NCBI GenBank assembly: GCA_948470475.1
Contig: OX419337.1
Span: 29,462,872-29,526,871, forward strand
Direction of reading: 5' to 3'
Source: Galaxea fascicularis
Lineage: Eukaryota > Cnidaria > Anthozoa > Scleractinia > Euphylliidae
Length of the DNA stretch: 64,000 nucleotides
Each line of letters opens with the position of its first letter. Positions within the stretch are counted from its first letter, which is position 1. The translations under genes and the position numbers were made by a program. Below are positions 1 to 64,000 of the stretch, in pieces. The notes below the pieces were generated by a model, which was given only the letters and a program-made list of their open reading frames with translations, searched no databases and was not told the origin of the DNA.

Positions 1-549
1 TGCCTCGCTGAAGGTGGCCATTTTCGGCCCTAATTTAATTAGAAAAAGCTGCTCTTTTCACGACATGTATTGTTTAAGGTTTGCTCCTCAGGCGTATCAA
101 TATTTCATTGCACACACCATGACATGATTACATACTTGAATTCTGAAATTATTTTATTCAAAGAGCCTGTAGTGTTAATTATTCTGAGAAAACATCAATG
201 GGTTTTCTAAGCCATGGGTATTATTAGGGTTTTTTTGGTATTTCAAAAGTTCAATTAATTATTGGCATTTATTAGAGACAAAATTGCTTTTTGTTTTAAA
301 ATCTTACAATAATCATTTCAAAATGTTTAATTTATTCATACAAAATATACTTTAAGCTACCAGCAATATTGGATTTGTGAATTCTTTTTCTTGTAAATAC
401 ACTCAATAAAGTTTGGATGTTTTCACAGCAAAATGTAAATAATTTGTAAATATTAAATAAATTTCAGTTTATTAAATACTCCTTTTGAAAATACAAAAAT
501 GAGTCTTGCAAAGCACCTGCAATACAGGAAATGACTTAAATTAGAAATT

Positions 550-1260
550 TTAATTCTTGCTGAGTTTTTCAATAAGTGTCATTAGTAGTTGATTTTGTAG
601 CTGCTGCTGCTGTTGTTGGAGCTGCATTTGTTGTTGTTGTTGTTGTCGTTGTTGCTGCTGCAGCTGTTCCTGCATGTAGCGAAACATTTGTAGCTGTTGT
701 GTTTGGTCCCTCTTCCTTGTTTCCAGCTCTTCTTTTCTTAGGTCAAAATCTCTCTCTGCCTTTTCTCTCAGATACACAATGGTTTCCGATCCACTTGCCC
801 TCTTTTTTGGAGTTGCTCCACCATCTTCTTCTCCTTTTCTTTTCAAGGTCTCCCCCAGTTTCTCCATGGAGAGCTTTCTCATTTCTTCTGCCTTCTTCCT
901 ATCCTCAGTTTTACTTTTTTCAGCTTGTTCCCCCTTATCTCCTGCCTCCCTGTCGCTTTCCTCAAACCTCTCGATAATCTGTTCCAGCAGCTTGTCAATT
1001 TCGGACGGCTCTGGGGAAATCCCGCTTGCTCGCTCCTCCTCCGTCATTTTCTTTTTGTATTTCCTCGAAAGAAGGGTATACCGGTCTCTAACAGCTCTCT
1101 TCTGGCCCAGGCGGTGTGCAAAGGCTTCACTGGCATTTAAGCGCTCCGTTATGTCTTCCCAAATCTTCCCTCTTTCTCTGGTGGAAACTTTGTACTGATA
1201 CGGCTCGGAAACTATAATCTCTTGCAACAAAAGCAAATCGCACTCCGGTTTTCACTCCAT
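550..1260 (-). CDS. Myb/SANT-like DNA-binding domain protein with Q-rich C-terminus (partial or broken 5' end)
   Basis: The open frame gives about 230 residues. Residues 15-65 (from the TTG at 1236) look like a Myb/SANT- or trihelix-type helical DNA-binding domain, with motifs such as GKIWEDITERLNA and RAVRDRYTLLSRKYKKK. A charged coiled-coil middle with a KKRASG basic patch follows, then a glutamine-rich tail ending NQLLMTLIEKLSKN. Such proteins are usually transcription regulators or transposon-derived DNA binders; that role is family-level inference. The frame has no internal stop, but upstream it reads ATG GAG TGA at 1260-1252 before opening, so the obvious ATG is cut off after two codons. 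Either the real start lies in an upstream exon joined after about 1251, or this is a recently broken copy. I could not find a convincing upstream exon. Confidence 0.6.
595..668. repeat. CTG/TTG trinucleotide tract coding the polyglutamine stretch
   Basis: Runs of ctg and ttg on the plus strand read as CAG/CAA on the coding strand and produce interrupted polyglutamine with methionine and leucine breaks. Such tracts vary in length between alleles. Confidence 0.8.
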
Positions 1261-2155
1261 CTATCAAATTAAACATCAAACAACAACCAAAGAGTGATGT
1301 TTATTACCCACACTACGTTCTACAAATAATAAGATTTGGGGATACTGATTCCACCTGGCTTTTCAAACCGGAATTTGAGGCTCATTTTAAAATTTTGCAT
1401 CACAGGCTCGAGCATCAAACAAATCGCTCCTATAATAGTGCTCGGAAATCCGGCTCAATAAATTACTCGCAAGCAGAATACTGAAATATCACGGCCTTTG
1501 TTTTTGTCTGTTTTTGTTTAGCCTAGTTTTGTTTTCAAGTTTGGGAAAGCGACCTATTGTAATGCATTTCATTTTTCTCAAAAACAAAAAACAAAACAGA
1601 GCGAATCAGAGAATTCACAAACTAAAACTTCGCCGGGACATTAAACTCAAAAAATATTTAAGCTTACAGTAATGAAACCATTGAAAGAGGATATTGTGGA
1701 TAAATTTGTATGAGGTCTTCAACTCGACCCATAAAGAAAGGGTGCCCTAAATTGTTGGAATAATAAAGGATCAAAAATAAAAACCGGCCTTTTATGGAGC
1801 GAGTCCTGCTTGTCGAAGTGAAAATAAATATGCAAATATCTCTTAATTGTTAGACTGATAAACAAACTTTTAACACGCAAAGAACTTATTTCTAAAGTTT
1901 GAAAGGTTTTTAACTAAAACACTGCCCCCTTTTTAACTAATGGTTTTTGAAGACAATGAACTGAAGTGAAAATAATTGAATGAAAGTACTCACGTTTTCC
2001 TCACGACCTCAAACAGCTTGTTTTCACGTCGTGAACAGCAAGAGGACGGCAGTCGTAAACCGGAAATTACGTAAATATGCTGACGAATCAAGTTGTCACG
2101 CTGGTCACACATTGAGATTTTGCCGTCGTCCCCCCTCAACCGTCCTGTTGCGTAA
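1261..2155. other. Gap without recognisable gene
   Basis: AT-rich sequence between the SANT-like exon and the left edge of duplication copy A. The short plus-strand open frames here have no recognisable domain and no splice context. Nothing functional was identified. Confidence 0.5.
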
Positions 2156-2609
2156 GGTCTCTATTATCTGTGTTAAGGACGGAGGGGTAAGGGGTAAGGA
2201 GATTTTCAGCTTGCATGATTTATGTTTTTCGCCCATTCATTGTTTAGCAAGACTTTCTTTTTTCCAGGTACATGAATTTTTTGTTTGCCTTCTTCTTTGC
2301 ACTCATTTTATCTTGTCCGTTTTCCTTCCATGATTTTTCTTTCAGTTTTCCTCCACCCCTCCTTTTCCTCACTTTTCTAATGCTTCCTCCCTTAGTAAGA
2401 AAGTGTTGTAATAATCTCACCTCAAACTTAACTATTCTTCCTCGGAAGCGAAAAAAGTCTGTGGTTCGGCTACCAACTTACCACAACCTTAAATGTGACA
2501 TAAATTCACTTTGAGGCTTTATGTAAAATTCTAGAGGGATGTTCCCGTTTGAAACTGCCCTCTTTCACGTCTCTTGCCGTTTTAATAGCCAAGTGAGGAA
2601 ATTGATAAT

Positions 2610-2668
2610 TAATGAATATTGATTGATGATTGATTGATTGATTGATTGACTGATTGATTGATTGATTT
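2610..2668. repeat. (GATT)n microsatellite
   Basis: Tandem gattgatt units with occasional gact variants. The same tract lies at the matching place in copy B (21276-21352) and is longer there, as expected for slippage after duplication. Confidence 0.85.
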
Positions 2669-2820
2669 TAATTGATTGCCAGGCTGTATGCCCTTGCTTA
2701 AAACAAGGGATTCTTTTTTTTCATTTCCATTTCCTAAACAAATTGCTTTTCCATCTTCTGCCAAAATCATTCCGAACAAAGACAACCCACTTAAAAGCTG
2801 CCCCTAAAGTAGGGTTGAAA

Positions 2821-2883
2821 TTAATCTCATACCCAGATCTGACTGCAGATGTGAAAACCGTGAGAGATCTGGGTACGAGATTA
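2821..2883. repeat. Short palindromic element
   Basis: The ends AATCTCATACCCAGATCT and AGATCTGGGTACGAGATT are near-perfect inverted repeats about 27 bases apart. It sits against the 3' end of receptor A and supplies its last stop codon if the final exon is not spliced further. Copy B has the same element at about 21501-21563. Confidence 0.7.
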
Positions 2884-5800
2884 GGTTGGTTTCTTACCTT
2901 TGTTGTCTAATTGGAAGGTCTGCTTTCTCTGCCTGGTGAAAAGTTCCCATATTAAGCCTAAAACGACCAAACCAACCAGAATCCCTGACAAGATATATAG
3001 ACCCATCCAAAAGAAGGGCTCCTCTGAGCGAAAGAGGTATAGACGCGTGCCCCATGATTCTTTTCTTTCCTTGCGCTGTAGGAAAACAAAGGTTTTAGCG
3101 CACTCTTCAATCGAGTGTCGTAAAGTCAAAACCAAGGCAATTACTCTTTCCAATCATAACAGACGCAAACAATGCAATGAGCCAACCAGAATTCGAAGCA
3201 ATTACAAGTGACCCACGTAAAGCGCGGGAAACTGCGCACGTGCAAGTCACGATTGGTTTTGGTTTTGCTTCTCATTGGTCGAGAAAATGGCGTAAGTTTT
3301 GCTGGCCAATCAGTGAGCGAAGAAATGCAAAACCAAAGCAAACGCAATTACCATTGGACATTCAAATTAAAACCGCCCGTCTGTTGTTGATGTCGTCTAT
3401 AAAATGTTTGTAAGGAGTGGGGAGTTGTTGGCAACGGTTAAGCAAAGTCTGTTCCTAGTGTGATCCGTTGGTCAGTCAGTAGTGTTAGTACCGTAGGTGA
3501 CACATTCAGCGATTCTGTGGAATGTTATTGTTCATGTCACCATTTCTCGTCGCTCGTTTGTGTTGAGTCAGTCAGTTCCCCTCCGCAGAAGGCTGTGACC
3601 ATTTAAGAGAAAGGCTCCCTGGGCTCGATTCCCGGTCTCGGCGTCCTGTGCGGGTTGTGTTGGTTGTTGGTTCTCGTCCTTGCTCCGAGAGGCTTTTTTC
3701 CAGGTTCCCCTGTTATTCCCCCTCCTCAAAACTCAACACTTCCAAATTCCAATTCCATCTGTATCGTAGCGGCAGTTAGCCTAGCGTGTGCAAAGTACAC
3801 TGACACTCAAATAGAGTGATTTATTGATTTATCATTACTGAGAGGCATTTACCTGGTGAAAAGGTTGTGCGTAGCTGAATGCTATTGGGTAGATATCATT
3901 GCCAAAAAATTGTTGGCTTTTTGATTTGATGTATTCATATAATGGGTTTTCAGTGAGATTCCGCATGAAAAATCCGATGTTGAAAGGAAATTGCAGAATT
4001 TTCACTTGCTCGAATCTTTTTGTCTTATCATTGTGGTTCCAGACTCGGTTGATCCTGTAAGACGCAGTGTACATATCCAACAATATACCCTCCACTTCGT
4101 CTTTGGCAAGTGCATTGGTGAGTGCGTCCAGATCTTCATACACTAGAAACAATGAAAATGTCATGAGTTCACTTTGACAAGAAGAAGATACCCATTCTGC
4201 TTGTATTGTTGGTGGGCACATCACGCTAGTAAAAAATAAAACCACCAACTATGAATCAAGTCAAGAAAATTAAATATTGTAGAAGAGTTTTAAGTTTGAA
4301 GAACGTGTCAAAGTCTCAGGGCTGTGTGACATCCCGTATGCGAGTTATTCGGTAAAATGTTCCTCCCAAAATTATAGAGTTTGGTATGGAGAAGCCAAGT
4401 TAGTGTACTTCAGCTGTGCACCAAAATGGCGGTCGGAAACGAGTGGCAACAACTAAAGTTTACTTTCCTCTCTTTGCTAAGTTTGCAAACATTTACATGC
4501 ACACTTCCTCTTATTATTTCGGCTCTTAAGCCATCTTATGTCACGCGCTGCGAAAAAATCTGAAATTTAAACTGTTCTATTTTCAAAACAAAGCAGGCTA
4601 GCGAGCTGAAAACAGGCAAGCAGGTATATTTCCAATGTGTTAATAAAGGTAAAAACCAAACAAAGCTTGTCTTCTTAGTAATAGCGGAGCTCCGCGCGCG
4701 CCGAAGGCGCGCGCGCGCGGAGCACCATTGCTAAGAAAATATGGTAACCCATCCATCCGAGAAATTTTGGTTATGACGTCATCGTACGACCGACCAACCG
4801 ACCGTCCGACCGACCGACCGACCGACCGACCGACCGTACGTACGTCCACCCCATCATGTAAGCCAAAGTCAAATGTGATACTCCAGTTAACCCTTTCGTG
4901 TGCGAGCTCGCATGTAGGCACGCTTCCATATGGACTGTTTTTGGAAAGATCAGTTGCCCATACACGCAGTTCTCAACCCGCGTTTCTGTGGCGGGAAACT
5001 GCATAGCCAAATTTTGAAGACAGTTTTAAAACAAAGTCAGTTTTGTCTATTCGTTGGCGGAATATCAGTGACAAACAGCGGGAGAAAGAACATGAAAGGG
5101 CACGGGTACATAGGCAGAGTATCAGTGACAAACAGCGGGAGAAAAAGCACGAGCAAACTGGCTGAATTGTATTGTCGAGCAACGGGAGAAAGAATAAGAA
5201 AGGGCTCAAGTAAACAGGCTGAATCGTGATGGGAGCAACGGGAGAAAGAACAACAAAAAGCTCGAGAAAAGAGACGAAATTATAGTGAGGAACAGCGAAA
5301 AAGAGAGTGTCTCTTGTCAAGCTGTAAAAACATTACCAATTCAAGTGTCAGGAAATTTCAGCTTTTCCCCGTGTTTGCCTGCATAAGCTTGCACGAAGAG
5401 AAAAGATCGCCGGTGTGGTCTGGCAAGGTTTCAGTAATTATGCACTGTCTTCGGACCTTGCTGTGTATTAAACTGGACGGTTTTGCCGCTAAAATCCTTA
5501 ATTGAACAAGCTTCCTTGACAGGCATGAGAAGTAATAAGACTTACTTTTGTGCTAAATGACCGCTTCTGCTTAAGCTCTGCGTTCGGAGTGATTGTTGAC
5601 TGACTTAAACTGTGCGCAGGTTAGTACTCCTGTTTTGTCTTTTATATGGACATTTATGCCAAGAAAATTGAATAGCGATTTGTCTCGGTTTGTTACTTGT
5701 CTTATTTTTTTCCGATTTGTACGAGAAACGTCGAATAGACATTCGCATCGGTTTCTTTTTTCTTACGTTTTGTTGTTTTCACGCTTCCATCTCAAATTGG

Positions 5801-8800
5801 TTTGGACTCTTGTTTTTTCCAAATGTTTTCTACCCAATATTTCATCTTGGATCCTAAAACGTTTCGTTTGAGGGCACAAAATTTGTTGAAGAAAAGCCAA
5901 GCGAAGTCCGGACGGTTTATAACCTCGGCGCCGTTTGGTAAGTTTGACATTTGGAAAACTCTCGCCGAAAGAACAACAACTCCATGCCAAAAGTAAACGC
6001 GATTTTTAACAGTTGCAGCATTGGAAATGCCGGCAATATATTGTCCCTCGCCGCAATTCTTAGCAAAGCAATGATTTTGTGTGAAATGACGGCTATTATG
6101 TCAGCTCTGCGTTCGGAGTGATTATTGACTAACCTAAACTGTCCGCATCCGTAGGTTTAGTATTCCTGTTTTGTCTTTTATACGGAGACTTATGTCAAGA
6201 ACACTCGGACTAGCGATTTGCCTAGGTTGCTCACGAGTTATGTTTGTTGCTTGTCTTATTTTTCCAAGAAACGCCAAAACGCCGAAGAAACATTCGTATC
6301 GTTTTTTGTTTTCTTACGTTTTGTTGTTTTCACGCTTTTATCTTAAATATGGTTTGGACTAAAAAATGCTCGTGTTTTTTCCAAATGTTTTTTATTCAAT
6401 ATTTCATTAGTGGATCCTAAAAGTCTTCGTTTTCCCTGCTGTCGCTCATTTTTGGGCACAAAATTGGTTGAAGAAAAGCCAAACGAAGTTCGGACGGTTT
6501 AAATCCTCGGCTCCGCTTTGTTAGGAACAAGAGCCGGATTGGCATTTGGAAAACTCTCGCAAAGAGCGACAACTCTTGCCAGAAGTAAACACGATTTTTA
6601 ACAGCTTTAGCAGTCGAAATGCCAGCAATATGTTGTCCTTCACAGCAATTCTCGTTGTAAGTTAAAAAATCGTAGACTTAATGGGCTAATTGCAGTAAAA
6701 ACTTCGTCTTTAATTCAATGTTTATTGACAAATGTTTTTCTGAAACCGATTTGTTTGTCTGTTGTCATTGCCAATCAGATGTTATCATTAACAATGATGT
6801 AAAAAATAATACCGCCCACGACTCGTAGTCAACGTTTGTAGTTTGCAATATTTGTAGTTGATCGAAGTCAAGAATAAAACCATTCTCAACCATTTGTAGT
6901 TGATCACCTGAGTTGATTCATGGCTTATTGTGCCGCAGCCACTTTTCAGAACGAAAAGTTAAGTTAAAGTCTTTTTCGGTTAATGTTTTTTGGTGCTATT
7001 GTACAAAGGACACAGACGGCACCTTTCTATCGTCTTTATAGCTCACAAAAAATGACGCCATAAAATAGTCAAAACAAGGCGAACAAAGTACTTAACTTCT
7101 TTTTTGGGTGGTGTCGAAGAGTACCCACTTTGGGGTTTTACCATTTTGTTTTGTTGTGGAATATTTCGGTTTGTTGAGGTTAAAATGTCAACGATACATG
7201 TTAGAAAATTTGTGACTTAGCCAAAGCACAAAACCGGTTGTGATGTTGGATTTAAAAGTGAGACACTGGGACTGTTAATCGATAGTTTAGAGATTTACAC
7301 CATTTGTATTGAAATGTAATCGGATGTAATTAAACTGTGATGAAGTAAAATCGTTTATGCTCTGGTTATGTAGTCCCTTGATCCAACGTGGCAAAGGCCG
7401 ATAATAAATCGAAAATGTACGTTAGCACATGTTTGAATGGTGGCTGTGGCTCTGCAGCAAAACAGTAAAAACTATAATCACAATGCAGAAGTCCTTACTA
7501 GAGTCCTGGCTCGAGTCCTGGCATTGATTTTATTTTATCGGTAAATGCCATACAATAAAAAAAGAACTGTGGAGCTCCGCTTTTAGGTTTGCCTAAACAT
7601 ATATATTATATGTTTTTATGACGTCACGAGCCCACCAAGAATTGCTCTCGCAGCATCCTATTTGAGGCGTTCGAATCTCGAGAATTTTGCACTTTTGCCT
7701 CGTTATCATGCAACCTCATTCCTAGTGTTGTATTGTAGGTTGCGTTAGTAATTATTGTGTTGTAAGCAGTGTAAAGTACCGTATTGTAAGTAGTGTGAGC
7801 ACTGTATTGCAAGTAGTCCAAGTATCTTATTGTCAGTGGTGTAAATACCGTAATGTAAGAGACGTAAGAAATTGTAAGTAGCATTTTCGTATCTGCTTTT
7901 CTCAAAGGTTTGGGCGTGGCTTGGGCCAGTCTCGGTCGAAGCATCACATAAGTAAGAAAGGCAATACTGAGAATGCTTAAGATTTAATTGGAAGAGATTC
8001 GAAAGGAAGAGGTAGAAAAATATGAAGTTATTTGAAAGGAGTAGATTCGTCCATAGTGCAGCGAAGTTAAGCTGAAGTTAACCATGGCAGTTACCTTCCG
8101 TCACATTTTGTAAATGCAAAGAAGGTAACAATGGCGAATCCAGGGTCTCCCCCTCGCCCCCGACTTAGTTTTAGATCAAAGCCGAGAGCCGCACGGCCGA
8201 GGCGCGAAAAACCGCGAAAGTGCCAAAACGTTTTGAGAGAGTCCTCACTGGGACGTATTATACGCGAAAAGACAAACATTATGCTTTGGTAAAATGCCAA
8301 AATCGCGCTCTTACTTGTAAGAATCGCTTCATGCTGCAGCCCCTCTTTGTAGGCTTGACTGTCCGCCAGAACTCCAAGCTGTTTAAATGAAATATATATG
8401 GTATATGAGGAAGCGGTTATAGTACCCCCATTAGTTCCATTTATTAAATAAGCAGTAGTAACGGCGCAATAGTAAATCATGCTCACTTGACATTGCACTA
8501 ACTTTCTCAACTCAACTCCTTGATGCCTTCTTGATACCATATTAGCAGTTACAATAGCCATTCCAGTGGCGGATCTAACAACTGCTGAAGTTGCTTATGA
8601 TTGTATCTTTACGATATTTAAACTTGCTGCAATTAACAGCCATTTACATCATTTTTCATGCGTTATTTTGCAAAGCAATCTGTGCAATGACTCCGAAACA
8701 TCCCTTTCCCCTAAACGGAGACAAAGTCAACAAAGGCTTTTCCATAACGATCGTCCGTGCTAAGACTTCAAATTGGTCTAAAAGGGCTGGCCTTCTCAAT

Positions 8801-11800
8801 ACTATAACCAACCTCGTTGTTCATAACGTCCGTGTAATCGGTGAGAGTTCCAAACGTCAAGGATGTTGTCATGATTGCACTCAGGTACGCCATGACGATG
8901 ATTCCGACAAAAATCCACACAACTCCAACCACGCGTGCTATCAAGAATTTAGGCGTCTTATCACCATACCTAACCAGAACAAGAACATCATCAGACTCAG
9001 GAATGGACAGCAGTTTTAATTTTGACGATCCATCTATCATGTACACCTATGACTCAACATTGAACATTGCATTTCATCAACTTACCCAACGGTTGTCATA
9101 GAAACGAATGCCCACCAGATTCCTTCCAGTGATCCACGACAGAATCCTGGGGGGAATTCCTCAGCATTTGAATTGGAATCCTGCAGTGAATGTATCCGTT
9201 TTAAGAGGATTTCCTTTATCCGAAAAACGTTTGAGATTTTAACGGGTTTTTCCTGTATGATCATTTGTTTTGAGTGCGCTTGTAACAAGAAAGTTGCGTA
9301 GTTTTTGTCGCTTTTGAATAAAATTGCAGGAGTTGCGAAAAGATTCTACCAGTCTCGGGACCGCTGCTTCCACTATTTTCATTCAACACGACAAAAACGA
9401 AGACAACTTTCTGGTTAGAGGAGCTCTAAAACAAAGGATCAACCCGGCACCTTTAAATGCGAGCAACCGCGATGCAAAACTTGTCTCTTGTCATTCAAAA
9501 CATTGATAAAATATCGGGACCTGGGCGATCTTTTAAGGTCACTGATCGTTTCGCGTGAACCTGTACAAAAAATTGTCTATCTTTTATAAACCGTTATGTT
9601 TTGTGTACGTGAACACTACGTTGAGAACTCGACGGATTGTCCAACTGCATGCAGTCTATCATGACTTCATAACTCTTTGAAGAGTGCACACCGCTTGGGT
9701 TTTAAGCGGCCTTCACACGACAAACTAAAATTGATAAACTCGTGTTTGCAAACTCGAACGAGTTGGCTACTGGGGAACTCATGCTTTCACACGTCAAACA
9801 AGCGTCAAATCACAACACACGCCATTTTGCAAAATCGCCGCCGTACTCCGCTTGTGCTTTGCTTTTATTGTATGCTTATCGCCGTATAATTGAGAGAAGA
9901 AAGCGTTGGAAAAATATAAATCTGTGAACAAAGCCCTACCTAAGCAGAAATCCACCCCTTGCATTGGCGCGAACGATACGCTCATCCAAGAGTTTTGCGG
10001 CGCAGAAGATGCCGCAGGTTTCAAAAATTATTATCTTTATACGAAGGGGACGAAATGTTCCACAAAGCCAGACAATTGTGTACTTCATCAATGAATTGAA
10101 ATGTCGCTTCATCGTGTCGCTCGTCTGCCATTTTGTGAAGTGTCACGCAAATCACGTGAATAGAGCACGAATTTTGATTGGTTTAAAGTCAATAACTCAC
10201 GTTTCCAATCGTTCACACGTCAAATACGAGTTTGGCAACACGAAAAAGTTGGTGAAAAAGTTGGCGAGATTAGAGACAAGTTTTATTTGTCGCCAACAGT
10301 TTGCCAACATGCCTGACAACTGTTGTTGTGTCTTTCACACACGCCAACTTGGATTTGCCAACACGAGTTTTCCAGTTCTAGTTTGTCGTTTGAAAGCCGC
10401 TTTAGGCCTGTTTTTTTATTATGGTCACGTGGACCACCAACGATAGTTGAGTTGAAAAATTGAAAACCTTTTCAATGATTTGAAAGGAATCATTAAATAA
10501 GTAGAATTACTCTACTTTTTTATTCGAGGGAATAGTACATACACGGAGGGAAGTAGACTTTGTGTTTAATTATCGAAAGTCGGTCAGTGGTAACATAGTT
10601 ACTAATGTAAATTATCTAACATATTGAGGGTGATCAGCTGCCTCGTGTAAATAGCCGTAATTACACAGGGCGAATTTATTTAGATAAATATCAAGGTCCC
10701 CTGGGGAGATCGGCGTTTTCCTATTTACACAGCCGGAGAAATTTTAAAAATGAAATGACCGAGAACAAAGGACAATCAGCTTGAACCCTTGTATTATTTG
10801 TTAACTTTCCTGGGTAAAATTACCAATCAGAAGCCGAATTTCGAAAGCTGCAGATGCAGGGAGCGGTTGCAAGCTGACCAAATTTGCATGGAGTGTGAAA
10901 TAGCTAGTTGACCTAAACTGTGGTGTCTTTCTGCGCAATGATACGAGTGTTAAATTCCAACAGAGGGATGAGGTTTACAGAACATTTTGCTTTATTTTAT
11001 CTGCAACTGTCCTTTTTTATTAACACAATTTTTTTTGCCAAAGGTTAGAAATTCTGAGTCTGAGGAGGAAAGGAATGGCTCATTCTATAATCGAACAACC
11101 ATTTGGACCTTTTTGTCGTACCCTGGAAATTTAAGTCGTTCTTCAACACCGCTCAGTTTTCTTTTTCGGCTGATAAATGAAAACGTTGTATGTGAAGGAG
11201 CGAAGCGTCGCCAGAACTGACAGCAAAAGAAGTCGAGAGGTTAGGGTTTTAACAGCTCTTACGTCTTCCATTGTTATCGTGTCTCTTTCACGAATATCCC
11301 TGAGTCGGAGAATTTTACTCACCACTTGAATTCTCTAGGTGCGTCCAACCTACATCTAAATTACCCGAGTTAAATAAAAACTGAGTCCCAGCTATTTTAC
11401 CAAGGGAATATTATACTAAAGAAACATCTTTGCGCAAGGTGGCGTAACCATGGCTAATGAAATAGAAAAACGCCGAAAGGTAATTTTTATCATTTGATAT
11501 TTATAACTACTCAATAGTGTGTTTATTTCTGAGAAACAGTAGGGAACAAAGAAGAAAAATAATTACAGAATACACAACTGGTCAGTTTCCAATAAGTTGA
11601 CTAGTATTGAGCATAAACAAAAGGTTGTCGGGCATCAGTTTTCCGGCTTCTTCACAAGGCAATTAGCCAGTTTTATGGTAATTTGTCTATGACAATCATG
11701 TATATTACCATTTTGACAGTCATTACATTGTTTTCATTTCACTGTTGTCGGTTTTTCTCTCTTATGTTTACTCTTCTGTCGTTCATTACTGGCCTCGGAC

Positions 11801-13067
11801 GTGTCTTCTTTCGCGATTCAGACAAATTAAGCGATTTTATGTTAATAGGCCTTTTGGCGTCGTAAAGGTGGCGAGTTTCATTTACAATATAATTGTGCGC
11901 AAGCTGTCAGGCGTTTTTAAAGATCTATCAAGATATTTGCGCCTTGTTTTTTGAAAGTGATTGGTGTCATAAGTATTAAATTAGGTCGTTTTTTTTTTCT
12001 GATTCATGGTCTTTATTTAGCTCAGTCTTATCGGGGCAATGTGTGAAAAAAGCGACAGTGGGGACTAATTTCCGGAACAAGTCTTTAGATGCCCATGTTG
12101 TTGTTGAAAATTCAAAACTTTACTAAGTGCGAGCTTTATTTTGGCTTTGATCCCCGAAAATGAATAAAACTGAGATTCGTCTTACAGGTGGATAAAATTT
12201 CGTCAAGGAGAAGGGAAAGAAACGCTGAAGGCTTTTTAAACAGACCAGCTGGTGAAATAAACCTGGCGCAGCTTGTTCAGAATCTTTGCACTTATCCAGC
12301 TTTATTTCAGTTCTTGCAATTTTATCCAGTCTCGTAATTTAAATTGAAGATTTCTTATTCCTTGTTCGCTGATCGTTTTTTTGTGCTTCTCAGTTATACA
12401 GTTCGTCTTTTTTAAAACGTTAGCCCAGGTAACAGAAAAAATGAGTAATACTCACCAACGCCCAAATTAGAATTCCAAATATTGCACTTAAGAGCACTGC
12501 CAACACCAGGACGGTCCAAGTCTGAAGGAACTCCTTGAAGACATTCCATTTTGCCTTTTGCTCGAGCTGTACTTTATCTTTTACCAGTGCAATCCCGGGA
12601 GACCGTATTAATTCTCGGAAACGCAGTCTTCTATAAAGATCATTCTTGATATGTGAGTAAAGAATGGGGAAGACGATGTCAAAATCTTTACTCATGCACT
12701 CGTTCAGTTCTGAAATATATTTGGCTTCGTAAGTGTAGTTCAGCCATGATCTGGAGCTTCCGTTGCATAACTGGTTGAATAAATCATTGATTGCGTCGTG
12801 AAAAATTCCTGTCATATTTCCTGTACTCTGGTTCATGATGTATGGAGGACTTTGAAGCCAACAGACCGTGAGGTTTCCAAAGTTACACGTCTGCGTAACT
12901 CCAGTCGGTTTGCTTTGAGTAGAAGATTTTTGCTGAACATCCGTTGTCGGGTTAATGGACATGTTAGCAGAATAACTTGTGTTGTAAATCAACGAGGGTG
13001 TTGACGATGACCGAGCGTCGATTTGAACCAAGATCCAAACAAAATAAGCGCCAAGCTGTCCTCGCAT
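2881..13067 (-). CDS. Glutamate receptor-like channel with potassium-channel pore, copy A
   Basis: Six exons: 13067-12456, 9180-9086, 8969-8813, 8378-8315, 4142-3853, 3075-2881. They total 1413 bases, or 470 residues plus stop, and all phases agree. Order of parts: signal peptide (MRGQLGAYFVWILV, start at 13067); ligand-binding lobe S1 with NLTVCWLQSPPYIM; first membrane helix (WTVLVLAVLLSAIFGILIWAL); pore loop LEGIWWAFVSMTTVG joined by splicing to YGDKTPKF; second helix (VVGVVWIFVGIIVMAYLSAI) followed by MTTSLTFGTL; lobe S2 (LGVLADSQAYKEGL, then ILLDMYTASYRI); last helix (GLYILSGILVGLVVLGLIW). There is no amino-terminal domain. This layout is that of an ionotropic glutamate receptor, but the pore carries the potassium-channel signature TTVGYGD, as in bacterial GluR0 and rotifer AvGluR1. 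I infer a ligand-gated potassium channel in the plasma membrane. The exon 3 donor GAG|GTTGGT is weak but preserves frame. The exon 6 donor AAAG|GTAAGA could lead to a further exon. The ligand is unknown. Confidence 0.85.
3130..3390 (+). repeat. CCAAT-rich dispersed repeat, copy 1
   Basis: A roughly 230-base repeat with several CCAAT/ATTGG boxes, a GTAAAGCGCGGGAAA core and a GGCCAATCA box. Related copies lie at 17835-18055, 21825-22080, 61258-61500 (inverted) and 63615-63855. This one lies in the intron before the last receptor exon. Confidence 0.75.
3600..3800 (+). repeat. tRNA-derived SINE fragment (5' truncated)
   Basis: GGGCTCGATTCCCGG resembles a Pol III B box. It is followed by a SINE-like body (GTTGGTTCTCGTCCTTGCTCC) and a tail CTCCTCAAAACTCAACAC. 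The A-box half is missing. It is duplicated with the block at about 22263-22455. Confidence 0.6.
4684..4723. repeat. GC-rich palindrome
   Basis: GGAGCTCCGCGCGCGCC-GAA-GGCGCGCGCGCGCGGAGC can fold into a very stable hairpin of about 16 pairs. The rest of the segment is AT-rich. Confidence 0.8.
4785..4840. repeat. (CGAC)n microsatellite
   Basis: Tandem cgac/cgtc units. On either strand they create false open frames rich in VGRS or RPTD. Confidence 0.85.
5053..5300 (+). repeat. Degenerate 55-58-base tandem repeats, former coding sequence
   Basis: Five units share AACGGGAGAAAGAA or AACAGCGGGAGAAA. One frame reads SDKQREKEHERARVHRQSIS before a stop, then fragments such as RRNYSEEQRKRE in later units. 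This looks like a decayed charged coiled-coil repeat exon. I do not recognise its parent gene. Confidence 0.5.
5557..6660. repeat. Tandem duplication of a ~530-base unit
   Basis: The first unit begins near GCTCTGCGTTCGGAGTGATT at 5575; the second repeats it near 6102. Both then contain GTTTAGTATTCCTGTTTTG-like and TTGTTGTTTTCACGC stretches in order, and end near a CGCAATTCT/CAGCAATTCT motif. No protein is evident. Confidence 0.7.
9702..10404. mobile_element. Nonautonomous terminal-inverted-repeat element
   Basis: The left end TTAAGCGGCCTTCACACGAC and the right end, read in reverse, TAAAGCGGCTTTCAAACGAC are matching inverted ends, with subterminal GTTGGC and CACACG motifs inside. It has no transposase. 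Copy B keeps only the left part (from about 25317) because its right part is replaced by the kinase-bearing segment. It lies in the long intron between receptor exons 1 and 2. Confidence 0.7.
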
Positions 13068-13789
13068 TTTCACGTTCGAATGTGTTTTACTGGAAAAGAC
13101 TGGGTAAACGCTATTACTAAGGCTACAGTTTTGCTTTCTTTCGGCTTTAACACGAGCCGAATTCCTCCAAAAGAAAGTATATGCATAATAGACTTTCATG
13201 ACACTGTTTTGCGGACAATTGATGTCAACAATTTCTTATTGGTCGGGTGATTTTGACTCAGCTCAGACCTCCATACAATTAATATTTACAGTGCACCGAA
13301 TACGGTTTTGCAGCTGTTTAGGGAGCCAAATGTCATCCCACTACCGCGCTAAATAAAGCAATCGTATTTGCCGCGCCACTGGCATTAACTACAATTGTAT
13401 GCCGGATGCCAATTCCCTTCCCTTCAGCGCCACGTGCTGTATTTCGAGTCTATGCAGGGACTAACTCTTATTCATAACTTCTTTAAATGCGCAGGACGTT
13501 AATACTTCAAGATTTTCATTAAACGTGTAATTACTGATACGTCAAAACAGAATTTTATGAATTCAAACCGAGAAAGGAGCAACAACCTGCTGACGAACAT
13601 TTGGTATGCTTCCGAACAGTCTTCAAAGTTCTTGCATACCTTTAAATAAATATACATAGATAATGAGCGTAAGCGTCCTGTGTGACCTTAAAAGCTTAAC
13701 TAACCCTTTCTTTCGGCTTATTTTGCGGTACTCAGTAATCGATAATCATAAAGTACGGTTTCAGTTTCCTCGCGATGTTTCTAAAGTAC

Positions 13790-14225
13790 AGTTGACTCCC
13801 GATAACTCGAACCGTCAAAGGAACACAAAAGGTTGGAGTAGCGGGAGATCGAGTTATCGGGAGATGGAAGAAATGACCGGAGATTATACAATGTTTCGTT
13901 TAAATGCATTTGATTTCTATTCAAACAGCGTCTTTTGTCAGGTTTAATGCGAAAAACGAGTAACTAAGAACACCACTATGGATTACCGCAGTACCTTACA
14001 GGATATATGCTATTTAAATTTGAAGCAATTCAGTTAATGATAAATTGAACTCTTGGGGTATGTTTTGACTCATCATTACACTTTGGAAAAGTGATTCGAG
14101 TTCTCCAGGATAAAATTATAGAGAATATGACCCGACCAGAAAAATGAATAACTTCAATTCGAGTTCGTGGAAGGTTCGAGTTATCTAGTTCGATTTACTG
14201 ATTTATCTAGGTCAATTTACTGTGG
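13790..14225. mobile_element. MITE-like element (GACTCCCGATAACTCGAAC family)
   Basis: The start ACAGTTGACTCCCGATAACT and the end GGTTCGAGTTATCTAGTTCG...TTTACTGTG are inverted, with internal GAGTTATCGGGAGAT. Copy B has it at 28785-29215. It has no coding capacity. It lies upstream of receptor A. Confidence 0.6.
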
Positions 14226-14333
14226 GTAAAATATTATGGTAAACGTACTGCCCGTTTTAAGCGTCGCATTTCATGTGTGCCGATTTGACTGGGAAGGAAA
14301 TGAATGTATAGTTCGACGTTTAAAACCATTTCA

Positions 14334-14443
14334 GAATACCCGGCCACTTCTGACCACTATTGTCTTCTTGTGGCGGCATCGTTTAAAGAACGAGACAGAT
14401 AACAATACACACTATTCACATGCAAATAAGTGGCCGGGTATTC
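14334..14443. mobile_element. 110-base MITE, copy A only
   Basis: The 16-base inverted ends GAATACCCGGCCACTT and AAGTGGCCGGGTATTC are perfect, with CAG on both sides as a possible target duplication. The matching region of copy B has no such element but carries other sequence, so the empty site cannot be read cleanly. Confidence 0.75.
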
Positions 14444-16467
14444 AGAAGTTTAGCTTTCACTTGAAATCAAGCGCATAAATTATGATAACAAGTGTAAGCA
14501 TATTTCACTGGCTTGTACCACGGGAGCCTATCACCTGCTTGCAGCCAATGAACGCGAGACAGTATGCATGAAACTCGATATGCCAATAAGGGCAATTTGT
14601 TTGGATTAGAGTTTCAACAAATTTCATCTTTTAACTTTTGGTCTGAAAGCTCGCTCAGATCCCCGGGGCATTTTGTAACAGAATTAAAAAAACTTGTTTC
14701 TCGTGAATTATTGAGTTAAATAAGCACTTGGGAATTTTTAAGAGCCCTCGAGAAGCCGAGAAGCACTCGCCTAAGGCTTGTGCTTCTCAAGGAGCTTCTC
14801 TCGTGTTTTTAACGTGCTTGTTTAACTCAACAATGCCCTCGACGCGGATTTTAATTTTTTTTTTTAACAGTGCACGTGTGTGATGCAGGGAACGTGTTTT
14901 AAAGGAGATATAACAAACTCGATTCGACCAATCACAGCGCCCCAGTAACTCTTTGAACAATTTAATGATGTCTTATCTGTCAATACTTACTTCCGATGAG
15001 CCAAACTGGTTTGGCTTTAGCGAACGTGATTCTAAAAACCACAAAATTATTTGGAAGGGAATCACTTTCTGTTGGGTGTGATCGTTGCATAATCATGATG
15101 GTAAGCGATTACCAACCAACCGGACGAGATGGCACGTATCATCACATTTATGTCTGCTGCATACGCAAGTTACTGACAAATGTATGGGAAATTGAAAACC
15201 CACAGCGCAAATTCTAATACAGGTAGGACCCTCAAATTTTTTTAGTAAAATCCTTTGGTTAGCGATTAAAATCTACAGTTAATAGATTATTTCTTCTTGT
15301 TAATTATCTCATTTAAAATACATTTAAAAATAAGGAATAGAAGGAAAATTCGAAAATATATTTTAGGTAAATATTTTAAGGCAATAGTTCGCAAGGGAGA
15401 CATTTTAAGGCAATTTGAAAATTTGCAAGAATTTATCTAAAACCAACTGGAGTGTGACTGGATGGTAAGAGTTGTAATTCGCCATACAAATTGTTGTGAT
15501 TTCAAACCGCCATAAAACATTTCCCCTTTTGCGATAGAAGCCTGAAAACATACTTGTGTACTTGTCTTCGTGTTTGTGAAAAGTTTATCTCATAAGTGAC
15601 TGTTGCAGCTATTTGAATCTGGACTGAGGAATAGAGACAGGCCCTTAGCCAACATTTGAATGGGGGAGTGCGTCGGACCGCCATCGGCCGACTACTCGAG
15701 CGCCCCCGGAGCGAGTTGGTAGGGGTGGCTCTTTTTAGAGCCATACAAAACGGCTCTTGCCGGAGCCACAACATAAGGAATAGGGAGGCTTGGAAGGCGC
15801 AGGCCCATATGCTGTTATAGAGCTCTCAAGTTGATTTGTTGCCCAAGAGGGAGATTTTTGATTGTGTAGCCGTCTATTGTCACGCTAAAGGCTAAAGGCG
15901 TCACCTTTCTGGGCGGAGAGGGAGGGAGGGGGGGGCCATGCTCCCTTTCTTCTGAGCGGAATTTCCACTGTTAAAAAGCGTTTGACGCCGTTACAAAGAA
16001 GAAATGGAGTGAATTACTTCCAGAATGATGCTTCATTAGGTAGTTACTTAACTTCCGCAGCAATGTCTACCTCAAAATGAACTGTTTAAGTCAAAAAACT
16101 TAAATGCATGAGAGAAAATAGTTTCAGCGTGAGAGCGAAAGATTGCATTCGTTTGCGTGAGTCTGACCCTTAATGCGCGAGACCAAGAGCTGGCGAGACT
16201 TGAGATTGAAATCTGCACTCATTGCCGTAGATCACAACTTTAAATGTACATTCACATTTAAGTATCACTTGGATGTGAATGTACATTTAGCCTGCGTGGC
16301 AAGGCGTTCATTTGTCCACATTGTGGCCGCGCGGAATTAATTGGGGCGAGAGAAAAAATGGAGGACGGGGGAGGGGTAGGGGATGGAAAGAACGCTTACA
16401 AGCAAAAATTTGGTTTTATCAACGGTGCTGATCATGTAAATTGGCCTGGGTTCTGGGATTCTAAAAA

Positions 16468-16497
16468 CTGACGTTTCGAGCGTTAACCCTTCGTCAG
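16468..16497 (-). ncRNA. Hammerhead-ribozyme-like core (Penelope-type), copy A
   Basis: On the minus strand: CTGACGA-AGGGTTAACGCTC-GAAAC-GTCAG. This fits the hammerhead core CUGANGA...GAAA with a three-pair stem II. Such minimal hammerheads are known from Penelope-like retroelement ends. Stems I and III are not convincing by eye. Confidence 0.4.
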
Positions 16498-16700
16498 AGC
16501 AAACCCCACGATTCTGAACGCGTCTCCTGATTGGTGTAGCCTACATGGCGGGCGTAAAAGGTTTGGCGTGGCTACATTGATTGATAGGTACATTCAAAGC
16601 TGTGGTCCCTAAAGCTGCACTATATTTAACGTCATTTCTTTAGCAGTGCTCCCTCTCAATTAATGACGTTGTCGACGTAGAATTAGCTTAAATACTTATT

Positions 16701-16772
16701 ACCAGCCTAGTTCCTAGGCGTTCCCTGACAATTGTGTTTGACCGAGCCAAGAACGCCTGGGTACTAGGCTGA
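16701..16772. repeat. Inverted-repeat element CAGCCTAGTTCCTAGGCGTTC
   Basis: CAGCCTAGTTCCTAGGCGTTC at the left is mirrored by GAACGCCTGGGTACTAGGCTG at the right. Copy B has it at about 31661-31732, roughly 240 bases upstream of the TMBIM6 start codon. Confidence 0.7.
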
Positions 16773-16859
16773 CTTATGACATCACCTCCCATGCGGCAAT
16801 CACCCGATTCGTTACGAATTATTGAAGAAGCATTTTTCGAAGTAAATGGTTTCGATGCA

Positions 16860-17002
16860 CGTCATCGCCATTTTGTTTCGTCCTGCTTTCCTTGTTGTTT
16901 ATCTCAAGGTTTGTAGCGTAGTTATCTACGCGTTCAGCAGGTAATTCGAAGACGGAACTAGAGCAAGAGAAAGAAGACATCCCAAGGCTGCCAATATGGA
17001 CA
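16860..17002 (+). pseudogene. TMBIM6: Orphan TMBIM6 5' UTR and start codon
   Basis: The sequence up to CCAATATGGAC matches the region ending at the TMBIM6 start codon in copy B (31970). After the second codon the homology stops, and the reading ends 13 codons later. So copy A carries the TMBIM6 upstream region and ATG without the gene. It may still start transcription. Confidence 0.75.
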
Positions 17003-17140
17003 CAGGCAGCCCAATCGTGGTGTGTGTCATCAAAAGTTGATACAGAAAAATTGACCGTTAAAAACCTTAAGAATAGAACCTTAGAATATAAAACAGTTCT
17101 TTTCAAAGCTATATATTCCACTCGAACAAATTAGATCTAC

Positions 17141-17300
17141 CTGCATGCAATCCTCGTTGTTTGCGGTCGTTTCTGATGGCGTTTACTACAGCGGATTTGC
17201 CAGTTCCTGCCTGCCCGGTTATTAGGATGTTGTGCCCATTCCTGGAAAATTCATAGACCTCAGCTTGTTCATCGGTCAACTTGTCACAAAACATACAATC
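17141..17300 (-). pseudogene. PIF1-like helicase exon fragment
   Basis: The frame reads LTDEQAEVYEF, then NGHNILITGQAGTGKSAVVN. GQAGTGKS is a Walker A ATP-binding loop and the preceding LTDEQ...F is the usual N-terminal motif of PIF1-family DNA helicases. A good donor CATGCAG|GTAGAT follows at 17141. The acceptor is unclear (a TGA lies just upstream in frame), and I found no exon carrying Walker B or later helicase motifs nearby. It is probably an isolated fragment of a helicase gene or of a transposon-borne helicase. Confidence 0.55.
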
Positions 17301-17309
17301 ACTTTGCAC

Positions 17310-18700
17310 ACAGATTCAACTATAAAATTAACTTTTCATAAGATGTGGCTTTATAGTACCGATGGAAAATTTTGTCGAAAAGCTCAAAACTATAAGGATG
17401 AATTTGCTGATAGCTTGAAATGAATGTATATATAGCTCTGGAAAAAACTGTTGATAGCTTGCCAGGATATGGCCTTAAAAATAAGCCGGGCAAAATTACT
17501 GTGAAGTCACACTGAAGACACGCCGTGCAGACTTGCTGAAGACAGCGCGCGAAATCCGTTGAATCTGCTGAATTCAAAAACTCGCTATTTCGTGACCTTT
17601 CACAGCATCGGGGGTGGAATATTTTCGCGGGCTTCGTAGCACACGGGCCATTAAACACATTTTTATTTCCGGTCAAATCTAACGCATCGCACTCTTCCAG
17701 TGCAGCGGAGTGCATGTGGACAAAATGGCCATCCCTCCCCGAGTAAGTGCCCCTTTTGCTGAGCAGCCGCGGTCACTAAGCCAGAGTATTTGAATCTCGT
17801 TTAAGGACACCGTGCATCACGCAACAATCGCAACAGACCGAAACAGTGCAATTAGCCAATCAGAATACGAAGTAATTACACGTAACCGGCGTAAAGCGGG
17901 GAAAAATGCGGGCGTGCAAGTCGTGATTGGTCATTTGGTTTTGGTTTTCATTGGTTGAAACAGTGGCGTGAGGTTTGCTGGCCAATCACAGAGCGAAACA
18001 TTGCAAAACCAAATCAAATACAATTTACTTCCGATGCTCAATTGGAAACCGCTTTATACCACTAATATCTACAGCTTCAAATTTGTAAGTAACCCCAAGT
18101 CTCACAAATTACGATTTCAGTGTAGTTATGAGTGGAAAGAGATCTCGGTGTTTTTAAAAACGGCATAGCAGTAGTTGTAAGCGCAAGCAAGTGACTTCAT
18201 ACTGAGAAATGTCATTGGTAATCAACCAAATAAAAAGAAATTTTAAGGGTTAACTACGCTTTCTATAGAAATAGTTTGTAGTGTTTTTCTTTTGAACATC
18301 GCAAGGTAGGATCGACAATTCCAGAAAAGCCTACCAACGTATGTAGTGTATAGGTCATCATTAGTGTATTTATTGTATGGAGTAAGTATATTTGTAAGTA
18401 TAAATTGGAGTGTTGTAAGGAGTGTAAGTCTAAATCATGTAAATAAAATTGAATTTTAAAAAAAAACCGACCATTATGATTGTCAGTGTGATTACAGAAG
18501 CAACTCACTACGACGGCCTGGTCGACGACGACCGTAAGCTCGGACTACTGGGTTGAGATGGCGGAGCTCGTAAACGTTAAGCTTTGAAAGGTAATATACA
18601 ATTACTTTGCACTGTCCACATGCGTTAGTGTTACTGTCTCCGTACAAAAATGATTTCTTCATCCATCACCCTCTTGACTTCTACAGTGTCGCAGTAATTG
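17310..18700. other. Non-coding stretch with one CCAAT-rich repeat
   Basis: Apart from the repeat at 17835-18055 no gene, domain or structured element was recognised. A 131-residue minus-strand open frame at 17320-17715 has no recognisable domain. Confidence 0.5.
17835..18055 (+). repeat. CCAAT-rich dispersed repeat, copy 2
   Basis: It contains GCCAATCAGAATACGAAG, GTAAAGCGGGGAAAAATGCG, GTGATTGGT and CTGGCCAATCACAGAGC, in the same order as the other family members. Confidence 0.75.
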
Positions 18701-18710
18701 TCGTTATATT

Positions 18711-18816
18711 TCGTCATCATCATCATTATCATAGTCATCATCATCGTCGTCATCATCATCATCATTATCAAAGTCATCATCGTCATCGTCATCGTCGTCG
18801 TCGTCGTCATCACACA
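18711..18816. repeat. (ATC/GTC)n microsatellite
   Basis: Tandem catcatcat/cgtcgtcgt units. All open frames across it are artefacts of the repeat. Confidence 0.85.
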
Positions 18817-19236
18817 AAGAACAGACCACAACAGCAGAAAATACGTCCCCTACTCTTTGCGATCAGTGTGTGGACTTTTTAACGTCCCACAAAGTTATCA
18901 TGGACAAGGGTTGTGAGACGGGACCTACCTTACTATTCCTATTCGTATTTCTATTGTTCCTATTGCTGTTGTTGTTATTGTTATTCTTATCCACACTCAG
19001 TCGACCAGACTTCTTGGGTGGGTATTGTTGAAGCTATAAATTCAAGTCCTATCCATGATTAGCCAGAAATGTCAAATTCTACTAATACAGTGTTACCCCA
19101 GGAGCTTCCTATTTTTGGGTACCATTCGAAAAATATTTACATTGATGCCGTCCGAACCTGTGTACCACGGGTGACATCTTAACCGATCGTTAGTGTGTTT
19201 TACCACATTTTGATGATTGGCTTTTCATAATCAAAC

Positions 19237-19433
19237 CTTTTGAGCCGCACTGTTCATTAAAAGTGTAGCTCCTTCACTTTTCTGTTCACTCCAGTAATCA
19301 TTTAGTTTGCCATAAGCATCTTTTAGCTCTAAAATCTTTCCCATGCGCTTTTCAACCTCACAAATATTGTCCATCACCCTCCTCAAATCGCGTCTTGTTA
19401 ACGGTACATCCATGTCGACACCCTTCCCTCCGC
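19237..19433 (-). CDS. Candidate exon of unknown gene, helical
   Basis: An acceptor TTTTTTCAG|GCGGAGG and a donor CTCAAAAG|GTTTGA frame a 197-base open segment. It reads through MDVPLTRRDLRRVMDNICEV and later ILELKDAYGKLNDYW, both predicted helical and charged. No family was recognised and no partner exon was found. It might be a real exon of an otherwise unseen gene or a captured fragment. Confidence 0.35.
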
Positions 19434-19485
19434 CTGAAAAAAGTTAAACAAATGGTCCTGCAGTTTAGTTTTTTCTTGCGAATAA

Positions 19486-20800
19486 ATAGGGAGCTTAAGC
19501 AATGACGACGGTGATGGCGATAAAAAAGTCATTTCAAACTGTAACTTCTCGTTTTTGTAACTTTTTCGCGATTGTTACACTTTGAATAACTTGCAAAATT
19601 CTGGCGAACCATCCACGAGCTAAATTGCAATGAACGGCATCAAAGTAGGGAAAAAGAAAAACAAATTTGTCGTCATGCGTTCACGTTCTCTAGAAAACAT
19701 GAAATTTGGTCACTTCATGTCGTTAGGGACCTTATGCAACGACGACGACGGCAACGAGAACGTCATTTCAATATATAACTTCACGTTTTTGTAACTATTT
19801 CGCGATTACTCCAATTTGTTTTACGTGGGAAATGCTGGCGAGCTGCCCAGGGCCTAAATTACTGTGAAGGGTATTGAAGAAAGGAAAACGAAAGAAACCG
19901 TCGCCTTCATGCGTTCACCTTCACGAAAAAACTTAAAATGTGGTCATTTCACGTTTTTGTTTTGCAGAGGACGGCAAAGAAATGTACCAAAATGTAAACG
20001 CAAGTGCAGAGCGATTGTTTTTGCTTATTAAGCCTATTGATTTGTGGCGTTCTCGTTGCCGTCGCCGTCGTCGTTGCATGAGCTCTCTAATAGGGAGCTT
20101 AAGCAACGACGTCAACGAGAACGTCATTTCAAAATATAACTTCTCGTTTTTGTAACTCTTTCGCGATTATTCCAATTTGTTTAACGTGAAAAATGCTGGC
20201 GAGCTGTCCAGGGCCTAAATTACTGCGAACGGTGTTAAAACAAAGAAAACGAAAGGAAAACTTGGCGTCATGCGCTCACGTTCTCGAGGGTTGTTTACCA
20301 TTTACCCAAAAAATCCGGAAATTCGGATGGACTGTAAATGGGAAGACTATTTTTTCCTTCCCGAACGGAAATTTCCACGGGAAAACGGGATTTCTTGAAA
20401 GGTAGTCCAAAATTTCCAACCCGAACTTCCGAACGGAAAATGTCTGTACCATTTGGGATTTTCACTAGTTCCAAGCCCTACTCCAATTTTGATGCGTATC
20501 ACGTGTTATTTAGTAGGGGTTGTGCAAATGGTACATGCCAATCCTGATCGGAACTTTTCATTGGGGATTTTTGCTTACCATTTGTACAAACCGTCGACCA
20601 ACCAGTTTTCCCATGTAAATGGTAAACAACCGAGAAAACCTAAACTTTGGCAATTTCACATTGTTGTTTTGCAGAGGACGACAAACAAATGTACCAAAAT
20701 GTAAAACGCACGTGCAAAGTATTGTTTTGGCTCATTAATCCCATTGTTTTGTGGCGTTCTCGATGCCGTCGTCGTCGTCGTTGCTTAAGCTCCCTAATAT
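19486..20800. mobile_element. Cluster of three related inverted-repeat elements (GGGAGCTTAAGCAACGACG family)
   Basis: Copy i (19486-19722) is partial. Copy ii (19723-20092) begins TAGGGACCTTATGCAACGAC and ends CGTTGCATGAGCTCTCTA. Copy iii (20093-20800) begins TAGGGAGCTTAAGCAACGAC and ends GTCGTTGCTTAAGCTCCCTA. All share AACGAGAACGTCATTTC and CGTTTTTGTAACT internally. No transposase. The right end of copy iii touches the left edge of duplication copy B. Confidence 0.75.
20289..20631. mobile_element. 343-base MITE nested in copy iii
   Basis: The 17-base inverted ends GGTTGTTTACCATTTAC and GTAAATGGTAAACAACC are perfect, flanked by GAG on both sides. Removing it restores TTCTCGAGAAAACCTAAA, which matches the uninterrupted sibling TTCTCTAGAAAACATGAA at about 19687. 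Confidence 0.85.
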
Positions 20801-21269
20801 CTGTGTTAAGGACAGACAAGTAGAAAAGTGATAAGGGGAAGGGGTAAGGAGATTTTCAGCTTGCATGATTTATTTTTTCCACCCGTCCATTATTTGTGCA
20901 AGACTTTCTTTTTTGCAGGTACATGAATTTTTTCTTTGTCTTCTTCTTTGCACTCATTTTATCTTGTCCATTTTCCTTCCATGATTTTTCTTTCATTTTC
21001 CTCTACCCAGGCTCCTTTTCCTCTTTTTTCTACTGCTTCCTCCCTTAGTAACAAAGTCTTGCAATAATCTCACCTCAAACTTAACCATTCTTCCTCGGAA
21101 GCGAAAAAAGTCTGTGGTTCGGCTACCGACTTATCACAACCTTAAATGTGACAGAAATCCACTTTGAGGTTTTATGTAAAATTCTAGAGGGATGTTTCTC
21201 GTTTGACACTGCCCTCTTTTACGTCTCTTGCTGTTTTAATAACCAAGTGAAGAAATTGATAATTAATTA

Positions 21270-21275
<6 letters not shown>

Positions 21276-21306
<31 letters not shown>

Positions 21307-21352
21307 AATTGATTGACTGATTGATTGACTGATTGATTGATTGATTGATTTT
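21276..21352. repeat. (GATT)n microsatellite, copy B
   Basis: Counterpart of the tract at 2610-2668. Confidence 0.85.
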
Positions 21353-21738
21353 AATTGATTAACAGGCTGTATGCCCTAGCTTAAAACAGGGGATTCTTTT
21401 TATTCATTTTCCATTTCCTAGACAAATTGCTTTTCCATCTTCTGCCAAAATCATCCCAAACAAAGACAACCCACTTAAAAGCTGCCCCTAAAGTAGGGTT
21501 GAGATTAATCTCATACCCAGATCTCACTGCAGATGTGAAAACCGTGGGAGATCTGGGTACGAGATTAGGTTGGTATCTTACCTTTGTTGTCTAATTGGAA
21601 GGTCTGCTTTCCCTGCCTAGTGAAAAGTGCCCATACTAAGCCTAAAACGACCAAACCAGCCAGAATCCCTGACAAGATATATAGACCCATCTGAAAGAAG
21701 CGCTCGTCTGAGCGAAAGAGGTATAGACGCGTGCTCGA

Positions 21739-24700
21739 TTATTCTTTTCTTTCCTTGCCCTGTAGGAAAATAAATGTTTTAGCGCCCTCTTCAATCGAGT
21801 GTCGTAAAGTCAAAACCAAGGCAATTACTCTAACCAATCATAACAGACGCAAACAATGCAATGAGCCAACCAGAATTCAAAGCAATTACATGTGACCCAC
21901 GTAAAGCGCGGGAAACTGCGCACGTGCAAGTCACGTTGGTTTTGGTTTTGCTTCTCATTGGTCGAGAAAATGGCGTGAATTTTGCTGGCCAATCAGTGAG
22001 CGAAGAAATGCAAAACCAAAGCAAACGCAATTACCATTGGACATTCAAATTAAAACCGCCCGTCTGTTGTTGATGTCGTCTATAAAATGTTTGTAAGGAG
22101 TGGGGAGTTGTTGGCAATGGTTCAGCAGAGTCTGTTTCCTGTGTAATCCGTTGGTCAGTAGTGGTCAGTACCGTAGGTGATTCATTCAGAGATTCTGTGG
22201 GATGTTATTGTTCATGTCACCGTTTCTCGTCGCTCGTTTGTGTTGAGTCAGTCAGTTCACCTCCGCAGAAGGCTGTGACCATTTAAGAGAAAGGCTCCCT
22301 GGGCTCGATTCTCGGTCTCGGCGTCCTGTGCGGGTTGTGTTCGTTGTTGGTTCTCGTCCTTGCCCCGTAAGGCCTTTTCCAGGTTCCCCTGTTATTCCCT
22401 CTCCTCAAAACTCAACACTTCCAAATTCCAATTCCATCTGTATCGTATCGGCAGTTAGCCTAGCGTCTGCAAAGTACACTGACACTCAAATAGAGTGATT
22501 TATTGATTTATCATTAAAGGCATTTACCTGGCGAATACGTTGTACGTAGTTGAATGCCATTAGGTAGATATCCTTGCCAAAAAATTGTTTGCCTTTTGAT
22601 TTGATCCATTTACTTAAAAATGGGTTTCCACAGACGTTCCGCATGAAAACTCCGATGGAGAAAGGAAAGTGCAGAATTCTCACTTGCTCGAACCTTTTTG
22701 TCTTATCATTGTGGTTCCAGACTTGGTTGATCCTGTAAGAGGCAGTGTACATATCCAACAATATACCCTCCACTTCGTTTTTGGCAAGTGCATTGGTGAG
22801 TGCGTCCAGATCTTCATACACTAGAAACAATGAAAAAGTCATGAGTGCACTTTGACAAGAAGAAGATACCCATTCTGCTTGTATTGTTGGTGGGCACATC
22901 ACGCTAGTAAAAAATAAAACCACCAACTATGAATCAAGTCAAGAAAATTAAATATTGTGGAAGAGTTTTAAGTTTGAAGAACGCGTCAAAGTCTCAGGGC
23001 TGTGCAACATCCCGTATGCGAGTTATTCGGTAAAATGTTCCTCCCAAAATTACAGAGTTCGGTATGGAGAAGCCAAGTTAGTGTACTTCAGCTGTGCACC
23101 AACATGGTGGTCGGAAACGAGTGGCAACAACTAAAGTTTACTTTCCTCTCTTTGCTAAGTTTGCAAACATTTACATGCACACTTCCTCTTATTATTTCGG
23201 CTCTTAAGCCATCTTATGTCACGCGCTGCATCCTATTTGAGGCGTTCGAATCTCGAGAATTTTGCACTTTTGCCTCGTTATCATGCAACCTCATTTCCAG
23301 TGTTGTATTGTAGGCTGCGTTAGTAATTATTGTGTTGTAAGCAGTGTAAAGTACCGTATTGTAAGTAGTGTGACCACCGTATTGCAAGTAGTCCAAGTAT
23401 ATTATTGTCAGTGGTGTAACAACCGTAATGTAAGAGACGTAAGAAATTGTAAGTAGCATTTTCTTATCTGCCTTTCTCAAAGGTTTGGGCGTGGCTTGGG
23501 GCCAGTCTCGATCGAAGCATCACATAATTAATAAAGGCAATTCTGAGAATCAGTACTGTAGCAGCTCTCGTAAGGCTCTAAATTCAATTGGAACTGATTC
23601 GAAAGGAAGAGGTAAAAAAAATAGGAAAGGAGTAGAGTCGTCCATAGTGCAGCGAAGTTAAGCTGAAGTTAACCACGGCAGTCACCTTCCGTCAAATTTT
23701 GTAAATGCAAAGAAGGTAACATTGGCGAATCCAGGGTCTCCCCCTCCGCCCCCGACTTAGTTTTGGATCAAAGCCGAGACCCGCAGGGCCGAGCCGCGAA
23801 AAACCGCGAAAGCGCCAAAACGTTTTGAGAGCGTCCTTTTTTTCTCTAGGTCTGGATCCGTCACTGGGACGTATTATACGCGAAAAGACAAACATGTGCT
23901 TTGGTAAAATGCCAAAATCGCGCTCTTACTTGTAAGAATCGCTCCATGCTCCAGCCCCTTTTTGTAAGCTTCACTGTCCGCCAGAACTCCAAGCTGTTTA
24001 AACGAAATATATACGGTATATGAGGAAGCAGTTATAGTAACCCATTAGTTCCATTTATTAAATAAGCTGTAGTAACCGCGCAATAGTAAATCATGCTCAC
24101 TTGACCTTGCACTAACTAACTTTCTCAACTCAACTCCTTGATGCCGTCTTGATACCATAGTAGCAGTTACAATAGCCATTCCAGTGGCGGATCTAGCAAC
24201 TGCTGAAGTTGCTTATGATTGTATCTTTACGATATTTAAACTTACTGCAATTAACGGCCATTTACATCATTTTCCATGCGTTATTTTGCAAAGCAATCTG
24301 TGCAATGACTCCGAAACATCATTTTCCGCTAAACGGAGACAAAGTCATCAAAGGCTTTTCCATAACGATCGTCCGTGCTAAGACTTCAAATTGGTCTAAA
24401 AGGGCTGGCCTTCTCAATACTATCACCAACCTCTTTGTTTGTAACGTCTGCGTGATCGGTGAGAGTTCCAAACGTCAAGGATGTTGTCATAATTGCACTC
24501 AGGTACGCCATGACGATGATTCCGACAAAAATCCACACGACTCCAACCACGCGTGCTATCAAGAATTTAGGCGTCTTATCACCATACCTAACGGGAACAA
24601 GAACATCATCAGACTCAGGAATGGACAGCAGTTTTAATTTTGACGATCCATCTATCATGTACACCTATGACTCAACATTGAACATTGCATTTCATCAACT

Positions 24701-27700
24701 TACCCAACGGTTGTCATAGAAACGAATGCCCACCAGATTCCTTCCAGTGATCCACGACAGAATCCTGGGGGGAATTCCTCAGCATTTGAATTGGAATACT
24801 GCAGTGAATGTATCCGTTTTAAGAGGATTTCCTTTATCCGAAGAACGTTTGAGATTTAAACGGGTTTTTCTTGTATAATCATTTGTTTTGAGTGCGCTTG
24901 TAACAAGAAAGTTGCGTAGTTTTTGTCGCGTTTGAATAAAATTGCAGGAGTTGCGAAAAGATTCTACCAGTCTCGAGACCGCTGCTTCCACTATTTTCAT
25001 TCAACACGACAAAAACGAAGACAACTTTCTGGTTAGAGGAGCTCTAAAACAAAGGATCAACCCGGCACCTTTAAATGCGAGCAACCGCGATGCAAAACTT
25101 GTCTCTTGTCATTCAAAACATTGATAAATCATCGGGACCTGGGCGATCTTTTAAGGTCACCGATCGTTTCGCGTGAACCTGTACAAAAAAATGTCTATTT
25201 ATAAACCGTTATGTTTTGTGTACGTGAACACTACGTTGAGAACTCGACGGATTGTCCAACTGCATGCAGTCTATCATGACTTCATAATTCTTTGAAGAGT
25301 GCACACCGCTTGGGTTTTAAGCGGCCATCACACGACAAACTAAAGTTGATATACTCGTGTTTGCAAACTCGAACGAGTTGGCTACTGGGGAACTCATGCT
25401 TTCACACGTCAAACACGCGCCAAATCACAACACACGCCAATTTGCAAAATCGCCGCCGTACTCCGCTTGTGCTTTGCTTTTATTGTACGCTTATCACCGT
25501 AGAATTGAGAGAAGAAAGCGTTGGAAAAATATAAATCTGTGAACAAATCCCTACCTAAGCAGAAATCCACCCCTTGCATTGGCGCGAACGATGGGTATTA
25601 AATGATAGGCAACATCATGGTTTGGATCCACCCTTGTGGATCTCATTAGTTGCCGGGAATAGCTTGAGAAAGAGAGTTGCTCTTTAGGCAACGTAATCGC
25701 CTTTGTGACCGAAGTCGAAGCACGAATACTCCATCATGATGGCATATGGCTCGTGACAAAACCTCAGAAATCCGGAAATATTTCTGTGGCCTTTGACACT
25801 ATGGAGGATACCTGCCTCCTTTTCGAAGCGTCTATTTGAGTCGGCGGATTCACCTTTCAACTTCTTTATGCAAATATGGCGCTGCACTTCTCCAAATTTA
25901 AAATCCGCCAAATAGACGACCCAAATGTCCCGCTTCCAAGCTCTTCTTTGATTTCTATTGAGTTCCATGAGAACTCTGGAAACTCAAATGCACGTCGTCG
26001 TTTTTTAGTCAGAGATGGAAGCTTAAAACAAGCCGCCATCTCTTCCTCGCGCAATTCCCTGACTTTCCAGCACAAAATTAAAATATGCAAAATTATTTCA
26101 GTCAAAGGTCTACAATACATTTTTAAACTTCCGGGCTTTTGATAGCCTGGTCGCTTTTTTGTCACGTACACTTTTGATTGTCCTATTCTTCCCGTAAAAC
26201 GTAAGGAATCGTTCTGGACCCGCTCCTGTATATTAAGATGTTTATTATTTAACTGAAATAAAAAATAAAAATAAAAAAATAAACGCGCCGAGTACATTGT
26301 TGAGTTAAACATAAGCACGCGGGAAGTTTTTTTGAACACGTGAGAAGTGCCGAGAGAGGCACGAGCCGTAAGCGATTGTTCCTACACATTTCGAAATGTT
26401 AATGTTACGCAACAATGGACAAAAACAAGCTTTTTTTCAGTAAATATTTATATGTCAAGCGACATCTGAGTAAAATTAAATTGGGACAGACAAAAAATTA
26501 AAAAAATCAACAGTCTAACAATTCCATTTTCTTTCTACAAATCCACGTTTTACAAATCAATGTTTTACAAATCCATGTTTTACAAATCCACCTTTTACAA
26601 ATCCATATTTTACAAATCCAGTCCATGTTTTACAAATCCAATCCAGTCAATATTTTACAATATGCCTCATTACTGGCCTTGGCGTGTCTTCTTTCGCGAT
26701 TCAGACAAATTAAGCGATTTACAATATAATTTTGCGCAAGCTGTCAGACGTTTTTAAAGATCTATCAAGACATTTGCGCCTTGTTTTTTGAAAGTGATTG
26801 GTGTCATAAGTATTAAATTAGGTAGTTTTTTTTTTTCTCATTCATGGTCTTTATTTAGCTCAATCTTATCGGGGCTATGTGTGAAAAAAGCGACAGTGGG
26901 GACTAATTTCCGGAACAAGTCTTTAGATGCCCATAGACCTCTTTCATAATGGCGGCCAAATAAAATATTCTTTTGTTTTAATGCTGATAAGCCTTTCTAA
27001 CCTCGCTGCTATGTGCAAAATACAAAAGAATGTTTGCGCTAAAATGAGGCCAGTAAGTCTAATTAACATAGATACAAAAGAACAATATTATCGGCGGCCA
27101 TTATGAAAGTGGTCTATGTTGTTATTGAAAATTCAAAACTTTACTAAGTGCGAGCTTTAGTTTGGCTTTGACCCCCGAAAATGAATAAAACTGAGATTCG
27201 TCTTACAGGCGGATAAAATTTCGTCAAGAAGAAGGGAAAGAAACGCTGAAGGCTTTTTAAACAGACCAACTGGTGAAATAGACCTGGCGCAGCTTGTTCA
27301 GAATATTTGCACTTATCCAGCGTTATTTCAGTTCTTGCAACTTTATCCAGTCTCGTAATTTAAATTGAAGTTTTCTTATTGCTTGTTCGCTGCTCGTTTT
27401 TTTGTGTTTCTCAGTTGTACAGTTCGTCTTTTTTAAAACGTTAGCCCAGGTAAAAGAAAAAATGAGTAATACTCACCAACGCCCAAATTAGAATTCCAAA
27501 TATTGCACTTAAGAGCACTGCCAGCACCAGGACGGTCCAAGTCTGAAGGAACTCCTTGAGGACATTCCATTTTGCCGCTTGCTCGAGCTGTGCTTCATCT
27601 TTTACCAGTGCAATCCCGGGAGACCGTATTAATTCTTGGAAACACGGATCTTTCTTGATATGTGAGAAAAGAATGGGGAAGACGATGTCAACATCTTTAC

Positions 27701-28076
27701 TCATGCACTCGTTCAGTTCTGAAATATTTTTGGCTTCGTAAGTGTAGTTCAGCCATGATCTGGAGCTTCCGGTGCATAACTGGTTGAATAAATCATTGAT
27801 TGCGTCGTGAAAAATTCCTGTCATATTCCCTGTACTCTGGTTCATGATGTATGGAGGACTTTGAAGCCAACAGACCGTGAGGTTTCCAAAGTTACACGTC
27901 TGCGTAACTCCAGTCGGTTTGCTTTGAGTAGAAGATTTTTGCTGAGCACTTGGTGTCGGGTTAATGGACATGTTAGCAGAATAACTTGTGTTGTAAATCA
28001 ACGAGGGTGTTGACGATGACCGAGCGTCGATTTGAACAAAGATCCAAACGAAATAAGCGCCAAGCTGTCCTCGCAT
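21739..28076 (-). CDS. Glutamate receptor-like channel with potassium-channel pore, copy B (truncated before last helix)
   Basis: Exons: 28076-27477, 24798-24704, 24587-24431, 23993-23930, 22820-22528, 21759-21739. They total 1230 bases, or 409 residues plus stop, with the same splice sites and phases as copy A. The pore exon is nearly unchanged (WWAFVSMTTVG then YGDKTPKF) and the second helix is identical. Differences: a four-residue shortening in S1 (SHIKKDPCFQELI against SHIKNDLYRRLRFRELI in A), scattered changes late in S2, and a stop at 21741-21739 where copy A has TCA. The stop removes the last membrane helix, although the DNA for it survives downstream. Bacterial GluR0 works without that helix, so function cannot be ruled out. 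A recent pseudogene is equally possible. Confidence 0.75.
21825..22080 (+). repeat. CCAAT-rich dispersed repeat, copy 3
   Basis: Duplicate of the copy at 3130-3390, carried along with the block. Confidence 0.8.
22260..22455 (+). repeat. tRNA-derived SINE fragment, copy B
   Basis: Duplicate of the fragment at 3600-3800. Confidence 0.6.
25684..26039 (-). pseudogene. Protein kinase N-lobe fragment with one frameshift
   Basis: From an ATG at 26039 the frame reads MAACFKLPSLTKKRRR, then SWNSIEIKEELGSGTFGS, the glycine-rich loop of a protein kinase. One base is missing at about 25917-25921; in the next frame the sequence continues VYLADFKFGEVQ, HICIKKLKGESAD (the ATP-binding lysine in IKK), RRFEKEAGILHSVKGH (helix C glutamate) and YAIMMEYSCFDF (hinge). 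It then stops. The catalytic loop and the C-lobe are missing. It lies in the intron between receptor B exons 1 and 2 and is absent from copy A. Confidence 0.7.
26530..26662 (+). repeat. Short tandem repeat (ACAAATCCATGTTTT)n
   Basis: About eight units of roughly 15 bases, each TTTTACAAATCCA with small changes. Copy A lacks it. Confidence 0.85.
26935..27115. mobile_element. 181-base MITE, copy B only, with readable empty site
   Basis: Ends AGACCTCTTTCATAATGG and CCATTATGAAAGTGGTCT are inverted repeats. AT flanks both sides. Copy A at 12092-12100 reads CCCATGTTG, which is exactly the empty site. Confidence 0.9.
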
Positions 28077-28784
28077 TTTCACGTTCGAATGTGTTTTACT
28101 GGAAAAGACTGGGTAAACGCTATTACTAAGGCTACAGTTTTACTTTCTTTCGGCTTTAACACGAGCCGACTTCCTCCAAAAGAAAGTATATGCATAATAG
28201 ACTTTCATGACACTGTTTTTCGAACAATTGATGTCAACAATTTCCTATTGGTCGGGTCATTTTGTCTCAGCTCAGACCTCCATACAATTAATATTTACAG
28301 CGCACCGAATACGGTTTTGCAGCTGTTTAGGGAGCCAAATGTCATCCCACTACCGCGCTAAATAAAGCAATCGCATTTGCCGCGCCACTGGCATTAACTA
28401 CAATTGTATGATGACAATTCCCTTCCCTTCAGCGCCACGTACTGTATTTCAAGTCTATGCAAGGACTAACTCTTATTCATAAGTTCTTTAAATGCGCAGG
28501 ACGTTAAGTCAAGATTTTCATTAAACGTGTAAATACTGATACGTCAAAACAAAATTTTTATGAATTCAAACTGAGAAGGCAGCAACAACCTGCTGACGAA
28601 CATTTGGTATGCTTCCGAACAGTCTTCAAAGTTCTTTCATAGCCTTTAAATAAATATACATAGATAATGAGCGTAACCGTCCTGTGCGACCTTAACTAAC
28701 CCTTTCTTTCGGCTTATTTTGCGTACTAAGTAATCGATAATCATAAAGTACGGTTTCAGTTTCCTCGCGATGTTTCTAAACTAC

Positions 28785-29215
28785 AGTTGACTCCCGATAA
28801 CTGCGATAACTCGAACCGTCAAAGGAACACAAAAGGTTGGAGTAGCGGGAGATCGAGTTATCGGGAGATGGGAAGAAATGACCGGAGATTATACAATGTT
28901 TCTTTTAAATGCATTTGATTTCTATTCAAACAACGTGTTTAGTCAGGTTTAATGCGAAAAACGAGTAACTAAGAACACCACTGTGGGTTACCGGAGTACC
29001 TTACAGGATATATGCTATTTATATTTGACGCACTGCGTCAAATTTAAATAGCATATAAATTGAATTCTTGGGGTATGTTTTGACTCATCATTACACTTTG
29101 GAAAAGTGCTTCGAGTTGTCCAGGATAAAATTATAGAGAATATGATCCGATCGGAAAAATGGATAACTTCGAGTTTGTGGAAGTTTCGAGTTATCTAGTT
29201 CGATTTACTGTGGGT
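28785..29215. mobile_element. MITE-like element, copy B
   Basis: Counterpart of 13790-14225, with a small internal repeat (CCCGATAACTGCGATAACTC) at its left end. Confidence 0.6.
29008..29057. repeat. Hairpin specific to copy B
   Basis: TATGCTATTTATATTTGACGCA is mirrored by TGCGTCAAATTTAAATAGCATA. Copy A has only the left arm, so the right arm arose by inverted duplication or was lost in A. Confidence 0.75.
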
Positions 29216-31421
29216 AAAATATTATGGTAAACGTATTGCCCGTTTAAAGCGTCGCATTTCATGTGTGCCGATTTGACTGGGAAGGAAATGAATGTATAGT
29301 TCGACGTTTAAAACCATTACATTCGACAGATTTGAAGTAAATTCGAGTTCTCCGTATCTTTGATTCTCTCTCGATTGAACCAGTCGATACGTCACTGAAT
29401 TTCACTTGAAATCAAATCCATAAATTATGATAACGAGTATAAGCATATTTCACTGGTTTGTAGCAGGGGAGCCTATCACCTAGTTGCAGCCGATGAACGC
29501 GCGACAGTATGCATGAAACTCGATATGCCAATTAATAAGGGCAATTTGTTTAGATTAGAGTTTGAACAAATTTCATCTTCTAACTTTTGGTCTGAAAGCT
29601 CGCTCAGATCCCCGGGGCATTTTAAAACAGAAATTAAAAAAAACTTGTTTCTGGTAAATAATTGAGTTAAATAAGCACTTGGGAATTTTTAAGAGCCCTC
29701 GAGAAGGCGAGAAGCACTCGCCTAAGGCTTGTGCTTCTCAAGGAGCTTCTCTCGTGTTTTTAACGTGCTTGTTTAACTCAACAATGCCCTCGACGCGGAT
29801 TTTAATTTTTTTTTTTTAACAGTGCACGTGTGTGATACAGGGAACGTGTTTTAACGGAGATATAACAAACTCGATTCGACCAATCATAGCGCCCCAGTAA
29901 CTCTTCGAACAATTTAATGATGTCTTATCTGTCAATACTTACTTCCGATGAGCCAAACTGGTTTGGCTTCCTTTAGCGAACGTGATTCTAAAAACCACAA
30001 AATCATTTGTAAGGGAATCGCTTTCTGTTGGGTGTGATCGTTGCATAATGGTAAGCGATTAACAACCAACCGGACGAGATGCCGCGTATCATCACATTAT
30101 GTCTGCAGCATACGCAAGTTTCTGACAAATGTATGCGAAATTGAAAAACCACCGCGCAAATTCTAATACAGGTAGGACCTTCAAATTTGTTAGTAAAATC
30201 GTTTGGTTAGCGACTAAAATCTACAGTTCATAGAATGTTTCTTCAGTTAAGAACTGATTAATTATCTCATTTAAAATAAAAGGACTGCTAAGTTACAATA
30301 AGGAATAGGAAGAACATTCGAAAATATATTTTAAGGTAAATATTTTAAGGCAATAGTTCGCAAGGGAGACATTTTAAGGCAATTTGAAAATTTGCAAGAA
30401 TTTGTCTAAAAAAGCACTGGAATGTGACTGGATGGTAAGAGTTGTAATTCGCCATACTAATCGTTGTAATTTCAAAGAGCCATAAAACATTTCCCCTTTT
30501 GCGATAGACGCCTGTAAAACATACTTGTGTACTTGTGTTCGTGTTTGTGAAAAGTTTATCTCACAAGTGACTGTTGCACCTATTAGAATCTGGACTGAGG
30601 AGTGGTGACAGGCCCTTAGCCAAAATTTTGAATGGGGGAGTGCGTCGGACCGCCATCGGCCGACTACTCGAGCGCCCCCGCAGCGAGTTGGTAGGGGTGT
30701 CTCTTTTTAGAGCCATACAAAACGGCTCTTGTCGGAACCACAACACAAGGAATAGGTAGGCTTGGAAGGCGCAAGCCCACATGCTGTTATAGAGCTGTCA
30801 AGTTGATTTGTTGCCCAAGAGTGAGAGTTTTGATGGCGTAGCCGTATATTGCCACGCTAAAGGTTAAAGTCGTCATCTTTCTGGGGGAAGAGGGAGGGAG
30901 GGGGGGGCTTGCTCCCTTAATTCTGAGCGGAATTTCCACTGTTGAAAAGCGTTTGACGCTGTTACAAAGACGAAATGGAGTGAATTATTTCCAGGATGAT
31001 GCTTCATTAGGTAGTTACTTAACTTCCGCAGCAATGTCTACCTCAAAATGAACTATTTAAATCAAAAACCTTAAATGGGTGAGAAAAAACAGTTTCAGCG
31101 TGAGAGCGAAAGATTGCATTCGTTTGCGTGAGTCTGACGCTTAATGCGCGAGACCAGGAGCTGGCGAGACTTGCGATTGAGATCTGCACTCATTGCTGGC
31201 TGAATGTACATTGATATCCAAGTATCACTTGGATGAATGTACATTTGGCCTGCTTGGCAAAGCGTTCACTTGTCCACATTGAGGCCGCGCGAAATATGGG
31301 GCGAGAGAAAAATGGAGGACGGGGGAGGGGTAGGGGATGGAGGGAACGATTACAAGCAAAATTTTGGTTTTATCAATGGTGCTGATAATATAAATTGACC
31401 TGCGTTCTGGGATTCTAAAAA

Positions 31422-31451
31422 CTGACGTTTCGAGCGTTAACCCTTCATCAG
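31422..31451 (-). ncRNA. Hammerhead-ribozyme-like core (Penelope-type), copy B
   Basis: Minus strand: CTGATGA-AGGGTTAACGCTC-GAAAC-GTCAG, so the core here is the canonical CUGAUGA. Otherwise identical to the motif at 16468-16497. Confidence 0.45.
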
Positions 31452-31969
31452 AGGAAACCCCACGATTCTGAACGCGGCTCCTGATTGGTGTAGCCCACGT
31501 GGCTGGCCGCGTAAAAGGTGCGGCGTGGCTACATTGATTGATAGGTACATTCAAAGCTGTTGTCTCTAATAGCTGCACTATATTTGACTTCATTTCTTTA
31601 GCAGTGCTCCCTCTCAATTAATGACTTTGTCGACGTAGAATTAGCTTGAATACTTATTGCCAGCCTAGTTCCTAGGCGTTCCTTGACAGTTGGGTTTGAC
31701 AGAGCCGAGAACGCCTGGGTACTAGGCTGACTTACGACATCACTTCCCGTTGATGCTTCGGATCATACGACAATCACCCGATTTGTTACGAATTAGTGAC
31801 GAAGCATTTTACGAAGCCAATGGTGTCGAAGCACGTCATCGCCATTTTGTTTCGTCCTGCTTTCCTTGTTGTTTATCTCAAGGTTTCTAACGTAGTTATC
31901 TACGCGTTCAGCAGGTAATTCGAAGACGAAACTAGAGCAAGAGAAAGAAGACATCCCAAGGCTGCCAAT

Positions 31970-34900
31970 ATGGACAATTTGTTTGGACAAAGACCTTTTT
32001 CCATGAGTGCTTTGAAAGATTTTTCGAAACTGTAAGCCAAGGTTTTCTTGCATATCTTTTTTAACTAAGCTTGATGAGTTTTGGATTTGTCTGTACGTAC
32101 GTTGACGTTTAAGCTTAGTTTGAGATTAAATGCTTCGGCCTAATGGACAGCTAAGTTGAGCGATTTTAAAAAGGACAGATTCTTTTAAAGATGCAACCGT
32201 ATCTTCTCGATAATGTAAAGCGATGCATTTCTCATGATAACTGTGTAGCTACGTACGTAGCTACACCCTGCTACACCCCAGTATTGCTTATTCTTAAATT
32301 ATTGGTCAACGTGTGAGTTCATCCAGAAGGGTAAGGAACGTTTCTTATCTACGTGTACCAGGTTTTTGTCTTTCAAACTTCACCTCTAGAATCATTTTTG
32401 GTTTGGTTGCCATGAAGGAGCAGGTGTTCATGCATTGCATAAGCTTTCCACCATAAAATAATTCATTATCTTTTGTTGCGGCGAAACTAGTCTAGGTGCT
32501 TTTACATAAAGTGCTTGTTTCTCATTTTCTATTTGACGCCCCAGACAGGAGAAATCAGTTGCTCAAGACTAACTAATTTTACTTCTGTCTGGTTTGTGTT
32601 GTGACAGATACATGTAAGCTTACTGTACATGCAAACATTTTAAACTACCCAGATTTCCTTCTACATACTAGTCCTGGGTCTTGGTACAGTATTTTCCTTT
32701 TTTCGCATGCCTTACTACAAACTCACAAGTTCTGGAATTGAAACAAACTGTCATTAATGGAGAATTTAAATTCAATAAACTGGAGTTGCATGTATTTACA
32801 GGGTACCTCTTGTTATTACCATTGTGTTCAGCTTTTGGTTTGGCAATTGCAAATAGCAACTCTGTTAATTTAGATTTAGTAGAAATAAAAAAAACTAACC
32901 CAAATGTGAATTTCTACGCTCTGTAACTGGTTGGCTACTGGACGTCTCAGGACCTGAGAAATTTGTGGTTCCAATAAACTTAATATTCATACCCCTCATA
33001 GAAGGTTTTTGGTTCCCTCTCCTGCCCCTTCAGAACTTCCAATTTTAGCTCCATGCTTTTTAAAAACTTTACTTTTTTCCACCCCCTCCCTCTTGGGGGT
33101 GGTATGGATATTTTCTGGAATTAGAAATAGAGGAAAGACTTACAACAATTGAAGGGTTTCATGCAACACTAAAAATTTATTAATATGACTTTTTGAGTGA
33201 TTTTTGTGACTACTATTGCTCACTAATAACAATAGGTGGCATATCAAGAAGCATCACTATTCACCATGCTACAATATTAGGCTTGTCTAATATTCCTTTG
33301 TCTAACATGATTAATGACTAAATCTTTTCATCAACTTTACTTTCCTGTTCTTCAAAGCCCACTGGTATTTAAATATTAGTAATAACTGAATTGCACTGGC
33401 TTACACCTACTGTACCGTTATTTCTTAATAGTGACAAGCCTACACGCCATCACCTGAAAAATGTATATGCTTGCTTGTCTGCCTCTATGCTGACTGCTGC
33501 ACTTGGGAGTGGTGTCCATCTTTTCACTGATATTTTAAAGGTACAATCAATATTATATGTATAGCAATTATTGCTTTGATAGTCCAGGTCAGGCTCCAGG
33601 CAATTCCACAACTTACATGTAGCTCGGAAAATAGAAAAGGAATTAAGTTGAACGTTCAGTCTGTCATTAGTGGTTGTTTGTGTTGGATGCAATGATTCCT
33701 TAATAATAACATTCTGTTTGCTTTTCCTAGGGTGGCTTCTTATCTGCTATTGTCTCCCTTGGGTTCTTGATTGCACTTGCAGTCACCCCTCATGATGGAA
33801 AGAATCAATTGAAAAGGATGGGTAAGTGCAGCATGCAAGTAGAGTGCCATAAATACATGAACTTATCACTTACACTGTAGTGCCCTGCTTAATCAGTAAG
33901 TTGTTTTAGATCCAAGAAATTACAGTGTGGCATGGTATATGATTCAATGCATTATTTCTGTCCTCACAAAGTTTCTAATAAGCAGTTGATGTTGTTGTTA
34001 TTACTTTTTTTAATTTTCTGCTGAACTTCCTCCCTTTATGCATCTATGGCATTGTAGGCCATAGTACCTTTATGGTTGAATATACTTGACACCATCCTGA
34101 CAGTTGAAAAAAATAACTAAAGGTTTTATATTGATGGAGCCAAAAGATTCTTACTGCTGTGTGAATCATGAAATGTGATGGTGCTGAGCAAGACTTTGCT
34201 CAAAAAATAAAGGAGGCTCAAAAGCTCTGAACCCTTGAAATCTAGGATGCACAGTGTGTGACAATCACTAGCCAGACAGGCAAGCAGCAAAAGTCCACTA
34301 AGGTCACAATAGAAAAGAAGTGATGTCCAAAGATCAGCAGCTTTACAGAAACAACTTCCAAATAATAATTGTACAGGACCTCACTCAACACTGGCCACCC
34401 AACACATCGCTTATCTGCACACTCCTAGGAATAATGTGAACAGGGGTACATTTGATGTCCCTGAATTATATTTTAGCATCAAAGTACCGGTAAGGAGAAA
34501 ATTAATGATGAGGCTACTGGGATATATCTGGAAATTTGTATGGGCCACATGCGATTTTGCATTTGTAAATAATCATTACATTTACTGTACATGTAGTTCA
34601 TAAAACAAAATATTTGGATCAAACTCTCCTTACAACCAGTACAGTGAGCAGTTAAGTTTTGATAACAAGATTAATTTCAATGGGAAACCATATGTACGTG
34701 TACTGCATACAAAACTTTGTGGTTGGTTGATCATTTCTTTTATGATAATTTCAATTTGATTCATTGCATGCCACTCAAACATGTGCTAAAGGGTTTTTTT
34801 TAATTATTGTGCTGAGGGATCTGATCCAGTTGTCCTATTTTCTGGGTAACCCTGCAAACTATTCTTTTCTTTAAATACATAAGTCCTTGTGGTTAGTTTA

Positions 34901-36287
34901 TTCCCAACTGATGTGTGGTTAGTAATCTACTTACCAGCTATTCCTCAGCAAGAGGTACAGGTAGTCATTAAATATTAATTTGAGTTCTTTTTCTTTTTAG
35001 GCATTCTTATGGGATTTGCCTTTTGCACAGGTGGGTAAATTTGAAACTGTTAATATTTTCAAGTTCACACTGCAACCAGGTGGACAATCAGACATGGTTT
35101 GATGCTACTGTTGTTTGAAAATTGATGAATGTAACTTAAAAAGTTACAATTCACGACCCACGTTTCGACACTCCTGTCTAGTGTCTTCATCAGGGGTGAT
35201 GAAGACACTAGACAGGAGTTAAAGTTCACACTGCAACCAGGTGGACAATCAGACATGGTTTGATGCTACTCAGGTTTGAAAATTGACGAATGTAACTTAA
35301 AAAGTTACAATTCATGACCCAACGTTTCGACACTCCTGTCTAGTGTCTTCATCAGGGGTGATCTAGTGTTGCAAAAAGGACCCTTTTATACGCTTACTAA
35401 TTAACGACCTTTTGTTTTGATAAGGTGTAAATGGGTGTCAGGTAAAAGGCTGCCATCATCACGGTTTAAAGGAGCGTGGGTGGAGTTGATGTGCCAAGCT
35501 TCCAACAACAGGAGTGTTAAAACGTTGGGTCGTGAATTGTAACTTTTTAAGTTACATGTACATTCATCAATTTTCAAACCAGAGTAGCATCAAACCATGT
35601 CTGTTCTAATATCGTTTTTAAAGCTTTCACTGAATTCTGTAGAAGTTCTTTTAACCTTTAACCATTTAACCTCTATTCAAAAATTTAATATTGATACAGA
35701 TAATAAGAAAGTCCCACCCGAAAAATAGCATGGCTAACTGAGTTGGGTAAAAAGGAATTTGTATAAAGGTTCACTCAACTGATGCCTGGTAATCATTTTC
35801 TGTCTTGCAACAATAAATGTTGTCCTCAGCTATGATGGAGATAAATCGGCAAGTGCAAATTGCACAGTGGGAGGGTCACTGGATTGAGTTGATTATTAAT
35901 GCTGCCACGGTAACCCTTTGGTTGTCTCTATTGATTATTATGCCCTCTGATTCTTGCACAGGATTGGGCCTTGGGCCTGTGATGGATCTTGTTATTCAGG
36001 TTGATCCAAGGTAAGTAGATTTAGATTCTTTTCTTAGCTTTTAAATTTCAAGACAAGCTTACAGTAAGTTGGAGTGTGTATTGTACACTGTATGTGCTTA
36101 TCTGGAGTCCTCAGGGAATTTTTATATTAACATTTAGTTTTTCCCTGAACCAAAACCATTTGTTCAGGATCAGATATTTCATTTGATTTAGTTTGATTTG
36201 AGAATTGTAAAATAATTTAGAATTGCAAAGAATTGTAAGGCGCATTTGATCATATTCACATGCTAATTTGCGCCTAATAAGTAATAA

Positions 36288-36327
<40 letters not shown>

Positions 36328-36944
36328 GCTGGTAACCTGAGTGATATTGTGTTACCTTACAGCATCATCCCCACTGCATTCTTTGCTACAACACTGATAT
36401 TCACTTGCTTTACACTGAGTGCCTTGTGGGCTGAGCAAAGATCTTACCTGTACCTTGGAGGTAAGATTGCTGACATTGTCTCAATGATGTAGTAGTGACT
36501 CTATAGGAAAGCTTCCAGGAGTGACCAATAAGTAATTGTTCCTTGCAATAATCCTTACATTGTCAAGCAGAGTGGTGACGAGAATAAAGAAAAAAAACAA
36601 AACAACTGAGAGACATTTATTAATTTAACGCCCAACTTACAGAGCAAACATTACAAGCAATGTGTGGCATCTGTAGTAAGGAGAATTAAAATTGAAATCG
36701 TGGGAGTCAGGGTTTTCATTAAGAATTGTATTGGCAGGAGGTTAGTGTCAAGTAACAGAAGGATATTCGGAAAGAGTTAAACTCTTTCAGAGAACAAGGT
36801 TTGCTTTGGACGGAGAATTCTACATAGAAGCCGGAGACTTCTCCAATCTCCGATGCCCAATAAACACTGTGGTGAGTGAAGGGATTAAACCAGCAGTTGA
36901 GTGACAGGTGCAGGCTGTGCTTGTGGAGGGAACCTACAGCTGTA

Positions 36945-36993
<49 letters not shown>

Positions 36994-39785
36994 AGGGATT
37001 ACTTGGCCTTGTGCACTTATCCTTCTGACACTTTAACACCATCCACCCACTGGCCTCCCAGCAAATATGTTATTTCTCTGGCTGTTTAAAAAGACATTAG
37101 GGGAATTCTCTTTTATTATCATAGCAATGGCATTAGTGCAGACACATCCGAGTAGAGACCAAACCGAAAGCATTTCTTTTCGAAAATATTTATTACAAAA
37201 AATCAAACAGAGTAGCAAACTAAGTAGAAGACTAAATAAATATGGAGATTCTATTAAATTCTTTAAAATGGATGACGGTGTATGGCAGTTCTTTTCCAGA
37301 ATGAAGTTAAAATTATCCCTGTAAAATGCAGGATGACCACAAATTACCTTAAGTCTGATTTTCCCATAGAATTACGTACCATAAAAAACTGTATAAGATC
37401 TTCTTGAGAACCCAATTTCCAGGAAATCCTGGCCTACAATACACACAGCAATAAGGCGCACTATCAATAATAAAGTAACAGACAAATAGAATAGGTTTAG
37501 TCTTCTTTAAATTATTTTCTATGGTTTGTTTGATTTGTTTGTATTTAAAACTTTCAGTAACAAAGGAAGCCATATTACATGTATTGTTTGGTCTACTTTG
37601 TGTAAACAAGGTCTTTGGTTATCTTCTAGGCACTCTGCTCTCAAGTTTGAGCATACTGTGTTTCTTGTCCCTGGTGAATCTCTTTATTGGGTCACAATTT
37701 ATTTTCCAGGTAAAACGTTTTTCAGACATGAAAAAATAAATGCATGTAATTTAACCAATGGTGTATGGAACTAAGCATACATCTACTCATATGAATGGTA
37801 ATAGCATTCAAATTATAAAATTTTTTATGTCACATATGTCATTTGTTGTCTCTCCATCTGCTGTAAGTATGCTGGAATGCAACCACTTGTCTCGCAGATT
37901 CTTAGATAGCTGAGTGAGTAATCACAAGGCTTGCATTAATATTAGTTACTGTATTTGCTTAGATGTACATCATTGCCTGATTTCATACCGTGAAGGACTA
38001 GGTACGAGTCTGTAAATTATGGGATTAGCAACTATTGATCCACATAGTCAGAAAGAGCACACCAAGATTCACAAAATCCCCAAGTTTGGTGTTAATCGGG
38101 CTAGTTTTGACTGAGACACAGGCATTTAAAAATGTAAAAAATTACGAAGAAATGTATGGAAATCCGGACAAATCCGGACTTTTGTCCGGATTTCCATTCA
38201 TTTCTTTGTAATTTTTTACGTTTTTAAATGCCTGTATCTCAGTCAAAACTAGCCCGATTAACACCAAACTTGGGGATTTTGTGAATCTGAGTGTGCTCTT
38301 TCTGACTATGTGGATCAATAGTTGCTAATCCCATAATTTACAGACTCGTACCTAGTCCTTCATGGTATGAAATCAGGCAATGGTCTGGATTAAATCCCTG
38401 AAAACACCATGTGATGATGATGTAAATCCCTGTCAATCAACCATCTAAACCACCACCTATATGTGCACTGTACAGAAAACTTAACTGGATTTTGTATGTT
38501 TTTGTCCATGGTTTTGATAGCTTCAGTTGTTTGGTGGCCTTCTTCTGTTCTGTGGCTTTGTGCTCTATGACACTCAGTTGATTGTGTACAAGCACAAGCA
38601 AGGAGACAAGGACTTTGTTTGGTAAGGTTGGATTTCATACTTGTAAAGTTTAAGATGTTTTGATTACTTTTGACTACCACTTAACATTCCAGTTATTTTC
38701 CAAGAATGCAACCTCTAAAACCTTAGTTACAAACTGGAATCCACAGAATGGAATGTTTTAATCCTTGAAGCCCTGACATCAACATGCATATTCTCTTAAC
38801 TGGTCTTCTCATCTTCCTTATACTACTAGTTCAGAAAATTTGGTTAAACATCAAGACATTTCATGTTTGACGATCATCTCCTTTATTTTTATGACCTGTG
38901 TTGGCTAAAATGATGATTATTGTAAGGAGAATGTTGGTTATGGTCATTGTTAGGGCTTCAAGAGTTAAAGCATTTAGCATATTATTGCCTTGTTTACTTT
39001 GGCACAGGATGCTAAGACTATTGCATTTGTTATTGAAAATACACTGTATGTTTTAACTTTTTACACTGTTATACAGTAGCAGTGCACTTCTTATTCTGTT
39101 TTCTGCATGGGCCGTGACTACATTCTGTTGTCCCTTTGGCAGGCACTCTGTGGATTTGTTTGTGGACTTCATCGCAATTTTCCGCAGGATCATGATAATC
39201 CTTGCTCAAAACAAGGTAGGGTTCTTCTTGATCAAATCGTAGACAAAAGTAATGTACCTTTTGCAAACATATTGTTTCTATTCTCATAGGTGCAGTTTTA
39301 TTTGCTTCCTTTATTTTCAACATTCCTGCATCTTTGGCCATCCAAGAATTCATTTTCATTTATGTTTCCAAAACATTTTAATAGTGACACAGTGAAAAAA
39401 AACAAAATAGGAAGAAAAAACATGTGGCACACTATCCGTAACACAAGCACCGTGATGTTGATGTGCAGACATCATTTGTGAAATTCATCTCTGCCTTCAG
39501 GGTGCTTAAAAATAGCCAGAAAGGTGGAAGTAAACCTCACTTTCCTTAAGTTTATTTTATTTTGCTGTATTCTGTGTTATTATGGATGAATTTGTGGCCA
39601 TTTTGGCCCAGCTCTAGTCCCCATAAGAATAGCAAAGGCTGTACTCTCTCAGGAGCTTGTTTGTGCTGACTTTCCCTCTGGATAGTGAACATTTTACACT
39701 AGGATGTCATCCATCAGTACTTTCTTCAGCTCGTTTGGTAATTGGATTTTCTCTGTCCTAGGATTCCAAGAAGAAGAAGAACTAA
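31970..39785 (+). CDS. TMBIM6: Bax inhibitor-1 / TMBIM6
   Basis: Ten coding exons: 31970-32031, 33432-33540, 33731-33821, 35001-35030, 35962-36010, 36363-36460, 37630-37709, 38521-38621, 39143-39215, 39762-39785. They sum to 717 bases, or 238 residues plus stop, close to the human length of 237, and every phase joins. The start is [18 protein letters not shown]. Family hallmarks follow: [79 protein letters not shown], and [15 protein letters not shown] with the paired aspartates linked to proton/calcium sensing. It ends in a lysine tail (DSKKKKN), as in human. The protein has about seven hydrophobic helices, sits in the ER membrane, leaks calcium and protects against ER-stress death. The 30-base exon 4 is unusually short. 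Introns carry the hammerhead-like repeats (intron 4) and a long inverted repeat (intron 7). Confidence 0.95.
35159..35193 (-). ncRNA. Hammerhead-ribozyme-like core, unit 1
   Basis: Minus strand: CTGATGA, A, GACAC-loop-GTGTC (perfect five-pair stem II), GAAAC, G. This matches the hammerhead core. It is antisense to TMBIM6. Stems I and III need modelling. Confidence 0.5.
35320..35354 (-). ncRNA. Hammerhead-ribozyme-like core, unit 2
   Basis: Same core as unit 1, 161 bases further on, followed by GAAACGTTGGGTC. A tandem pair of such cores could in principle release a unit-length RNA. Confidence 0.5.
36287..36324. repeat. (ATT)n microsatellite
   Basis: About twelve att units, 38 bases upstream of TMBIM6 exon 6. 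Confidence 0.9.
36943..36991. repeat. (ATT)n microsatellite
   Basis: About sixteen att units in TMBIM6 intron 6. Confidence 0.9.
37971..38382. repeat. Long inverted repeat, 202-base arms and 8-base loop
   Basis: The left arm (37971-38172, starting CATTGCCTGATTTCATACC) is mirrored by the right arm (38181-38382) with only a few mismatches. The loop is TCCGGACT. It may be a foldback element or an inverted duplication. It lies in TMBIM6 intron 7, so the pre-mRNA could form a long double-stranded hairpin. Confidence 0.9.
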
Positions 39786-42224
39786 CAGCCTGGAAATCTT
39801 ACTTACAATGGCTGTCTTTACCTTTTTCCTTGGACTTGATTTGCCAAAAACTTAATATTATTACTTGAAGATAAAGCACTTCAAAAGCAGCCAACTTAGG
39901 AAAGTTTTAGCTTTAGAGACTGAGAAATCGAAGAATTCTGTGGGATAGCCTACAGCTGCAATTTCCCACACTTTTAAAAGTTAAGTATTCATGATTTGAA
40001 AAATAGGCAATAACTGGAAAAGTTCTTCCTTACCTTTGCAGATTGCTTAGATGGGATACTTTATCCATTTTTTTGTATTAACACTGAATCAAAGAGACGT
40101 TTCCTTAACTTAAAATTAAATATCTTGCTAGCTTATTGAGTGTAAATAATCAACAGTAAAAAGAAAATAGGAGCGAGGCTGGCTGAGATGTTACATCAAT
40201 GCCTTCCCTTGTGCTCATGTGTTTTGAGTTATTGCACAAATATTACATGTAGCAAGATTATAAGCTTGTCTGGCACCCACAAACAGGGGAAAGTGGGAGT
40301 GTCCTCTCCTTGCTCTCTCAATTTGGCCTTCAATTTTGAAATCTTACAGTAACTTTGGTCACTCGTAAGAGATTTCAAATGAGTTAGCCAGGAAAGCCAG
40401 CTCTCGGTAATGGTAAAGAACTTACACTCTAATAGCCAATAAATTGAGTTGGTGTGCTTGTCAGTGTAACTGTTATTTTCCGATCATTGCCTATATTATC
40501 TTGCCTGAGATAATTCAAGAACGTGTTTGCATGGTGTGTACAAAAGGGGTCAAGAAGATCTGGTCAAAACGGTGTCCAGTTGTTCACGGTGTAACTGTTT
40601 TGCCAAGATTTATTGCATTTGAGAATCAACTTGCACTTCCCTTAATACCTTTGACATAAAATGAATGGCACAGAAAACTTTACTTGTGGTTACTCGATTG
40701 GATTACTTAATAGTATGAGCAATTTGAATGGCTGATGAGTGGGCTGGATTTCCTTGTAATGCCCATGGACATTACAAACTTTTTCTTCACCCGGTGATCA
40801 GGTCTTGTGCACACAAGGGACCTCCAGACTCACAGCAAAACCTTTTCCCTTGATGATTACTGCATTTAAGCATAGTAGAGGTCCCCTCTAATTATAACTA
40901 TGATTTAAGTGAAGCAAAAATATATAGGCTTTAAAATTATGAATGACAAGGAACATTCAGGGAGTGAGTTCCATTATCCTGGAGAGGAAGAGCAAGGCAA
41001 GATTTGACTTTCAGTGCAATACAGTTCTTTTTTATTTCCATAAAAACCCATATTTACCTAACTTATTAACCTCGTCTGATCAGTCATTACAGGGAAATCT
41101 CTGACATCTGCCTTGATATTGACCTTACTATTGCTTGGTCAATACATCAAGGCCTCAGTCTGAGATGTCCCTGTATATTATTAGTAAATAATCACCTGAG
41201 AGTTTTCAGGAATGTTAAGAGAGATAATGAAGGTGATATTTTACATTTCCAGAGGAATCTTGGAAAATTGGTCATGTTCTCTAATCTAACCTGCAAAACT
41301 ACATAAACAGTATCATTGTTACACACAAATGCCCAAATGATTCACTTTGACTGACCTGTGATACTACATGTAAATTTCTGTTTAGTGCAAATTTGTGAAT
41401 GACAGGCAAGTCAGGTACACCTGTACAAGAGTATGCTTGAAGGAAGGGCATAAATAGCCCCCCTTAAAAAGGCAAGTGGAGGGGGTCTTGTTGAATTTTC
41501 TGCTTTGTTTAGGGCTCCAGGGTTCCAGGATTAATTTTTTGGGGCTCTATTTGCTTTAGGGATCCAGGCAAAAAATGTTCAGGGCTACAGGTAATCAAAT
41601 GATCAGGCTCTCTGGCTCCAGGGACTGGCCCTTTGGGGCCCTGTTTATTGTCCAGTCATACAAACCTGCTCTACAACTCTTCCTATTTCAGTAACACATC
41701 AAGCTTTATAAATTCAGTTACTGACTAGATTTAGTACCAGTTCTCCTTTTACACCCCACTTGGTTAGGCATGCCATTTGGCCTTACATTTATGTTTCCAA
41801 AGTAGCTCTTGTCAATGTAGAGTACATTGTCAAATGCAATCATGATATTTCAGTAAGTGACAGTTTTTCCAGTTGGTGCAGCTGAGATGGATATCTTTCA
41901 GTTCCTGAATCAAGTCATTTACTCAAATGTAGAATTCCTGGACTGCTGCTGTGTTCTCTAAGTTAACCAAAGTTTGAACACTGCAGCTCAATATTGCTGT
42001 TTTATCTGAATGAGTCCCACCTTGAAGAATGCAGTGGTTGTTTTACTGTTTACAAGGTAAAGTAGTGTCTGGGGACCAGTTGTATACACAAGGCTTTTAT
42101 GATGTAGTCTCATTCAAGATGTTTGCTTTCCTTGCAAGAGAAAGGGATCCACAAGGCTTGTAAGGTACACAATGATTCCTAAACTTTCCATTTTAGTTTG
42201 GATGGTCAGGGAAGCACTTCCACT
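39786..42224. other. TMBIM6 3' region and convergent intergenic space
   Basis: This holds the 3' UTR of TMBIM6 (an AATAAA lies at about 40438) and the 3' side of the convergent minus-strand gene. No other gene was recognised. The open frame at 40444-40659 has no known domain. Confidence 0.5.
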
Positions 42225-45200
42225 CTAGGCTGGTTGTTCCACAGCCTCACTCTTTCTCTTTTTGTCAGCACCTATTAACAATACCAATTTTGGGCAATAT
42301 AAGGTTGTTTTCAAATGAGACCACAGGAAGTAATTTTAACCAAGAAGGATAAACACAAAAACGAATTTTGACACTTAATCTTTTGCACACATACAGTGTA
42401 TTGGGTTTCATACCATTTTTAACTTGGAAAATGGCTATCTGCTATTTCTGAGATGTAGGAGTGAGGCTTACAATATTTCACTCTATTCATCAATCCTTTG
42501 ATTCCTGTCAAACATTTTGTACATTCACTGACATTTGCATAAGACTAGCATATATTCAGCATGTTGTTAGTAACTCCATTCAGCCATTAAACTGTACAAC
42601 CAAATTAATTACGATAAAAAATGCAGCCTTGTGAAAGGAGCCAAATGAAGAAACAAATTTCATGGGTGGAATTTTGTGTGTTCAACTATGTTCTTGGAAT
42701 ATGAAATAACAAACTAAAGGCAACATGGATAGAAATCATTGAATATTGCTTCTGTAGCAAATTCATCTTTCTTCTAGAACCAGGCCTGTTTCTAGGGACA
42801 GGTCAGTACAGTTATAATAGAACAATATTACACAGTGTATGACTAAAAAAATCTGGCAGCCTGAGTTATAGATGGAAAACATCAGTCAGCCTACATGTAT
42901 ATTACAGTAATTGTACTATAAGAATGAATATGCTCTTACCATACACCATCAGTTTAATGACTCCAAATGCAATCAGCATAGTCACCACTGCAATTATTGC
43001 AACCCTATAACCAGCATGAATTAATTACTTTAATTCAGTGTTCAAATATTCAAGTTTCTGTCCAATTCATTATTGTTTTGGATCTGGTCTTTAACATTCC
43101 AACATTCACTTCCAATCAGTGACTGATTGCTCAGTTACGTTCACTTTAAAGTGCGACTACGACCAAATAAACAATTATTCTTTTTCTTTGGATTTCACAA
43201 CTATGTTAACTAAACACTAAGTGACCCAAGTTTTAAGTTCTGATTTTCAAAAGACACCTGTTCATTTTCACTGGAATTTTGTTATTTACTGGTCCGCCAT
43301 TACTAACTTTAAAATCTTGAGAGAGCTGGGTCGAGGAGAAAATGACATCAAAGACTCACTGGTTTAAGAATGAAATGTGTGTGTACACGGCTGAATTAAT
43401 ATGCAGCACGGGAGTTTCGGGCTTTCAGATTTTGCATATATAATAAGTTGCATTTACACGCTGAAATGTTAAGCTAGTGAGTAAATGATGTCACTTTTCC
43501 CTAGATCCAAGCCTCTGAGGTCCAATCGGTCAGTTTTGAACATGAGTAATGGCAGACCGTGAAATCCAAACCTTGCACTTGAAATAAACAGCCTTTGGAA
43601 AAAAATCGAAGCTCAAAAATTTGCCAGTCAGGTGTTAAGTGAACACGCTTTCAAAATCTGAAGAAAAAAGAAAATGATTTTTTGATCATAGTAGCACTTT
43701 AACTAAAGCAACTTCTACATCACCCTAAGTATTTATCAGTCTTAACAGACTGGAAAAAGGTTATTGACAACTATTTTGTTTTCATGATAAAACCTTATTG
43801 AAAAGAAAAAGCCGATCTGTTGACAAGGTCATCGAAATCAAAATTTAATGTAAAGAAAACAGTTACAGTAAATTGCCTGACTATCTACAACAATTCTGCT
43901 TTTCAAAATGCACCAACTTTCAATAACAAATTTGTTGGTTTTGGTTGCTGGTTTTCTTTATCCCTCATCTACTAGAACAACTTTCCTATGATTGCATCAA
44001 TATTTCTTTTTATAGCCTGCATAGCAAGCAATCCTGCCTGAGCAGTTTCCCTGCATTCTTGCCCCAATTTTTGCACACCCAGAATGTGGAAAACTTTGTT
44101 AGAATGGGAATGCTTGCTAAACAGGCTATCCTTTTCAGCTTCTTTTTTCTGCCACCTATTCAATGATTCTTTCTTTCTGCAAGCCCTGATGATTTTCAAA
44201 CTGGGCACACTCAATTCATGTACAGTACTGAACCCATACCCTTTCTCTAAGTTAAATTTTCACTGTGGAATCATGCTCAATCCCAACTGGTCTCTTCATC
44301 TCTAATAACATTTTGGATTCAGTTGAAAGAGCTTATTGAAAACCCAATAGAATATTCAAATTTTTTTTCATTTGAATGTATCCACCTCAGCCCAAACATC
44401 ACCAATGTCTGCGTCCAATTCAAAATAACAGAGCTTGCAGAAAGAGGCGATCTTAAAATAATATTGGTGGAAGAAAATGCTCATTTTCAGCCAAATGTTG
44501 TGGGGTTTTTTGGAAACAAAGCTTTTATTAATATTTGGAAATTTTGGGGTTTGACTGCAATTTAAAAATGTGCTACTTGGGTGGATGTTCACAATGCAAA
44601 CTGGCTTTGAGTAGACCTTGACAGTAACCCAAGAGGGTACTACCTTAAGTCTGACTTATGAAAGGGAATGGCAGTTGTTTGAAAGGATGCTCAAAACAAT
44701 CAAATAATCCCAGGGCACTCAAAAATACACAAGAGATGAGTTTTATAGGAATGTTTATTCTCTTATTCTCAACAGCCACCTATAGCCCAATACTCACACC
44801 CTGCAACTTGCACCCAAAGATCATGTTCCAACATTATAAATAACAGTAATGCAGGAGTCAATGTAAACCCCCACCCTGGGACAAGGTGGGGATTTGTTAC
44901 AGACCTAATTTCAAATATTAACAAATTCCCCTCACCCTAGGGAAGCTGTCCAACTACCAAAGTCCTCAAATGCTCCACCATGTGGGGCCTCCCTTGCCTG
45001 AAATGTACTGGATTAAAGAGCAGGTGGAGACCAAAACTGGAAGTATACATCTTAAGTTGTAGATGCGTATTCGTTCCGAGCATTGCTCCACTTTTAGAGA
45101 GTAGATTGCTTAGATTTCAATTGCAAATTACTAGATTTAAATAACAAAAGCACTCACCTCTCGAGGATCCTTCAAGGAAAAGCACAAGTTGATGTTTGGG

Positions 45201-46125
45201 ATGAACAACCACTGACCTTGCAACAGCCGGCTCACGACAAATCCCCACCCAAACCCCTAACCTGGGGGCAGTAAAATACAAATATTACTCCATCCCCCAC
45301 CACCTCGGGGGTACAATTTCCCTCAAATCCCCTTCTTTTCCCCACTAATCCCTACCTTGTCCCAGGGTGGGGATTTACATTGACTCCTGCATAACCCCTT
45401 GTTTTCTTGTAATGTATACGTGGAGCCTGCCTTTGGTTTCAGGGCAATTCCACTGAGTTTTCACATTTCGAAATACATGGAGAGTCAATGGATCAAGCAA
45501 AAAGAACGAAACACAGATGTAAAGTAAAAATTTTTGTATTCATTTCTCTTATTTAAGTTATGGTTCCTATATATTGGTCTTAAATTCCCATACAAACTTA
45601 GTCTCCCTCGTAGCCGTTTTTTTGGGATGTCACACAACACTTCCCCCATCCTAAAAGCGGCTGCGGAGGGAGGAGACAAGTTCGAACGGAATCCTACGAG
45701 GTGATAATTAGAAACAGTCCCTGAACTTGGGGTACCTGTGGTGAGTCATATCTGCGCATCAACCATTCTCACTCCTAAAACGAATAAATTAACACATCAA
45801 ACTAAGGACAGTTTGATTCAAGACATTACCTTCGTTCGCCTTGTTTTAGTAAGTTAGTTCTCTCTTCTGAGGCTTGCCACGTTTTCAACACTTCATCCTT
45901 TGGGGAAACGCTGGCCGGATCGTTCGTAGCAGCGGTGGGAACTTTTTTGGTGGAGGTGGAACTTAAGATACCGTCGATATCAACGCTGGTCTTTGCGACT
46001 GTCTGTCTTCTTCGTTTCACTCTTTGGGAAAAATTTCTATAAACAAGTGGTTTTGGGAAGTTCTGTAAAGTTCTTAAGGGACAGCCTCCAATTGCAAATG
46101 CAAGGCGACCGAGACCAGTCGCCAT
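42225..46125 (-). CDS. Small single-pass membrane protein, probably mitochondrial, not recognised
   Basis: Three exons: 46125-45830, 43004-42940, 42271-42225. They total 408 bases, or 135 residues plus stop, and the phases close exactly (AG|G, then G|GT). The start ATG at 46125 has A at -3 and G at +4. The N-terminus (MATGLGRLAFAIGGCPLRTL, then YRNFSQRVKRRRQ) is rich in arginine and lacks acidic residues, like a mitochondrial presequence. A linker with KDEVLKTWQASEERTNLLKQ leads to one membrane helix (VAIIAVVTMLIAFGVIKLMVY) and a charged tail (GADKKRKSEAVEQPA). Size and layout resemble small respiratory-chain assembly factors, but I could not assign a family. It converges on TMBIM6. Confidence 0.75.
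44850..45391. mobile_element. 542-base MITE with TAA target duplication
   Basis: Ends TGCAGGAGTCAATGTAAA and TTTACATTGACTCCTGCA are inverted, continuing into CCCCACCCTGGGACAAGGT. TAA flanks both sides (44847-44849 and 45392-45394), typical of PIF/Harbinger-type MITEs. It lies in intron 1 of the small membrane protein gene. Confidence 0.8.
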
Positions 46126-46385
46126 ACTCAAAACTTCTGCCTCATGGACAGAGGACGGACAGAGTTTGTTACATGACAATACGAGAGTACCGCTGAGCAA
46201 TTTCACTGTTTTTCGCTTCCTTGGAGATACTTCCTTGATATTGGCCACGAACAAGGTTAAATACTGAAAAAGGTAGCGACAAAGTGGCTGGAAGACTTGT
46301 AGGGCGTTGGAGTTCCTCACTGCTAAGTAAATCTGAAATGTCAGGTAATTATTAGAATATGTTAACGCAACCGAAGTGCAGTATA

Positions 46386-46565
46386 CAAGGTTGTCAAAGA
46401 GCGCCGGCGACCGGCGATATCGCCGGCTAGTAACTTTACTAGTTTCGCCAGCTACGATTTGCAAGTAAAAAGAGAAAATTTAGGAGAAAAATGGTGTTGT
46501 TACCCCCTCAGTGCCGTCTACTTTCGTAGATTCTCCCTCTACTTAAATTCTCTTTGACAACCTTG
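46386..46565. mobile_element. 180-base inverted-repeat element
   Basis: Perfect 16-base ends CAAGGTTGTCAAAGAG and CTCTTTGACAACCTTG surround CCGGCGACCGGCGATATCGC. It lies about 260 bases upstream of the small membrane protein start codon, so it may overlap that promoter. Confidence 0.75.
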
Positions 46566-49500
46566 ATGTATAATCAGTAGCCGGCAGCCGGCAATCATGT
46601 CCAGCGCATACCTTGCAGTTTACAAGCCGGCTAATACGGAGTGAGAGCTTAAAACTGACTTTCCTTTCTGTTTACGACCGGCTGCTTTATTTGTAGAGCC
46701 GGCCACTACAAAGCTTTGTTACAACTCAGTTTTTCTTTAATTTATTTTGCCATCATAACTTTTTAGAGCGGTTTTTAATGGACTTTTTTGTCCAATTTGT
46801 GTTTACTTTGTCTTCCTTTGAGAAATATTACGGTAAGAAAGAGCCCCATCATTCACTTATACATGCATTTTGTGACAACTTAGTTCGTTTTTGGAACAGG
46901 GTTAGATGACAGTGATGCATGTGTAATTAATGTTGGGACTGTGTGGAAATCTTTCCTAATATTACTTTGCTATTGTTTTTCATTCTACTGTGAGTCACCG
47001 TGTACATTGAAAGCTCCTTTACGATCGACCAGTCTGATCTATTTCTGTGTAGTGCTCTTATTGGATGAAACACATTCAAAATTGTTATTGTAAACCAGTC
47101 CATTCATGACCATGACTTGTCTACTTGATAAATTTCCTTTGTTTTCAACTAATTATTCATGGATCATGAATAATAAATAATTAGGGTTAAGAGACAATAT
47201 TGTGAGGTTGAGGTTATTTTGATCTGAAATTCATTTTGACCTGCAAAACATATGTGCACTTTTTGAAGCTTTTCCTCTTAGCTAAACATTCACTGCTGGA
47301 TTGCAAGATTAAATCTTGCAGCCCAGAACATTATCCTTTTATTATTTTATTTCATTTTATGCCTGTAGAAAAGGGAATAAATAGTTATTATGCCTTTCGT
47401 TACTTTTAAGGTACTCATGTTATGTAGAGAAAAACACTGTCTGAAATGCATGCGCAAAATGATGCAACTCTTAAATTTAATGTGTGACATCTTTCATCAC
47501 AAATTCAAGTAAAAAAGTAAAACTCAAGTAAAATCGCAAATATAAATATTGTAAGAGAATGCAATGTCAAGAGTGAAGTGGAAATTTCCTAACCCTAACC
47601 CTAATTCTAGAGAAATAATTACAGTCATAAACTCAAAGAGATTCATCTTTCCTTTCACCTAAAAATTCTTCTTCCATCGTTGTTCCCACCATTGAATGTG
47701 TTGCAGCATTTTATGTGTGCATTCAGACAGTTTTTTTTTCTCTATATAGCATGAGTAGCCTAAATGTAACAAAACCTGTTGTTATGATGTTAAGTTTCGC
47801 CCTGGTTAAAATAACATTACAAGTCAGTGTTTTCTTTTGGGGGGAACAAAAACTCATTAAATTTCATGCAGCAAAAGAAAATACAATGCAATTTTGTTAA
47901 CTTTGACACTGTTAAAGAATATTAATCATTTGTATGTCTGTGCTGTGATTCAACCAGATGTAGAAAGTGATTTTTTTGAAGGAAGAACAAACTAAATAAC
48001 CCACAGACTGTTGTTGCATAAAAAATAGGTGCCTGGCAGGTGAATGTGACTATTGCTTAGATATTGAAGATGATCAAAATGTTTAAAATAATGATATTTG
48101 TTAGTCATGACAGATGTTAAAGAATGCTTAGAAGCAATTGTCAAAGAATTTGAATTTATGGTTTTCTCAAAAAAAATTAGAAAAAAAATGGTTCTCAATC
48201 AGTATGTTTGGGTCAATTCAATTTGGGTTTTGGTTTCCTTCAAATAGTATTAACAAATTGAATGAATTGAACTTAATGTAATGGAACTTAACACAGTTAT
48301 ACATGTAAGGTATCGCAGTGTACCATTACGGTAACCAAAATGGTTGTTCTCAAAATCAGGGAAAGTTATTTGTTTGTAGCAGTGTTTACACTGTAGTACT
48401 ATTCTAGACATCGTGCTGCATGTGAACTTTAGTGTTGGAAGATTGAACAAAAATGTCTGCAAGCATTTCCTTAAGTGGTTGTTGGCATGAGGCTTTTTTT
48501 TTATAATGGTCTCCTCAAAAATTATCAGAGTATTGTTCCAGTATTTGGGCATTCCAATGTTCAGAAGAGGGTTTAAGTTTTTGCTCAGCTGCTTTAAGTC
48601 ACAATGTTTGTACTCTAAAAAGGATATGCCAGTAGTAGATGGTTGTAGTTTCTTGTTGCACTCACAGCAAAGCAGGAGAAATACTTAATTGACCACTTCC
48701 CTAGAAGGGCTTTTCAGGGACAATGAAACAAATAATACAACAGAGTTAAGAACCCCACTTGGTGGGAGGCAGACCAGTTGGCTATTTACAAGGATGGCCG
48801 AGGAGTTAATCCAGGCATGAACCCAGAACAACACCAGCTAGTGGCTCAAGCAGGATTTGAAAGCAGGTCACCGCATTGAATTTAGCGCCCTAAACCACTC
48901 GGCCATCCTGCCTCCATTAGAGGTTAGAGGCAAAGCTTAGAATTGTGTAAAATTGTTTGTGAGCATTATTTCTTTTCATATTTTGCTGTGTTCTTATCAT
49001 ATTTTAGGTAATTAAAGTTGTCATGATGTTTGTCCTTCTGTACTGTTCTGTTCCATAATTTATGGAACATATATGTAGGTTGTTTTTGACATGGCTGATA
49101 AACTTTTCCCACAAAACCATTTTCATTGAAATGGTAAGGTCTAGCAGTTCACAAGAGTTAAATTACCTGCTTTTTCTTCTGTGGTCATGTTGGTAACTTT
49201 AGCCTTGACGGTTACATGTTGGCAAATTCAAACGTATCTGATTGATGAGAGAATGGTTTAAGACTGAATTCCTGATCTGGAGAAGTCAACTTGTGGATGG
49301 TGTGTATTCCACTGTGACATTATCTCCCATCAGTATCTCAATGGAGTTCAAAAAAGGTCCACAATGAAATTTTGAACTTTGATGGGACTCTTTTCATTGT
49401 ACTGTGTGAAAATATTCTTTGTGAGAAGCATACTACTGCTCTTATTATTGTTTGATCTGTTGTATATATATACATTGTAATTGATGTCTAAAAACCTTTT

Positions 49501-50835
49501 CGTAGAGCAAAAACACTGCGTATGTAGGCATGGAATTCTTTGTTTTCTATAGGTGTGCTAGCTATAGTAAATTGCCAGTAGCTTATTGTGAGGCTTCTTC
49601 CAATAATAATAAAGAAAGGAAAAGGTATTAAATTCCTTCTACATAAATTGGCCAGGAATGACTGTGAATGGTAAGGTTGAAGCACATTGTTGAGTTAATT
49701 CATCTATATGTGATCTAAATGAATAGTGCAAATAGTGTGAAAACCTTTAGTAATTACATGCTCTGGCTCAATAACATTTATTTCTGCAAAAGTGGATTAA
49801 ATTCAGTGTTATAATTTCTAGTATTAATAATGGTTTGCTTGCGAGAGCTATCACGCTATAATTTTGATTATCACACAGTAGGTTAGGTGATGTGGGAGTT
49901 GACTTTTTTTCTTTAACTTTTTGTGTTCAGTCTGCCCGCCATTGTACACAGCCCGGGGTAGACAGTATTTGATGGCTCATTTGAACTATGATCACTATTT
50001 ACATCTAACATGTCACAGTTATCATGCGGCAATAATCACATTAACTTTTTGATAATGATTTCACATATTCCGATCGTTCCACTCATAAATGGTCACATAA
50101 ATCTTCTTCCTTAGTAAGGGACAAAACGAGATTATCGTGTTTACCGAATATGACTCTGTTTGAGAATAATCTTGACGCCTCAGACGCCGTCCTGCGGAAG
50201 TGTTGTCTTTTTCTCCGGAAATGGCTACTTGTTGAAAATTTCAAGTGTATCTGTTAATATAATTGCAGTTGGTTACGTTGGATTTATCGAGAACTTCACC
50301 AAAGTTTCAACGGGTAACAGAGGCTTTATTATGTTTGAAGTGACGCACAATGACTTAGTCTTTATCAGCAGTGAAATGGACATCAATCGATCGACCGACT
50401 ATTAAAAATTCATCGTTCTAATCTCTTGTTGCAATGGTGGAGAAATATGTCTACAGTTATCTGTAGCTACTCAAACAGTAATATAGATCTTACAATACCG
50501 TGGAACTATCTCACTACGTCCTGGAACGATCTGACGTACAATGATCTGACCATGGAACCCTGGCAAGCACGTTGCTCCCTTAATTAAAGGGCTCAATATT
50601 TCCACAGTGGGAGATGCTGATGTGTTCGCCAAAAAGACTTTCCAATAAACAGGCTCAATAATCCCACAATGAGGTAGTTTTCCTCATACAAGGCTTATGT
50701 ACGTCCAAATGTTATGAGCATTGGCAAGTGTTGTTTGTCGCACGTCGCCAAATCAGGTTGGAATACAATAGAAAGTCAATCCCAAAGCTGAAAAATACTC
50801 ACGCAACCTTTAATCCGATCAGGTAGAAACTAAAT
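46566..50835. other. Intergenic region
   Basis: AT-rich, with no coding exon recognised on either strand. It contains the SINE at 48751-48915 and the promoter side of GUK1. Confidence 0.5.
48751..48915 (-). mobile_element. tRNA-derived SINE
   Basis: The minus strand begins GGAGGCAGGATGGCCGAGTG, with an A box TGGCCGAGTGG as in Leu/Ser-type tRNAs. A degenerate B box (CTTTCAAATCCTGC) follows, then a SINE body ending near AACTGGTCTGCCTCCCACC. Confidence 0.65.
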
Positions 50836-51364
50836 ATGGACGCTGTGAGAAGTAAGTGTTTTAAAATACGAGGAAACTCACCTCAACTTCGAAGAGATCG
50901 AAGAGACGAGACAACCGGGGTCTTTGTTTGTCGCCGGAAACTATCGGTACTGAAATCATTATTGATATGAAGTGTTCCCGAGAGACCGCAAGATGGGTAT
51001 GCTGATTGAAGCATATTCTATTGTTACTTAAATACTTGCATACTTACTATCGGAAGACTGAGCCAATGGCACAAAAATTGAAGTGATTGTAAGATAAGAT
51101 TGCCCTCAAAGTAGCGGGGTAGGTAAAACTCACTGGGGCAGCGTTTCAGTAGTTTTGCGAATAACAAGTTAAATATTAACATTGGTAACATTTTTAACAA
51201 CGTTTACACTGAATAGTGCACATGAAAGAAATCATATGTGAACTGCGGATATGAAATCAAATGAAGAATGATCGTCGCAGTTGTGATGGCAATTTTTACA
51301 ATTGCGTAAAGAAGACTGAAAAAAATTCAGGACTTCAACGGGGCTTGAACCCGGGGCTTGACCT

Positions 51365-51399
<35 letters not shown>

Positions 51400-54300
51400 C
51401 GAGCATCGCACCGGAATCGCGAGGTCACGGGTTCAAGCCCCGTTGAAGTCCTGATTTTTTTTTTCAGGCTTCTTTACGCAATTGTAAAAATTGTGATCAC
51501 AACTGCGACGATCATTCTTCATTTGATAACGTTTACACTGAGGGTCATTTTATTGTACGTCTTATTTGATGCATAAGCGACAAAGAACCATTGTTTGTCT
51601 GTTGTATTTGCCTGATATATATATAGTCTCGAAGTTTTCTTGGTAATGACACCTTGTATCTCTACGGTAGTGGTGGTGGTGGCGGTGGTGATGATGATGA
51701 TGATAATGGGGGTGATGGTGGTGATCTTGATGGTGGTGATGAAAGCAATCATGGTGGTGGTGATGATGGTAGTGTGATGGCGGTGATGATAATGATGATT
51801 ATGACAATGGCGGTGGGTAGTGATGGTGATAGCCAGTATAAGTGAGTGTTGTTATTGTTCCGCTAAAGTCATACATAAATAAGACCCTAGAAGTACAAAC
51901 GCTCTATCAAATTACACAGCACAGGTGACACATAAATCACAATTTTAAGCATTAATTATTTTTAACTGCCATTTTCTCTTTAGGAGCTTCCAGGAACGTT
52001 CCTAACAAAGAAATCAAAACATACTCTAGAGTGGGTTATAATTCATTTTGTGAATTCAGTGGTTCATAGCCAAAATGTTGGGCTCTGGGCATGAACCTTT
52101 GTGAAATCGTCCTAAATCTTTTACCCTGGGTCCCAGGGGTTATTTTTCTTTCGTGAGAGCAATAGCTCGGCCCTGTGGCTTCGCTGCTCAGTCATCCCAC
52201 TAAAAAGAAAAAAACTCGCTGGAACCCAGCGGTACACACGAGGGGACCATTCCCTGTGACTTGCCCCTGCAACAAGTCGCGGTGACACGTCCCATCGTGT
52301 GAACTAGTCCTTTTTGACAAAAAATCTAGTCGCAGGGACCAAATTTTGGTCCTTGCGACTTGTCCCACGTATTCAAACTAGTTTGAATTTGTGGGACAAG
52401 TCCCTGCGACTAGTGACTCAAAACCCTTCGTCGGCACACACGATGGGACTAGTCCCTGCGACCAGTCCCTTCGTGTAAACTCTTCAAGGGACTAGTCGCA
52501 GGGACTAGTCCCCTCGTGTGTGCCGACCTTAAAACTGAAAATGCTGTGACATTAGTAGCACATCTTCAGCAGAGTGTGTAAAGAGAAGAAAAACGTCTAC
52601 TCATAGGACTCAGGAACATGTAGCATGTACAGTATAACAGTAAAGTATTGTACTTGAGAATATTTAATTTTTGATTTATGCATTACTGAATGTACATGTT
52701 TCTTTTAGCCACGATCGGAAGACCATTAGTTCTGTTTGGACCAAGTGGCTGTGGCAAGAGTACACTAAAGAATAGACTTATGAGCGAGTACCCTGACAAG
52801 TTTGGCTTCTCTGTCTCACGTAAGCATCTCCTCATTGTGTTGCAAATAAATCAAAATTGTACGCAGATCATGAGTGCCTTAACCAGGGTTGCAAGTCTTG
52901 TGTTAAAAAGAGCATCACTGGTTATGTTATCAGTGTAGTCTACAGTGTAGTTTGACCCAGGCATGACTTGTACGTAGCTCAATCAAATCGTAGCTACTCA
53001 TACTGAACTCAATAATTGTGTTACAATTACAGACACAGGTGATGAAAAAGCTTCTTTCTGCAAATCACGCTTCGCGGCTACTATGAAAATCACTATTCAC
53101 GACTGGGGAAAAAATTAGCCATTTTACATTTCACGGGGAAAAAAGGGCCGATCACACCCTCTTTCCAGTACTGGAGAGTCCTTGAAAATGGCAGGTGATC
53201 CTGGAAAACCCTGCGAGTTTGTAAACGCAAGTAATAAGGTCTTTCTGAAACACATAAGGGAGCAGCCAGATGGGAAAATACGAGAACTGAAAAAGACTTC
53301 ATGGCATTTCAGTGATAAAACTCTCCGAGGTCTGCAAAAGTCGTGAAAAGTCCTGGATTTTTGTCATGTTTCAACTGCTTCGAAATGAATGAAAATAAAT
53401 GAAACAAGTGACATTTTCCAAAACGTTAAAAGAGGTCTTTCGTTTGAAGGAATTGTGCTCTCACATGGAATTGCAATCAAGACACTTAGAACAAAACCAC
53501 TTTTACAACATGTGTATGTAATATGGGATCAGTGTGAGCTATTACAGAAAGATGAACCACAGTTTATGAGGCATTCTACTGAAATAGACCTTATGGCGGT
53601 TTCGACGCCATCTTGGTTGGGTAGGCAAGCATGTCGGAAATAACATTGTTTGTATGGGAGTGCGATGCCAAGTATTAAGGAATTCTTGAATGAAGAAAAA
53701 TTTATGAATTGTAGATTCTAGTAGCTAACCAGAGGAATTTACCGACAACATTTGAGGGTCCTACCTGCACTAGAATTTGCGCGGTGGGATTTTAAATTTC
53801 CCATAAATAAATTTGTCTGTAATTTACGCACGCACCACTCCGCAGACTTTGTCTGAAGCAGACGTAATCGCATTCGTAATCGTAAGAGAGTCACGAGGAG
53901 GTGTGAATCAATACGACGTAAGCGCCTTAATCGGAATCGAAAGTAAACGGAAACTTTCCGATCCTTACGATTAGAATGGCGACACTTACGATGTTGCTTA
54001 CGTCGGTGCCTACGATAGCGATTTCGGATGCACACTGGGTTTTTACGGTTACGACGCTAGTGTGAACCAGGCTTTATTGAGATAGATATTTCACAAGTGG
54101 AGGTGGCTACTGGTGGATATTACGGGGAGGTAAATATCTACCACTACGACACTGAGGTGAACAATTCTTTTGGTATATACCATTTACAACAGCGCACTTG
54201 CTGTCCAAGTTTGAGAAGCCGATTAAAGCGCACGATGAACGCTATTCACCGTTTTATACAGTTCGTACGCGTCTTGAAAACCCTTGAAGTCCGATTTAAA

Positions 54301-54999
54301 GGTCTTGAAAGTAAACGAAATTGGTTTTTGGTCCTTGAACGTCCTTGATTTTTTGCTTAATAAGATCTTAAAATATCAACTTTTTTTTCATGTAAAGAGA
54401 ACAGCATCCCCAGTGCCATCTCGTTACTCTCGTGCGCCTGTATTTTAAGCCACAAGTACAGTACATCACGCATGTATATGCTCTCCACGTGTTTTCATGC
54501 TTTCGTTGTGAGACTTCCATAGGGTCTTAGAAAGTCCTTGAAAAGTCCTTGAATGTTTGGCCTAAAAAAGTTTAGGAACCTTGGTTTTAGTATTATACTA
54601 AAAACATCTCACTAAAAATAGATACTTTTAGTTTTCAAACTCAGCTATTGGTTTATGGGAGCTTTGCTCGTTTTTGGTTTTTGGTATTAAAATAAATCAA
54701 TAAACATATCCTTGTTTCCAGATACAACACGAAACCCACGACCAGGTGAAACACATGGAAATGGTAAATAGCTTTATTTGTTGACTTTTTAATGACTCTG
54801 TTGTTGTATTCAACATAGGTATGCAAGTTCCTGGATACAATTACTTGCCTTAAGTTACTCCTAGTGTACTCCTTAAGTTACTCCTGAAGTTATCAGCCTT
54901 TAATTTGTCAGGAGCAAAATAGCTGTCAGGCAACTTTTGGACTTCACTCTGTCCTGAGTCACTGTAAAAAAAACTTGTGAACCCTTCCTCTTTACCCCC

Positions 55000-55044
<45 letters not shown>

Positions 55045-58000
55045 ACCTCCTCTCGTTGCATAACGGCAACCACGAAGTTATTCTATAATTTCATTCAGAT
55101 ATTAGTTCATGCCACTTTTTCTGCTACTTTGATTTCAGTATTTAGTTGTGGATTGACTGACCGAATGACTGATGACTGATTGATTGATTGATCGATTGAT
55201 GGCTGATTAACCAATTGATTGACTGACTGATGGCTGATTGACTGATGAGTGACTAACTGGCGGCTGATTGACTTGATTGATTGATTGATTGATTGATTGA
55301 TGACTGATTGACCAATTGATTGATTGACTGACTGATTAACTGACGGCTTAGTTATTGATTGATTGATTGATGGATTGATTGATTGGCTGATGACTGACTG
55401 ATTGATTAATGGACTGACTGACTGATTGACTAATAGCTGATTGACCGACTGATTGATAGATTGATTGATTGTTTGATTGACTGATCGGTTGGTTGGCTGA
55501 TTGATTGATTTACTGACTGATTCACCGATCGACCGACCGACTGTTTGATTGATTGATTGACTGACTGACTGATGGCTGACTGACTCGTTGATGCATTGAT
55601 TTGCCAGAGTACTACTTTACCGACCGTGAAACAATGCAAAAACGTATTGATGCTGGTGACTTCATTGAATCAGCAGTGTACAATGGGAATCTGTATGGAA
55701 CAAGGTGAGTGCAACACTGGTAAACGAATATGTGACCGTACGCTTATTTGACATGCTAAACAATAAGCAGTGAGAGAGATGGCACGCCAGTGTGCGGCAG
55801 GTTGGTTCCTGGCGCACCTCATTAAAATAGCACACGCTAAGAACGAAGGTGTGTGTCGAGTTAAACAATGAACTCTACACCGTGTGAAAAAACCCGCGAA
55901 CCGAACCTGTACTAAGAGCAGGTTGGTTCCTGGCGCACCTCATTAAAATAGCGCACGCTAAGAACGAAGGTGCGTGTCGAGTTAAACAGTGAACTCTACA
56001 CCGTGTGAAAAAACCCGCGAACCAAACCTGTACTGAGTAAAATAACACGCTAGTGTGCGAAATGGCACGGGTGAACAAAATAACACACCTGGCGTGCGAT
56101 CACAAAGGTTGCATAGTTTGCTTGCCGTATAGAGCGTTTTCATGATCTTACGGTGGCCATGTTGGTGTACCAAGACAAAGGAACGACGGCCATATTGGCG
56201 TACCAGGCTTACTCTCAGCAGGGCTATCTATAAGGGCCGGGGACTGGAGATTTTTCCCTCGTATTTTGGAGTATATCCCTGGCTACTATGATATAAAACC
56301 AGCATACTGACTTCACTACAACAGCTCGAATCCACAGCTATTTTTATGTAATCCCCACCTACTTAAAAAATTAGTGACAGCCCTGGAGCCTCGTTGAATT
56401 GCATTTTTCTGCAAAAACTTTCTTTTGTTTCATTAAACCAATATGGTTGCTGATCATGTGAACGAAAACGCTCTATAGGTGGTTTGCAGCCAATCTCTTG
56501 AGACACAGATAACAATGGTGAAATGTACAAATGCTGGTGGACAAACAAAACGAGTTAATGAGAGATCTGTTGTTTACCGTCCACCAGCATGGCGGCAATG
56601 ACGTAACGTGAAAACCACCTATTCGAGCGGCTGCGTTGTGTGACTCCTAGTACCGTAGTGCAAAGATTTTACTCGAATTTTCGGGCAGTTAGCATAACAC
56701 TTTCACTTGCTTGCAATTTTTATGTCAAGGGCCAAAAGAGCCGAACGGGACGCCGAACGACGGCTTTTCGGATCCAAAAACGTTTGTTTGAAAAGCAAGG
56801 GAAGGACAGCAGTTTCAAACCGTATAAACTTAATTAACATTCAGGTCGAACGGTCAAGGGAAAAGTTAAGTGTGACTCCAATATTTTCGGCGCTGGTTCC
56901 TCTGCGCACGCGTGCCATACTGCACTCGTGCCTGTTCGCACGCGTGTCATATGGCACATTAGCGTTTTATCAAGCACGGTGGTCAAAGGTTCGTATTGGA
57001 TTTCAGTGAATTCCAGCTACTTGAAAGCCATGCAATACGGCTTTTCTGGGGTCAGGTGAATCCCAGGTCGGACGTTTCCTGGTCTCCCACGCAGCCCTTA
57101 TTTGGGTTGTCACGCAACGTTCCTCACTGCGTGACGCTCCTGCCTCCTATTCTAGAGGTTGGTGTTCTGCGGGATTTCAATGAGACTTGAGCTTTTTAGC
57201 CAGCTTGGAACTGGAGTCCAGGCAATGCCCAACTCAAGTTTTCAACTAGTTTCAGGATCTCATAAGTACTGTGGCATAGGCCTTATGACGATTTTGGACG
57301 CCATCTTGTTTGGGTAGGCAAGCGTGTAGGAAATAACAGTGTTTGTATGGGAGTGCGATGTCAAATAACTTAAGAAACTCTTGAATGAAGTTGGATTTTA
57401 CTGACAAAATTTTAGAGTCCTACCTGCACTAGAATTTACGCGATGGAATTTTAAATTTCCCATACATTTCTACGTAATTTAGGTACGCTGCAGGTGACGC
57501 ACGGAAATTACAATATTAATTTCTGTTTTTTTTTAACATGTGTCTTGCAGTAAACAAGCAGTGCAAGATATCCTGACAACAGGCAGAGTTTGTCTACTTG
57601 ACATCGATATGCAGGTAATAATCTTCAAATTATGAGTTACCATGACGTAGCACAACCTTAGATACCAGCAATTGGGACGCCTGACCTTGACTTTTCAAAG
57701 ACAAGAAACTACATTTTCCAGTTTCAATTTCCGGCTCAATAACACGTCGCCTATTTAGGCTTCGTTAGTGATTGGTTGGTCACGATATCATGTTAGCAGG
57801 TCGATGCAGTTGCTGGTAATCGACTATCTTATCATTGAAGTGGGGAAAAGTGGCTCGCAATACATCTTGAGGGGACTGAAAATTTTCGTAGTCATGGGTA
57901 TTTCTAGCTCACAATCAGCGAGCTTTCACATGACGTCACAGCGGACACTATACAAGTACTTTCTTTTGTTTCATTGAGCCAATATGGCCGCTAGTCACGC

Positions 58001-61000
58001 GAGTGAAAACGATCTGTATAGCCAAATGTTTAAGGGCGGAGGACGTTCTCGAGAAAGCTGCGGCAACAACAAAAAGCTTTGTTTGCATGACTATAAAATA
58101 GTACAGTATTTGCCAAAACAAAACAAGTAATTACAGAGAAAAGGGACAAAAAAATAAAAACTATGTTGATAATAGATTGTTTCGTCGATCAAAACAGGGT
58201 GAAATAAACTTAATAAACTGTATGTCAACAAAGAAATTTACATTTTCCTGTTATTCTGTTTCAAACAAAGGGAAAATACAAATTATTCCCCTGAATCTCG
58301 ACTCGGTTCTTTTAAACAGTAACTGCTTAATATTTGGGATTCTATTAACTATTTTATTATAAAGACATTTCTAATAGAATACTTGAGACAACGAAACAGA
58401 AGGTGAACATACAAGAACCCGCGCGAGGTCGCTTGGATTGACTAGACCAGAATACAAATAGGCCATATTCGTAGTCTCGGTATTGAACTGGATCTAGCAT
58501 GAAGTGGAGGCTCTTGCGGGGGAATACATTTACATATGAAAAGATTCCCCCGCAAGAGCCTCCGCTTCATGCTAGATCCAGTTCAATACCGAGAATACGA
58601 ATATGGCCTATTCCCAAGACACAACTAATCAGTTTCAATTGAACGTGTAACAGTTAGATTCTGTCAAGGCCACGACAGGCCTGTGTGATTTATACTGACA
58701 AATGGAACTGGTCTTCCTATGGTATCTGTAGTTTGTGAAAAGCTTAGTCTCCTGCAAACCGTACGTATTGGCAAATCTTCATCTGGGCAACGATTGGCGT
58801 GAGACTAAAAGAAAGAAACAGTAGATTTTGGTGATTTGAAGTCATTTCCTATATTCTTGTTAAATTTTGATTTTCTACCTTTCTAGCTTTTTAATTAAGT
58901 TAAGTAAATTAAGACATTGTTTCCGTTATCTCTTTCCAGGGAGTCATTAATTTGAAGAACACAAACATAGATTGTTATTATGTTTTTGTGAAGACACCTT
59001 CATTGGAGGAGCTTGTAAGTAATTTATTACTTGGGTTCCATGTGTTTAAGACATGGAACCCAAGCAACACGTGATATATAACTTATTTATCACGTGGATT
59101 TTCGGAAGAATATATTTGGCCTCGGTTTTTTGGTCGTAGTTTCCAGTCTTCACCCTAACATCAGCCTGTATATTCTCCACACTGAAATGAAAAGGATTTT
59201 TTTTTCGTTTCTCCATTCTCGTGGTCGCAATTTTGGTTGCGCAGTTCCATGATTGTATGATTGGGTGATGTTGTAGCGACTCAGATCGTAAGCCCTCTAC
59301 GTTTTCTAATCCAGCAGTTCGGCCAAAATACAGATATGATACTATTCGCTTCAGGTCGAATGATCATTTAATAAAGAATTCTTAACCCTTTCACTCCCAG
59401 GAATGACCCAGAGGTAATGTCTCCTAATATAATTACATTGGGTTTTTAACAAAAGAAAAGTCACACTTAGATCTTACCGTATTCTTCAAGCTTGTTTAAA
59501 TCCGTGGATCAGCTTCACTGAATTTTGATCAGAAGAAAGTTGCATTTTGGAAATCGTGGAAATCCAAACATGTCTATCGTTCGTCGCTTTTAACGTGGCT
59601 GAAAGGAGTTTCATTATTTTAAAATACCAATTTTTTTGATGGATCGATACCACCACAATTTTTCGTTTTTCTTTGAATAAAAGATAAAAAAATGTCCAAT
59701 TTCTCAACAAGATGTGATCATATTTTAACATATAAGGTTACCATAGCAACACTACAGCCTCTTTCTCTGTATTGTAGGTTCCGAGCCAGCTTAGTTATCG
59801 ATAATTTAAGGTGGCTCCGAACCTACAGTACAGATTTTTTAAAAACTTTGCAAAAGGTTGATCTGGATATCTGCTGATTGCAATTCAGTAATAAAAACGG
59901 GAGTGACAGGTTCATAAAGCTAAAATTAAGGGTGATTTAAGAGGTTGTGGTGGTGTTATAGTAACCCTATATGTCAAGAAAGTGTACAATTTGTTGAGAA
60001 ATAATTGGGCAATTTTAGATACCATTTTCAAGAAAACAAACGAACAATTGACGCGGCATGAATCCGTCAAAGAATTAGTATTAAAAAGTAATTAAACCAC
60101 CTTAAGACCTCCATGTCCTCCTTTGGCCGATTATTCTTTAATAACATCTTTAAACGTAAAATATCACCAAAATTATAAAGTCGCGACCACACGAGCGAGT
60201 TTTTGCTAGCGATGATGACGCGATTCTCTTTGAAAATTGTACTTGAATTTCTTGCGTTTTTTTCTTCTGCGATTTTTTCAGTTATCAGCGTGGTATCACT
60301 TGTGGGAGGATGGCTACACTTGTGATCTTCAGCTCGCGCTGGCGACGTGACAATTTACCACGAATTTGCATCACCATCGCAAGCAAAAAATCGCGCGTGT
60401 GGCCGCGGCTTAAGGCGGCTGTATGCGCAATATATGCCAAGCGTTAGGGACTGGTCAGAGGATTCACAAAATGTTTTACAAGAGGAGTAAAACTAGACTC
60501 ACACCTGTAACTCGGAAATGGCATATAGAAATTTTCCTTGTTAAAATGGAACAAACAAACGAATAGCGGAGACGAAAAATTCTGCAAAGAAGACACGGCT
60601 GATGTTAAAATCCTTAAAGCCTGAACACGATCTTGGAACTTAGAGAATTTCAGAGATAATCTGCCTTGGCATCGGAAAACCTGGAATAAGTATTGCTTTT
60701 AAGTTCGGTGAGTGAGGAACGCAACGTACCAGCCTTTTAAAAATACAGGAGCCAAAATGATATGGATTAGTTACAAGTTAATTGATTTTTGTCACTACGA
60801 TTGTCAGTTGAGTTTTGACCGAGAGATGTTTGGCGTCCAAACCACGTTGTTGTCAAGAGAGCGTAAATAGCATCCACTGTCAACTTTTCAGGCTGTCATG
60901 AGACTGATGATATCACAGCCCGAACAGTTGCCAATGGATACTATTTGTGTTCTCCTTGACAACAACGTGGTTTCAACGGCAAAACTTGGGCGTCAAACTT

Positions 61001-62582
61001 CCCTCGGTCCAAACTCAACAGATAATCGTCGTAATGGTGTCCATACTGTTTTCAGGAAAAACGTCTTCGTGCCCGCGGTACTGAAACAGAAGAGTCGCTT
61101 TCGAGGAGATTAGATATAGCAAAGAAAGAACTTCTATATGGTATGTTGGTAGTTTTAAGCGTGACTACGTAAGCACATTGTAAATATTTGAAAAATCCAA
61201 GGTTCTTTGGGTCTCCTGTGTCACGGTCGTTTTCCATCTCACAAAAACAACTTAATTCCATAGAGCGGTTTTAACCGAGCATCGAAAGAAGCGTTTGATT
61301 TGGTGTTGCGTTGCGTCGCTCTGAGATTTTCCAGCAAACCTCGCGCCACTTTTCCAACCAGTAAAAAGCAAAACCAAGCGCGACTCGCACGCGCGCATTT
61401 TCCCGCGCTTATTTCTTCGTATTATGATTGGCTCATTACCCTGTTTGTTTCTGTTGTGATTGGTCAAGGTAATAACTGGTTTTACCGACATTCCGCTATT
61501 AAGCAGTTTAAACTAGGTACAAACTCTAAAAGCACACATACAGCTAATTAGAGAGTCAAAGAATGAAAAACAGTCCCTCACGTTTTGGCAAAATATTATT
61601 TAATGCAACATAACATCTCATTCTACCAACAAATAACTCAACTACATTAAAAAAATCACAGCCGCACAGTGCTATATTGCCTCGTTGTAACATTGTTTAC
61701 TGAAGTTTGGTTGCCATATGTTAACTTTTTTCAAAATTTTGCTGTCTTTCCAGCGAGAAACGGTCCACAATTTATAGGCTTGATGATTTTTTACATGATA
61801 GGGGCCCTAAACGACAAACTGCGCTAGACATTTTAGCGTTTCAACTGTATTTAATACTGTGACTGCAACAGTAGGGTTTTCTACCACTGTTATTTGTTTG
61901 GAAAATCGCGAACTTCACTTTCGATTTTACAAAGGCAAGGCTCATCTGAAAGGCCCCAGCGTTCCGAGGCACTTTTCATTAAGCCAAATTTCAGTTTAAC
62001 CCTGTGTGTTGGAGTCGAACCTCGCACTGAATTTTTCTGAACCAACTGATACATTTGGAGGTCATTTGACCCAAGACCAAGCTCCCATGGGTCCATTCCT
62101 GGTATGACGTCACAAACTGTTTTGAAAGAATTTTCGCACTGCAAAGCAGTTTGGGACCCTATCTCAGGGATAGACCCATGCTTTCACTGCTTCGGCCGAA
62201 GGACAGACGACTATCGATTTTGTCAACTTCAAGCAATTTGTGCGGCCTGTTAGAAGTGAAATCGCAAGCAGGTAACGTAATATATATGTTTGTTCCTTAT
62301 CCCGCTTTTTTAATACTACCCAGAACTATGTCATATTTCCAAGAAAAAATCCCCGAGTTTCCCGATTCCCCACAAAATTTCCAGATTCCAGGAAGAATTT
62401 TGTTTTTCTCCCGAAACAGGCCTTGTTAGAGTTGTCACTCCCCGTCATCATTGTTGCGTTCTCTATTTTTTCCAGCCCAGACGCCCGGTAATTTCCACAG
62501 TATAATTGTGAATGACGATCTGGAAAAAGCTTACCGTGAGTTCAAGGACACCATAAGCAAGGTACCATTAAATTTATGCTAA
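50836..62582 (+). CDS. GUK1: Guanylate kinase
   Basis: Eight coding exons: 50836-50851, 52709-52819, 54722-54763, 55608-55704, 57551-57614, 58940-59014, 61056-61140, 62476-62582. They encode about 198 residues (human 197). The enzyme phosphorylates GMP to GDP with ATP in the cytosol. Visible motifs: P-loop GPSGCGKS in the second exon; [10 protein letters not shown] and GNLYGTS for GMP binding; DIDMQG at the nucleotide site; lid [17 protein letters not shown]; and [11 protein letters not shown] near the end. The first exon (M-D-A-V-R) is inferred from a strong donor A|GTAAGT and matching phase and is the least certain part. At the 3' end the frame runs through a possible donor (AAG|GTACCA) to VPLNLC-stop at 62582; a further exon is possible. 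Introns are repeat-rich. Confidence 0.92.
51256..51527. mobile_element. Inverted pair of tRNA-headed SINE copies
   Basis: Arms 51256-51353 and 51428-51527 are inverted repeats of about 98-100 bases (for example ATGAAGAATGATCGTCGCAG and its reverse). The loop holds most of a tRNA-like sequence. The right half is a SINE with its 5' tRNA head; the left half is an inverted 3' part. It lies in GUK1 intron 1. Confidence 0.8.
51380..51450 (+). tRNA. tRNA-like SINE head (not a functional tRNA)
   Basis: It folds as acceptor GGCTTCA/TGAAGTC, D arm GCTC...GAGC, anticodon arm TCGCA-CCGGAAT-CGCGA, and T arm ACGGG-TTCAAGC-CCCGT. The anticodon position reads GGA, but base 33 is C instead of U, the anticodon stem has an A-C mismatch, and a serine tRNA would need a long variable arm. 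So it is a Pol III promoter-bearing SINE head. Confidence 0.6.
51663..51825. repeat. (GGT/GAT)n imperfect microsatellite
   Basis: Tandem ggtggt/gatgat units in GUK1 intron 1. Open frames across it are artefacts. Confidence 0.85.
52229..52527. mobile_element. ~300-base inverted-repeat element
   Basis: The left end CGGTACACACGAGGGGAC and the right end GTCCCCTCGTGTGTGCCG are inverted. Many internal GGGACTAGTC/GTCGCAGGGAC palindromes follow. It lies about 180 bases upstream of GUK1 exon 2. Confidence 0.75.
53590..53830 (+). repeat. Dispersed repeat, copy 1
   Basis: It shares GACGCCATCTTG, TTGGGTAGGCAAGC, TTTGTATGGGAGTGCGATG, GTCCTACCTGCACTAGAATT and TTTTAAATTTCCCATA in order with 57285-57480. 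Both are in GUK1 introns. Confidence 0.8.
54996..55042. repeat. (C)n-(CT)n tract
   Basis: A run of C followed by about fifteen ct units in GUK1 intron 3. Confidence 0.9.
55140..55600. repeat. GATT/GACT minisatellite abutting GUK1 exon 4
   Basis: Hundreds of bases of TGATTGAT with TGACTGAC and TGATGGCTGATTGAC higher-order units. It ends only about ten bases before the 3' splice site at 55608. Confidence 0.9.
55798..56038. repeat. Tandem duplication, two 121-base units
   Basis: CAGGTTGGTTCCTGGCGCAC at 55798 recurs at 55919, and the two units are nearly identical through CGTGTGAAAAAACCCGCGAA. Confidence 0.9.
57285..57480 (+). repeat. Dispersed repeat, copy 2
   Basis: Partner of 53590-53830 in the same orientation, about 60 bases upstream of GUK1 exon 5 (57551). 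Confidence 0.8.
58457..58612. repeat. Inverted repeat, 69-base arms and 18-base loop
   Basis: Arms 58457-58525 and 58544-58612, with CTAGCATGAAGTGGAGGCTC mirrored by GAGCCTCCGCTTCATGCTAG. One small mismatch cluster near the outer end. It lies in GUK1 intron 5. Confidence 0.9.
60178..60413. mobile_element. Inverted-repeat element, ~236 bases
   Basis: The left AAGTCGCGACCACACGAGCG and right TCGCGCGTGTGGCCGCGGCTT are imperfect inverted ends. It lies in GUK1 intron 6. Confidence 0.55.
60794..61033. repeat. Palindromic element, ~240 bases
   Basis: The outer arms (GTTGAGTTTTGACCGAG against CTCGGTCCAAACTCAAC) and inner arms (CCACGTTGTTGTCAAG against CTTGACAACAACGTGG) are both inverted around the same centre. 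It ends about 20 bases before GUK1 exon 7 (61056). Confidence 0.8.
61258..61500 (-). repeat. CCAAT-rich dispersed repeat, copy 4 (inverted)
   Basis: Minus strand shows TTGACCAATCACAACAG, ATGAGCCAATCATAATACG and GCGCGGGAAAATGCGCGC as in the other copies. Confidence 0.75.
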
Positions 62583-62616
62583 TTTATACCATCCTGATGT
62601 CACTAACGAATCTTAC

Positions 62617-63520
62617 GGGTACCTAGATTTCAATTGACGGGTAGGGGTTGACACATTATGCCCGGCGGCATAATTTCCTTCGAGCATAATACTACAGGTG
62701 GATCATCGAGCATAATAGTGCCATTTTGAGCTTTTATTGAGTAAAAACTAACCAGCTATTTTAGTGTTCTATGTGGTTTTCATTACTATTTAGCACTGTA
62801 GGCTTGTTCCCAGTGCATCAAGCGGTCTTAGCTCTTTAGGCCTGGTTTCTCTCTTAATGCTAGGCTCCTAAGGCCTGCCGGTGTCGTGACTCATGGAGGC
62901 TACGGACTTGTCAATCACGGAGTAATAAGTTTAGTGCCCAAAAGGCCAAAACTGTATTCAATTCCAAATTACATTACTTGTATTAACTTTTCTACTTTAC
63001 TTGAAATCCTTTGGATTAAATGTTCATATTGTGTTACTAATTTATTACGAAAATGTTTTCGCGCTTCACAGGGGTCCGGGAAAATTATATTAAGGCATAA
63101 TTACGAGTATTATAACAAGAGTCAAGGATAATTTGGAGCATAACAGTCCGTTTGAGGGCAATGCCAAGAAGGATGACTCGATTCTAGGAGCATAATGTGT
63201 CAACCCCTAGTGACAGGGATGATTGAAGGACTTTTTGGGTTTGACATTTTCGATTCCGAGATTTTTTGGGGTAGGAACATTTGGCAAGTATTTTTTTGTG
63301 TGGTTTGATTTAAGTTGGGAAGTTTTTTTGTCATGTAAAACAGTCTTAAGATTCGTGGTAGTACCCACGTATCGCGGACGCGTAATTCAAATGAGGTGCA
63401 ATCCTTTCTGGATATTTAAGGCTCGAAGATTCCGCATGGGATTTGTTGGCGTTAATTTTTGGTCCAGGGATTTTTGGGGTTTGATTTATGCCCCCAGTCG
63501 ATCATCCCCGTCACTTGAAA
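62617..63520. mobile_element. Inverted-repeat element split by a second element
   Basis: The outer left end (GGGTACCTAGATTTCAATTGAC, resuming as TGACAGGGATGATTGA at 63211) mirrors the right end ATCATCCCCGTCACTTGAAAT at 63500-63520. The left end is broken by the element at 62642-63209. Confidence 0.65.
62642..63209. mobile_element. 568-base MITE nested in the left end of another element
   Basis: Perfect 20-base ends TAGGGGTTGACACATTATGC and GCATAATGTGTCAACCCCTA. Flanks TGACGGG and TGACAGGG suggest a 7-8-base target duplication. Internal AGCATAAT motifs recur near both ends. Confidence 0.8.
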
Positions 63521-63614
63521 TCCGGAGTACCCCTTGGGATGGGATGTATAGCGAGTGTACAAAGTGTACAATTTGGAAAAATTTCTTCATAGTACGCCTT
63601 TGCAAGCATTGAAT

Positions 63615-63855
63615 GTTGTGAAACCAATCACAGCAGATTCAACCAACGAAATGAGCCAATCACAATTGGAAGCAATTACATGTAACCGGCGTAAAGCGCG
63701 GGAAAATGCGCGCATGCAAGTTGTGGTTGGATTTGCTTCTCATTGGTTGAGAAAATAAAGCGAGTTGTGTTGCTGGCCAATCACAGAGCAAAACAATGCG
63801 AAAACAAAGCGAAGGTAATTATCATTGGACACCCACATGAAAACCGCTCTATTTG
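63615..63855 (+). repeat. CCAAT-rich dispersed repeat, copy 5
   Basis: It contains AAACCAATCACAGCAG, GAGCCAATCACAATTGG, GTAAAGCGCGGGAAAATGCG and CTGGCCAATCACAGAGC. Confidence 0.8.
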
Positions 63856-64000
63856 CGATAACAATAACGATAGCACTGATTAAACGGGATAACCTTCAGT
63901 AACTTTGAGATGGAGATATCAATTTCAGCCATTTCTCAGTAAAATAAAAAGCCCAGTGTGATCTTCGATCTATTTTATACGGGTTGCCTGTACAGTCGTT

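What the first reader, a model, noticed from the sequence alone, without database searches (positions are those of the whole stretch)
8813..9180. Animal glutamate-receptor-like channel with a potassium selectivity filter
Splicing 9180-9086 to 8969-8813 gives WWAFVSMTTVG-YGDKTPKF, a textbook Kv-type filter, inside a protein whose flanks are glutamate-receptor ligand-binding lobes and which has an extra helix after S2. Known relatives are bacterial GluR0 and rotifer AvGluR1. Two gene copies here suggest a retained cnidarian lineage of potassium-conducting glutamate-like receptors. The ligand and the potassium selectivity are inferences from the motif.
Basis: partly seen in the sequence, partly recalled or inferred. 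Interest (0 to 1): 0.85.

Follow-up and report, generated by a model that had tools for sequence, protein, structure and literature searches.

The report
Coral glutamate-receptor-like potassium channel family
A coral gene, one of a tandem array, encodes a receptor built like the brain's glutamate receptors but with the ion filter of a potassium channel, and related genes occur in corals, anemones, jellyfish and Hydra, which points to a little-noticed class of possibly inhibitory chemical sensors.

Summary

Corrections: the window holds two of at least nine copies in a 0.33-Mb array. Copy 2 has a stop before M4. Two intact array copies show a seventh exon (527 and 532 aa). Named relatives are cnidarian, Hydra and Nematostella included. 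Of 158 members, 156 keep TVGYGD and 153 the amine-contacting acid; the usual ligand-gripping arginine aligns in 3 of 156, though the window copy has lysine there. Most likely a ligand-gated potassium channel whose ligand need not be glutamate. Ten full-text searches listed no paper describing it.

The parts
12456..13067 (-). Copy 1 exon 1: signal peptide, lobe S1, M1
   Evidence: HMM hit 2e-29
9086..9180 (-). Copy 1 exon 2: pore helix and TTVG of the filter
8813..8969 (-). Copy 1 exon 3: YGDKTP of the filter and M3
8315..8378 (-). Copy 1 exon 4: start of lobe S2
   Evidence: no HMM hit of its own
3853..4142 (-). Copy 1 exon 5: rest of lobe S2, with the acid of LLD
2898..3075 (-). Copy 1 exon 6: M4 helix
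27477..28076 (-). Copy 2 exon 1
24704..24798 (-). Copy 2 exon 2
24431..24587 (-). Copy 2 exon 3
23930..23993 (-). Copy 2 exon 4
22528..22820 (-). Copy 2 exon 5
21582..21759 (-). Copy 2 exon 6, with an in-frame stop before M4
19231..19433 (-). Exon 7 (helical tail and stop) behind copy 2
   Evidence: same exon in array copies A and B
2183..17002 (.). Duplicated block holding copy 1
   Evidence: main aligned pieces 91-94% identical to 20834-31976
20834..31976 (.). Duplicated block holding copy 2

Best explanation
Copy 1 encodes a subunit of a ligand-gated potassium channel of the ionotropic glutamate receptor (iGluR) superfamily, from a cnidarian family that combines GluR0-like lobes, a K+-channel filter and an M4 helix. 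Shown by sequence and by the model of a relative: signal peptide, a two-lobed clamshell (S1/S2) interrupted by M1-pore-M3, a canonical K+ filter, M4, no separate amino-terminal domain in this gene, and a helical tail. Inferred: four subunits assemble with the pore inverted relative to Kv channels; a small molecule binding in the clamshell closes it and pulls M3 open; potassium leaves the cell and it is hyperpolarised. The ligand is probably held by the conserved acid (an amine contact) and probably not in the standard way for an alpha-amino acid. Tandem duplication in this coral suggests sensory or other diversifying use.
Against: No electrophysiology, binding or RNA data. Pfam Lig_chan scores 28.2 bits for the window protein, below its cut-off of 30.8. 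Without bacterial rows the profile's 60 listed PDB matches of 382 are K+ channels and one binding protein, no iGluR. Foldseek's whole-length matches superpose loosely (query TM-score 0.29-0.43, rmsd 9.8-16.1). dN/dS among array copies is 0.71-1.36 with intervals that include 1, so constraint on this particular array is not shown. The fold was predicted for a 48%-identical relative, not for the window protein.
Confidence: 0.72

Rival explanations
1. It is an ordinary amino-acid receptor (glutamate, alanine or similar) with a rearranged pocket, in which lysine or an ion stands in for the arginine, acting as an inhibitory or feeding-related amino-acid receptor.
For: The amine-contact acid is kept. 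Window copy 1 and array copies A and B have lysine at the arginine position; K or R lies within one position of it in 67 of 156 members. AvGluR1 binds many amino acids, with chloride ions taking part (PMC12226733, passage).
Against: At the exact position only 15 of 156 members have K or R and the commonest residue is D (50 of 156), so no basic residue is conserved there across the family.
Confidence: 0.2
2. It is a plain potassium channel that only resembles a receptor, with vestigial lobes.
For: The strongest single-sequence PDB matches are Kv channels (KCNQ3 6.1e-8), and databases call several relatives potassium channels.
Against: The lobes match GluR0 by sequence and fold, and the PPY motif, the proline and the acid of LLD are kept across 20 diverse members. 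No voltage sensor: Ion_trans aligns only over profile positions 124-233 of 241 and the model has one long membrane helix before the pore helix.
Confidence: 0.05
3. The array in this coral is a decaying or non-functional expansion; the functional receptors are elsewhere in the family.
For: Copy 2 has a stop before M4, another array copy has a stop in exon 5 and one has a shortened exon 5. dN/dS is near 1 between copies.
Against: Array copies A and B are intact over seven exons, window copy 1 over its six, and 7 of 8 array exon-6 copies lack a stop.
Confidence: 0.15

Closest known systems
GluR0 (Synechocystis Slr1257), bacterial K+-selective glutamate receptor
   Same: Lobe order S1-pore-S2, K+ filter; best match of the lobes by sequence and fold; acid aligned with the amine contact
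   Different: GluR0 lacks M4 (PMC11479355, passage) and keeps the arginine (alignment; role recalled); the coral protein adds M4 and a tail
AvGluR1 of the rotifer Adineta vaga
   Different: Its lobe is not listed by the lobes-only profile up to E 10; it is described as one rotifer receptor, this as a many-gene cnidarian family
Metazoan iGluRs (AMPA, kainate, NMDA, delta, epsilon, lambda)
   Same: Overall architecture and fold
   Different: Non-selective cation pores; amino-terminal domain usually present (recalled); ligand arginine conserved in most (PMC6307864, passages)
Plant GLRs (GLR3.4)
   Same: Alignable from S1 to M4, with YTASLTSILT of M3 aligned to the family's M3
   Different: No K+ filter (alignment)
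Protostome ionotropic receptors (IRs)
   Same: Works-like resemblance: lineage-specific expansion and diverged ligand residues (IR features recalled)
   Different: K+ filter; IRs were reported not found in Cnidaria (PMC2924276, passage); orthology not tested

Membership tests
iGluR superfamily | Two-lobed binding-protein-like domain split by the pore | tested here: met
   Lobes-only profile and fold of relative P0002
iGluR superfamily | Re-entrant P-loop between M1 and M3, inverted in the membrane | tested here: inconclusive
   Helix order found; orientation inferred from the signal peptide and lobes
iGluR superfamily | M4 after S2 (eukaryotic members) | tested here: met
   Exon 6 of copy 1, helix 442-482 in P0002; copy 2 has a stop before it
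iGluR superfamily | M3 gating motif (SYTANLAAF type; recalled) | tested here: inconclusive
   Family consensus aligns with YTASLTSILT of GLR3.4; the window copy reads AYLSAIMTTSLTF
iGluR superfamily | Amino-terminal domain | tested here: not met
   Exon 1 goes from signal peptide and a short linker to S1. GluR0 also lacks it (PMC11479355), so it does not define the superfamily
Amino-acid-gated iGluR | Arginine gripping the alpha-carboxylate | tested here: not met
   3 of 156 members, 16 of 156 with one position of slack; lysine there in the window copy
Amino-acid-gated iGluR | Acid contacting the alpha-amino group | tested here: met
   D or E in 153 of 158, N in 5
K+-selective channels | TVGYG filter signature | tested here: met
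   TVGYGD in 156 of 158, TIGYGD 1, TVGFGD 1
K+-selective channels | Measured K+ over Na+ selectivity | not testable with these tools
   Needs recording
Kv channels | S1-S4 voltage sensor | tested here: not met
   Ion_trans aligned only over positions 124-233 of 241; model of P0002
AvGluR1 lineage | Groups with AvGluR1 in a tree | not tested
   No full AvGluR1 sequence obtained

The most novel reading that the evidence does not exclude
Cnidarians built a large receptor superfamily of their own from a K+-filter iGluR, their counterpart of the protostome IRs. It senses ligands other than conventionally bound amino acids and inhibits cells directly by opening a potassium pore. It was already split into several clades before anthozoans and medusozoans parted, with versions that carry CUB-Ig, EGF or fibronectin modules in front, and in this coral it has grown to dozens of genes whose filter is cut by an intron.
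Probability: 0.38. Interest if true: 0.9.

Novelty: new variant of a known kind. Interest (0 to 1): 0.74.

Why it matters
In the papers seen, K+-selective iGluRs are represented by bacterial GluR0 and one rotifer receptor, AvGluR1, treated as an oddity or evolutionary intermediate. A family kept widely across Cnidaria, with near-orthologues from Nematostella to Hydra (Hydra 52%, Actinostola 78% identical to the Nematostella protein), makes the question of how iGluRs lost or gained K+ selectivity testable in tractable animals. It also offers a candidate for direct, potassium-based chemical inhibition in animals where glutamate's transmitter role is uncertain (PMC12226733, passage). The changed ligand residues predict an unusual ligand.

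Tried and rejected
Rejected: chance motif; plain Kv channel; pore and lobes in separate genes (uninterrupted relatives); a complete 470-aa protein (exon 7).

Led nowhere: a whole-superfamily tree with AvGluR1 and animal iGluRs (no sequences obtained); counting canonical iGluRs (PF10613) and exon 1 copies in the genome (not completed). dN/dS showed neither significant constraint nor positive selection, although lobe S2 between array copy A and window copy 1 has 28 nonsynonymous and 3 synonymous changes. Polarising the 58 amino-acid differences between the window copies gave 22 for copy 1, 18 for copy 2 and 18 undecided. In VIA-align only 50 rows are shown and animal AMPA/NMDA receptors are not among them, which says nothing against them; Foldseek lists them.

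Literature: ten searches, the cap; none listed a paper on a cnidarian K+-filter iGluR. Only open-licence PMC papers are held, and the AvGluR1 paper is not. Passages only were seen of PMC12226733, PMC6307864, PMC12332018, PMC11479355, PMC12225738, PMC5755313 and PMC2924276; other papers only as listings. That the named genera are cnidarian, and which are anthozoan or medusozoan, is recalled, not looked up.

Row handling: the genome count used 97 of the 113 rows. Sixteen rows that run across the filter, most in long open frames (ordinary K+ channels by appearance), were left out by hand, and 2 of the 97 fell in neither class. One search scored 150 of 159 candidates. Residue counts and tree used 158 members: 155 database proteins of 430 aa or more plus window copy 1 and array copies A and B; the tree also had 4 bacterial proteins and P0127. 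Shorter proteins and P0009, P0061, P0073, P0078, P0128-P0137 were dropped. One search found 143 and listed 120; one search found 280 and listed 120; both scored only the candidates sharing most words. The shuffle permuted two-base units within 300-base blocks, so it keeps composition only roughly. Deep branches of the tree are weak (support down to 0.14).

Full report
Observation. As a control I built an HMM from 71 distant relatives, leaving out the window's own clade. Its only ten hits among 2184 window ORFs are five exons of each copy, in order (exon 4, 64 bases, gave none), and 20 shuffled windows gave none.

Completeness. Close relatives carry a further tail. That exon lies at 19433-19231, behind copy 2. 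Array copies A and B contain all seven exons with the same splice sites and read from ATG to stop, 532 and 527 aa. Part of copy 1's exon 7 lies just below the window (L029 2869-2783; 5,000 of those 8,000 bases read N). Copy 2 has an in-frame stop before M4.

Genome context. The window is C3:29462872-29526871 of an unnamed 416.6-Mb assembly. The filter exons occur as nine exon-2 and nine exon-3 copies within 29.15-29.49 Mb of C3. Exon 6 occurs eight times in the array, one with a stop; a ninth, weak match lies elsewhere. Exon 5 occurs nine times, one with a stop and one shortened. Genome-wide, 55 exon-2-type matches were counted, of which 34 (nine in the array, 25 outside) pair with an exon-3-type match within 4 kb on the same strand. 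So dozens of genes appear to split the filter by an intron; outside the array this rests on where the matches end, not on read splice sites.

Family. A search with the spliced protein gave 101 relatives; the species named there are cnidarian except one bacterium, Galbibacter. A search from the Nematostella member gave 280, with 120 listed; the species named are cnidarian, including Hydra, Hydractinia, Rhopilema, octocorals, anemones and corals. In a tree of 163 sequences rooted on four bacterial proteins, a clade of 42 (support 0.98) and a clade of 24 that holds the CUB-Ig proteins (0.95) each contain anthozoans and medusozoans. The window gene sits in an 11-member clade (1.00) whose named species are Acropora, Montipora and Porites. 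Deep branches are weak (down to 0.14). Full-length members on short contigs, such as P0005 with 533 aa on a longest contig of 1,719 bases, are most simply spliced transcripts (inference).

Functional residues. Of 158 members, 156 have TVGYGD and 153 keep D or E at the amine contact. Arginine at the carboxylate position aligns in 3 of 156, or 16 of 156 with one position of slack; four of four bacterial relatives have it. The roles of Arg485 and the acid at 705 are stated in PMC6307864 (passages). Against an over-strong reading: window copy 1 and array copies A and B have lysine at that position, and K or R lies at or next to it in 67 of 156. The family as a whole has no conserved basic residue there (D in 50 of 156), so a ligand other than a conventionally bound amino acid is favoured, not proved. 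On this account I put the amino-acid rival at 0.2.

Mechanism. Shown: architecture, filter, M4, conserved acid, changed arginine. Inferred: tetramer, ligand-induced lobe closure, opening of an inverted K+ pore, hyperpolarisation. The precedent is that GluR0 and AvGluR1 are described as K+-selective (PMC12332018, PMC11479355, passages).

Selection. Pairwise dN/dS among the copies compared is 0.71-1.36 with intervals that include 1. Constraint is visible only at family level, so some array copies may be decaying.

Origin. Either an ancestral K+-filter lineage kept in Cnidaria, or a separate derivation from a GluR0-like source; the data do not decide. AvGluR1 too is said to resemble bacterial receptors phylogenetically (PMC12226733, passage). 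A further protein with EF-hand domains and the same filter (P0127) is another clue.

Novelty. Ten full-text searches listed no description (see Tried and rejected). Databases hold the proteins as uncharacterised or potassium channel proteins. I rate it a new variant of a known kind.

Noticed in passing
P0153-P0156, P0158-P0163, P0172, P0173, P0177, P0190 and others: A clade of the same family carries CUB and mostly Ig domains in front of the receptor, in anthozoans and medusozoans, Hydra included; one Acropora protein is named Cubilin.
   Followed up: partly
P0022, P0027 and P0194: Other members carry EGF repeats or a fibronectin III domain in place of an amino-terminal domain.
   Followed up: partly
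P0127: A 1008-aa protein of unnamed source with EF-hand domains, a lobe-like region and a TVGYGD filter, perhaps a protist K+-filter receptor; the residue aligned with the acid is P.
   Followed up: no
Genome G000, 34 exon pairs: An intron seems to interrupt the K+ filter in dozens of genes, a possible marker of the family and a chance for exon shuffling.
   Followed up: partly
window 4551-7649: About 3.1 kb of copy 1's fourth intron has no counterpart in copy 2, probably an insertion.
   Followed up: no
window 17109-17315 and 550-1251, minus strand: ORFs that by eye resemble a P-loop helicase piece (ITGQAGTGKS) and a Myb/SANT-like DNA-binding protein, perhaps transposon remains.
   Followed up: no
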